35,619 nucleotides of DNA from the IMG/VR virus record IMGVR_UViG_3300033154_000599, positions 1 through 35,619 of that record; one strand, given 5' to 3'. Of this stretch, positions 1 to 35,619 are shown piece by piece. This DNA is from a virus. Positions within the stretch are counted from its first letter, which is position 1. Each line of letters begins with the position of its first letter. Position numbers and translations under genes: made by a program. Under the pieces are notes generated by a model. That model did not search any database. It was not told the DNA's origin and saw only the letters and a program-made list of their open reading frames with translations.

Positions 1-9
1 TGTTGCAAG

Positions 10-16
10 TAAATAT
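10..16 (+). promoter_or_regulatory. Candidate late-promoter motif TAAATAT
   Basis: An AT-rich TAAATAT core lies 14 bases upstream of the ATG at 31. It resembles the T4 late promoter box TATAAATA, and the phage encodes a gp55-like sigma factor. Similar cores occur upstream of the genes at 16048, 24171 and 34498. The assignment rests only on motif similarity and position. Confidence 0.3.
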
Positions 17-30
17 AGCTTGGAGATATT

Positions 31-180
31 ATGAAACTTGGAAAGAAAACGTTTGTTGGTGTAGGTGTTGCTTTGGTTCTTAGCGCTTTGGCTTATTTTT
101 TTGGCCCCGACGTTGTGTCGATGGTTAAGGATCAAGTTCAGGCTCAAGAAGTAGTTGCTCCTGCCGATACTAGCGAATAA
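31..180 (+). CDS. Small single-pass membrane protein, unknown
   Basis: A 49-residue frame that opens with ATG eight bases after a GGAG ribosome-binding site (22-25) and closes with TAA. Residues about 7-25 form one hydrophobic segment preceded by three lysines (MKLGKK), so the N terminus is probably cytoplasmic; the C-terminal half is polar and acidic. The layout would fit a small phage membrane protein, but there is no specific match to a holin or spanin. A TAAATAT motif at 10-16 lies just upstream. No function is assigned. Confidence 0.6.
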   Translation: MKLGKKTFVGVGVALVLSALAYFFGPDVVSMVKDQVQAQEVVAPADTSE

Positions 181-218
181 CCGTTAATTTAACGATATTA
201 TTGCTTATTCTAGTTAAC

Positions 219-234
219 CCTAAATTAATTTAGG
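219..234. repeat. Perfect 16-bp palindrome
   Basis: CCTAAATTAATTTAGG reads identically on both strands and lies 20 bases upstream of tRNA-Gly. A shorter odd palindrome (CGTTAATTTAACG) sits at 182-194. Together they could form hairpins between the small membrane gene and the tRNA, or bind a dimeric protein. There is no direct evidence for either. Confidence 0.45.
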
Positions 235-254
235 CAGGGTGTGATTAGTATCAC

Positions 255-325
255 GCGGCATTGGCGTAGGGGAAACGCATCATCCTTCCAAGTTGAAGTC
301 ATCGGTTCGAATCCGATATGCCGCT
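255..325 (+). tRNA. tRNA-Gly (anticodon UCC)
   Basis: A complete cloverleaf is visible. The acceptor arms GCGGCAT and ATGCCGC pair over 7 bp, the D stem is GCG/CGC, the anticodon loop is CTTCCAA with TCC at 287-289, and the T arm is ATCGG-TTCGAAT-CCGAT. The anticodon stem has one internal T-T mismatch. The discriminator is T and no 3' CCA is encoded, so the host must add it. UCC reads GGA/GGG glycine codons. Confidence 0.93.
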
Positions 326-328
326 AGG

Positions 329-610
329 TTAGCGGTCGATAGTTATGGCGATTCTTAAATTAGGATCGAATAGTAAAAAATCGAATAATTCGGATTTGTT
401 CATTCCATGACTAGTTGGTCTATTCAATGCTGTTTGACTTGGGGTATGGCCCATTATAGCTGCTAATTCGACATTGCCTTCGGGCAAGCCGTTTTTCATA
501 GCTTGTTTTATTTTTTGAACTTCTACGTCTAAGCCCATATCGACGGCAACAGTGATATTTTTAGTGTCGTCGTCACTAATTTTTCTTTGTTGGGGCGCTG
601 TATATTCCAT
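329..610 (-). CDS. Hypothetical protein, MEYTAPQ start
   Basis: A 93-residue protein on the minus strand. It begins MEYTAPQ, the same seven residues as the plus-strand protein at 3828, while MEPTSPQ opens the minus-strand protein ending at 28279. The middle (residues about 25-60) has the feel of a short helical domain and the C terminus is hydrophobic. There is no clear ribosome-binding site upstream. It is divergent from the gene at 678, with a 67-bp gap between them. No family was recognised. Confidence 0.55.
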   Translation of the reverse strand: MEYTAPQQRKISDDDTKNITVAVDMGLDVEVQKIKQAMKNGLPEGNVELAAIMGHTPSQTALNRPTSHGMNKSELFDFLLFDPNLRIAITIDR

Positions 611-677
611 CTATAATAGATTTGCTATTTGATCATGCCGGTGTATTTTATTCAAATATAACCGCTCGGAGTTTGAA
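611..677. promoter_or_regulatory. Divergent intergenic region with TATAAT box
   Basis: This is the gap between the divergent genes at 329-610 (minus) and 678-950 (plus). It contains TATAAT at 612-617 on the plus strand. No good -35 hexamer is seen at the right distance, so only a weak promoter candidate can be claimed. CGGAG at about 666-670 is the ribosome-binding site for the gene at 678. Confidence 0.3.
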
Positions 678-950
678 ATGGACCAGATTAGTACGAAATA
701 TCGATATCATCCTGAATCTAAAGACTTGCAAACTTTGTGCAAGATGTTTGAAGAGCAGTTGCCTGATATCAAATTTGGTTTTCAATTTCGGGACAAGGGT
801 CTTTGGCTTGAAGCTAAGGATTCGGATGGCCGTTATTATGGACAGCTTCTCCGGGATCATCAGGAACCTAATGATATTGCGGACCGGTTTTGTCAACGAT
901 TAAAACCGAAGAAATCAACCCCACGAATCATTATGCCATCTTCGGCATAA
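678..950 (+). CDS. Hypothetical protein, 90 aa
   Basis: ATG follows a CGGAG ribosome-binding site by about 7 bases. The 90-residue product alternates charged and aromatic residues, including FGFQFRDKGLWLEAKDSDG, suggesting a small alpha/beta domain. The 3' end overlaps a hairpin (931-950), so the stop codon lies in the stem. It is the last protein gene before tRNA-Lys. No family was recognised. Confidence 0.6.
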   Translation: MDQISTKYRYHPESKDLQTLCKMFEEQLPDIKFGFQFRDKGLWLEAKDSDGRYYGQLLRDHQEPNDIADRFCQRLKPKKSTPRIIMPSSA

Positions 951-954
951 TTTT
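931..954 (+). terminator. Hairpin plus TTTT, probable intrinsic terminator
   Basis: TTATGCC and GGCATAA form a perfect 7-bp stem with a 6-base loop, followed at once by TTTT (951-954). It overlaps the end of the gene at 678 and abuts the first base of tRNA-Lys. The U-run is short, so it may instead serve as a processing site ahead of the tRNA. Confidence 0.45.
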
Positions 955-1026
955 GGAAGTGTGGCGCAACGGAAGCGCAAGGGACTTTTAATCCCTGGGT
1001 TGCAGGTTCGATTCCTGTCACTTCCA
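955..1026 (+). tRNA. tRNA-Lys (anticodon UUU)
   Basis: The acceptor stem is GGAAGTG with CACTTCC, the D stem GCGC/GCGC, and the anticodon arm AGGGA-CTTTTAA-TCCCT with TTT at 987-989. The T arm is CAGG-TTCGATT-CCTG and the discriminator is A. No 3' CCA is encoded. UUU reads AAA and AAG, which are frequent in this AT-rich genome. Confidence 0.95.
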
Positions 1027-1029
1027 TAA

Positions 1030-1110
1030 AGATGCGCACGTAAGTGTTGATCCTAGTCTGCGAGATAGAGTAATGAGCGTGTAGCGGGGTTCTCGTGGGC
1101 CTCCGCATCT
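1030..1110 (+). ncRNA. 81-nt spacer closed by a 7-bp helix (candidate RNA)
   Basis: AGATGCG (1030-1036) and CGCATCT (1104-1110) are perfectly complementary over 7 bp and enclose a tRNA-sized spacer between tRNA-Lys and tRNA-Pro. An alternative hairpin, GCGGGG with CCTCCGC, uses the same 3' bases. No convincing T arm or anticodon arm is found, so this is not called a tRNA. It may be a degenerate tRNA or a stable RNA like those in the T4 tRNA cluster. Confidence 0.25.
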
Positions 1111-1111
1111 T

Positions 1112-1185
<74 letters not shown>

Positions 1186-1201
1186 TTGTTTTGAGGATGA
1201 T

Positions 1202-1711
1202 ATGATTTGGTTTACTTCTGATACGCATTTTGGGCATACTAATATTATTAAATATTGTAATCGTCCTTACAAAAGTGTCCATCAGATGAACGAAGATCTT
1301 ATTCTAAAATGGAATAATGTAGTTAAATCAGGCGATCAGGTCTATCATCTTGGTGACTTTTGCATGGGCAAAAAGAATAAACCTAAGATTTGGGTGCCAC
1401 GGTTAAATGGCCATATTCATCTTATTCGTGGGAATCACGATCTTCATGTTGGGAATCAAGGTTTTGCAAGTGTTCAGCATTATAAAGAGCTTAAAATAGA
1501 AGGCCAAAAAATTGTTCTTCTACATTATCCAATGAGGACTTGGAATGGATCCTATCGTGGCTCATGGCATCTCTTTGGGCATACTCATGGATCTATGACT
1601 GTTCGGCATGGTCGAAAGACTCTTGATGGTTGTCTGGCGATGGATGTTGGAGTCGATTGCCACAATTACTGCCCAATTAACTTCGAACAAATTAAGAAAA
1701 TGATGGAGTAA
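1202..1711 (+). CDS. Calcineurin-like metallophosphoesterase
   Basis: The ATG at 1202 follows GAGGA at 1191-1195. Upstream alternative starts would read through tRNA-Pro and are rejected. The 169-residue product has the full metallophosphoesterase set: SDTHFGH (D7, H9), LGD (52), RGNHD (77-80), LLHYP and a late FGHTHG. It therefore coordinates two metal ions and hydrolyses phosphoesters. Phage members of this short group are usually annotated simply as phosphoesterases; the substrate is unknown. It is the first gene after the tRNA cluster and is distinct from the SbcD-like enzyme at 10664. Confidence 0.88.
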
Positions 1712-1728
1712 AAACGATTTGTATATAG

Positions 1729-1736
1729 TATAAAAT
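1729..1736 (+). promoter_or_regulatory. Candidate promoter box TATAAAAT
   Basis: TATAAAAT lies about 33 bases upstream of the lipoprotein ATG at 1770. It differs by little from the T4-type late box TATAAATA and could also act as a -10 element. No -35 element was seen. Confidence 0.3.
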
Positions 1737-1769
1737 TTATTTGCGAGGGTGTCTTTAGAGAGGGGTTTT

Positions 1770-3794
1770 ATGAACAAATGTCCTATCTCAAGGATAGGAA
1801 TCTTAGTTCTCTCATTTTTATATGTAGGGTGCAGCATCCATCCCACCGTATCGATAAACGCCGATATTGCAATAGCAAAAGCGGCGGTGCAGCAAACAAA
1901 AGACGGGTACCCAACTTACGGAAGTTTTGAAGATTTAGGCGAGTTTTATTTTACTTTGCCGCCTCCCCCTCCGCAGTTTGTTAAAGTTATCACCCCAGGT
2001 ATTCCCAACATTCCTGGCATTCCTAGCATTCCGTCTACACCTCCCCCACCACCAAATTACATTCCACTATTGAATTTACTTCACCAGGCTCCTGGTGGGC
2101 AAGTGATTACAATTGCGCATTTGCAACAGCTGTCTCCAACGGTAGTTGCTCTTGCGCCTTTAGTGTCCACAATGACATTCCAGCAATTTTTAAACTCGCC
2201 ACAAGCACTTCAAGCTCTTTGGGCACTCCAATCGGTAGCTCAGCCGTTAGGATTGTGGAACCAACAGATGGGAACGTGGCTTTTGAGTAATCAGACAATA
2301 TTGTTCCAACAGGTACAAGCGTTGATGGCACAACTTACTGCTTCGTCAACGCCGGGTACTCCGGGCACACCGGGTACTCCGGGCACTTCATCTGTAGAAT
2401 CTTTTGTGTTGGTTCCAGGGGCAAACCCTTTAACAATCTTTCAAGAAGCTTTGGACATTTTTAATAGAAGAGATCTTGCGGAGATCGCTGAAAAAATTCC
2501 TGTTTTAATTGACACATTGATAGGTCATTCGGGGTTTTCGGATTCGCAATGTGTGCTTTATGGATCAAAAACTGGCAGATATCGCGCAGGAATTTTAGCT
2601 AGCAGAAAGGTTGATGACTCGCGTGAAGTTCACGTTGTAAACCCCGAGGGCTATATCGTAAATCCACATGGCAATGGTAGCAATCGGTATTGGCAAGGCG
2701 AGGATGATGTTACTTTAACTTATATTCCGTTTAAAGTGCGTCGTGGAAAGGTTGAAATTCTTGATCTTTATGCTAGTGATCGGTTTTGGTGGCTAAAAGG
2801 TGCTGCTGGTGGCAATGTAGATCTTTTGGACCGGACTACAACACGCCCAACTGGGTCGATAAAACTTGACCTAGACTTTGGTGGGGTGCATGCGCGCGTT
2901 GTGGGCGGTTTAACTTCTTTATCGAGCTTAGGTGGTCTGATGGGTGAGGTCGAGCTTGGCAACGAAGACGATCTATTAAATTTTCGTGTTGGCGGTGGCG
3001 TTGTCTTAGAAAGTGAATATTCTGGGGGTGAAAATTTCCTAGGATTTTTGGATATGGAGACCGTGGGGCGTACTCCGTCTCTGGAAGTTATAGGTAAGAA
3101 TAAAGCTAGTGCGAGTGCTTGGTTGAGTTTGACGTTGTCGGCCAGTGGCCTCGTTAATCGTTCATTTCCTGGGTATTTGAGTGGTGGCAAATTGGTAGAA
3201 CGAAATTGGGGAGGACAAGTTGATGTGCGGTTTATCCCTGAAATTCATGGCCAAGTGATTACAGATTATTTGGTGTTTGATGTTTCTGGTGGCGTAACAA
3301 CAGCTTTAGCTTTAACAGGACGCGTTGACGATATCGATCATCCTGAGAAAATGCTTAATTTGGTACATATTCGTTCTCATGTCGAATTTGGATGTAAACT
3401 GAGGATTTCTAAAATTATTATAAATATGGCTTTAGACGATTTTAATATAAAAGCTGAACAGGGAATGAGGGAATGGTGGACTGATGAGGAACGTCAACAA
3501 CATCGTGCTAAATTCGAGCGTCCTAATGAGGAAGAGTCAATTTTCTTAGGCATGCGAGGTGTAATAGAAACGTCACGTTTGTCACGTAGGGCCAAATTTG
3601 GCATGATGTTAGAAGTGGATGATTTTAAATTAGGTCTTTTAGATGGGGAGTATGAACAACGTCATCATGAATCTAAAGGCGATTTGTTTTTAGGAGCTAG
3701 TTTTGGTTATAAGATTTTTAGTACTAAGGTATTAAAAGCGGTTGATGGTGAGGAATTTCGTGTTGAAGCTCGTCTTGAGGTTGCTTCATTTTGA
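1770..3794 (+). CDS. Large proline-rich lipoprotein, unknown role
   Basis: The ATG at 1770 is chosen because GAGAGGGG (1757-1765) precedes it closely; a GTG 21 bases upstream is possible. The 674-residue product begins with a lipoprotein signal peptide: basic start, hydrophobic core and a YVGC lipobox at C21. Residues about 50-95 are Pro-rich, with PPPPP tracts and PGIPNIPGIPSIP repeats. A Gln-rich helical stretch follows, then GTP-GTP-GTP repeats near 200, then a long Gly-rich beta-like region to the C terminus. It should be anchored in a bacterial membrane, which is unusual for a phage product of this size. It might mediate superinfection exclusion or alter the host surface. No family was recognised. 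Confidence 0.75.
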   Translation: MNKCPISRIGILVLSFLYVGCSIHPTVSINADIAIAKAAVQQTKDGYPTYGSFEDLGEFYFTLPPPPPQFVKVITPGIPNIPGIPSIPSTPPPPPNYIPLLNLLHQAPGGQVITIAHLQQLSPTVVALAPLVSTMTFQQFLNSPQALQALWALQSVAQPLGLWNQQMGTWLLSNQTILFQQVQALMAQLTASSTPGTPGTPGTPGTSSVESFVLVPGANPLTIFQEALDIFNRRDLAEIAEKIPVLIDTLIGHSGFSDSQCVLYGSKTGRYRAGILASRKVDDSREVHVVNPEGYIVNPHGNGSNRYWQGEDDVTLTYIPFKVRRGKVEILDLYASDRFWWLKGAAGGNVDLLDRTTTRPTGSIKLDLDFGGVHARVVGGLTSLSSLGGLMGEVELGNEDDLLNFRVGGGVVLESEYSGGENFLGFLDMETVGRTPSLEVIGKNKASASAWLSLTLSASGLVNRSFPGYLSGGKLVERNWGGQVDVRFIPEIHGQVITDYLVFDVSGGVTTALALTGRVDDIDHPEKMLNLVHIRSHVEFGCKLRISKIIINMALDDFNIKAEQGMREWWTDEERQQHRAKFERPNEEESIFLGMRGVIETSRLSRRAKFGMMLEVDDFKLGLLDGEYEQRHHESKGDLFLGASFGYKIFSTKVLKAVDGEEFRVEARLEVASF

Positions 3795-3812
3795 AAGGTT
3801 TTTGAGGGTTGG

Positions 3813-3824
3813 TACCAAAAATAA
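3813..3824 (+). promoter_or_regulatory. 12-mer TACCAAAAATAA before a start codon
   Basis: The 12-mer ends 3 bases before the ATG at 3828, which has no ribosome-binding site. The identical 12-mer ends 6 bases before the ATG at 28308. It may be a promoter for a nearly leaderless message or an SD-independent initiation signal. Confidence 0.35.
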
Positions 3825-3827
3825 CCC

Positions 3828-4121
3828 ATGGAATACACTGCCCCGCAAATTAGAGCGTTAGTAGAGTGGTTGTTAACGGACGATGAAATATTGTCTGAAG
3901 CATGGTTTGGTTCTAAAAAACCATTAGGACCATTAGCTTCAAAAGTTGTTGAATTATCAAAGAAAAGAGGATGGAGTAAAGCTAAACTCAAAGCTCTTGA
4001 GAAGAAATTAGGCGGATTTGATGAAAAATCGCCGATGGGGAAAAATGTGTTGCAGTCGGCTTTGGTGAACCTAAAATTAGGTAGTTTTGCTGCTTTAGCT
4101 AAAGCGAAAGAGAAACGTTAA
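3828..4121 (+). CDS. Basic protein with capsid-targeting-like leader
   Basis: A 97-residue protein. Residues 1-24 match the leader shared with the proteins at 4123, 17045 and the minus-strand protein ending at 24083: helix-like ALVEWLLTDDEILSE followed by A. LSE-A fits the T4 prohead-protease consensus of hydrophobic-x-Glu before the cut. The rest is strongly basic (KKRGWSKAKLKALEKK and a C-terminal AKAKEKR), as expected of a DNA-associated internal head protein. No ribosome-binding site is visible; a TACCAAAAATAA box directly precedes the start. The gene at 4123 follows after 1 bp. The internal-head role is inference. Confidence 0.7.
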   Translation: MEYTAPQIRALVEWLLTDDEILSEAWFGSKKPLGPLASKVVELSKKRGWSKAKLKALEKKLGGFDEKSPMGKNVLQSALVNLKLGSFAALAKAKEKR

Positions 4122-4122
4122 G

Positions 4123-4428
4123 ATGCTCCGTCCAGAAGATATTAAACAAATTGCAGAGTTATTAACCGATGATCCAGATGTGTTTGTAGAAGAAGAATTA
4201 ACGTCACAAGCACGAAAAGATCTTTCTCCTAAAAGTTTTGTATTTCCTCCAACCAAAGAAGACCCAAACGGCCATTATCCGATCCATGATGAATCGCATA
4301 AAAATAACGCTAAATCAAGAGTTGCTCAGCTTTCTGGCCAATCTTCGTGGATGAAAAAACGCGGGTTATCAGTTGCCGAAGTTAAGCGTCGAGTTTATGC
4401 TGCTGTTGGTAAACCAGAAGATGATTAA
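4123..4428 (+). CDS. Leader-bearing small protein with DUF6582-like body
   Basis: The 101-residue product opens with the shared leader (IKQIAELLTDDPDVFVE, ending at residue 23), followed by EEL. The body (about 38-95) has FVFPPTKEDPNGHYPIHDES, then NAKSRVAQL, a helix and VAEVKRRVYAAVGK. This resembles the short domain with a FxFP...YPIHDxxHxxNAxxRV pattern found at the ends of phage prohead proteases and related proteins. It follows the basic leader protein after 1 bp, so the two are probably co-expressed head-internal proteins. Confidence 0.68.
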   Translation: MLRPEDIKQIAELLTDDPDVFVEEELTSQARKDLSPKSFVFPPTKEDPNGHYPIHDESHKNNAKSRVAQLSGQSSWMKKRGLSVAEVKRRVYAAVGKPEDD

Positions 4429-4488
4429 TCGCTAATAAATAAATAACGCATGATTTAATGTAAGAACGTTATGCTCAAGGGAGAATGA

Positions 4489-4875
4489 GTGGAAGTACGT
4501 GGGAAGATTTGGGGATCAACGACACCCCTTTTTTGCAAGAATAACGTCGAGATTCATCGGATTGAGGGCAAGAAAGGCGGTTTTTGCTCTTGGCATTGCC
4601 ATCGTGCGAAGTACAACCGTTTTCTCATTGAGAGCGGTAGACTTAAGATTACAATCTCTAAGGATTATGGTTCTGGGGTTCTTGAGGATGAAACGATTAT
4701 TGGACCTGGGCAGCAAACTACAGTTGCTCCTGGTGAATATCATAAGTTCGAGGTTCTTGAAGATTGTGTAGCGTTTGAAATCTATTGGGTTGAGTTAGAT
4801 CCGGGCGATATTGAACGTGAAACGGTTGGTGGCATTCAAAAATCCTTAAATGATAATGGATTGGAGAAATCATGA
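4489..4875 (+). CDS. Cupin-fold protein
   Basis: Start is GTG at 4489, preceded by AAGGGAGA (4477-4484); the nearby ATG at 4485 is out of frame. The 128-residue product is a single cupin barrel. The first cupin motif reads WHCHRAKYNRFLIESGRLKI and the second region PGQQTTVAPGEYHKFEVLED, giving likely metal ligands from the His pair and a late His. Similar single-domain cupins act in sugar metabolism or as sensors, but the substrate cannot be read from sequence. The stop overlaps the next ATG (ATGA). Confidence 0.75.
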   Translation: MEVRGKIWGSTTPLFCKNNVEIHRIEGKKGGFCSWHCHRAKYNRFLIESGRLKITISKDYGSGVLEDETIIGPGQQTTVAPGEYHKFEVLEDCVAFEIYWVELDPGDIERETVGGIQKSLNDNGLEKS

Positions 4876-5096
4876 GAATGTTTGTTTACGATAAAGTTAT
4901 GATAATCGCAGAAGATGCGGAGCGAGCTGTCACCTTGCTAACGCAAGAGGGCTATAAAGTTAAGGACGAAAAATTAGAAAAAATTAGGCCGGATGAAAAT
5001 TTGAAAATTATAGATGGTCTTGATGGCCCGGCCGAAATTAGAAAAGCATCATATTGGATTGAAGAATTTGGTCGTGGAATCCATGGGGATTCTTAA
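4872..5096 (+). CDS. Hypothetical protein, 74 aa
   Basis: Starts in an ATGA overlap with the cupin gene, behind a GGAG ribosome-binding site in the cupin 3' end. The small acidic product has a beta-alpha-like start (FVYDKVMIIAEDAERAVTLLTQEGY). No family was recognised. It ends in a TAATG overlap with the next gene, so the three genes are translationally coupled. Confidence 0.6.
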   Translation: MRMFVYDKVMIIAEDAERAVTLLTQEGYKVKDEKLEKIRPDENLKIIDGLDGPAEIRKASYWIEEFGRGIHGDS

Positions 5097-5299
5097 TGGA
5101 TGATTTAGAAGATAGGCTTAAATGGCTTGCAGATTGGGTTTATCTTTATACTGTTGTTGATGGCCTTGATACTGGTAATCATGTTCTTGTTAAAGAACAT
5201 CTTATTCAGAAATGGTCTGACCCCAAATACGTTCTTTCTGATGAGGAAGAAAGGCTCTTAGGAGTTATTCTAGAACATGCTGGGGATGGTAATTGTTGA
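5096..5299 (+). CDS. Hypothetical protein, 67 aa
   Basis: Starts in a TAATG overlap with the preceding gene. The product is acidic and helical, with aromatic residues clustered near the start (WLADWVYLYTVVDGLD). No family was recognised. It is followed by a 71-bp gap holding the ribosome-binding site of the gene at 5371; no other feature was seen in that gap. Confidence 0.58.
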   Translation: MDDLEDRLKWLADWVYLYTVVDGLDTGNHVLVKEHLIQKWSDPKYVLSDEEERLLGVILEHAGDGNC

Positions 5300-5370
5300 T
5301 GTAGGTCCGGATCTCAATAGGGTTATGAAGATTAATTCAAACATAAGCTAACGGTCATAGGGGCTTCATT

Positions 5371-5724
5371 ATGGCAACGTTTTCAAAAGAATTTTTAAGC
5401 GGTAGTACTAATGGCAGACCCATCAAGGTCGTTGCTATAGCTACAGCTGGTACATTGCTCCACACGGCTGTGTCTGGGATGGCTGATATTGATGAGGTCT
5501 GGCTTTACTGTGTCAATACGGATACTGTTACTCGCAAGCTGACAATTGAATTCGGTGGTACTACGGACCCAGATGATCTTATTGAAATTGGAATTCCTGC
5601 TGAGGCCGGATTGGTCCTGGTTTGCCCGGGGTTGGTCTTACAGAATTCTTTAATTATAGGTGCTTTTGCTGATGCAGCTAATGTCCTCTGCATCAGCGGT
5701 TATGTGAACAGGATCACAGCATGA
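5371..5724 (+). CDS. Small structural-type phage protein
   Basis: ATG follows AGGGG by about 8 bases. The 117-residue product is beta-rich, with FLSGSTNGRPIKVVAIATAG, a central WLYCVNTDT and a terminal GYVNRITA. Its position beside a tailspike-like gene suggests a virion or fibre accessory protein. The role is not established. It overlaps the next ORF by an ATGA. Confidence 0.65.
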   Translation: MATFSKEFLSGSTNGRPIKVVAIATAGTLLHTAVSGMADIDEVWLYCVNTDTVTRKLTIEFGGTTDPDDLIEIGIPAEAGLVLVCPGLVLQNSLIIGAFADAANVLCISGYVNRITA

Positions 5725-5933
5725 GTCGTCGCGAAAAACCAAGATTGGGTCAACGCCCTAGCCCTGCTTACGGTGCTCGTAGTGCGGCAGGTGATTATAT
5801 CGCCACAACAGAACCTAATTACCCAATCGACGCCACGGTCCCAGTAGGCACAGCTCCGTTTGTTACTTTACCTCCTGTAACCGACGACGTAATCGTTCAA
5901 GCTAACTTGTTTGTGGTCCGATGCACGGCTTAA
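5721..5933 (+). CDS. Hypothetical protein, 70 aa
   Basis: Starts in an ATGA overlap with the gene before it. The N terminus is basic (MSRREKPRLGQRPSPAYGAR), followed by Pro/Thr/Val-rich sequence of extended character. It probably belongs to the tailspike-associated group on context. No family was recognised. Confidence 0.55.
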   Translation: MSRREKPRLGQRPSPAYGARSAAGDYIATTEPNYPIDATVPVGTAPFVTLPPVTDDVIVQANLFVVRCTA

Positions 5934-6283
5934 CCTCTAAGGTACATGACTGGATCGTAAGCCATGGAACAGCAGCTTTAAGTGGTCTTACGCTTGCTGA
6001 TTTGCTTTTGGATCAGCCAGCTAATCTTCTCGAACTGGTCAATGGCCGCTTTGGTGCTGACGACGTCGTGACACAGCTTGAGCTGGACTCGGCTCTGGTT
6101 AAGGTAGCTGGCACTGTTCTCCCGGACGGGGCAGACCTGGGGGATTACGCCAGAGCCGTGGTCACGTTCGACCGCAAGGATCGGGCACCAGCAGACGATG
6201 GACTGCGGCTCCATTTGATCCGCCTTCACGATGTTGGTTTGGCAGTTGTTTCAGTATTGCTTAAACATAAGTTAGAAGGATAA
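5921..6283 (+). CDS. Hypothetical protein, 120 aa
   Basis: ATG lies inside the last codons of the previous gene (13-bp overlap). The 120-residue product has helical segments (LSGLTLADLLLDQPANLLELV) and ends two bases before the tailspike-like ATG. Its 3' half is visibly richer in G+C than the upstream genes, marking the start of the GC-rich island. No family was recognised. Confidence 0.58.
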   Translation: MHGLTSKVHDWIVSHGTAALSGLTLADLLLDQPANLLELVNGRFGADDVVTQLELDSALVKVAGTVLPDGADLGDYARAVVTFDRKDRAPADDGLRLHLIRLHDVGLAVVSVLLKHKLEG

Positions 6284-6284
6284 T

Positions 6285-8018
6285 ATGGCGACCCACTACA
6301 TCGACCACAGCGCAGCTAACAATGGAGACGGGACCGACGCTGCCCAAGCGGCGAGCGGAGGGGCTGTTGGAGCGTTCAATGGACTGATTGCCAACCTTGG
6401 TAGTATTGCTGCCGGGGACACTGTCTGGATTCGTCGTTCGGGGACGGCTGAGGCCCTCTCGGCTGTGTTTACACTTTGGGACGGCGGGGGTTGCTACGGT
6501 TGGCCCAAGAGCACTGATCCAACATACGCTACTCGCCCAGCCGCAGGCACAAGCGCAGGCTGGGACGCAGACTCTGACGACTACGCAGAGTTCACGACTG
6601 CGAGTACAACGGACATCCTAGTGCGTCCGACAGGAGCAGTCGCTGCCATGGCAGTGCGGCGTATCCACATGCTGACTTCGAGCACGTCTAGCTCGCAGAA
6701 GTGTGTTCACTTGACCACTAACTCGCAGAACACATCCTTCACCTACTGCAAGTTCGAGAACAGCGCTGGGAGCAATGGGAGATGCTTCCACATTGAGGAG
6801 TCGAGCAACAACACCATCGACAACTGTATCTTCTTGCGGTCTAGCGTGACCGCTACAGGCACTTCCTGGTACGGCCTCATATTCCTTTACGGGTTCGTGA
6901 CTGCAGCCGCGCAGTTCAACACGATCTCGAATTGTTCTTTCGACGTGGGACCGATTGGGGACTGTAGCGGAAGCCAGGGCGCAGCCGTATTCATCGGTAT
7001 GTCCTACAGCTACACATACTGCAAGTACAACACCGTCTTCAACTGCACGTTCTCGGGCGCGGCGACCAAAGACCAGACGGGCTACGGACAGGGCAGTGAT
7101 CCGTGGGTGACCCTGATCGGGCAAAGTCTCAAGTTCTTGGACTGCACAATCGAGGACACCGAGACGGGCACGGACTTCACGAAGCAAAGCCTCTTCATCA
7201 ACAGCTACGACATCAAGATAGAGCGCCTGAAACTGATTCGCGGTGGTCGAGTTAGAGACGACTCCGCATCACGACGTAATAGCATTGGGATCTACGAGTC
7301 TTCGTTCGTTAGTGGGGTCAGTAATCCCATCTCCATTATCAGTTTGGCGGGCGACAATACCAAGTTTACCGTTCGCGGGGCTACTTTTAGCGCGACCACT
7401 GATTCTGTTTATGTTAGTGGTGACGATGTTGATACTTTGCTCGTGGGCTGCACCTACGCAGGAGCGGTCTCAACGGTCACTGGTGCGCGTAGTTACGTCA
7501 CTCAACTGGGGTCTGGATCACTGGTCGGGATCTGGAACAAGTTCACTGCCGGGGGATTGCTCACCGCCGACGCGGGCGTGATTAGAACATCCGGCGTGTC
7601 AGCCTGGTCTATCCGCCATCTCCCTCCTGCGGGTGCAGTTTCTGGCGGGACACCCATGAGCATTGGATCGCCTGAGAATCCAACGATCTTCGTGAACGTG
7701 GCTAGCTCGGGCGCTAAGACGTTCACGCTGTACGCGGCCCACAAGAACTTTTCGGCAGCAACCCCTGATGGCGTTTCATTCTGGTTCGAGATTTACTACT
7801 TGAACGCGAATAACAACCTCAAGCTCGCGAGTAGCAGAGGCGCTGCACTCGTGGCTGACGGGTCCACCTGGACTGGTGACACAGGTTTGACGGTGGTTCG
7901 GCAGTCCCTGGCCGTGACGCTTCCGACTGCGCAGGTGGTCTCTGCGGTTATTTATGGGGCTCTTCCCTTCGAGAGCGCCGCCTACGGCTTCATAGATCCA
8001 TTGATTGTAGTGACGTAA
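6285..8018 (+). CDS. Parallel beta-helix tailspike-like protein
   Basis: The 577-residue product starts MATHYIDHSAANNGDGTD, an opening common in right-handed beta-helix proteins. It has many short turns of the type NTISNCSFDVG, NTVFNCTFSGA and LKFLDCTIED, at roughly 20-25 residue spacing between about 120 and 400. A beta-rich C-terminal domain (about 440-577) follows. Such proteins bind or cleave host surface glycans. The G+C content is far above flanking genes and codons end mostly in C or G, which suggests recent acquisition. No catalytic residues could be assigned. Confidence 0.72.
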   Translation: MATHYIDHSAANNGDGTDAAQAASGGAVGAFNGLIANLGSIAAGDTVWIRRSGTAEALSAVFTLWDGGGCYGWPKSTDPTYATRPAAGTSAGWDADSDDYAEFTTASTTDILVRPTGAVAAMAVRRIHMLTSSTSSSQKCVHLTTNSQNTSFTYCKFENSAGSNGRCFHIEESSNNTIDNCIFLRSSVTATGTSWYGLIFLYGFVTAAAQFNTISNCSFDVGPIGDCSGSQGAAVFIGMSYSYTYCKYNTVFNCTFSGAATKDQTGYGQGSDPWVTLIGQSLKFLDCTIEDTETGTDFTKQSLFINSYDIKIERLKLIRGGRVRDDSASRRNSIGIYESSFVSGVSNPISIISLAGDNTKFTVRGATFSATTDSVYVSGDDVDTLLVGCTYAGAVSTVTGARSYVTQLGSGSLVGIWNKFTAGGLLTADAGVIRTSGVSAWSIRHLPPAGAVSGGTPMSIGSPENPTIFVNVASSGAKTFTLYAAHKNFSAATPDGVSFWFEIYYLNANNNLKLASSRGAALVADGSTWTGDTGLTVVRQSLAVTLPTAQVVSAVIYGALPFESAAYGFIDPLIVVT

Positions 8019-8063
8019 TTGGTGGGTTAATAAGTATTTAAGAAGGTGACCTGTGGAGCACTG

Positions 8064-8441
8064 GTGCCTTTAATGTCAATAGCAACAAATTATCCAGAAA
8101 TTAAACTTTGGGGTAATGATGAATATGCAATTTATGATGCTATTCCAGTGTTAATGCAGTTATTAAAAGACTTAGGATATGTGGTGGACAATCGAGTCGA
8201 CCGCATGAATAGTCGGCCGCGTCACCAACGAAGACGCGATTGCCAAAAATTCGCTTTTGTGAGTAAACAAAATCACGGTTTTTATTGTGTCGTAAAAGAT
8301 CATGACCAGGTTCAATTAGATTTTATTGGTCGTACTCATCGAATTAAGAGCAATAAAAATTGGATTGATCTAAAAAACCCAGTTAGCATAGAATTAGTTC
8401 GACGACGTGCTAGAAAGTTAGCAATTAATAATGGATTCTAG
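8064..8441 (+). CDS. Hypothetical basic protein
   Basis: GTG at 8064 is preferred because GGAG (8055-8058) is 5 bases upstream; GTG at 8046 and ATG at 8073 remain possible. The product of about 125 residues has a mixed N-terminal domain (NYPEIKLWGNDEYAIYDAIP) and a strongly basic middle with SRPRHQRRR, then IELVRRRARKLA near the end. It may bind nucleic acid. It overlaps the coiled-coil gene at 8431 by 11 bp. Confidence 0.55.
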   Translation: MPLMSIATNYPEIKLWGNDEYAIYDAIPVLMQLLKDLGYVVDNRVDRMNSRPRHQRRRDCQKFAFVSKQNHGFYCVVKDHDQVQLDFIGRTHRIKSNKNWIDLKNPVSIELVRRRARKLAINNGF

Positions 8442-8625
8442 CATCGTTGCTTTAAATAATAGCAATACTCGTTTGCGTCAACGGTCTTCTGATGTAGAAC
8501 GTACTAATAGGAAACTGAAGAATGATAATAAGAAACTATCAAAACAGATCAAAATATTTGAAAATGAGAATAAACGTTTACGTCGTAAACTTGCTGAATT
8601 TGAGAGAAAATCTAGGGATTCATAA
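8431..8625 (+). CDS. Short coiled-coil protein
   Basis: The 64-residue product is nearly all heptad repeat: Leu/Ile spaced every 3-4 residues from about 14 to 60, among Lys/Arg/Asn/Glu (KNDNKKLSKQIKIFENENKR). It overlaps the preceding basic-protein gene and is probably coupled to it. A structural or dimerising partner role is likely; nothing more specific can be said. Confidence 0.6.
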   Translation: MDSSIVALNNSNTRLRQRSSDVERTNRKLKNDNKKLSKQIKIFENENKRLRRKLAEFERKSRDS

Positions 8626-8868
8626 TTGGTATTTAACCAAAAATTAATTATGAAATGCGCTTCCCGCGCCAGATTTGGTTTTAAAAACCGAATTTATTTT
8701 TTTGCCAGACGGATCCTTATTGTTTACCAATGCTTTTTAAAAGGTGAACAGGGGCGAAATCATTGTTAATAGAAATAATATCAAAACCTTTACTAGTGTT
8801 GAGGGTCGCTTATGGTCTATTTACAATAATTTGTGGGAGGCCGAATAACAAATCAAATGAGGTTTAAT
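8626..8868. other. 243-bp intergenic region before phoH
   Basis: This stretch holds an imperfect dyad (TTGGTTTTAAAAACCGAA), a 39-codon ATG frame at 8650 with no ribosome-binding site, and a five-codon ATG frame at 8813 after GAGGG. None is convincing as a gene. It probably contains the phoH promoter, but no standard -35/-10 pair stands out. Confidence 0.4.
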
Positions 8869-9609
8869 ATGAGTAGACGTAAAAAACGTAATGGTAATGG
8901 CAACGGCAACGGTAATGGCAACGGTGTGTGTCTAGCCGAGGTCTCCTACATAAACGGTGGTAAAAGGAAAGGGATTTGGCTAGAAGCGAAATCAGATGGG
9001 CAAGAAGAATTTATTAGCTCCATCAACCATAATAAACTCACTGTTTGTGTTGGTCCCGCTGGTACTGGTAAGACTTATGTTGCTACTGCAATGGCAGCAC
9101 GTTTGTTAAGAGATACAACGGAGTATGATCATATTATGATCGTTCGCCCAGCTGTAGAAGCTTGTAATGAAAGACTTGGATTCCTTCCAGGAAGTATTGA
9201 TAAGAAAATGGCTCCTTATGCCATGCCAGCTCTTTATAACCTTTCTAAGGTAGTTGGAAAAAGAGAATTCCACCACATGAAGCAAAACGGGATTATTCAG
9301 GTAATGCCTTTAGCTTTCATGCGCGGACTTACTCTAGATCATTGTTTAGTGATTTTAGACGAAGCTCAAAATACGACTCCAGATCAGATGAAAATGTTCC
9401 TTACTCGTATTGGAGAGGATTGTAAGGTCATCGTCGAGGGTGATGAAACTCAATCTGACATTAAAGGACTAAATGGTTTAAGCGATATAGCACAACGCCT
9501 TGTTGGCATGAGGGATGTTGGGATCGTATCGATGGGAACTGACGAGATTATTCGTTCCCGTTTCGTTTCTGATCTTTTGAAAAGATACCCAGTTAATACG
9601 AGTAGATAA
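8869..9609 (+). CDS. phoH: PhoH-like ATPase
   Basis: The ATG at 8869 is chosen because GAGG lies 7 bases upstream; in-frame starts at 8833 (GTG) and 8857 lack this. The 246-residue product has Walker A GPAGTGKT (62-69) and Walker B LVILDEAQN (DEAQ 164-167), typical of PhoH P-loop ATPases. These are common in phages and resemble the N-terminal half of superfamily 1 helicases; the phage role is unsettled. After a basic MSRRKKR start it carries a low-complexity NGNGNGNGNGNG tract encoded by a tandem 6-bp DNA repeat. Confidence 0.92.
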   Translation: MSRRKKRNGNGNGNGNGNGVCLAEVSYINGGKRKGIWLEAKSDGQEEFISSINHNKLTVCVGPAGTGKTYVATAMAARLLRDTTEYDHIMIVRPAVEACNERLGFLPGSIDKKMAPYAMPALYNLSKVVGKREFHHMKQNGIIQVMPLAFMRGLTLDHCLVILDEAQNTTPDQMKMFLTRIGEDCKVIVEGDETQSDIKGLNGLSDIAQRLVGMRDVGIVSMGTDEIIRSRFVSDLLKRYPVNTSR

Positions 9610-9628
9610 GTACTAATTGGAGGTTATA

Positions 9629-9763
9629 ATGCTTAGAATATTATGGAGGGTGCTTGTATCACCTTTCAGGCTCGCTTATTTTTTAATTAAAAAATTGGCT
9701 ACTTTTGGCGTTTGGAGTTCGGAAAAATTTTTTGCCCTTTTTAAAAAGGAGCAAAATGATTAA
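9629..9763 (+). CDS. Small cationic membrane-like protein, 44 aa
   Basis: ATG is 5 bases after a strong GGAGG (9619-9623). The 44-residue product is rich in aromatic and basic residues: MLRILWRVLVSPFRLAYFL, then IKKLATFGVW. It probably associates with the membrane. It overlaps the start of the secreted protein at 9756 by 8 bp, so the two are coupled. It is too short for a family call. Confidence 0.55.
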   Translation: MLRILWRVLVSPFRLAYFLIKKLATFGVWSSEKFFALFKKEQND

Positions 9764-10649
9764 ATCATTGATGTTGTTAGTTGCATTGTTATTTGCAATG
9801 CCTTGTTATGCTCAAGATGTGTCCCAAAAAGACAAAATAGATAACTTAATTGAGCAATTAGGCGACGATAATTATGAAGTTAGGGAAGCAGCCCATATCG
9901 AACTAGAATCAATTGGTAAACCAGCCTTGTCGGCTCTACGGAAGGCTATAAAAGATGAAGATATCGAAAAAGCCAGTAGGGCTGAAGAGTTGGTTGAAAA
10001 AATCTCAGGTAAGCGACCCAACCCTGAAAGCAAACCTGTTCCCCAACCCAGAACTCCCTCGCCTGATTTACCTATTCCAAATCTCCCAGACCCTAGTGAT
10101 TTACAAGAATTGTTAGAAGGGTTGGGTGGTGAAGATCAACTCCCTGAAGAGTTTCAAGGCATTTTAGAGATGCTTAAAAATTTTATGGATGAAAATGGTT
10201 CGGGAACGTTGGATCCTCAAAATTTGTTTGAAAGGTTGTTTGGTAATAAAACACCGGATACTCCAAAGCCTGTTGTATCTAAGATTGAACAAGAATTAGG
10301 AATTAAGGTTGCTCCTCTTCCTGAAGCGCTTCGGGTTCACCTTAATATGCCCGCAAATCAAGGTCTTCTAGTGGTTGATGTAACTAAATCAAACAAACGT
10401 TTTCAGAAACATGATGTATTAAATAGAATTAATAAAAGCCTAATTCCCCCCAAGGGGCGTGATCAAGATGGTTGGAGTAAGACAGCTGCGCACATTTCTA
10501 ATATTAAACAATTAGAATGGTTGCGCGATTCTTCTTGTTCAATAGAATTTGTTAGAAAAGGCAAAGTAGAAGTCCGTAATGTAAAGCGGATTAAGGTTTT
10601 AACTAAGTCTCCTCAGAAAAACAAATCAGATAAAGAACGAGATTTTTAA
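9756..10649 (+). CDS. Secreted HEAT-repeat / PDZ-like protein
   Basis: The ATG at 9756 follows AAAAAGGA; an earlier in-frame start at 9705 would bury the signal peptide. The 297-residue product has a Sec signal (MIKSLMLLVALLFAMPCYAQ) with probable cleavage after CYA. A HEAT-like repeat follows at about 26-85 (LGDDNYEVREAAHIELESIG), then a Pro-rich linker (about 88-120), an acidic helical part, and a PDZ-like domain at about 185-285 (LGIKVAPLPEALRVHLNMP, GLLVVDV, HDVLNRIN). The combination of EVREAA-type HEAT repeats with this PDZ form is characteristic of planctomycete secreted proteins. It was probably captured from the host; its role in infection is unknown. Confidence 0.75.
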   Translation: MIKSLMLLVALLFAMPCYAQDVSQKDKIDNLIEQLGDDNYEVREAAHIELESIGKPALSALRKAIKDEDIEKASRAEELVEKISGKRPNPESKPVPQPRTPSPDLPIPNLPDPSDLQELLEGLGGEDQLPEEFQGILEMLKNFMDENGSGTLDPQNLFERLFGNKTPDTPKPVVSKIEQELGIKVAPLPEALRVHLNMPANQGLLVVDVTKSNKRFQKHDVLNRINKSLIPPKGRDQDGWSKTAAHISNIKQLEWLRDSSCSIEFVRKGKVEVRNVKRIKVLTKSPQKNKSDKERDF

Positions 10650-10663
10650 GGTATTTGAATCCC

Positions 10664-11713
10664 ATGTCTAGGGTTCTTATTATATCCGATCTACATTTTG
10701 GGATTCCGCAAAAGCTTGATGATATTCTTTGGTCTGTTAAGACTGCTAGGGCGTATGCTGCCAAGAATGATATCGAAAAAGTATTTGTTTTAGGTGACGT
10801 TTTTCACGATCGAGTAACCTATAACATCGAAGTTATGAATGTGGCATATGAGTTCTTTGATGAAACTCGTCAAATGGGCCAAGAATGGATAGCTTTTCCG
10901 GGCAATCACGATATGCCACTCCGAAATTCGTGGAGTATCAATACTCTTAAACCCTTAGATAAGGTTCTGACTGTTGTTAATGATATCAAGTTAGCTAAAG
11001 TTTATGGTCAGCGTTTTTGGATTGTTCCGTTTATTTATTACGAGTCTGTCTATATGAAGGTTCTGAAGCATATTGAGAAACAATATGAGGATGGTGATGT
11101 TCTCTTAACCCATGTTGGAGTGAATAACGCAACATTAAATGAATGTTTTTTAATTAAGAATTGGAGTATTGTTGAATTTACGAATTCTAAGTTCGACCGG
11201 GTTTTTACCGGGCATTTTCATTGTCACCAGAAAGTTGGTAAAAATGTCTGGTATCCTGGGAGCCCCATCCCTTTCCGGTTCGACGAAGGGATGGTGCCTC
11301 ATGGATTTATCGATTACGATATAATGAGTAGAGAAGTCACTTTTGTTGAGATTTTCGATCTTAATCTTGTTGAAGGATGCCGTCCTCCGGATTATATCAC
11401 TATTACCGATGATATGATCGAGGAATATGGGTGCTTTACTGGCGATAATGTACGTGTTCAGTTAAATAGGGATTATAGTAAAGACGAACTTATGCGGATG
11501 AGGGAATCTTTGCGTGATCGTGGTGCTTCAAACATCAAATTAAATAAGGTTGTAGAAGAACATATTGATCTTGAAGATGAACGTTCCTCTACACTTTCCC
11601 TCAAGTCACCTTCGGAGTTATTTGAAAAGTGGGTGACTTATGATAATCCTAAAAAATTGGATGTTGATTTGCTAAAGAAGTTAAATGATGAGATTTTGTC
11701 TGAAGTGCCTTAG
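10664..11713 (+). CDS. sbcD: SbcD/gp47-like recombination nuclease subunit
   Basis: ATG at 10664 is taken over the in-frame TTG at 10655 because the protein naturally starts MSRVLIISDLHFG. The 349-residue product carries the Mre11-type phosphodiesterase motifs: DLH (9-11), GDVFHD (44-49), GNHD (80-83), LTH (148-150) and GHFHCH (183-188). It forms the nuclease subunit of the SbcCD/Mre11-Rad50 complex that processes DNA ends in recombination and replication; T4 gp47 is the phage counterpart. The SbcC/gp46 subunit follows 11 bp downstream. Confidence 0.9.
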   Translation: MSRVLIISDLHFGIPQKLDDILWSVKTARAYAAKNDIEKVFVLGDVFHDRVTYNIEVMNVAYEFFDETRQMGQEWIAFPGNHDMPLRNSWSINTLKPLDKVLTVVNDIKLAKVYGQRFWIVPFIYYESVYMKVLKHIEKQYEDGDVLLTHVGVNNATLNECFLIKNWSIVEFTNSKFDRVFTGHFHCHQKVGKNVWYPGSPIPFRFDEGMVPHGFIDYDIMSREVTFVEIFDLNLVEGCRPPDYITITDDMIEEYGCFTGDNVRVQLNRDYSKDELMRMRESLRDRGASNIKLNKVVEEHIDLEDERSSTLSLKSPSELFEKWVTYDNPKKLDVDLLKKLNDEILSEVP

Positions 11714-11724
11714 GAGAGAAATTA

Positions 11725-13860
11725 ATGTTAGATATTGAATCAATTGAGTTGCGTAATTTTCTTTCTTATGGTGATTATATCACTAAGTTAAAAGTTTCTA
11801 AGCAAGGTCCGACTTTAGTTCTTGGAAAAATTGAGGATGATGAGGATTCGACCTCTTCTAATGGTGCAGGCAAAAGCAGTTTGTTAACCGCTTTTATTTG
11901 GTGTTTATTCGGACGAACAATTATTAATGCTAATCCGGGCGACAAAGTTATCAACTTTTTTATTGGTAGTACCTGTTATGTTAAAATCAAAACTTCGGAC
12001 GGTTGGGAAATTATTAGGACTAGGGATTGCAACAGCCATTCTGAGCTTGTACTTTTAAAAGACGGCGATGATGAAACTAAATCTACCAACACTAACGCCC
12101 AAAAGAAGCTTAATGAACTTTTTGGATTGGATTATGAAATTTTCACATCTAGCATTTTTTGTGGCCAATTTGGAAAACCGTTCTTAGAAATGGTCTCTGT
12201 TAAGCGCAAGGAAGCTATCGAGCGCCTTCTTGGTCTCGATAAATTAAATGGTTATGCTGATTCTGCCAAATATCGGTCTAAAGAAGCTGAAACAGATCAA
12301 GAAAACATTCGGAGTAGTGTTGATGTTCTTAAATCTAGTGGTGAGCAATATCAGGAACAAATTCAAGAAAACCTGACTAGTGAAGTAGAATTTGATTTAA
12401 ACCGAAAAACTAGGATCGATGGATTGTCAACCAATATTGTTGAGGTGCAAGAGAAAATTAAGAACGCTCCGATCCATGATATTGAAAAACTTGGAAATCG
12501 TTGGGCATCTTGTAATGAGGTTGTTTCTAAGATTAATGAATATCACGATCAAATCGAGGAAAGCAATAATCGAATTGTTATTTTAGAAGGAGCAACATCT
12601 CGGGCTCAATCCACATTGAAACGATATTCAGAATGGAAACCGGAGGCAGAACCTAATCTTGAGCAAATTAAAACCCAGCTTGCTTTAGCTCAGAAAGCTG
12701 AGGATAAAATGTCTCAGCTTTCTGACAAATCAATTGACATTAAAACAGAAATTCAGCGTCAACAAATTGAAGTTAATGCTCTCCTTGAAGTTATTCAGAA
12801 TTGGGGAGATCAGGTTAATTCAAATTGTACATCTTGTTTGCAAGAGATTGGTGTTGAACATGCGTCTAAGCAAATTGATGAATGTGAACAGAAAATTGGA
12901 TCAGCTGAAAAATTTATTTTTCTAAAAGAACAACAAAAATCGAAAGTGGACGAAATTGTTGAACGTCTTAAGCTTGTGAAGAAACCAGACATAACGGCTA
13001 CCCAAGCTCAAGCAGTAATCAAGAGCAACAATCTTATTCAGGGTGAAATAAGCAATTATCAATCTGTTATCCAAGAATCGAAGGAGGAATGTCTTAAATT
13101 AGTTGAATCTAATAATAAATTGGTAGCTGTTGTTCAATTAGTCACTGAAAGACTTGAAAAATTAGCTCCCGACATTACTTTAGATGAAGCTCAAGCGGAA
13201 ATGAAAGACCGTGTTCATTTGTGTTCTCAAGAACATCAATTAAAGAATCAGATTGAAGAACTTCGTGTTTCTAAAAACCCTTATGCTTACTTGATCGAAA
13301 ATCTCAAAGAATTGTTAAAGACTAATCAGAAAAAATTAAAAGATTTTGACGATAAACTGGAGAATTTGGATACGCTTTTTAAACATTATCGTTATATTTA
13401 TCGTTCTTATTCAGATCGTCGGAAGATTAAGAAATGGTTGATGGCTGAGCTTATTCCTTATTTAAACAATCGTGTTCATTACTATTTAGATAAATTCGAT
13501 GTTAATGTTAATATTAAGTTTACTTCGACTTTAGATGTTGAATCTGATAAATGGAGTTATGAATTCTGTTCTGGTGGAGAGAGAAAGCGAATTGATCTCT
13601 CCATCATGTTTGGTCTTTACGATCTTTATACTTCTATTTATGGTCGCCAGTGTAATATTATGGTTTTAGATGAGGTTGATAGCAGACTAGATGAACATGG
13701 GGTCGAAGCGTTTTCAGATGTTGTTCATGATTTGACTGCTAGTTCTGGATCCCCAGATACCATATATGTGATTTCGCATAAGAGGGAGTTAGAATCGGTC
13801 TTTCCTAATCAGATAGTAATTAGGAAGAGGAATATGTTCTCTGTAGTTGATCAAACATAA
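11725..13860 (+). CDS. sbcC: SbcC/gp46-like recombination ATPase subunit
   Basis: ATG follows GGAGAG. The 711-residue product has the Rad50-type layout. The N-terminal half ATPase has SNGAGKSS (45-52). Long coiled coils follow on either side of a zinc hook CTSC (368-371). The C-terminal half has signature CSGGERKR (about 614-621) and Walker B IMVLDEVDS (about 646-654). It is the ATPase partner of the gp47-like nuclease encoded immediately upstream. Length is above T4 gp46 and within the short phage range of the family. Confidence 0.93.
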   Translation: MLDIESIELRNFLSYGDYITKLKVSKQGPTLVLGKIEDDEDSTSSNGAGKSSLLTAFIWCLFGRTIINANPGDKVINFFIGSTCYVKIKTSDGWEIIRTRDCNSHSELVLLKDGDDETKSTNTNAQKKLNELFGLDYEIFTSSIFCGQFGKPFLEMVSVKRKEAIERLLGLDKLNGYADSAKYRSKEAETDQENIRSSVDVLKSSGEQYQEQIQENLTSEVEFDLNRKTRIDGLSTNIVEVQEKIKNAPIHDIEKLGNRWASCNEVVSKINEYHDQIEESNNRIVILEGATSRAQSTLKRYSEWKPEAEPNLEQIKTQLALAQKAEDKMSQLSDKSIDIKTEIQRQQIEVNALLEVIQNWGDQVNSNCTSCLQEIGVEHASKQIDECEQKIGSAEKFIFLKEQQKSKVDEIVERLKLVKKPDITATQAQAVIKSNNLIQGEISNYQSVIQESKEECLKLVESNNKLVAVVQLVTERLEKLAPDITLDEAQAEMKDRVHLCSQEHQLKNQIEELRVSKNPYAYLIENLKELLKTNQKKLKDFDDKLENLDTLFKHYRYIYRSYSDRRKIKKWLMAELIPYLNNRVHYYLDKFDVNVNIKFTSTLDVESDKWSYEFCSGGERKRIDLSIMFGLYDLYTSIYGRQCNIMVLDEVDSRLDEHGVEAFSDVVHDLTASSGSPDTIYVISHKRELESVFPNQIVIRKRNMFSVVDQT

Positions 13861-13863
13861 GCT

Positions 13864-14394
13864 GTGAATATTCTACTTGCTCGCCGAATCAAAATGAAAC
13901 TTCAAAAAGAGCTTATGAAGCGTAAGCTTGTTGAATATTTTGCTGTTAAAGGACATGATAACTTTGGCACTCCGCTATATCCTCCTTCGGTCTATGATCT
14001 TCCAGTGCGGGTTCCTGAGTTATTTAATAGGGTAGAAATTGTTCCTTGCGTCGATGATATCGATACCGGCATGGGTACCGTTACTCTGTCTTGGAAGATG
14101 TTTGTATTAGGAACTAATTTAATTGAGTTAGGTAAGAGTACTCATATTGGTGAGTCGGATGTTCTTCGAGCTGTTATGGGTGAACCTAATGTGGATCTTC
14201 CAGCAGAGCGGGTAACTTCGCCCAAGGCTGTTATCAATTTTATTTTGAAGATTTTGAGCAACTCTAAAACTGGCTTTATTGAATTGCCAGAGAATTTTCA
14301 GATTCCTCCGGAGGCCCTAACCTTACCCTTATTAAGTAAGGCTAGGAGCCCCAGGATCGCACCGACAGCTAGTGGAGCATTTTACTCCCGCTAG
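13864..14394 (+). CDS. Hypothetical protein, about 176 aa
   Basis: Either GTG at 13864 or ATG at 13894 could be the start; neither has a clear ribosome-binding site. The product has a basic helical N terminus (KLQKELMKRKLVEYF), a middle beta-rich part and a C-terminal Pro/Ala/Ser tail. It follows sbcC by 3 bp. Its 3' end overlaps the convergent sigma-like gene by 4 bp and contains a dyad. No family was recognised. Confidence 0.6.
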   Translation: MNILLARRIKMKLQKELMKRKLVEYFAVKGHDNFGTPLYPPSVYDLPVRVPELFNRVEIVPCVDDIDTGMGTVTLSWKMFVLGTNLIELGKSTHIGESDVLRAVMGEPNVDLPAERVTSPKAVINFILKILSNSKTGFIELPENFQIPPEALTLPLLSKARSPRIAPTASGAFYSR

Positions 14395-14396
14395 CT
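14367..14396. terminator. Dyad at convergent gene ends
   Basis: AGCTAG (14367-14372) pairs with CTAGCT (14391-14396), extended by T-G, G-C and G-C, giving about 9 bp around a 12-base loop. It lies exactly where the convergent genes 13864-14394 and 14391-15401 meet. It could terminate transcription from both sides. There is no clear U-run. Confidence 0.4.
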
Positions 14397-15401
14397 GATG
14401 TCAAGCGCAGTAGCTTGTTGCCTAATTAATTTTATTACTTTTGAAACCTCGTTTTTTGAAATTCCGAGATATTTTGCAATATGAATTTCTTTAGGACGAA
14501 CTTCTTTCTTACGCTTGGGATAGTACGTGTCTAGGAAATCCTGCGGCGGATTTATAAGCACTTGAAGGATTTCTTGTGCTCTGTCGGGCAATCGCGATGA
14601 TAGAACCCTGATTGAATCTTGTACTAAAATATTATCCATATCAACCTCCTTTGGTTTGCGAGCACGATATTCACAATGCTGCAAATAGTTATTGTCGTCG
14701 TCGTCATCACAAATCCCAAAAATTGATCTGGATTTTATTGGAACCTTTTCTGAAACTTTTAAAGAATAAGAATTTATTCCATCAGGGATGATAGTTATAT
14801 CAGCATCCGTTATCAGAATTTTTATTCCGGATTCCTTAATTTCATCACGTAGAGCCCAAACCTTTTTCATGATGGGAACTGGAATTAGGTTTATATCAGC
14901 TGTAAACCTGCTCCGACCATCACTCAACTCATCGAATTCATAATGAATCTTTTTGGTGTTGTTGTCTAAGTAAAGTTGGATTGCCTCGTTAGCGACCATT
15001 TGTGCTTCGCCTTCTAGGGTCCGTTTTACTCGCTGGGTTGGGATCTTATTTTCCGATAGGATCTGTTTCATATAATTCATGATGCAAGTTTTAAAATACT
15101 TCATGCGTGCATCAGGGTTTTCCACGACTTTAGGTCGAGGATTATGATAGAGTACATCGACAGCAGTACGCCAAATGGTGATTTGAACTTCAGCCATGGC
15201 GAACTCCTTGTTCTTGTACTCATTACCGATTGTAGCGTCTAAAATTTGGCAGAACTTATGTTTTGCATTATCTAGTCGAGTATCGGTGAAGACTATGTCC
15301 ATTAAATGGTTCACAGTCTGAAGTTGTTCTCCAGTCAAATTTGCTGCAGTAACATTCATTAAACTTCCACGAAGGAAGAGCTTTGCTAGTTGACCACTCA
15401 T
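14391..15401 (-). CDS. Sigma-factor-like transcription factor
   Basis: The minus-strand ATG at 15401 follows AAGGAGC. The 336-residue product has a region around 100-130 (ARMKYFKTCIMNYMKQILSE) recalling the helical region 2 of phage sigma factors. An acidic linker (CDDDDDNN) follows, then a C-terminal segment like sigma region 4: DSIRVLSSRLPDRAQEILQV, then EIHIAKYLGISKNEVSKVIK as a helix-turn-helix. It is divergent from the gp55-like gene, so one may regulate the other. It could be an early or middle sigma factor, or another DNA-binding regulator; the fold is inferred by motif only. Confidence 0.6.
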   Translation of the reverse strand: MSGQLAKLFLRGSLMNVTAANLTGEQLQTVNHLMDIVFTDTRLDNAKHKFCQILDATIGNEYKNKEFAMAEVQITIWRTAVDVLYHNPRPKVVENPDARMKYFKTCIMNYMKQILSENKIPTQRVKRTLEGEAQMVANEAIQLYLDNNTKKIHYEFDELSDGRSRFTADINLIPVPIMKKVWALRDEIKESGIKILITDADITIIPDGINSYSLKVSEKVPIKSRSIFGICDDDDDNNYLQHCEYRARKPKEVDMDNILVQDSIRVLSSRLPDRAQEILQVLINPPQDFLDTYYPKRKKEVRPKEIHIAKYLGISKNEVSKVIKLIRQQATALDIS

Positions 15402-15477
15402 CTTTTGCTCCTTTTGCTTTTTTGATTAATTGGTTTGCTAAGTGTATGTATTTTATTTGTGAGGTTTTTATACTTTT
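15402..15477. promoter_or_regulatory. Divergent promoter region between sigma-like genes
   Basis: This 76-bp AT-rich gap separates the two divergently transcribed sigma-like genes. The plus strand carries GAGG and a TATACTT-like box before the ATG at 15478. The minus strand carries TATAAAAAC and AATAAAATAC and the AAGGAGC ribosome-binding site. Both promoters must lie here or overlap the gene starts. Exact boxes are uncertain. Confidence 0.4.
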
Positions 15478-15981
15478 ATGAAGAAGAAGAAAAATTATGT
15501 TGACTCTAAGGAAATTGAACTTTGCTGGGCTAATTGGCTTGCTAATGAAGATGCTTACTCTTGGGATAAACTTCAGGGATTTGTCTACAAAATCTGTAAA
15601 GGTGTTGTAGTTCATTTTAACCCCAAAAATGAAGAAGAGCATATGGATCTTTGCCACGAGACATTTGTTTTGACCATGGATAAAATCAAAAACCGCAAGT
15701 TGGTGTTCAAAGCTGGTCGTGCCCCAGTGTTCAATTTACTGACCACTACTATCTTCCGACATCTATATTCTCTCAAGAATAAAGAAAATAGGCGGCGCAA
15801 ATTATTAAAAACCAAGCTTTTACTTAAACCTGGTGTATTAGATGGTTTAGTAGCTGCGGCGGGAATTGATGGAGCTGTAGGAGGATACCATCCAGATGCT
15901 AGTCGCATGAAATCACAACTCCTCTCACAGCTTGACGAACCCAAAACGCCCAGTGATGCTTTTATTAGAACATCTGAGTAA
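15478..15981 (+). CDS. gp55-like late sigma factor
   Basis: The 167-residue product has the size and helical pattern of T4 gp55-type late sigma factors: LCWANWLANEDAYSWDKLQ, then an acidic EEEHMDLCHETFVLTMDKI, then KLVFKAGRAPVFNLLTTTIF and RHLYSLKNKENRRRK. The block matches sigma region 2 (helices 2.1-2.2, then the -10-recognition part). T4 gp55 directs RNA polymerase to TATAAATA late promoters, and similar boxes occur in this window. No region 4 is visible, as in gp55. The family match is by pattern rather than close identity. Confidence 0.68.
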   Translation: MKKKKNYVDSKEIELCWANWLANEDAYSWDKLQGFVYKICKGVVVHFNPKNEEEHMDLCHETFVLTMDKIKNRKLVFKAGRAPVFNLLTTTIFRHLYSLKNKENRRRKLLKTKLLLKPGVLDGLVAAAGIDGAVGGYHPDASRMKSQLLSQLDEPKTPSDAFIRTSE

Positions 15982-16003
15982 AGTTCTGTCAAGATTTATC
16001 ATG

Positions 16004-16012
16004 CTTAAATAC
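16004..16012 (+). promoter_or_regulatory. Candidate late-promoter motif CTTAAATAC
   Basis: CTTAAATAC followed by ATTTAGAATG lies 36 bases upstream of the ATG at 16048. The region at 27053 has a similar string (GATAAATATATTTTAGAATG). Both resemble a T4-type late box. Motif evidence only. Confidence 0.35.
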
Positions 16013-16047
16013 ATTTAGAATGTTTCAAATGTATAGTAGGCCCAAAT

Positions 16048-17031
16048 ATGAGTTCCAAATACAGACTTACTCCTAAACCAGGTATTATCAAAGCAGGGAG
16101 GACTGTTAAAACACCCGTTCGCCCTACTATCATACCCACTAACGCTCCACATATCATTAAAATATCTGATAGGCCACCTAAAATACCCCCGGAGCAACAA
16201 CCACAAAAAGTATTGATTCAAAGGAAAATAAGTTCCCCAATACCTCAATCCAATCCAAGACGCAGGACTAATCCCCGCCCTGGTGCCCGCGCTCAAGCAT
16301 CAGTTTACCGATCTTCGCCCCTAAGAAATCAAAAAGAAGCGCAAATGGGGCTTTATCGGAAAAAGGTAGAAAACCTAAAAGATTGCGGAGTAGGTCGGTA
16401 TTTGGTTATGGTTGCATGTGGGCCATCTATTTTAGAAGTTCCGTTAGAGGATCTCAAAGGGCACAATAAAATTGATTTAATGTCCATCAACAAACCAGAT
16501 TCTAGAATACATCCTACTAGGTACTGGGTTTTTTGTGATCAATCTCAATATACACGTAATAAGACGTTGTTTGAAAATTATGAGGGAGTTGTTATTAACG
16601 CTTGGTCTGTTCGTGCTAGGCATAAGAATCAGATCTTAATCAAGAACCGTTCAGGGAAAGGTTTTTCTAAGAACTTACTCCAAGGTTACTTTATCGGGCG
16701 ATCTACGACGTTTGCTAATATGCAGTTAGCCCTCTGGATGAATTATGAAAAAGTCTTCATCTTTGGATGTGACATGTGTAAGCCCCCCAATGCTCAGAGC
16801 CTTCATTTTTATGGGGTAAACCAAGATGTAGATCCTAAAATTAGAGTTACGCGGTTTCAAAAAGAAGCGGATCATTATGAAATCGGGGCTAAACAAATGA
16901 ATGTCCTTGAAAGGAAAAAATTTGTTTTTTGCTCGGCATATAACCCGTGGGCATTTGTAAATAAATTAGAAAAAATGGACCATCGTGGTGCTGTAGAACA
17001 TATTCTTAATTTAGCAAACGAACAAAAATAA
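16048..17031 (+). CDS. DUF115/MptE-like protein with disordered N terminus
   Basis: ATG follows AGTAGG by 6 bases. Residues 1 to about 110 are Pro/Arg-rich and probably disordered. Residues about 115-310 form a globular domain: YLVMVACGPSILEVPLEDL, IDLMSINKPD, YWVFCDQ, then GRSTTFANMQLALWMNYEKV and FIFGCDMCKP. The CGPS motif near the first strand, the mid-domain Asn-rich turn and a late GCD match the DUF115/MptE-like nucleotide-sugar or pterin-diphosphate-transferase fold. Such proteins act in glycan transfer or cofactor synthesis. Here it could modify a glycan, a virion protein or a base, but no substrate is apparent. Confidence 0.5.
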   Translation: MSSKYRLTPKPGIIKAGRTVKTPVRPTIIPTNAPHIIKISDRPPKIPPEQQPQKVLIQRKISSPIPQSNPRRRTNPRPGARAQASVYRSSPLRNQKEAQMGLYRKKVENLKDCGVGRYLVMVACGPSILEVPLEDLKGHNKIDLMSINKPDSRIHPTRYWVFCDQSQYTRNKTLFENYEGVVINAWSVRARHKNQILIKNRSGKGFSKNLLQGYFIGRSTTFANMQLALWMNYEKVFIFGCDMCKPPNAQSLHFYGVNQDVDPKIRVTRFQKEADHYEIGAKQMNVLERKKFVFCSAYNPWAFVNKLEKMDHRGAVEHILNLANEQK

Positions 17032-17044
17032 TTAGAGGGCTATC

Positions 17045-17335
17045 ATGACTGTCAATAAAGACCAAATTAATCAAGTTGCTAAGATGCTTACTGACGATCC
17101 GGACATTTTTAGTGAAGCCAAAGCCAAAGAGCCGAGCAATGTACCCGACGACCTAGAAGTTGATGATGAGTTTGAAGTTCACGATGGTTATGAAGAACGT
17201 TCTGAGCCTGCTGAGCCTGGTAGCCAACATCGAAGTTCTAGTTTGCAGGACGGCCCGGATGGGGCTAAACAAACCGGATCTGCTTATCTTAAAGAAGATG
17301 AAAGAAATGAAGAAGTAATCATCTTCGAAGACTAA
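17045..17335 (+). CDS. Acidic protein with capsid-targeting-like leader
   Basis: ATG follows AGAGGG. The 96-residue product opens with the shared leader, residues 1-24: INQVAKMLTDDPDIFSE, with A at the next position. The remainder is acidic and low-complexity (DDLEVDDEFEVHDGYEERSE and a final VIIFED). After removal of the leader it would be a small acidic internal head peptide. It lies between the DUF115-like gene and the nucleotide-metabolism run. Confidence 0.65.
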   Translation: MTVNKDQINQVAKMLTDDPDIFSEAKAKEPSNVPDDLEVDDEFEVHDGYEERSEPAEPGSQHRSSSLQDGPDGAKQTGSAYLKEDERNEEVIIFED

Positions 17336-17362
17336 GAGTATTTTATTCATAAGAGGTGTCTT

Positions 17363-18007
17363 ATGGGTTTGTTAACCGGAACTTCGGTTTATCTCGTTGG
17401 TGCGATTGATCATGCTAGTGATCCACACAAATGGCGTCGAGAGTTAACCAATAATTTGTTACATCCATTGGGGGTTAAAGTTTACGATCCTCTTGTCAAA
17501 CCATCATGGCTTGACGAGGTTTATCCACACATCGAGGATGATGTTGTTTCGGATTTTTTGGTTTTTAAGCGTCTTCTTGGAGAGCCTGGGTCCATTCCTG
17601 AAGAGCAGCATGAAATGGTTTGGGATCGGATGCATGGTATTCGAGAATTGTGTTTGCGTTACGCGCACGATTGTAGCTTTATGATCGTAAACCTTCCCAA
17701 ACAATTCACTATAGGTACTTTAGAGGAAATCGGAGTTGCGGCTGATGCTGGGAAGCCTGTTTTCTTTGTACTTCCTGACGGACCTACGACATCTACGTGG
17801 TTTCCGCCTCAGGTATATGATCGGTTGGAAGAATTCCATGAATACGCATTTAGTTCTATGGAAGAATTATCTAATCATCTTCGGGCGATCGATTCTGGAG
17901 ATGTAGCCGTAGATAGGTTGAGATGGGTTTTTCTACATTATTTTTCAGATAGGAATGTAATCAATGAGTTTTCAAATCGCGAACCAATTGGAAGTCAATC
18001 TTCTTAA
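17363..18007 (+). CDS. Nucleoside 2-deoxyribosyltransferase-like enzyme
   Basis: ATG follows AAGAGGTG. The 214-residue product has the nucleoside 2-deoxyribosyltransferase pattern: TSVYLVGAIDHASDPHKWRR, VYDPLVKP, then CSFMIVNLPKQ and a late GTLEEIGVAADAGKPVFFVL. The GTLEE Glu fits the position of the catalytic nucleophile. Such enzymes exchange or hydrolyse bases on deoxynucleosides and salvage nucleotides. It overlaps the DeoC-like gene by 44 bp and opens the nucleotide-metabolism run that includes purZ. Confidence 0.72.
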   Translation: MGLLTGTSVYLVGAIDHASDPHKWRRELTNNLLHPLGVKVYDPLVKPSWLDEVYPHIEDDVVSDFLVFKRLLGEPGSIPEEQHEMVWDRMHGIRELCLRYAHDCSFMIVNLPKQFTIGTLEEIGVAADAGKPVFFVLPDGPTTSTWFPPQVYDRLEEFHEYAFSSMEELSNHLRAIDSGDVAVDRLRWVFLHYFSDRNVINEFSNREPIGSQSS

Positions 18008-18713
18008 TTCTAATACTAAGCCTGAGTATGTTTCTGAGTTTGTATTAAAAAATCGGATCCCTACGATTGTAGCATATCCTGAGTATATTGCCCCATTAGT
18101 AGCTCATAGAGCTATCCGCAATGGTCCGTACAAAATAATTTGTGCTATCGACTTCCCAGCAGGATCCAATTTTGCGATGGACAAGATTTTCCGATCTAAT
18201 CCTGATTTTGTCGGGGCAGATGGGTTCGATTTCCTACTATCCACGAATCGGACTGATATTGAACTTTATAACGAGATGATGGCTATTTATCGATTTATTA
18301 AAGGCAATCGTCCTATGTCTCAAATCAGGTGGGTATTAAAATTGCATACGCGCAAATCGCAAGGTTTAAGTGCACTTAAACACATGAAGAAAGCGCCGCC
18401 TGCTTTTGTTCGTCTCAATTCTGAACTAGAAATACCTAACCTAGGTGTTACGAAACATCGGGAGTATATTAAACTTGCGAGGAAACAGACTCCTTATCCG
18501 ATTAAGGTATGTGGAAATGTTGATCTGACCCTCATTGAAAAATTGGCTAACGAGGCAAATGTTAAGCGGTTTGATGTGTCATTGGATCAGGCTGAAGCGA
18601 TCATTCGTGAACTTTCAAATAGGTCAGCGGTTCCAAGGACAACTCCAACAGCTCCACAACCTCAAGGACCAGCGGTGAAGAAGGTGGGTAATGTTGGAAG
18701 GATTAGGATCTAA
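17964..18713 (+). CDS. DeoC-like aldolase, catalytic Lys missing
   Basis: ATG follows AGGAATG inside the previous gene. The 249-residue product aligns by pattern with deoxyribose-phosphate aldolase: IVAYPEYIAPLVAHRAI, CAIDFPAGSN, FVGADGFDFLLS, IRWVLKL, then FVRLNSELEI and PIKVCGNVD. The GADxxD aspartate and the late Lys (IKVCG, for GFKPAGG in the E. coli enzyme) are kept. The Schiff-base Lys in FIKTSTG is Arg in FVRLNSE. It may be a degenerate or altered aldolase acting on deoxyribose phosphates. The C-terminal tail is Pro-rich. Confidence 0.55.
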   Translation: MSFQIANQLEVNLLNSNTKPEYVSEFVLKNRIPTIVAYPEYIAPLVAHRAIRNGPYKIICAIDFPAGSNFAMDKIFRSNPDFVGADGFDFLLSTNRTDIELYNEMMAIYRFIKGNRPMSQIRWVLKLHTRKSQGLSALKHMKKAPPAFVRLNSELEIPNLGVTKHREYIKLARKQTPYPIKVCGNVDLTLIEKLANEANVKRFDVSLDQAEAIIRELSNRSAVPRTTPTAPQPQGPAVKKVGNVGRIRI

Positions 18714-19173
18714 AGTCATTTCTTGGGACAGCTATTTTTTACAAATGGCCGAGTTGGTTTCTACAAGATCTAAAGATCAAAATACTCATATTGGCGCAGT
18801 AATTGTAGGCCCGGATAAAGAGGTTAGATCTACGGGATATAATTCATTTCCTAGAGGATTGAATGATTTCCTGCCTGAGCGTCAGGAACGACCTGAAAAG
18901 TATAGTTGGATGGAACATGCCGAACGCAATGCTATTTATAATGCTGCTAGGCATGGCGCCGCTCTTAAAGGGTGTACTATGCATCTTAATTGTCATATTC
19001 CATGTACCGGTTGTGCTCGTGCTATTATTCAATCTGGTATTGCGGAAGTGGTACTTGGCAAACCTAAGAATCATTCTCAAAAATGGATTGAAGAAGCAAC
19101 AAAATCTGAACAAATGTTTAGAGAAGCAAGAATTAAGGTTCGTTTACCTAACTCTCAGGATTTAATATTATAA
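18691..19173 (+). CDS. dCMP deaminase
   Basis: ATG follows AAGGTGG and overlaps the DeoC-like gene by 23 bp. The 160-residue product has the zinc-dependent cytidine/deoxycytidylate deaminase motifs HAERNAI (H76, E78) and PCTGCARAII (C105, C108). It deaminates dCMP to dUMP, feeding thymidylate synthesis; a base-modification role is also possible. It sits in the run with nucleoside deoxyribosyltransferase-like and purZ genes. Confidence 0.9.
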   Translation: MLEGLGSKVISWDSYFLQMAELVSTRSKDQNTHIGAVIVGPDKEVRSTGYNSFPRGLNDFLPERQERPEKYSWMEHAERNAIYNAARHGAALKGCTMHLNCHIPCTGCARAIIQSGIAEVVLGKPKNHSQKWIEEATKSEQMFREARIKVRLPNSQDLIL

Positions 19174-19424
19174 TGGTGCACTCCTTTCATATTATTAAAG
19201 AAATTTGCTTAGATCATCAGATTGATGTTACATTAATGCATGGGTCTAATTTAGAGCATGTTTCTTTTTTTATGAAACGAGAACCATATAATACTAAGAT
19301 ATATGGTTTATGTAATGGTGCAAAAGTCACTTTTGATGTTAAAAATCGTCGAGAATATGATTTAGCAAATCCGGATAGTATTTCACAAATGAGTGAGTAT
19401 TTGTCCTCCACGATCTGGATATGA
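19173..19424 (+). CDS. Hypothetical protein, 83 aa
   Basis: Starts in a TAATG overlap with dCMP deaminase and ends in an ATGA overlap with the exonuclease gene. The 83-residue product is mixed alpha/beta (SFHIIKEICLDHQIDVTLMH) with no recognised motif. It is translationally coupled on both sides, so it probably takes part in the same pathway. Confidence 0.6.
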   Translation: MVHSFHIIKEICLDHQIDVTLMHGSNLEHVSFFMKREPYNTKIYGLCNGAKVTFDVKNRREYDLANPDSISQMSEYLSSTIWI

Positions 19425-20218
19425 TAATAATTGGTGTTGACGCCGAAACTAACGGTTTCAAAAACGAAAAAGATGAGTATGACGAAGAACGCAGTGAACT
19501 GTGTGAAATCGGAGCATGTCTTTTTCATGTTGAGTCTAAAACTGTTCTAGCCCAATTCGGTAAGATCTATCGAATTCATAACTGGGGCGAAGAAGCGGCC
19601 GAGGTTCATCAAATCCCCAAAGAACTTAGTGATTTGATGCCATATGTTCCTCCACAAGAGGAAGAAAATCCTTTTAAGCTTATTAGTGGTAATATGGCTA
19701 GATTTGTGGTAGCTCATAATGCTCCACATGATTATCCTTATTTTGCTAAGTTGTGGCCGGATTTTTTGAGTATTCCTTGGTTGTGTACTCAAAGAGATTT
19801 ACCTCATAATGATAAGTTAAGGCGTCCAGCTTATTCGAAAAGGTTAGGGCATCTTTGTGTTGATTATGGGATTCAATTTAGCGGATGGCATCGTGCTTTA
19901 GTTGATGCAGAAGCATGTGCTCGTATTGCATCTTTCCATGATCTTGAAGCAGCTTATGAGGAGAAATTAAAGTCTAAATTTCGGCTAGTTACCTATGGTG
20001 AATTTATTAAAGACATTAATAAAGAAACTATGTCTCAAATTCCTTCAGTGCTTGAAGATGATAGGAGATATCGTTGGAACACCAATGAGTGTCCAAGGGC
20101 TTGGTCTAAGGATTACCTGCCAGAAGAATTTATTGAACCAGACGTGCGGTATATCAAAGAGATAACAGGTGACCGCTGGAAGTTCGAAATTGAACCTATG
20201 CCACCTAAAACTTACTAG
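19421..20218 (+). CDS. DEDDh-family 3'-5' exonuclease (DnaQ-like)
   Basis: ATGA overlap with the previous gene. The 265-residue product has the DnaQ/RNase T catalytic set: D7 and E9 in GVDAETN, D104 in HNAPHD (99-104), and H157/D162 in HRALVDAEA. The first about 175 residues form the nuclease; the C-terminal part is unmatched. It degrades DNA or RNA from the 3' end and could proofread a separate polymerase. It lies 10 bp upstream of purZ, so a link to Z-DNA replication is possible but unproven. Confidence 0.85.
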   Translation: MIIIGVDAETNGFKNEKDEYDEERSELCEIGACLFHVESKTVLAQFGKIYRIHNWGEEAAEVHQIPKELSDLMPYVPPQEEENPFKLISGNMARFVVAHNAPHDYPYFAKLWPDFLSIPWLCTQRDLPHNDKLRRPAYSKRLGHLCVDYGIQFSGWHRALVDAEACARIASFHDLEAAYEEKLKSKFRLVTYGEFIKDINKETMSQIPSVLEDDRRYRWNTNECPRAWSKDYLPEEFIEPDVRYIKEITGDRWKFEIEPMPPKTY

Positions 20219-20228
20219 GAGATGATAA

Positions 20229-21335
20229 ATGAAATTAGGCAAGTTTAATGTAGTAGTTGATGGGCAATGGGGCAGTTGTGGCAAGGGTTTAATTGCTGGA
20301 TACTTGGGTCAGCGTTATGGGGTAGAAGCAGCTAGTACTAATAATCTCCCTAATGCTGGACACACTGTTGTCTTAGAAGACGAAACGCGTTTCATTTCTA
20401 AAATTTTGCCCGTTACTAGCTATCTTAATACCCAGGAACAGCATGTTCAGTCCTACATCGGGGCGGGTGCCGGGTTCTTCCTAGAACAACTCTTTAAGGA
20501 GATGAAGGAATGTGGAGTTGCTCCTGAGGATGTTAGGATCCATCCACGAGCTATGGTAGTTACTGAAGAACATGCGGCCATGGAACGAGGAGCCCGAGGT
20601 ACCAAGCATATTGCTAGTACCATGCAAGGTTCAGGGGCGGTCCGTGCAGAGAAAATCATGCGGGGAGCTAACGTTAAACTGGCCCGTGATTTTCTTGAAT
20701 TAAGATCGATGATCACTGAAGATTGGATTTTTGAAGTTAACGGAAAGCTCCCCGGGACGATGTGGTTACATGAAGGTAGCCAAGGATTCAGTTTAGGAAT
20801 GAACCACGGAAGCCATTATCCGCAATGTACCTCCAGAGAATGTACTACAACTCGTGAGTTAATGGATATGGGTCTCCCGCCCGATAGTGTTGGGGATGTT
20901 TATTTAGTAGTCCGTCCATTCCCGATTCGGGTTGGAAATGTCATTGAAAATGGGCAAGAGGTTGGTTATTCGGGCGATGCTTATCCTGGTCAGGAAGAAA
21001 TGACCTGGGCTCAAATTAAGGAATTTGCCAACTATCCAGCGGATTTTGACCTACATGAGATGACCACGGTTACTAAGCGTCTAAGGAGAGTATTTAGTTT
21101 CTCAATGGATCAAGCTCTCCGTGCTTCGATAGTAAATGGAGCAACTAAAATTGCTCTTAATTTTGCTAACTATCTAGACTATTCATGTTTCCAAACTAAG
21201 GGGACGGATATTACCGAACTTCCAACTAAGGTTCGAGCATTTATCGATTCAATCGAAAGTTCGCTCAATCTTCCAGTCACTATCGTTGGTACAGGGCCAG
21301 CAGTGGACCATGTTTGGAATCTTGATAACGATTAA
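20229..21335 (+). CDS. purZ: PurZ, 2-aminoadenylosuccinate synthetase
   Basis: ATG follows AGGAG. The 368-residue protein belongs to the adenylosuccinate synthetase superfamily but is shorter than bacterial PurA (about 430). The N terminus reads VVVDGQWGSCGKGLIAGYLG; in PurA the loop is GDEGKGK and its Asp is the catalytic base acting on IMP. Here it is S16, the substitution described for the phage enzymes of S-2L and phiVC8 that condense dGMP with aspartate. NNLPNAGHT (38-46) keeps the catalytic His45. The PurA guanine-recognition TKxD is replaced by LNFANYLD (310-317), consistent with ATP rather than GTP use. I infer synthesis of the 2-aminoadenine (Z) precursor. The gene is downstream of the deoxynucleotide genes. 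Confidence 0.88.
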   Translation: MKLGKFNVVVDGQWGSCGKGLIAGYLGQRYGVEAASTNNLPNAGHTVVLEDETRFISKILPVTSYLNTQEQHVQSYIGAGAGFFLEQLFKEMKECGVAPEDVRIHPRAMVVTEEHAAMERGARGTKHIASTMQGSGAVRAEKIMRGANVKLARDFLELRSMITEDWIFEVNGKLPGTMWLHEGSQGFSLGMNHGSHYPQCTSRECTTTRELMDMGLPPDSVGDVYLVVRPFPIRVGNVIENGQEVGYSGDAYPGQEEMTWAQIKEFANYPADFDLHEMTTVTKRLRRVFSFSMDQALRASIVNGATKIALNFANYLDYSCFQTKGTDITELPTKVRAFIDSIESSLNLPVTIVGTGPAVDHVWNLDND

Positions 21336-21627
21336 GGAACCTAAGAAGCATTCCGATCCTAAGGTTATAAACGAAGTGCATCTTACGGATCGTGAGAGGA
21401 ATATTATTGCGCAAAGGGCTGCTGGTTCTTACGCGATTGTCCCCCAATTACAGAAGATAATCATCGATCATCGGAAGAACAAGTCCATCAAGGATATGCC
21501 GTTTTTAGAGTTTGGCCGTCTAGTAGTGAAGAAATCGTGGGATAGGGATGAATATGAGCGGTTACAACGAGCTGTCCTCAGTATCATCCCTCACCCTTTC
21601 GGAATCCCGTTTCATCTTAGAAGATGA
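21310..21627 (+). CDS. Hypothetical protein overlapping purZ
   Basis: ATG at 21310 lies within the last codons of purZ (26-bp overlap), a TTG at 21286 being the alternative. The product of about 105 residues is basic and mixed helical (VINEVHLTDRERNIIAQRAA, VVKKSWDRDEYERLQRAVLS). No family was recognised. The overlap implies co-translation with purZ. Confidence 0.55.
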   Translation: MFGILITIKEPKKHSDPKVINEVHLTDRERNIIAQRAAGSYAIVPQLQKIIIDHRKNKSIKDMPFLEFGRLVVKKSWDRDEYERLQRAVLSIIPHPFGIPFHLRR

Positions 21628-21648
21628 TAAGTAAGGAATTAGTGTAGT

Positions 21649-21885
21649 ATGGAAAACGCAGTATGTGAAGGCGCATATTATCGCCATTATAAGGGTGGGC
21701 TTTATATGGTTAAACACATCGGGATCAATAGCGAGACGTTGCAGAAATTGGTTGTGTACCAGGATGCTGGCGGTGGAGAAATATGGATTAGACCGATGGA
21801 CATGTTTTTGTCTACGGTTAAGGTCGGAGGAATTGAAGTTCCAAGATTTAAACTTCAAGCACCGTCGAGGAAAGAAGGTCATTAA
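21649..21885 (+). CDS. DUF1653 protein
   Basis: The 78-residue product matches the DUF1653 family: YRHYKGGLYMVKHIGINSET, LQKLVVYQD, GEIWIRPMDMFLSTV. The family is small, widespread in bacteria and phages, and of unknown biochemistry. Its stop (TAA) is directly followed by the ATG of the next gene. Confidence 0.85.
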   Translation: MENAVCEGAYYRHYKGGLYMVKHIGINSETLQKLVVYQDAGGGEIWIRPMDMFLSTVKVGGIEVPRFKLQAPSRKEGH

Positions 21886-22098
21886 ATGAGAGATTGCCAA
21901 ATTTGCGACTGTGAGTTGCGAAATAGAAAATGGAACCCCAATACTGGTGTATGTGGATTTTGTAGCCGCATTTATGTTGATTCCAGGTGCGCTGAAAATA
22001 ATCTCGATGTAGCGGTTAAGGGTTTGTCGAGGTTACTCCCTAGTTCCCCCAATAGCACGTCACCGGGTTCTAATGCTGGCCTTGTTTTCTTTGGGTGA
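21886..22098 (+). CDS. Small zinc-ribbon-like protein, 70 aa
   Basis: Starts immediately after the DUF1653 stop codon. Cysteines at CQICDC and CGFC are spaced like a small zinc ribbon; the rest is Ser/Pro-rich with no motif. It is probably coupled to DUF1653. An 83-bp AT-rich gap with the glnA ribosome-binding site follows. Confidence 0.6.
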   Translation: MRDCQICDCELRNRKWNPNTGVCGFCSRIYVDSRCAENNLDVAVKGLSRLLPSSPNSTSPGSNAGLVFFG

Positions 22099-22181
22099 GT
22101 CAAACGCCATTGATGGTTTGTTGTGGATTATTAATAACGGAATCCGTGAGTATTTAATAAAATTTTAAGGAATGATAAAAT

Positions 22182-23249
22182 ATGAACTCGTTGGCTGAAT
22201 ATATCTGGATTGATGGAACTGAACCTGTTGCGCGTTTAAGGTCTAAAACTAAGGTTTTAGACTTGCTTGACTTTCCCTCAAGGCTCGCTCGAATAGAGGC
22301 CCTTGGGCAGAATCCTAATTTGGAATTGATCCCCGTTTGGGGTTTTGATGGGTCTAGTACTAATCAAGCTGATGGTTCGACGTCTGATTGTATTCTTAAA
22401 CCGGCATGTGTAGTCCCTGATCCAACCAGAAACCCTGCACGTGATGTTTTGGTTATGTGCGAGGTTTTAAGTGCAGATTTAACCCCTGATAAGAATAACC
22501 ACCGTTCTAGGACTGCAGAGCTAGCTGGGCATCTCGCTTCTGAAGAAATGCTTTTTGGAATTGAACAAGAATACACCTTCTTTAAAGGCCGAACACCCCT
22601 TGGGTGGCCTGAGGGGGGTTATCCTGCTCCACAAGGTCCTTTTTATTGTGGTATTGGTGCAGACGAAGTTTTTGGGCGCGATATTGTTGAGGAGCATCTT
22701 GGGGCATGTGTTACCGCTGGCCTTCGAATCTCGGGGATTAATGCCGAAGTTATGCCAGGACAATGGGAGTTCCAGATTGGCCCCGCTGGTCCGTTAGAAG
22801 TAGGCGATCATCTTTGGTTAGCTAGATATCTTCTCTATCGAATTGCTGAGAAGCATAATGTTAATGTTAAATTAGATCCTAAACCGATTGGTGGGGATTG
22901 GAATGGTGCTGGTGCTCATACCAATTTTTCTACTTTAAAAATGAGGAGTGAAGGTGGGTTGGCTGTATGTATCGAGGCTGCTGAAGCTTTAAGGCGATCT
23001 TTTGAGAGAGATGGTTTTCCAAAAGAATACGGTCATGGTTATGAATCTCGCTTGACGGGTGCTCATGAAACTTGTTCTTATCGAGAATTCAAGTATGGTG
23101 TGGGGGATCGAACCGCTTCAGTTCGGATTCCTCTTCACGTTGAAGTTAAGGGTTTTGGATATATTGAAGATCGTCGCCCGTGCGCTAATATTGACCCGTA
23201 TCAAGTCGTGTCGTTTTTAGCAAAAACTGTTTGGCGGGCGGGCGATTGA
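22182..23249 (+). CDS. glnA: Glutamine synthetase, type II
   Basis: ATG follows TAAGGAATG. The 355-residue product is a complete GSII, matching the eukaryotic/rhizobial/planctomycete type rather than bacterial GSI. It has WGFDGSST (53-60), FGIEQEYTF (125-133, metal-binding Glu), INAEVMPGQWEFQ, GDWNGAGAHTNFSTLKMR, DRTASVRIP and YIEDRRPCANIDPY. It joins ammonia and glutamate using ATP. Glutamine feeds purine synthesis, including GMP made by GuaA, so the gene could enlarge the dGMP pool used by PurZ. GSII in a phage is rare. Its end overlaps the convergent iscU by 49 bp. Confidence 0.93.
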   Translation: MNSLAEYIWIDGTEPVARLRSKTKVLDLLDFPSRLARIEALGQNPNLELIPVWGFDGSSTNQADGSTSDCILKPACVVPDPTRNPARDVLVMCEVLSADLTPDKNNHRSRTAELAGHLASEEMLFGIEQEYTFFKGRTPLGWPEGGYPAPQGPFYCGIGADEVFGRDIVEEHLGACVTAGLRISGINAEVMPGQWEFQIGPAGPLEVGDHLWLARYLLYRIAEKHNVNVKLDPKPIGGDWNGAGAHTNFSTLKMRSEGGLAVCIEAAEALRRSFERDGFPKEYGHGYESRLTGAHETCSYREFKYGVGDRTASVRIPLHVEVKGFGYIEDRRPCANIDPYQVVSFLAKTVWRAGD

Positions 23250-23620
23250 GATTTCTGTTGATAATCCTTAATTGCAGCTTTGATCGCATCTTCAACTAAG
23301 ACCGAACAATGAATCTTGACCGGAGGCAATGAGAGTTCCTCTACAATACATGTATTCTTAATTGTAAGAGCCTCCTCTACTGTTTTGCCCTGGATCCATT
23401 CGGTAGCTAAAGATGATGACGCAATGGCCGAGCCACAACCAAAGGTTTTGAATTTAGCTGTTTCAATTACTCCCTCCACAACTTTTATTTGTAAACGCAT
23501 TACATCTCCACATTCAGGAGCACCTACAACCCCGGTTCCTACTTTGGGATCGTTTTTATCTAACGTCCCGACGTTGCGCGGATTATTGAAATGGTCGATT
23601 ACTTTTTTACTATAAGGCAT
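23201..23620 (-). CDS. iscU: IscU/NifU-N iron-sulfur scaffold
   Basis: The 139-residue product has all ligands of IscU: C37 and D39 in PECGD, C62 in FGCGSAIASSS, and C105 in LPPVKIHCSVL. Length matches IscU with a short C-terminal extension. It assembles 2Fe-2S clusters on a scaffold for delivery to apoproteins. No cysteine desulfurase or chaperone is nearby, so it must use host IscS and HscAB. It is the second gene of a minus-strand pair; the upstream gene (23610-24083) overlaps it by 11 bp. The 3' end overlaps glnA. Confidence 0.93.
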   Translation of the reverse strand: MPYSKKVIDHFNNPRNVGTLDKNDPKVGTGVVGAPECGDVMRLQIKVVEGVIETAKFKTFGCGSAIASSSLATEWIQGKTVEEALTIKNTCIVEELSLPPVKIHCSVLVEDAIKAAIKDYQQKSQSPARQTVFAKNDTT

Positions 23621-24083
23621 TACTACCTGATTGAGGAACTTGTTGTTGAGGAACTTGCTGTCTTTGGGCTAACATTGTCTTAACTACGTCGTCTAGTGGT
23701 TTAGCAAATCGTTCAAAATCTTTAGATCGTTTAACAAATTCTAATGCTTTAGGCCAATGTTTAGCTATTGTGTCTCCATGTTGGACTAAAAATTTTGCGA
23801 TCATTTTGCTATTTTTACCCAGATATTTAGCAGATTTACCTACTATATCACCCACAACTGGCAGCATTGATAATAGCGACATGGCTGCTTGGAAATACTC
23901 GCCTTGTTTTATATGGAGTAAAGCGTTGGCAGCGTCTGCTGCTTCGGCACCTGGGATTAGCCCAACGATGTCTAATACCGTGTTTAATGCTGTGGCCTCA
24001 GGAAGAAGAATCTTTTCAGAGAAAATATCTGGATCATCGGTAATAAATTCCGCAATTTGTTTAACATCTTCTGATCGGATCAT
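23610..24083 (-). CDS. Leader-bearing protein with pretoxin-like body
   Basis: The 157-residue minus-strand product starts with the shared leader, residues 1-23: VKQIAEFITDDPDIFSE. Residues about 30-75 hold two hydrophobic helices of the form TVLDIVGLIPGAEAADAANA and AAMSLLSMLPVVGDIVGK. This is like the VGLIPG...AANA...MLPVVGD arrangement in pretoxin (PT-TG) regions of polymorphic toxins. A helical part and a Gln-rich QQVPQQQVPQ tail follow. No toxin catalytic motif is seen. A prohead-packaged, injected protein is the likeliest reading. Expressed with IscU, whose ATG overlaps its stop. Confidence 0.7.
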   Translation of the reverse strand: MIRSEDVKQIAEFITDDPDIFSEKILLPEATALNTVLDIVGLIPGAEAADAANALLHIKQGEYFQAAMSLLSMLPVVGDIVGKSAKYLGKNSKMIAKFLVQHGDTIAKHWPKALEFVKRSKDFERFAKPLDDVVKTMLAQRQQVPQQQVPQSGSNAL

Positions 24084-24170
24084 AATTTTCTTTCTATACT
24101 ATTTGTACTACGTTAAATCCCATGATTTACTTTTGATGTGTGTAGATAAATATATAATAATGAGGTAAAT
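24084..24170. promoter_or_regulatory. Divergent promoter region with GATAAATATA
   Basis: This gap lies between the minus-strand leader protein and the plus-strand gene at 24171. The plus strand has GATAAATATA at 24145-24154, the best T4-like late box of the window, 17 bases before the ATG, and the GAGG ribosome-binding site. The structural genes run downstream. A box for the minus strand is not obvious. Confidence 0.45.
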
Positions 24171-24365
24171 ATGAGTCCGCTTACTTTAGAGCGAATTAAG
24201 AAAGCTGATAGCGTTCGGATCCACCCTATTAATGAATCTGGTCTTGTTAAATACACCGTTCAAATTATGGAAAGCGGTGTGTGGAATACGGTCTTAACTG
24301 ATTTTAATAGGAGTATTTGTGAACAGGTTGTTAGGAAAGCTACTAGTAAAGTTATTCTTGGGTAG
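24171..24365 (+). CDS. Hypothetical protein, 64 aa
   Basis: ATG follows GAGG. The product is a small basic alpha/beta domain (ADSVRIHPINESGLVKYTVQ and SICEQVVRKA). It is the first gene after a late-promoter candidate. No family was recognised. Confidence 0.6.
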   Translation: MSPLTLERIKKADSVRIHPINESGLVKYTVQIMESGVWNTVLTDFNRSICEQVVRKATSKVILG

Positions 24366-24368
24366 TTG

Positions 24369-24851
24369 ATGAATAACCGGAGGATAGATATCCCGGTCGA
24401 GCTTTATAGTCAAATTCATCAACTGATGCCGATAATTTGTGTTGATACTGTTGTATATGCAGATAATAAAATCTTTTTAGTTAGTCGTGCTAATGAACCT
24501 GAACAGGGCCAATGGTGGTTTCCTGGTGGCCGTGTTTTAAGAAATGAACGGCTAAGCCGTGCTTCCCAGAGAATTGTTAAGAATGAAGCCGGGATTGATA
24601 TCAGTCGTGTTAAATATCTTGGGCACGATGAGACCATGTTTAATACAGATCCGTTTGGGCATGGGCAAGGCACACATACTGTCAACTTTGTGTTTACAGC
24701 GAACGTTTCTGAATTAGCTTTATTTCATGTTATATTAGATAATCACCATACTGCATATTCGACGTTCAGTTTTGAAGAGATTTACTGTAGTGATATGCAT
24801 CCGTATGTTAAAAGATTTACAGCTTTAGCTGAAGGAGTTTTTCGCCAATAG
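24369..24851 (+). CDS. Nudix hydrolase, GDP-mannose mannosyl hydrolase-like
   Basis: ATG at 24369 is preferred to the in-frame TTG three bases earlier. The 160-residue product has QWWFPGGRVLRNERLSRASQ then RIVKNEAGI (residues 48-76). This matches the altered Nudix box of GDP-mannose mannosyl hydrolase (Gmm), GGRVxKDExLxxAFxRLTxxELG, more closely than the standard GX5EX7REUXEEXGU. The enzyme class hydrolyses nucleoside diphosphates linked to another group. In a Z-DNA phage a dGTP- or dATP-trimming function is conceivable but only speculation. Confidence 0.78.
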   Translation: MNNRRIDIPVELYSQIHQLMPIICVDTVVYADNKIFLVSRANEPEQGQWWFPGGRVLRNERLSRASQRIVKNEAGIDISRVKYLGHDETMFNTDPFGHGQGTHTVNFVFTANVSELALFHVILDNHHTAYSTFSFEEIYCSDMHPYVKRFTALAEGVFRQ

Positions 24852-25006
24852 TGTCATTCAACAAATGGTTTTTAAACGAATGGTGGGATTATGATAGTCC
24901 TAAGATCGTTGAGGTTCAACCTGAAGAAAATAAAAAAGAACCTAAACGAAAGAAAAAGAAAGTTCAAAAATACGTTAACAGAAGAATTGCTAGAGTAAGC
25001 CGATGA
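24851..25006 (+). CDS. Small basic protein, 51 aa, GTG start
   Basis: GTG overlaps the Nudix stop by one base (TAGTG); an AAGGAG at 24832-24837 lies 13 bases upstream. The 51-residue product is rich in Trp at the start (FNKWFLNEWWDYDSP) and in Lys at the middle (KKEPKRKKKKVQK). It ends in an ATGA overlap with the next gene. No family was recognised. Confidence 0.55.
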   Translation: MSFNKWFLNEWWDYDSPKIVEVQPEENKKEPKRKKKKVQKYVNRRIARVSR

Positions 25007-25197
25007 ACATGCCTCAAATTGCTTTTGGCCTTGGATTTACAAATCGCCCCATTACTATTAGCAAACCTATTGTCCACGCTGTGGATGTATCAAATGGAAT
25101 GCCAATTATAAGTCATAAGCGGGTCCTACAAGAAAAGATTAGGATTAACTGTAAAAGAATGAAGTCCTTACGCAAAAATAGAATGGTCAGACGGTAA
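25003..25197 (+). CDS. Hypothetical basic protein, 64 aa
   Basis: Starts in an ATGA overlap with the gene before. The C-terminal third is strongly basic (RINCKRMKSLRKNRMVRR) and the N-terminal half is hydrophobic beta-like. It could bind nucleic acid or the capsid interior. No family was recognised. Confidence 0.55.
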   Translation: MNMPQIAFGLGFTNRPITISKPIVHAVDVSNGMPIISHKRVLQEKIRINCKRMKSLRKNRMVRR

Positions 25198-25221
25198 GAC
25201 CCCGTCTATTAGGAGAATAAA

Positions 25222-25602
25222 ATGGCAAGTCAACCAGCTAATGTTGAGATTTCCGTTCAGAGACGAGTTCGGGCATACCGTCAAAATTTACGTCATAACA
25301 ACATTCATGGTTTAGTTAACCGTCTTCGTACGCTTGTTATGTCAGTTCCAAGTGAAGAGACCTTAGATCTTACTATCCGTGTAGCAGATACCGATGATGA
25401 CGTAGTCACCACCGCTTTGCTTGACGGTCGTGGTTCTGGGCTTCCTGTGATTCGTGGCCTCGCACCGGTCCTTACTTTCACAGCAGCTGTTCAGGGCCTC
25501 ACTACGATGGAATTTCCGATTCGTGTTGGACAAGATGTGTTCCTTACTAAGGCTGATGGTCACCTTACTGACGATCTGCATCAAGAACTTCGCGATCTCT
25601 AA
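25222..25602 (+). CDS. Probable virion protein, 126 aa
   Basis: ATG follows TAGGAG, a strong ribosome-binding site. The 126-residue product has a basic helical start (VQRRVRAYRQNLRHNNIHGL) and a beta-rich remainder. Strong ribosome-binding site, a clean 12-bp hairpin downstream and its place at the head of the structural block suggest high late expression. A decoration or head-completion role is possible; no family was recognised. Confidence 0.6.
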   Translation: MASQPANVEISVQRRVRAYRQNLRHNNIHGLVNRLRTLVMSVPSEETLDLTIRVADTDDDVVTTALLDGRGSGLPVIRGLAPVLTFTAAVQGLTTMEFPIRVGQDVFLTKADGHLTDDLHQELRDL

Positions 25603-25632
25603 GTAATACAAATACTTACGGCATCTCTGCAA

Positions 25633-25660
25633 TAACGGACCACAAATATGTGGTCCGTTA
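25633..25660 (+). terminator. Perfect 12-bp stem-loop
   Basis: TAACGGACCACA and TGTGGTCCGTTA form a perfect 12-bp stem around an AATA loop, between the genes at 25222 and 25700. No U-run follows, so it may be a processing or mRNA-stability hairpin rather than a classic terminator. It is the strongest hairpin seen in the window. Confidence 0.55.
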
Positions 25661-25699
25661 AGCTATATCCATACTTTCAAATATACATTGGAGAATTTT

Positions 25700-26257
25700 A
25701 TGCCCAACCTATCAACCACACCAACACAAGTATCGCCAAGAGCAGCACAAGACGCTGTTCACATTCCATTTGTCGTTCATGTACGTATCGTCCCAGATCT
25801 CGCACAGGGCAAGCGATTGTCTTACTTTCGTAATTTAGAAAAAATAGCGCTAAGAGTCGAGCAAGATCTAGAAGCCGCCGGGTTCAACATTGCAACCCCA
25901 GTTGCCTTTACCCCCCAATTCGGAGATTACGGTTCTCGTCTCACCATCATCGGATTTGATCAAGTATCAGCAACAAATGATGGAGATAACGCTGCACCTA
26001 CAACTGATGTCCGAGTCATTCATAGTCAAGGCGCTGGAATTAACCCCGATGAACCTACAGCCGTCGTTGTTGGCAATCGGGGCGGTTCACTAGATTGGGC
26101 ACAAGATCCAACTGCAGTAGTCGATGCCCGCGTAGCTGGCCTTGTTGTTGCGTTGCTAGCTGCTTCGCCCCAGTTAGCCGCTCGTGATATTGTTCATGTT
26201 GAATATAATGGCGTAAAATATGGAATGAAGAAACAAGGCATGAGAAGTCTACCATAA
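25700..26257 (+). CDS. Probable virion protein, 185 aa
   Basis: ATG at 25700 follows GGAG (25690-25693); the in-frame TTG 12 bases earlier is less likely. The 185-residue product opens with a Thr/Pro/Ser region and is then mixed alpha/beta (VHVRIVPDLAQGKRLSYFR, DYGSRLTIIGFDQVS). Position ahead of neck genes suggests a head or connector protein. No family was recognised. Confidence 0.55.
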   Translation: MPNLSTTPTQVSPRAAQDAVHIPFVVHVRIVPDLAQGKRLSYFRNLEKIALRVEQDLEAAGFNIATPVAFTPQFGDYGSRLTIIGFDQVSATNDGDNAAPTTDVRVIHSQGAGINPDEPTAVVVGNRGGSLDWAQDPTAVVDARVAGLVVALLAASPQLAARDIVHVEYNGVKYGMKKQGMRSLP

Positions 26258-26271
26258 TTTAAGGTAATAAT

Positions 26272-27057
26272 ATGGCTATTCTAAGCAAACAACAGCTTCC
26301 GATCATATTAAAAGTTGATAGTAACCCTCTTAAATTGCATGCTCTAAATTCTTTAGGGCATCCAGTGGTGCTTGTAGAAATTATCGAGCAACAGATGGAA
26401 CAAGTTCTTCGTTCTAGCGGGAACTTTATCTCACATTATTTCCCTATGGAAGAGAAATACGCTTTTTTCATGACTCAACCTCTTCAGGCTGAATATCCTA
26501 TTCCCGAAGATGCCTATTGGATTAGAAATGTATCTTGGGATCCTAGTACTACTAGAATTGATGACATTTTTGGGGCAGAATCTTTCCTTTTTAATATTGG
26601 AAACATCAGTGGAGTTCAAAATATTCTAACCGATTATCATCTTTTACAATCATATCGCAAATTTAGTCAGAGGATCCTTGGAAATGAGGGGACTTGGGAA
26701 TTTAAAGTAGAACGAGGTACAGCAAATAGCGTCAATGGTGTTGGTACAGATTATGGTGGGACCCTTAAATTGTTTCCAGTACCCAAAGGCAGTTTTCCTG
26801 TAGTAATTCAGTATCTGCCTTCAGTTGATACTTTTAGATCTCCTCAAGCTCAAGAAACTACTTACCGCATGTTCTTAGCCGAAATGAAAATGGCTTTAGG
26901 ATATGCTCGTCGTAAACTAAGTGGCATTCCAGGCCCCGATGGTAGTGCTATCGCTTCAGACGGTGAAGCATTAATTAGTGAAGGCAAGGAAGAGAAGAAG
27001 GAAGTTCTTGAATTTGCTATCTCTGTTGGAGAGCCTTTGCCTGTTATTTTAAGATAA
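26272..27057 (+). CDS. Putative neck / head-completion protein
   Basis: ATG follows AAGG. The 261-residue product has sequence typical of a large group of phage virion proteins near the connector: YFPMEEKYAFFMTQPLQAEY, DAYWIRNVSWDP, DDIFGAESFLFNIGN, ILTDYHLLQSYRKF, and a late RKLSGIPGPDGSAIASDGEA. It stands where T4 places gp13/gp14. Assignment to a specific neck protein is by synteny only. Confidence 0.5.
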   Translation: MAILSKQQLPIILKVDSNPLKLHALNSLGHPVVLVEIIEQQMEQVLRSSGNFISHYFPMEEKYAFFMTQPLQAEYPIPEDAYWIRNVSWDPSTTRIDDIFGAESFLFNIGNISGVQNILTDYHLLQSYRKFSQRILGNEGTWEFKVERGTANSVNGVGTDYGGTLKLFPVPKGSFPVVIQYLPSVDTFRSPQAQETTYRMFLAEMKMALGYARRKLSGIPGPDGSAIASDGEALISEGKEEKKEVLEFAISVGEPLPVILR

Positions 27058-27062
27058 ATATA
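27053..27062 (+). promoter_or_regulatory. GATAAATATA overlapping a stop codon
   Basis: A second exact copy of the decamer at 24145-24154. It overlaps the stop of the upstream neck-like gene and ends 7 bases before the ATG at 27070, which has no clear ribosome-binding site. If used as a promoter it would give a nearly leaderless transcript. Confidence 0.3.
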
Positions 27063-27069
27063 TTTTAGA

Positions 27070-27555
27070 ATGCATGAAATTGATTTAGAAGAATTCTCTA
27101 CGTTCTCTTTTGAGGATTTTCGCAACACATATTTAGTTGAGCGGAATCTTGATGATACGCGTGTGCCTACATTTGGGGAAATATCTCAGGAAGCGTCACG
27201 ATTTAGTCAAGAAGTTGCTAAAAAACTTAATAAATGGGCGGCCAACATTAGCAATAAAGTTAGTCGTTATATTGATAAAATCACTAAGAGGTCTGATAAT
27301 AGAATTTTAATAAGTCATGTTCGTGCTTCTGATGGAAAATCAGGTGAAGCTGCAATTATTAAGATCGATGTCGAACAGACTGAGCGAGTTAAAAATGCTC
27401 AAATTGAGATATCGGTTATTGATAGTAACAAAATTTTAATTCGGATATCTAAAAATATTGCTAAAATAATGAATGTTAAACAATTACGAAAAGTTGTTTC
27501 TAACCAGGAACGAGCTATTGGGCATGTTATTGCCATTCTTGAGAGAATAAAATGA
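27070..27555 (+). CDS. Hypothetical protein, 161 aa
   Basis: No clear ribosome-binding site; GATAAATATA lies just upstream. The 161-residue product has an acidic N terminus (HEIDLEEFSTFSFEDFRNTY), a helical middle and a beta/alpha C-terminal part (AQIEISVIDSNKILIRIS). Overlaps the next gene by ATGA. No family was recognised; a virion role is likely from location. Confidence 0.55.
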   Translation: MHEIDLEEFSTFSFEDFRNTYLVERNLDDTRVPTFGEISQEASRFSQEVAKKLNKWAANISNKVSRYIDKITKRSDNRILISHVRASDGKSGEAAIIKIDVEQTERVKNAQIEISVIDSNKILIRISKNIAKIMNVKQLRKVVSNQERAIGHVIAILERIK

Positions 27556-27935
27556 GCATAAAAATTCAAAATCGTTTAGAGATTCTTAGGGGTAATAAAA
27601 TTTTAGTCCCGGGATGTGAGCCAACAAGTGCTTTTACTAGCCCTACGTTAGCGGAGAATCGTGATTGTAAAGCTGCGGTGGTCGATCTGGCCGATGCTAT
27701 TGCTGCCATTCCTGATGCTACGGTGATTATGTGGCGCAACCCCAGAACTAAATTTTTTGTATTGCCGGATGGGCCACCTCCATCTCCAGATAATTGTAAG
27801 AGTTGTGAAGTCCAAACTGATTGGTATCAACTTCTTCGGAATATTGGCGAGCCGATTGAGGTCGATAATATCTTTAATAAGCCGTTGTCTGTTGGCGAGA
27901 TCTGCGATGCGTTCCCTCTTAAGGGCGTGTTTTAA
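27552..27935 (+). CDS. Hypothetical protein, 127 aa
   Basis: Starts in an ATGA overlap behind AGAGAATAAA. The 127-residue product has a CxxC (NCKSCEV) and a hydrophobic alternating region. It meets the convergent minus-strand gene with a 4-bp overlap. No family was recognised. Confidence 0.55.
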   Translation: MSIKIQNRLEILRGNKILVPGCEPTSAFTSPTLAENRDCKAAVVDLADAIAAIPDATVIMWRNPRTKFFVLPDGPPPSPDNCKSCEVQTDWYQLLRNIGEPIEVDNIFNKPLSVGEICDAFPLKGVF

Positions 27936-28279
27936 TAATTTGGGTCTGGTTCTTCGTAATCTGAGTATTTGTATTCTACTAGAGCTAACCAACAGGGCAT
28001 GTTAAAACGTTCATCGTGCCATTTCTGTAACGTTGCTTTATCACCGTCGGCTTTGCTTGCCCATTCGTTAGCTACGGATTTTTCCCAAAAACGTGCGGCC
28101 ACTGTGGCCATTGCACCAAAACCGAAATAAGTATTAGAGGCTCTGTCTGTAGAAAAGACATCCCAACCTTCCATGTCTTTAGCTTGTTTTAAAGCGGAAG
28201 AGATTTTATATTGGATTAATGAGGGGGAGTCGAATTCGCCCTCTGCTAATAAACGACGTTGTGGCGATGTTGGTTCCAT
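27932..28279 (-). CDS. Hypothetical protein, 115 aa, minus strand
   Basis: A minus-strand gene inside the plus-strand structural block. The 115-residue product starts MEPTSPQ, close to the MEYTAPQ start of the proteins at 329-610 and 3828. Aromatic-rich sequence follows (NTYFGFGAMATVAARFWEKS). There is no clear ribosome-binding site. It is divergent from 28308 over a 28-bp gap. No family was recognised; it looks like an inserted small gene (moron-like). Confidence 0.5.
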   Translation of the reverse strand: MEPTSPQRRLLAEGEFDSPSLIQYKISSALKQAKDMEGWDVFSTDRASNTYFGFGAMATVAARFWEKSVANEWASKADGDKATLQKWHDERFNMPCWLALVEYKYSDYEEPDPNY

Positions 28280-28289
28280 AGGTTATGTT

Positions 28290-28301
28290 TACCAAAAATA
28301 A
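28290..28301 (+). promoter_or_regulatory. Second copy of TACCAAAAATAA
   Basis: This 12-mer is identical to the one at 3813-3824. It ends 6 bases before the ATG at 28308, again with no ribosome-binding site. It lies between divergent genes, which fits a promoter role. Confidence 0.35.
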
Positions 28302-28307
28302 ATTACA

Positions 28308-28934
28308 ATGCCAGTACATGATTTTTTCAGAAATTTTAACGAAACAGATGAACGTTTTACGTCAATCGATGATCTGCCGGATCATCGTTCTGCTATTGAT
28401 AAGGAACACACCCCTCTTGCGGTTTACAATCATGGTAAACCTGATTTGGCGTTGGCTGAGCGTTGGGCTGAAGAAGCTGTCAATATCGGAGGGGCTTTTG
28501 TTACGCTTTATCAGAAAGAGCCTTATCTTGACGAAGATGATCTTGATGATGTATGGGATGAGGATGCAGACCCATTATATGCACCAGGGATCGATTTAAA
28601 AGCTTCCTATAAGGTTGATAATTTAAATATCGAATTAACTAAATGGGGCGTAGATTCAACATTGCAGACTACTATCACTTTTGCACGAGCCATTTTGGCT
28701 AAAGCTGTAGGAATGGATCGTTTGTTAACAGTAGGGGATGTAATCGAAATTCCTTATAATGCTCCTAAGCTTAGAGTTCCAGCTAGATTTAGGGTTCTTA
28801 ATGCGTATGATTCAGGGAATTATCATTATCGTTGGTTGTATTATACCGCAGTGTGTGAACTCTTAACTGGCGATGAGGCTTTGCGAGTAACTCACAGAAT
28901 TAGTTCTAAAATAAGAAATAGAACTGGTACGTAA
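28308..28934 (+). CDS. Putative neck protein (gp14-like)
   Basis: ATG lacks a ribosome-binding site but follows the TACCAAAAATAA box. The 208-residue product starts MPVHDFFRNFN, like the IPVHDFNFTP start of the gp15-like gene downstream. The middle (LALAERWAEEAVNIGGAFVT, VWDEDADPLYAPG) and late part (VGDVIEIPYN, ARFRVLNAYDSGNYHYRWLY) look like a connector protein. By gene order it occupies the gp14 position. Family assignment is inference. Confidence 0.5.
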   Translation: MPVHDFFRNFNETDERFTSIDDLPDHRSAIDKEHTPLAVYNHGKPDLALAERWAEEAVNIGGAFVTLYQKEPYLDEDDLDDVWDEDADPLYAPGIDLKASYKVDNLNIELTKWGVDSTLQTTITFARAILAKAVGMDRLLTVGDVIEIPYNAPKLRVPARFRVLNAYDSGNYHYRWLYYTAVCELLTGDEALRVTHRISSKIRNRTGT

Positions 28935-28946
28935 GAGCAAATTAAA

Positions 28947-29291
28947 ATGAAGCCAGAAGAATTTGAAAAAGTTGTTTTAGATTTCTTAAATGAATGTGTA
29001 GATGAAGTGCAGCAAGGTACCCAACATTATTCTGTCGAGGCTTTGGTTGATGATATTGGAGAATCTAATTTCACAGATCAAGCTAATAAATTATTTAAAC
29101 AACATAAAATGACAGATAAGGATGGTAAGCCATTAAGGGCTGAAAATCCAGCCAAATCCATTTCTCAGGTTTCTCCTGAAGATGGTGCCAGTTTTGATTT
29201 AACCTCCGAAGAGGATCGTTGGTTAAGAGCTAATAAATTATATGGCAATGATCTTCTTAAACAATTAGGTTTCAAATATAATAATAGTTAA
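28947..29291 (+). CDS. Hypothetical protein, 114 aa
   Basis: The 114-residue acidic product starts with a helical MKPEEFEKVVLDFLNE, superficially like the shared leader but without its TDD-x-D core. The rest has no motif. It lies between two neck-type genes. No family was recognised. Confidence 0.55.
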   Translation: MKPEEFEKVVLDFLNECVDEVQQGTQHYSVEALVDDIGESNFTDQANKLFKQHKMTDKDGKPLRAENPAKSISQVSPEDGASFDLTSEEDRWLRANKLYGNDLLKQLGFKYNNS

Positions 29292-29311
29292 TTTGCTATA
29301 GGAGATTTAAA

Positions 29312-30145
29312 ATTCCAGTTCACGATTTCAATTTTACGCCGAGGAACTTAGATGCAGGGGTTCAACCTGAATCCGTTCCTGTTGTGCCTACACACATAGC
29401 TAATCAACCTGCGGCGGATAGAGTTGATGCTCAGACTCATGACCCAATTAATATTGCTACTGAAGATGTTGACAATGTTTTTCCGCAAGGTTTGAAGACG
29501 ATGGATCGCGGGATAAAAGAATTTTTTCAGAACATTGATGTGCCAACAAAAGATGGAACTCGCAAGCTAGATGTCAGGATCGCTGGGGGCGATAAAACGA
29601 TTTTGTTTTGGAAGCAATTACAGTCTGCTGATAGTGAAAACCGCATAAAACTCCCTGTAATGTCGGTTAATCGGACTAGTTGGAATTGGAATCCACAGCG
29701 ACAATTGCCTGCTTCAGTAGGTCCTTATTTTTATCGTCGGTTAGCTGATAAAGACGGCACCCGGGCTGTTTTGTCGCCGCGCGAGTTGTCATTATTAATA
29801 GATTATACATTGTCAGTATGGACTGAACGTAAACGAGATATGGAATACATTTCGTTTCAGATTATGTCTAGATTTAATCCGTTGGCTGAATGGCGGGTTT
29901 CTGATGAGTTTATGAATGGATATATTATTGGTAAATTAGAAGGCTCTAGTGACAATAGCGATATTGATATGGAGTCAAATCAATTGGCTAAAGTTCGTTA
30001 TGATTTTACTATTAAGATTGAAGGGTGGGTTCCTCTTCCGGGGCGCATTGTGCCTACTGTCTTGGGTAAGGTGCAAACCATTAAAGAACAAGACACGGGT
30101 GAATTTTTTGAAGTAATCAAACCTAGTTCTAGGAGAATATTATGA
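29312..30145 (+). CDS. Tail terminator / sheath stabiliser (gp15-like), ATT start
   Basis: The frame is open from ATT at 29312, with GGAG 7 bases upstream; the first standard start (GTG 29384) has none and would drop a PVHDFNFTP segment shared with the protein at 28308. The 277-residue product matches T4 gp15 by pattern: LSPRELSLLIDYTLSVWTER, RDMEYISFQIMSRFNPLAEW, then RYDFTIKIEGWVPLPG; T4 has PYFQP and FEVNGWMYPP at these places. gp15 caps the completed tail and joins it to the neck. Located directly ahead of the sheath gene. The AUU start is inference. Confidence 0.78.
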   Translation: MPVHDFNFTPRNLDAGVQPESVPVVPTHIANQPAADRVDAQTHDPINIATEDVDNVFPQGLKTMDRGIKEFFQNIDVPTKDGTRKLDVRIAGGDKTILFWKQLQSADSENRIKLPVMSVNRTSWNWNPQRQLPASVGPYFYRRLADKDGTRAVLSPRELSLLIDYTLSVWTERKRDMEYISFQIMSRFNPLAEWRVSDEFMNGYIIGKLEGSSDNSDIDMESNQLAKVRYDFTIKIEGWVPLPGRIVPTVLGKVQTIKEQDTGEFFEVIKPSSRRIL

Positions 30146-30423
30146 GTGAGAAAAAAATTCGTCGACCTTTAACACAGCGTGAGATTCGTCAACGAAAACA
30201 AAAAATTGCGAATATCAAATATGTTACTATCATTAATAAGTTAAGTTCACAAACTATTCCAATTCAACTTAAAGCGCCAGCGGGTCATGATTGGTTTGCT
30301 GGAGAGCAAACCGTTATGCTTTATCCTAAACGTATGGGGAAATTTCCTGAGAATCGTCTATATTCTGAACAAATCAGGAATTTTCAAAAGGCCGGTAGGA
30401 TTCAAGTCTTGAATGTACACTAA
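30142..30423 (+). CDS. Hypothetical basic protein, 93 aa
   Basis: ATG overlaps the previous stop by four bases behind CTAGGAG. The 93-residue product starts strongly basic (KKIRRPLTQREIRQRKQK) and then is beta-like (TVMLYPKRMGKFPENRLY). It lies between the gp15-like and sheath genes and is probably a small tail-assembly or head protein. No family was recognised. Confidence 0.6.
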   Translation: MSEKKIRRPLTQREIRQRKQKIANIKYVTIINKLSSQTIPIQLKAPAGHDWFAGEQTVMLYPKRMGKFPENRLYSEQIRNFQKAGRIQVLNVH

Positions 30424-30473
30424 TTTACGAAATTTAATCAAAAATAGAGAGAAATTATCAGGGGAATAATATT

Positions 30474-33323
30474 ATGCCTGTTTTCTTATCACCAGGAGTA
30501 TTTCCAAGAGAGATCGATCTTAGCGTTCTCCCCGCTAACTCATCCGGTCTAATTCCAGCCTTTATCGGCGCTGCTCAAAAAGGGCCTGTTGACGAGCCCC
30601 GTTTAATCACTAATCCTGAGCAATTCGTTGAGGTGTTTGGAAATCCTCTTCCTGAAGCTAACCTTGGTTATGCTGTCCTCGCTTATCTAGAAGAAGGTAA
30701 CGCAGCTTTTGTATTGCGTGTTGCCGTAGAATGTGATGAAGGCCAAGCACAAGAATTGGCAGACATTTGTGTTGACCTTACTGGCAACCGCATTCAAGGT
30801 TGGGGCCGTGTGTCGGTCTTCCAAAGTATTGACTTTGGTCGTCTAAACCTTAGAATTCCTACAGTAGAGTCCCCGCTTGTTTTCCATACCGATGCTGTCC
30901 TAGATATCGACTATAATGACCTTGACGTATCGACGACCGATGGTCCGACTGTCGCCACTTTGTCGTTTGTAGGTTCAGATCTTTCTGACATGTATACTGG
31001 TTCAACTGATGAGGGCTTTATAGTTCTTATTACTTCCGACCCAACCACTGGCGTTTTAGATGGTGCTGGGTTTGATGTGTTCCGTACTAGCGATGGAGTT
31101 ATCATCGCCTCTGGCACTCTAGTTGATACTGGAGGAGGCGTTTCAGCACCGGTTGCTGTTGGAACTGGCGACGATGATACCGGACTGATCTTCAGAGTTG
31201 AAGTGACCGGCAGCTCTCCAATCGAAAGCGATGACACTTTCACCTTCTCTGCTCGCCCAGACAATCTTACTCTTTCAATTGAAGTCGAAGGTGCTGCTAG
31301 CGTTCCACCAACCTTTACTTTCACCCCAGCGACCTATACCGACCCAGACGTGTTTGTCACAGACTTTAACACTTTAGTTGGTGCTGCAGTCGATTTTATA
31401 GCTGGGTTTGATGACACAAATTTATTCATCAGAACTCGCGGAGCTGGTGATCGCATCCAGCTTACCGGAACTGAAGCATTTGCCCTTGAAGTTGGTTTAC
31501 AACAGTGGGCTCTTGACATTCCGCGTAGTTGGTTAGTTGGTGCCGATACCGGACCATATAACATTAACGCAAATAACAACCGTGTTTCTATTGATGTGAT
31601 CGAAGAAGATGTAGTCACTAGTTTGGCAGCTACCATTTCGATCAGCACAATGGCGACGCCAGTTTCAGTAGCTAGCTCATTACACTTAGGTGGAGTCAGT
31701 CTTGGTGAGAGATTTTATGAAGCTCTAGCAATTCGTGTTACCGATGATGATCGTCGAGTATACGTTATTGCCTCAGAAGATCACCAATTTGGCCAACTTA
31801 AAATGATGGCTGATTTCAGTCATATTAAAACACTGCGATTCGCAGAAGAAGTTAACTTCCAAGTTCTCACCCGGGCCTTCCGTGGATTCTTCGATCCTCG
31901 TGTTGAATTGCCCGAATCTGGCATAATTACCCCATCGGTTCCTCTTTCTTGTGAAGTTGATCCTGCAGGTGCCCAATGTGCCCTTGATGTCGCTTACTAC
32001 GCCAACATTGTTGGTTGGTTAGTGGCCCCCTCTCCAGGCACATGGCTTGAGGGTTATACTGTAACAGTTGAGAACTTCAACTCTCAACCAGGCCGATATA
32101 TGGTCCGTGTTTTTGATACCGCAGGCTTAGAAATTCCAGATGCTCGGGCTGATGATGTCAGCTTCGACCCATCGGATGCTCGTTACATTGGCAACGTTGT
32201 CAATCCTGGAAGCACTATTGGTGGTGTTAACGGAAACAGTTACATTAATTGGGAAGATCGTCCAGTATTCCTTGAGAACGATCCTAACGATTTGTCTAAT
32301 TTCGCTGTCAGACAACCTGGTGATATTAACCGCCGAGCTTTTGCAGGTTTGGCCAATGGTATTCCACTTGACCCGCTCTTTAGCGCTGCGTTAGACGAAG
32401 CTGTTATTGGTAATGTTGCGCGTAGTACCGGAATCTTCGCGTTCCAGAACCCCGAAGTTTTTGACATTACATTACTGGCAACCCCCGGATTTAGTTCTGG
32501 TGCAGTTATTGCCCAGTCATTAGCTATGTGCGAAGGTCGTGGCGACTGCATGTACTTAGTAGATCCGCCATTCGGCCTTCGTCCGCAGCAAGTTGTTGAC
32601 TGGCACAATGGTATGCTCTTCAGCGATTTGCAAGTCTCACTTAATAGCTCTTATGGCGCCTTGTACTGGTCATGGGTTGAAGTATTTGATCAATTTAATG
32701 GCGGAACCATCTTTATCCCGCCATCCGGGCATGTGTCAGCAGTCTATGCTAGAACTGCTCGTGAAACTGAACTTTGGTTTGCTCCCGCTGGATTGAATCG
32801 TGGTCAACTAAAGACTGTTCTTAATCTTGAATTTAACCCAACTCAGGGTGAACGAGATTTGCTTTATGGGTTCAACAATGCAGTTAACCCATTAGTTAAT
32901 TTCCCGCAAGACGGTGTTACAGTTTTTGGTCAGCGTACTCTTCAACGTAAGGATAGTGCTCTTGATCGTGTCAATGTTAGAATGCTGCTCATTGCTTTGA
33001 AGAAGGCGCTGGTTCCTTTGTTAAGGAATTTCCTTTTCGAGCCTAATGATCAGATTTTGTGGAAACAAGTTAAGGGCGCAATTACCCCATTCCTTGCGGA
33101 TGTTCGGGCTCGTCGTGGGCTTACCGCATTTGATGTGATTGTTGATGAACGGAATAATACCCCAATTCGTCGTGATCGTAATGAGCTTTGGGTTAGTGTA
33201 CTCCTTAAACCTACTCGAACTGTTGAGTTTATTGTACTTAATTTAGTTATTCTGAGGACCGATCAAAGTTTTGCTGCTGAAGAAGTTCTTGCAGCTGCTG
33301 GAATTGATGTTGTTGCAACATAA
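30474..33323 (+). CDS. Tail sheath protein (gp18-like)
   Basis: The 949-residue product has the sheath N terminus (SPGVFPREIDLSVLPANSSG, LIPAFIGAAQKGPVDEP, FVEVFGNPLPEANLGYAVLA) and the C-terminal domain (LRNFLFEPNDQILWKQVKGA, ITPFLADVRARRG, then LWVSVLLKPTRTVEFIVLN). These polymerise around the tube and contract to drive DNA delivery. It is longer than T4 gp18 (659 residues); a Gly/Thr/Asp-rich beta insertion at about 130-350 accounts for much of this and should protrude on the tail surface. The region is more GC-rich than its neighbours, as often in highly expressed structural genes. Confidence 0.94.
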   Translation: MPVFLSPGVFPREIDLSVLPANSSGLIPAFIGAAQKGPVDEPRLITNPEQFVEVFGNPLPEANLGYAVLAYLEEGNAAFVLRVAVECDEGQAQELADICVDLTGNRIQGWGRVSVFQSIDFGRLNLRIPTVESPLVFHTDAVLDIDYNDLDVSTTDGPTVATLSFVGSDLSDMYTGSTDEGFIVLITSDPTTGVLDGAGFDVFRTSDGVIIASGTLVDTGGGVSAPVAVGTGDDDTGLIFRVEVTGSSPIESDDTFTFSARPDNLTLSIEVEGAASVPPTFTFTPATYTDPDVFVTDFNTLVGAAVDFIAGFDDTNLFIRTRGAGDRIQLTGTEAFALEVGLQQWALDIPRSWLVGADTGPYNINANNNRVSIDVIEEDVVTSLAATISISTMATPVSVASSLHLGGVSLGERFYEALAIRVTDDDRRVYVIASEDHQFGQLKMMADFSHIKTLRFAEEVNFQVLTRAFRGFFDPRVELPESGIITPSVPLSCEVDPAGAQCALDVAYYANIVGWLVAPSPGTWLEGYTVTVENFNSQPGRYMVRVFDTAGLEIPDARADDVSFDPSDARYIGNVVNPGSTIGGVNGNSYINWEDRPVFLENDPNDLSNFAVRQPGDINRRAFAGLANGIPLDPLFSAALDEAVIGNVARSTGIFAFQNPEVFDITLLATPGFSSGAVIAQSLAMCEGRGDCMYLVDPPFGLRPQQVVDWHNGMLFSDLQVSLNSSYGALYWSWVEVFDQFNGGTIFIPPSGHVSAVYARTARETELWFAPAGLNRGQLKTVLNLEFNPTQGERDLLYGFNNAVNPLVNFPQDGVTVFGQRTLQRKDSALDRVNVRMLLIALKKALVPLLRNFLFEPNDQILWKQVKGAITPFLADVRARRGLTAFDVIVDERNNTPIRRDRNELWVSVLLKPTRTVEFIVLNLVILRTDQSFAAEEVLAAAGIDVVAT

Positions 33324-33371
33324 TGTTATTCAGAAATTATAAAACTAAAAATAAACTGAAGGAGATATAAA

Positions 33372-33899
33372 ATGCCTGGATTTAATCTCGGTGCTACCAC
33401 AGACGGAAAGAATAATTTAGCTGAATATCGACGCAATCACAGATGGCGTGTGGCTGTAATTCAGGGTGATGTCATCACCCCACAGCAATGGCTATATTTG
33501 CAAAAAGCCGCTAGGCCAAACTTTGAATTTGATGAGGTCAAGATTCACCATAACCAAGAAGAAGCCTATGTAGCGGGCAAGCAAAGATGGCAGCCCATCG
33601 ATTTTGTCTTTTATGATGCAATCGAGGAAGGCGATATTTCCTCGTCGGTTTTCGGCTGGATTCTTGGTGGTGATGGCAGCTCTGTTGCGGATGGTAGTTC
33701 GGCTGACGTCAATCTACCAAGATCATACAAGAAAGATCTAACCCTTGAAATGTTGGATGGTTCTGGAGACGTAGATGAAACATGGACTTTGCATGGTGCG
33801 TTTCCTCTGAAAGTTGATTGGAGTGCTCTCGATTATACGAACACCGAAATTATTTTGATTACTGCTAACGTGAGATTTGATCGCGCCACCCGAGCGTAA
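33372..33899 (+). CDS. Tail tube protein, paralogue 1 (gp19-like)
   Basis: ATG follows GAAGGAG, the strongest ribosome-binding site of the block. The 175-residue product starts MPGFNLGATTDGKNNLAEYR and shows the tube-fold pattern: HRWRVAVIQ, FEFDEVKIHHNQEEAYVAGK, then WTLHGAFPLKVDWSALDYTN before a final beta strand. Stacked hexamers form the inner tube. It is the first of two tandem paralogues. Confidence 0.82.
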   Translation: MPGFNLGATTDGKNNLAEYRRNHRWRVAVIQGDVITPQQWLYLQKAARPNFEFDEVKIHHNQEEAYVAGKQRWQPIDFVFYDAIEEGDISSSVFGWILGGDGSSVADGSSADVNLPRSYKKDLTLEMLDGSGDVDETWTLHGAFPLKVDWSALDYTNTEIILITANVRFDRATRA

Positions 33900-33920
33900 A
33901 ATTTATTGAGGTGAAACAGG

Positions 33921-34451
33921 ATGCCTGGATTTTTCCCGAGCGGGTCAATTGCGGATCCTGGAATCGATAGCAATGCAGAATATAATAGAGTACATCGGTG
34001 GGTCATTGAAAGTTTGGGATTTCCAGGCCCACCTTCTAGTGATAGACTAAGATTGCATGCCAAGTCAATTGGTTTGCCCACTTTGAAATTTGAAGAAGAA
34101 AAAATTAAAGGTGGTAGTAGTTATTATAAAATTGCTAAACGCGCTCATTGGGAAGATATTACTGTTAAATTTTACGACGTGTTTGGCTTATATAAAGTTT
34201 TTAAAGAATGGCAAGACAAGATTTGGACTCCAGCAGATGGGATCAAAAAGCCTTCTGATTATAAAGGCGCACCTGTTTTCCTTCTATTGGATGGTGAAGG
34301 TAATGAAGTCCAAAGATTTACATTGTCTGGAGCTTATCCAAGCAAAATTGATCATGGCGATTTAAGTTATGAGAACAGTACTATTAAATTGCTTACAGTT
34401 ACATATACTTATGATTTTGCTATCATAGATGCAGATGTAGCCACTACTTAA
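33921..34451 (+). CDS. Tail tube protein, paralogue 2 (gp19-like)
   Basis: ATG follows GAGGTGAAACAGG. The 176-residue product shares MPGF at the start and the same order of elements as paralogue 1: NRVHRWVIESLGFPGPPSSD, LKFEEEKIKGGSSYYKIA, DITVKFYDVFG, FTLSGAYPSKIDHGDLSYEN, then a hydrophobic strand. This copy is the closer match to T4 gp19. It may be the main tube subunit, with the other forming a cap or initiator ring, or both may alternate. Confidence 0.87.
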   Translation: MPGFFPSGSIADPGIDSNAEYNRVHRWVIESLGFPGPPSSDRLRLHAKSIGLPTLKFEEEKIKGGSSYYKIAKRAHWEDITVKFYDVFGLYKVFKEWQDKIWTPADGIKKPSDYKGAPVFLLLDGEGNEVQRFTLSGAYPSKIDHGDLSYENSTIKLLTVTYTYDFAIIDADVATT

Positions 34452-34473
34452 ATCTTACTTGTCGGATTGATGA

Positions 34474-34481
34474 GTAAATAT
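34474..34481 (+). promoter_or_regulatory. Candidate late-promoter motif GTAAATAT
   Basis: GTAAATAT occurs 17 bases before the ATG at 34498 and just ahead of its AGAGG ribosome-binding site. It matches the TAAATAT core seen at 10-16. Motif evidence only. Confidence 0.35.
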
Positions 34482-34497
34482 CTCAAGAGGTGTTGCT

Positions 34498-35457
34498 ATG
34501 CCTGAAGAATCATTGTCCGAACCAAAACTTTCTCCACAGTTAACGAAAAAGAAAATTAAGCCTAAAGAATCAGTTTTAGACAGAGTTTTAAAAACTAAAG
34601 AAGAGGATCTGCATCCATGGGAGGAGGTTGTTCTTCCAAGTAGGGGTTTGTATTATGATGGGCAGATTCCTGGTGGAGTTGTTGAAGTAAAACCTATGGG
34701 CTTGTATGCTGATAAAGTTTTGGCAACTCAACGTTTAGTTCGTACAGGTGAGGCTTTAGAATATCTTTTTAAGAAGTATGTTCAGCTTCCTAACGATTTT
34801 GATCATTTGGCGATGTTGGACGATGATCGTTCATTTTTACTCTATTATCTTCGTGGTATTACACATGGTAATTTTTATGAGTTCATGCTTACTTGCCCTC
34901 ATTGTGATGGTGTTTCTCAGCATGAATATGATTTGAATGAGCTGTGGAGTGATGCGACTCCCCCCAATGAAAAGCTTGGGAAAGAACCGTTTGCTGTACG
35001 TCTTCCAAAACTCTCAGAGCAAGCAGGAGAGGACTTTATTGTTAAAGTAAGGTTTTTACGTGGCCATGATACTATGGAAATGCTTGGAGCAGTTAAGCCC
35101 AGTGATGGTCTCCCAGGTCGAGCCAGAGCTAGGAAAAAACGAGATTGGCGTAATAAAGATAACGCTGATAAAGTTCGTAATATGGGTGAAACTTTAGACA
35201 GCACTTTAGAACGTAATATCAATAAGATTATTGTAGAAGCTGGCGGTGAAAAGAATCGTGGGAAAATCCGAAAGCTTGTTGATCGTTTACATTCTACTGA
35301 TGTAAATGCCATTATTGAATTCTTGCGGGACAATTCCCCAGGAATTGATACTGTAGTTGAGACTGACTGTGTACGTTGTTCGACTACAATCATCACCCCA
35401 TTGCCCATAACGGCCTCGTTTTTTCGTCCAGAGAAGCGAACAAAGCTTAGAGAATGA
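34498..35457 (+). CDS. Baseplate hub / tail-chaperone protein (gp26-like), zinc-binding
   Basis: ATG follows AAGAGGTG. The 319-residue product has a Lys-rich N terminus, then EEVVLPSRGLYYDGQIPGGV, VEVKPMGLYADKV, EYLFKKYVQLP and LLYYLRGITHGNFYEF. The spaced CPHC (133-136) and CVRC near residue 295 suggest a zinc ribbon. The pattern fits the T4 gp26-type baseplate family, placed after the tube genes where many myoviruses have the chaperone for the tape measure. TTT TTT CGT near the end could allow a frameshift into the next frame. Family call is moderate. Confidence 0.62.
   Translation: MPEESLSEPKLSPQLTKKKIKPKESVLDRVLKTKEEDLHPWEEVVLPSRGLYYDGQIPGGVVEVKPMGLYADKVLATQRLVRTGEALEYLFKKYVQLPNDFDHLAMLDDDRSFLLYYLRGITHGNFYEFMLTCPHCDGVSQHEYDLNELWSDATPPNEKLGKEPFAVRLPKLSEQAGEDFIVKVRFLRGHDTMEMLGAVKPSDGLPGRARARKKRDWRNKDNADKVRNMGETLDSTLERNINKIIVEAGGEKNRGKIRKLVDRLHSTDVNAIIEFLRDNSPGIDTVVETDCVRCSTTIITPLPITASFFRPEKRTKLRE
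35419..35425 (+). promoter_or_regulatory. Possible +1 frameshift site TTT-TTT-C
   Basis: Frame-zero codons TTT TTT CGT lie 10 codons before the stop of the gp26-like gene. A Phe tRNA slipping from TTT onto TTC would move to the +1 frame, which stays open through the next ORF (35471-35619). The downstream ATG has no ribosome-binding site. No experimental support. Confidence 0.3.
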
Positions 35458-35470
35458 ATGGGATCACCTT

Positions 35471-35619
35471 ATGTGGCAGCAGTATATTCTAAAATCTAAA
35501 GGGGTCTCTTTTGATGAATCAGGGCGTATGACTGCTGAAGAACGTAAATGGTGGATGAAACGGATCGAAGAAGAAAACGATCGTATGAAAAAAGCTACTC
35601 GGGGTTCCCGGAACCTATA
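35471..35619 (+). CDS. Partial tail-assembly chaperone-like protein (runs off the edge)
   Basis: The frame is open to the window end. From the ATG it reads MWQQYILKSKGVSFDESGRM and then ERKWWMKRIEEENDRMKKAT, with in-frame EWDHL before the ATG. A conserved WxxY near the start and the charged helix xERxWWxxRIEEEN look like the second part (T domain) of tail assembly chaperones. No ribosome-binding site precedes the ATG. The product may be made as a frameshift fusion with the gp26-like protein. Truncated at the right edge. Confidence 0.5.
   Translation, partial: MWQQYILKSKGVSFDESGRMTAEERKWWMKRIEEENDRMKKATRGSRNL

Follow-up and report, generated by a model that had tools for sequence, protein, structure and literature searches.

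Two neighbouring plus-strand genes beginning at 3828 and 4123 of an uncultured phage contig raised the question of whether proteins with different bodies carry a common N-terminal leader, and whether such a leader sends them into the phage head. The contig (35,619 nucleotides; hereafter the window) is a 35.6-kb IMG/VR record with T4-like phage genes for a tail sheath, two tail tube proteins, an SbcD-like protein and PhoH. A sequence-only reading had proposed that both proteins share a leader, that two further copies lie in the window, and that all belong to a family of packaged proteins cut after hydrophobic-x-Glu as in T4. The tail sheath of the window was encoded at 20 IMG/VR loci with 45-84% identity; the best-ranked isolate match to it, in Listeria phage LIS04, had 41% identity with less than half covered. 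The closest contig, G001 (185 kb), was collinear with most of the window (G- and L-numbers denote the IMG/VR contigs or loci of relatives that were compared with it).

Leaders in the window

A common N-terminus of 23-24 residues, designated type 1, was found on the proteins starting at 4123 (plus strand; MLRPEDIKQIAELLTDDPDVFVE), 17045 (plus strand; MTVNKDQINQVAKMLTDDPDIFSE) and 24083 (minus strand; MIRSEDVKQIAEFITDDPDIFSE), and the bodies of these proteins were mutually without match. When the 24083 protein was compared by blastp with a database of the window and three relatives, it matched the 4123 protein with 60% identity over residues 1-30 (E 2e-7) and the 17045 protein with 50% over 22 residues (E 1e-3). 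The two further copies had thus been placed correctly according to sequence, HMM and blastp, and the claim of unrelated bodies under a shared start held for all three proteins. The leader occupies 23 codons at 4123..4191 (+), where it begins a 101-residue protein (4123-4428) whose body matched PHROG 16160, of unknown function (E 6e-7). It takes up 24 codons at 17045..17116 (+), the start of an acidic 96-residue protein (17045-17335) whose orthologues in G001, G002 and G004 are likewise type 1, and 23 codons at 24015..24083 (-), the start of a 157-residue protein (23610-24083) for which AlphaFold2, run with two sequences, gave a mean pLDDT of 42.5. The P3 residue of the window copies was Phe, neither Leu nor Ile.

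The protein at 3828, however, was rejected as a type-1 copy, so that the supposed sharing of a leader by the two neighbours stood for 4123 and failed for 3828. Its leader HMM score among the window ORFs was E 2.4, and it resembled type 1 only in LLTDDEILSE, one residue short. The opening 13 residues, MEYTAPQIRALVE, matched instead the start of the minus-strand protein at 28279, MEPTSPQRRLLAE, and proteins of relatives; the adjacent genes at 3828 and 4123 therefore bear two different leaders. This second kind of leader in the window, designated type 3, lies at 3828..3866 (+) in a 97-residue protein (3828-4121), where ILSE forms a second possible cut ending at 3899, and at 28241..28279 (-) in a 115-residue protein (27932-28279) that had been absent from the earlier list. 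The minus-strand protein at 610 starts with MEYTAPQQR, which matched the 3828 start less completely; this type-3-like start (MEYTAPQQRKISD, 572..610, -) lacks the L-x-Glu and belongs to a 93-residue protein (329-610) with a homologue at G001 70510-70863. In all, type 3 ([ST]xPQRRxLxE and variants) was borne by eight proteins, each time at the first start codon, and had no internal matches.

Leader families and their exchange

Whole-protein searches reached little of this material. Neither the 24083 and 4123 proteins nor the typed 24-residue consensus leader matched INPHARED phages; an IMG/VR scan with the 4123 protein found no relative, and one with the 24083 protein found G001 as the sole relative. 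Two DNA patterns were searched as well. The first returned 51 stretches, mostly chance or unrelated matches, and yielded G013 and G014; the second, built on the type-1 core, returned 50 stretches and found the leader on many more contigs. Six of the latter stretches all came from an unrelated protein of 466 residues that matched internally, and these were excluded from the leader count. The same sheath was detected at 57-64% identity in 7 of the 17 second-pattern contigs searched, the remainder being mostly fragments.

After near-identical cases had been merged, type 1 (consensus [PIV]xxIAxLIT[DE]DPDV[FL]xE) was present at 64 distinct places in IMG/VR relatives, 53 of them N-terminal, 4 C-terminal and 7 internal. 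At least two internal copies would be N-terminal with translation from a later ATG (G002 210358, G016 39000), and those of G019 and G030 are truly internal. The 395-kb contig G014 alone holds 20 type-1 leaders, and G015 has nine places within eight genes of one cluster. The most constant residues were Ala5 (63 of 64), Asp11 (63), Pro12 (63), Thr9 (60) and Asp13 (58). The terminal Glu17 was found in 38/64, and a hydrophobic-x-Glu inside residues 13-30 in 49/64, with Phe at P3 in the window copies. Position 10 was Glu in 44/64; Glu17 was present in 14 of the 20 leaders with Asp10 versus 24 of the 44 with Glu10. Where position 10 is Glu, the I-T-E/D segment within the core is a possible second cut site. 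A 30-codon ORF consisting of hardly more than a type-1 leader, MNPEEIARLITEDPDLNVDIRDNNWWVITV, was observed in five contigs (L218, L235, L239, L242 and L254).

Controls separated the type-1 family from chance. A position matrix placed type 1 in relatives far above shuffled controls, and the leader HMM gave a best E of 2 over five shuffles of 24,113 ORFs, compared with E of 0.01 or lower at 85 real places. Matches to 32 of these leaders, which include the three window copies, hold by construction since the HMM was trained on them; the type-1 places in G015, G016 and G017 and the loci found by pattern lay outside the training set. Segments of T4 and LIS04, with 434 ORFs between them, likewise gave nothing below E 2. 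All synonymous codons were found at the invariant type-1 residues. In G014, for example, codons for the invariant Ala were GCA 7, GCT 6, GCC 4 and GCG 2, and identical residues shared a codon in 0.38 of pairs, against 0.19-0.50 expected per residue from genome usage. The mixed codons indicate selection on the peptide and not recent copying of a DNA cassette.

When N-terminal patterns were counted de novo, type 2, MKLxxLxE, was the most frequent shared start of G001 and, in the form MKLxxIxE, of G013. In 15 contigs, among them two near-duplicate pairs, the pattern stood at 49 of 3664 gene starts and at 7 of 14,263 internal Met residues, showing that it is start-specific. By eye, it resembles the T4 IPII/IPIII start MKTYQEFIAEA. 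Three other shared starts were set aside as paralogues, being borne by clusters of similar small proteins: CRCGH in G002, L..LI..WL in G005 and MHW in G010. The first comprises very small proteins (49845-50209 and clustered at 332270-344527), often with a W[YHFL]S motif, that are probably metal-binding. The second lies at G005 15255-24656 (LxxLIxxWL) and the third at G010 44558-115037 (MHWxxxxTxxQLxDV).

The strongest observation was the exchange between leader types on the same protein. Among 71 homologous leader-bearing pairs, 34 were type 2/2, 30 type 1/1, six type 1/2 and one type 2/3, so that seven pairs from five families differed. The type-2 rule used here was permissive, accepting any Met in the first 60 residues, and the 103 type-2 labels therefore include false ones; the seven mixed pairs were checked by eye. 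The 24083 family carries type 1 in the window, MKLSLLHEA in G001 (body 79% identical) and MKLRAIAED in G017 (44%). A Nudix hydrolase has type 1 in G014 and type 2 in G001, and a small helical-looking family has type 1 in G014 and type 2 in G013 and G015. The remaining exchanges paired type 2 of G017 with type 1 of G024, and type 2 of G002 with type 3 of G001. Because the types replace each other on the same protein, all of them probably serve the same end.

The majority of leader-bearing bodies matched nothing. Those recognised under type 1 were AAA+ (E 4e-16), Nudix (2e-17) and AAA_33 kinase-like (1.5e-13), with weak matches to PRTase-like and PARP/ART-like domains. Type-2 bodies included Nudix, phage lysozyme, GNAT and topoisomerase IB, together with ART-PolyVal at 3e-5, which is below the cut-off; a type-3 body was an Fe/Mn superoxide dismutase (1.5e-35; G014 324527-325195, plus strand). 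Pfam matches below cut-off occurred on many bodies and were disregarded unless named here as weak. The description of the carriers as head-type proteins was thus too narrow, since most of the bodies that could be recognised are enzymes (Nudix, AAA+, kinase-like, PRTase-like, ADP-ribosyltransferase-like). The ADP-ribosyltransferase-like cargo fits packaging, because the packaged Alt protein of T4 is an ADP-ribosyltransferase (PMC9026906). With its ADP-ribosyltransferase-like, Nudix and lysozyme members, the recognisable cargo resembles T4 practice.

Head genes, protease and an upstream element

A Peptidase S77 (gp21 family) gene was found in 5/12, 2/2 and 6/17 records of the relatives searched and in all nine records above 140 kb. 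The suggestion that a gp21-like protease gene should be sought was borne out in this way in the relatives; the 35.6-kb window, a fragment, gave no gp21-family match. The head gene order in relatives was portal, a protein of about 1000 residues, protease, scaffold-like protein and capsid protein, the protease being labelled from Pfam and the portal, scaffold and capsid from position and motifs. The T4 capsid protein gp23 is cut at FLTE/AEIGG. All 13 major capsid proteins read from the relatives had [LI]xE/[DE] just ahead of a conserved TTT..ADFTRF, from which we infer that the capsid protein may be cut at this site. G001 also encodes a second, short gp21-like protein (55810-56220, minus strand). 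In it the FDHPPD and SSRG segments of the protease, which we take to be active-site positions, are altered to LGNPPD and LLPRG, so this short protein is probably inactive.

Type-1 or type-2 genes were located inside, or no more than about 2 kb from, gp20-gp21-gp22-gp23 clusters in several lineages, a count that carries a bias where loci from the two DNA patterns were chosen for holding the motif. In three near-identical contigs a type-1 gene lies immediately ahead of the gp21 protease, and in contig 3300017778_008578 one lies immediately after the capsid gene; in G014 the type-1 gene is 1.6 kb past the capsid gene. Type 2 adjoins the protease in G006 and G010, which are near duplicates, and follows the capsid gene in G013. 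The gap between protease and scaffold of G019 holds an internal type-1 copy and then a type-2 protein, and the same succession follows the protease in G030, where the scaffold falls outside the contig. The T4 core genes 67 and 68 sit between gp20 and gp21. The head clusters of G002 and G008 had no leader gene, and the G001 contig is cut there.

Many leader genes were preceded by TCAAA[CG]ATA, with AAANNTA beginning exactly 11 bases before the start codon. In seven contigs pooled, AAANNTA stood at -11 of 33/79 leader genes compared with 72/2334 others; at each of 15 other offsets it was found at no more than 2 leader genes and 11 others. The pooled figure is a favourable choice, because only the contigs with significant enrichment among eleven tested singly were pooled (the window, G001, G002, G013, G014, G016 and G017). 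Enrichment in G014 reached a Fisher p of 6e-12; G005, G006, G008 and G015, four of the eleven genomes tested, had no significant enrichment. Of six window genes treated as leader-bearing in this test, two had the element, namely AAAAATA at 3817..3823 (+) ahead of gene 3828 and AAACATA at 28284..28290 (-) ahead of gene 27932-28279, and the three window type-1 genes had none. One element is common to different leader types. In G014 the base preceding ATG was T in 31/43 and C in 8/43. The element would be a -10 promoter sequence, with transcription beginning at the A of ATG and giving a leaderless mRNA, and such transcripts are probably late. AAANNTA at -11 was also present at window 13853-13859 and ahead of genes whose window homologues sit in or near the tail cluster.

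Proposed capsid targeting and its alternatives

We consider it likely that the leaders are interchangeable capsid targeting sequences of large uncultured T4-like phages, often removable after hydrophobic-x-Glu. A short amphipathic N-terminal segment would bind the assembling prohead core, so that any protein fused to it would become part of the prohead. The gp21-family protease (Peptidase S77) would then cleave many of these proteins, though not all, after the hydrophobic-x-Glu near the leader end, and the freed cargo would leave the head with the DNA on ejection. At least three leader types (1; 2, MKLxxLxE; 3, [ST]xPQRRxLxE) would do this one job, swapped among homologous cargo. The proposal of a packaged family with a T4-like leader thereby gained support from exchange with a T4-like leader, from the head clusters and from the gp21 protease of relatives, with the amendment that 3828 bears a second leader type.

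Targeting is better supported than cleavage, because Glu ends only 38/64 type-1 leaders. The proposed hydrophobic-x-Glu cut accordingly applies to a part of the family and is not universal. Four C-terminal and at least two internal copies (G019, G030) count against the preferred explanation, as a removable N-terminal leader would make no sense there, and C-terminal copies would need another route. The C-terminal propeptide of T4 Alt (PMC9026906) is a partial precedent.

The T4 leader has affinity for the core and needs no more than its first ten residues, and gp21 cleaves it after L/I-x-E. Targeting depends on residues 4 and 7 and cleavage on residues 8 and 10; an Asp at residue 10, the last position, prevents cleavage and leaves targeting intact (PMC9026906). 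Type 1, with its near-constant IAxLI and DPD core and a terminal Glu that is frequent and not constant, fits such a separation of targeting from cutting. Like T4 IPI, IPII and IPIII and the gp21-cut Alt propeptides, the leaders are short N-terminal segments on proteins with unrelated bodies; they share hydrophobic residues three apart with the T4 leader, and many of them also a hydrophobic-x-Glu end, and the relatives have T4-type head genes with an S77 protease. Type 1, at about 23 residues, exceeds the T4 leaders examined in length and has an invariant DPD core that they lack; this system also has several exchanged leader types, many more proteins per genome and C-terminal copies. Types 1 and 3 had no similarity to T4 MKTYQEFIAEA, and the ORFs of the T4 segment gave no type-1 HMM match; the proposal for type 1 accordingly concerns a function like that of a capsid targeting sequence and not descent from the T4 one.

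Other phages offer looser parallels. For inner-head propeptides of SPN3US and phiKZ, PMC5694885 describes cutting by a gp21-like protease after x-x-Glu and an identical 15-residue N-terminus on two SPN3US paralogues. Those propeptides are mostly much longer, several of more than 100 residues, and it is paralogues that have the N-terminus in common, unlike the unrelated bodies under type 1. The first 30 residues of P1 DarB send a reporter into the head, and the same study found no consensus at the N-termini of Dar proteins (PMC9024508). The DarB signal is similar to the leaders in N-terminal head targeting and differs in having no shared leader family. In the literature on capsid targeting sequences, no title or abstract opening found described such a leader family or leader exchange; relative to T4 descriptions, and within the literature searched in this way, the type-1 and type-3 sequences, the number of leaders, their exchange and C-terminal use appear new. 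Encapsulin cargo-loading peptides are short, stand at either terminus and load unrelated enzymes into a protein shell. They differ in that neither a phage prohead core nor removal by a protease is involved.

Among the alternatives, the one that survives best, although we regard it as unlikely, is that the leader is a docking peptide for another complex (replication, transcription or a cell compartment) that binds wherever it is placed and is never packaged or cut. The C-terminal (4/64) and internal copies and the 26/64 leaders without terminal Glu suit a plain binding motif, as do the many enzymatic bodies; exchange with the T4-like type 2, the gp21/gp23 neighbourhood and the shared -11 element point to the virion, and a docking motif that also targeted the prohead core would merge with capsid targeting. 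It is more improbable still that the leader reaches the prohead and stays as a core-forming, scaffold-like element with incidental Glu sites. The absence of Glu in those same 26/64 and the internal copy in a protein whose gene lies between gp21 and gp22 (G019, G030) are compatible with retention, but a protease is present, and types 2 and 3 end in hydrophobic-x-Glu, an ending built into their search patterns although all eight type-3 leaders were also first recognised by their N-terminal part. Least credible is the spread by recombination of expression cassettes (element, start codon and first codons) with a functionless peptide, for which the clustering of adjacent leader genes in G015 and the element directly upstream might speak, since codons at invariant residues vary as far as genome usage allows, which rejects a recently copied start cassette, C-terminal copies exist, different leader types have the same element and the window type-1 genes are without it.

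Returning to capsid targeting, a wider and tentative reading, which we hold at rather less than even strength, is that the leaders constitute a general packaging code: unrelated, interchangeable address peptides at either protein end would be recognised by one core receptor, would load at least 20 proteins per virion and would be partly co-switched by leaderless late transcripts, making the injected set readable from the genome. Proteins carried and injected by large phages are usually known only via virion proteomics of isolates. Should the leaders prove to be packaging signals, what uncultured phages carry could be listed from sequence, and such a list would here include Nudix, ADP-ribosyltransferase-like, superoxide dismutase, topoisomerase IB, AAA+ and kinase-like proteins. 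The exchanges of leader type would serve as a natural experiment on prohead-core recognition and might supply new short tags for head loading.

Several other window genes were recorded. The gene at 20229-21335 encodes a PurZ-like homologue, for which PurZ was the best NCBIfam match at E 6e-65 without reaching the family cut-off, hinting at modified DNA. The gene at 22182-23249 encodes a homologue of GlnII-type glutamine synthetase that scored slightly under the cut-off. At 23201-23620 (-) lies a gene for the iron-sulfur scaffold IscU, which scored above the cut-off; its ORF overlaps the end of leader gene 23610-24083. The two tail tube genes (33372-33899 and 33921-34451) are adjacent, diverged members of the gp19 family.

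Follow-up and report, generated by a model that had tools for sequence, protein, structure and literature searches.

A large tailed bacterial virus known only from metagenomes encodes a PurZ-type enzyme, the enzyme that lets a few small viruses replace adenine in their DNA with 2-aminoadenine (Z), and this PurZ belongs to an apparently undescribed, well-supported branch found mostly in large phage contigs (up to 436 kb). Some of these phages seem to copy their DNA with a different class of polymerase. The analyzed window is the whole record IMGVR_UViG_3300033154_000599, a genome fragment of 35,619 nucleotides. Its purZ gene starts with ATG, has no internal stop and encodes 368 aa. An earlier note had recognized this gene as PurZ from its sequence motifs, and the observation holds: the protein reads VVVDGQWGSCGKG, NLPNAGHT and IALNFANYLD as described there. 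The coordinates of the features are listed in Table 1, where labels beginning with G denote contigs of related phages and labels beginning with L denote loci recovered in the scans.

Table 1. Genes and other features of the 35,619-nt window and of related sequences.
Sequence	Coordinates	Strand	Feature	Basis
Window	20229-21335	+	purZ; N6-succino-2-amino-2'-deoxyadenylate (dGMP succinyl) synthase, PurZ type; Ser16, NAGHT 42-46, TTVT 279-282, N311-F312-x-N314	Profile, tree, alignment and structure comparisons (see text)
Window	19421-20218	+	DEDD 3'-5' exonuclease (DnaQ/Pol III epsilon-like), 10 nt upstream of purZ	RNase_T 1.3e-5; NCBIfam 3'-5' exonuclease 2e-13; conserved in 4 relatives
Window	19173-19424	+	Small protein of unknown function; end overlaps the start of the exonuclease gene	Coordinates; homologue only in G001
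Window	18691-19173	+	dCMP/cytidine deaminase-like protein	PF00383 2.2e-22
Window	17964-18713	+	Predicted deoxyribose-phosphate-aldolase (DERA) fold protein; activity unknown	AlphaFold pLDDT 88; Foldseek top hits DERA, E 1.4e-12; alignment to E. coli DeoC
Window	17363-18007	+	Nucleoside 2-deoxyribosyltransferase (NDT)-like protein with a YLxxxID motif as in DmtZ; possible dNMP glycosidase/transferase (inferred)	PF15891 9.4e-7, just under cut-off; motif comparison with phage DmtZ sequences
Window	24366-24851	+	NUDIX hydrolase	PF00293 2.6e-13; conserved in the three nearest relatives
Window	22182-23249	+	Glutamine synthetase GlnII (GSII); could support purine nitrogen supply (inferred)	NF041605 3.3e-147, 490 bits vs cut-off 500
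Window	23201-23620	-	IscU/NifU N-terminal protein	PF01592 6.7e-51
Window	30474-33323	+	Contractile tail sheath, marks the contig as a myovirus	PHROG 23 1.2e-77; nearest isolate matches ~41-43%
Window	10655-13860	+	SbcD/SbcC-like pair (T4 gp47/gp46 type)	PHROG 100 3.2e-41; PHROG 77 1.2e-89
L064 (G003 31792-34047)	5001-7256		Intein-like insertion inside PurZ, at the CTSR motif	
L067	3621-6083		Intein-like insertion inside PurZ, directly after NAGH	
L070	1869-5507		Intein-like insertion inside PurZ, directly after NAGH	
L141	4185-4949		MazG-like/dUTPase-family fusion protein adjacent to or near purZ	Motifs (MazG-like part)
L144	6107-6871		MazG-like/dUTPase-family fusion protein adjacent to or near purZ	Motifs (MazG-like part)
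L153	6093-6788		MazG-like/dUTPase-family fusion protein adjacent to or near purZ	Motifs (MazG-like part)
L179	6074-6904		MazG-like/dUTPase-family fusion protein adjacent to or near purZ	Pfam DUF1599 at 0.004
L011-L012	G001 about 56-77 kb		Array of 42 predicted tRNA genes (3 in the window)	
L043 (MH884512)	About 38875-42500 (record about 48.9-52.5 kb)		DnaE-like polymerase of Bacillus phage vB_BpsS-140, in a stretch with no annotated gene in the deposited record	
L058, L059, L061, L063, L065, L067, L068, L069, L137, L138, L139, L149	About 2-4 kb downstream of purZ		ThyX-like (Thy1) gene in the long-PolA sublineage	One member confirmed by Pfam
L086, L088, L091, L095, L102, L108, L113, L114, L119, L121, L122, L124			Bacterial fusions of a P-loop kinase-like N-terminus to a PurZ-like domain (about 530-580 aa) in Mesorhizobium, Sphingomonas, Leifsonia and others; function unknown	
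L097, L101, L103-L107, L109-L111, L116, L123, L127, L128			About 442-aa Ser-type PurZ-like proteins in Clostridia MAGs, a long separate branch	

The protein matched Pfam PF00709 (2.6e-31) and PHROG 1211 '2-aminooxy adenylosuccinate synthetase' (2.1e-58). Its best NCBIfam model was PurZ NF038379 (5.6e-65), but the score of 219.5 bits did not reach the curated cut-off of 300, which is an annotation threshold and not a biochemical property. The PurZ identity was supported by every test run apart from this threshold. The best solved structures by sequence were phiVC8 PurZ chains (1.6e-45). The AlphaFold model (pLDDT 93.4) was closest to 6fm1, PurZ with ATP and dGMP (E 9e-31, TM 0.82-0.87). However, archaeal short PurA structures (5k7x/2d7u) matched almost as well, so fold alone does not decide. 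Compared with the 86%-identical copy in a 185-kb contig, synonymous sites were saturated (pS 0.84) while pN was only 0.10, as constrained as the tail sheath, and every relative in the large-phage clade keeps the Ser. The motif is therefore not chance, nor is the gene a pseudogene.

Using the contacts published for S-2L PurZ (PMC8342488), 30 positions were mapped through an alignment. The window has Ser16, aligned to S23 of S-2L, S14 of phiVC8 and D14 of E. coli PurA in ORF numbering. It also keeps N42-A43-G44-H45, S130-T131, R145, Q185 and R234-V235. The T279-T280-V281-T282 loop, which contacts the aspartate substrate, stands where PurA has GATT, and the ATP-type site (NFxN/Q) N311-F312-x-N314 stands where PurA has TKxD, with N314 equal to N297 of phiVC8. 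Two differences from the characterized enzymes were found: Gly130 of S-2L PurZ is Ala129 in all 20 large-phage sequences, and the Tyr203 position is Gln199 in the window. Intein-like insertions invade the purZ active site at two sites, at the CTSR motif in G003 and directly after NAGH in L067 and L070.

A maximum-likelihood tree of 87 rows placed the window with the copies of G001 and G002 (100/100) inside a 33-row clade of viral contigs (100/100). That clade lies in the PurZ group (100/99) with phiVC8, S-2L, SH-Ab 15497, PMBT28 and others, while PurZ0 (100/100) and PurA (100/100) are apart. The earlier note had stated that placement inside PurA would count against its reading, and the tree showed no such placement.

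The genes from the NDT-like gene to purZ overlap or are spaced by at most 10 nt, so they look like one operon. Close relatives are G001 (185,177 bp, PurZ 86%), G002 (370,804 bp, 66%) and G003 (58,666 bp, 61%). Most of the gene order is shared, but in G002 purZ has moved about 170 kb from that block. A 46-bp terminal identity in G002 lies in an 18-bp tandem repeat, so it does not prove a complete genome. The protein upstream of the deaminase-like gene is predicted to have a DERA fold, and the listed Foldseek hits were deoxyribose-phosphate aldolases or unnamed aldolase-type entries. However, its sequence alignment to E. coli DeoC puts an Arg150, invariant in the window protein and its aligned relatives, where the Schiff-base lysine (K167) should be, so we do not call it an aldolase. 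The NDT-like neighbor shares the Tyr...Asp motif of DmtZ, but its Pfam match is below cut-off and no significant phmmer match to DmtZ was found, a combination that leaves its assignment to DmtZ undecided.

A first scan of genome contigs with three sequences found nothing, while one with a wider alignment recovered matches. Wider scans found the clade mostly in large contigs, all with Ser at the diagnostic position. In the phage collection 208 records matched. Among the rows listed the genuine PurZ records are at most about 83 kb, and no listed isolate relative was above 84 kb. The 735-kb record LR756503 looked like a huge-phage PurZ but is a normal PurA that keeps GDEGKGK and TKxD.

No MazZ, DatZ or DpoZ is in the window, as the earlier note had said, so datZ and mazZ are not next to purZ as in the Z-cluster (datZ-mazZ-purZ) of S-2L. 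Scattered relatives carry pathway helpers. Among 29 large PurZ records, a PF00206 PurB-like lyase was detected in nine including G001, and in a further locus, L061, one with the ADSL C-terminal domain lies about 3.4 kb from purZ. A YfbR/DatZ-family HD protein was detected in six of the 29, all in the sublineage with a long PolA and each about 9-11 kb from that PolA gene. These gave weak matches to known DatZ, and dATP specificity was not examined. No DatZ family was found in G001-G003, G016-G019 or G027, nor any HD domain in G001-G003. G002 has DUF6378 one gene downstream of purZ, and G003 has DUF6378 and DUF5664. In the same PurZ clade L151 has a DUF5664 gene whose ORF starts within the end of purZ, and L141, L144 and L153 have a gene next to or overlapping the end of purZ with a dUTPase-family C-terminus and a MazG-like N-terminus. 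The N-terminal call is ours from motifs, the only Pfam match for it being DUF1599 at 0.004, in the similar protein of L179. Different lineages thus pair PurZ with different pool enzymes, as reported for known Z phages (PMC12884076). In G001, the nearest relative, no DatZ or MazZ homologue was detected and no pool enzyme could be recognized except the NUDIX and NDT-like genes it shares with the window, so how its dATP is removed is unexplained.

Family-B polymerase was considered as replicase but was absent in 29 of 29 large PurZ records. A compact PolA as the sole polymerase was also considered, until a search with E. coli DnaE found split family-C genes. G001, G002, G016 and G027 encode DnaE in two pieces: an N piece with a PHP domain whose metal-site motifs look intact, and a C piece carrying PDIDID (PDIDLD in G027) and KFD/KWD, equivalents of E. 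coli D401, D403 and D555. DnaE is common in phages (1277 records), so it is the pairing with PurZ that stands out. The same genomes have a compact PolA of about 380-450 aa with motif A, B and C residues. All 13 contigs of 150 kb or more with compact PolA carry a Ser-type PurZ, though shared descent could explain that. The compact PolA of the relatives matched known DpoZ at no E <= 1e-3 and no recognizable DpoZ was found in them, but the window is a fragment, and whether its phage has a DpoZ is left undecided by these data. The DEDD exonuclease upstream of purZ resembles Pol III epsilon, which fits a family-C replicase and might be its proofreading partner, although their interaction was not examined.

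Compared with PurZ (DgsS) of Vibrio phage phiVC8, cyanophage S-2L and Acinetobacter phage SH-Ab 15497, the window enzyme falls in the same PurZ group with the same diagnostic residues and predicted reaction, but at 33-37% identity and in the separate large-phage branch; those phages are small sipho- or podoviruses with DpoZ or PrimPol. The NDT-like gene in the purZ operon, with its DmtZ-like motif but no significant sequence match to DmtZ, resembles the PurZ0 phages (Arthrobacter, Gordonia, Microbacterium; DutZ, DmtZ, DUF5664), and dUTPase-family, DUF5664 and PurB-like genes occur in some relatives, but PurZ0 is a separate clade. The 55-kb isolate Bacillus phage vB_BpsS-140 has the top-ranked isolate PurZ by tblastn (38%) and also encodes a DnaE. 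However, its PurZ branches at the base of the PurZ group with Heliobacterium and not in the large-phage clade. A match to the Hiyaa DmtZ in this phage is antisense to an annotated gene and was disregarded.

The interpretation in the earlier note, that 2-aminoadenine replaces adenine fully or partly, is partly supported. A Z genome is a reasonable inference but is not demonstrated: no virion DNA exists to analyze, and the nearest relatives lack a recognizable DatZ and DpoZ. The note treated the case as an unusual single phage, while it is one member of a large-phage PurZ clade. Its context is confirmed by the GSII and IscU genes and by the contractile sheath, two tail tubes, a baseplate hub and the gp46/47-like genes. 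'T4-like' holds for the contractile tail and the gp46/47-like genes, but the family-B polymerase of T4 is absent from all 29 related records tested. The proposed planctomycete host was not tested and no evidence for it was found; host and geography were not determined.

In the explanation we favor with moderate confidence, the enzyme would join dGMP to aspartate using ATP to make N6-succino-2-amino-dAMP (dSMP). Adenylosuccinate lyase, from the host or a phage PurB as in G001, would then release dZMP, kinases would raise it to dZTP, and a phage polymerase would put Z opposite T, so that adenine is wholly or partly replaced. In this view the replicative polymerase is the split DnaE found in the relatives, perhaps with the DnaQ-like exonuclease, and not a DpoZ. 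Because the window is a fragment, the polymerase and most pathway helpers are inferred from relatives. The sequence, the phylogeny, the active-site residues, the operon and gene order and the co-occurring genes in relatives come directly from our analysis, whereas the reaction, for which no assay was made, the presence of Z in virions, the role of the polymerase and the extent of replacement are inferred. PurZ activity is very likely, Z in virion DNA, fully or partly, is somewhat more likely than not, and replication by the family-C enzyme, given Z, is probable.

Other explanations appear less likely. The enzyme may be a genuine PurZ while Z is only a minor or transient component, or an intermediate toward another modified purine, with ordinary adenine in the bulk of the genome. 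The lack of a recognized dATP-removing enzyme in the nearest relatives, and the NDT-like and DERA-fold genes of unknown chemistry in the same operon, are consistent with this. However, other members do carry DatZ-family, DUF5664, DUF6378 or MazG-like/dUTPase proteins, S-2L PurZ itself consumes dATP (PMC8342488), and no dedicated further purine-modifying enzyme was recognized in the window. We consider this reading unlikely. It is more doubtful still that the protein is a PurA-like enzyme recruited to boost AMP synthesis during infection with a neutral Ser substitution. The superfamily, fold and Pfam family are shared with PurA, but the tree separates the two, the catalytic Asp, the TKxD GTP site and the GATT loop are all replaced by PurZ-type residues, and LR756503 shows what a genuine phage PurA keeps. 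An unrelated role, such as small-molecule or defense-related succinylation, is likewise unlikely. It may hold for uncharacterized bacterial PurZ-like proteins such as the kinase fusions, and Ser- and Gly-type PurZ-like genes exist in bacterial and archaeal genomes alongside normal PurA, but the kinase fusions fall outside the phage PurZ group and nucleotide-pool enzymes sit beside purZ in several large-phage relatives.

In the papers examined, Z-DNA is described from small sipho- and podoviruses using DpoZ or PrimPol. The 2026 survey of NCBI phages (PMC12884076) names no family-C polymerase, and two jumbo-phage overviews (PMC13282480, PMC7824862) name no PurZ. It is possible, though slightly less likely than not, that a whole lineage of large and jumbo myoviruses (up to about 0.4 Mb) builds 2-aminoadenine DNA, and that one branch, to which the window belongs, copies it with a split DnaE-type polymerase instead of DpoZ or PrimPol. 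If so, the largest Z genomes would be several-fold to about ten times bigger than known ones, Z tolerance would extend to a replicase class related to the bacterial chromosomal one, and a further set of pool-control genes would be opened to study.
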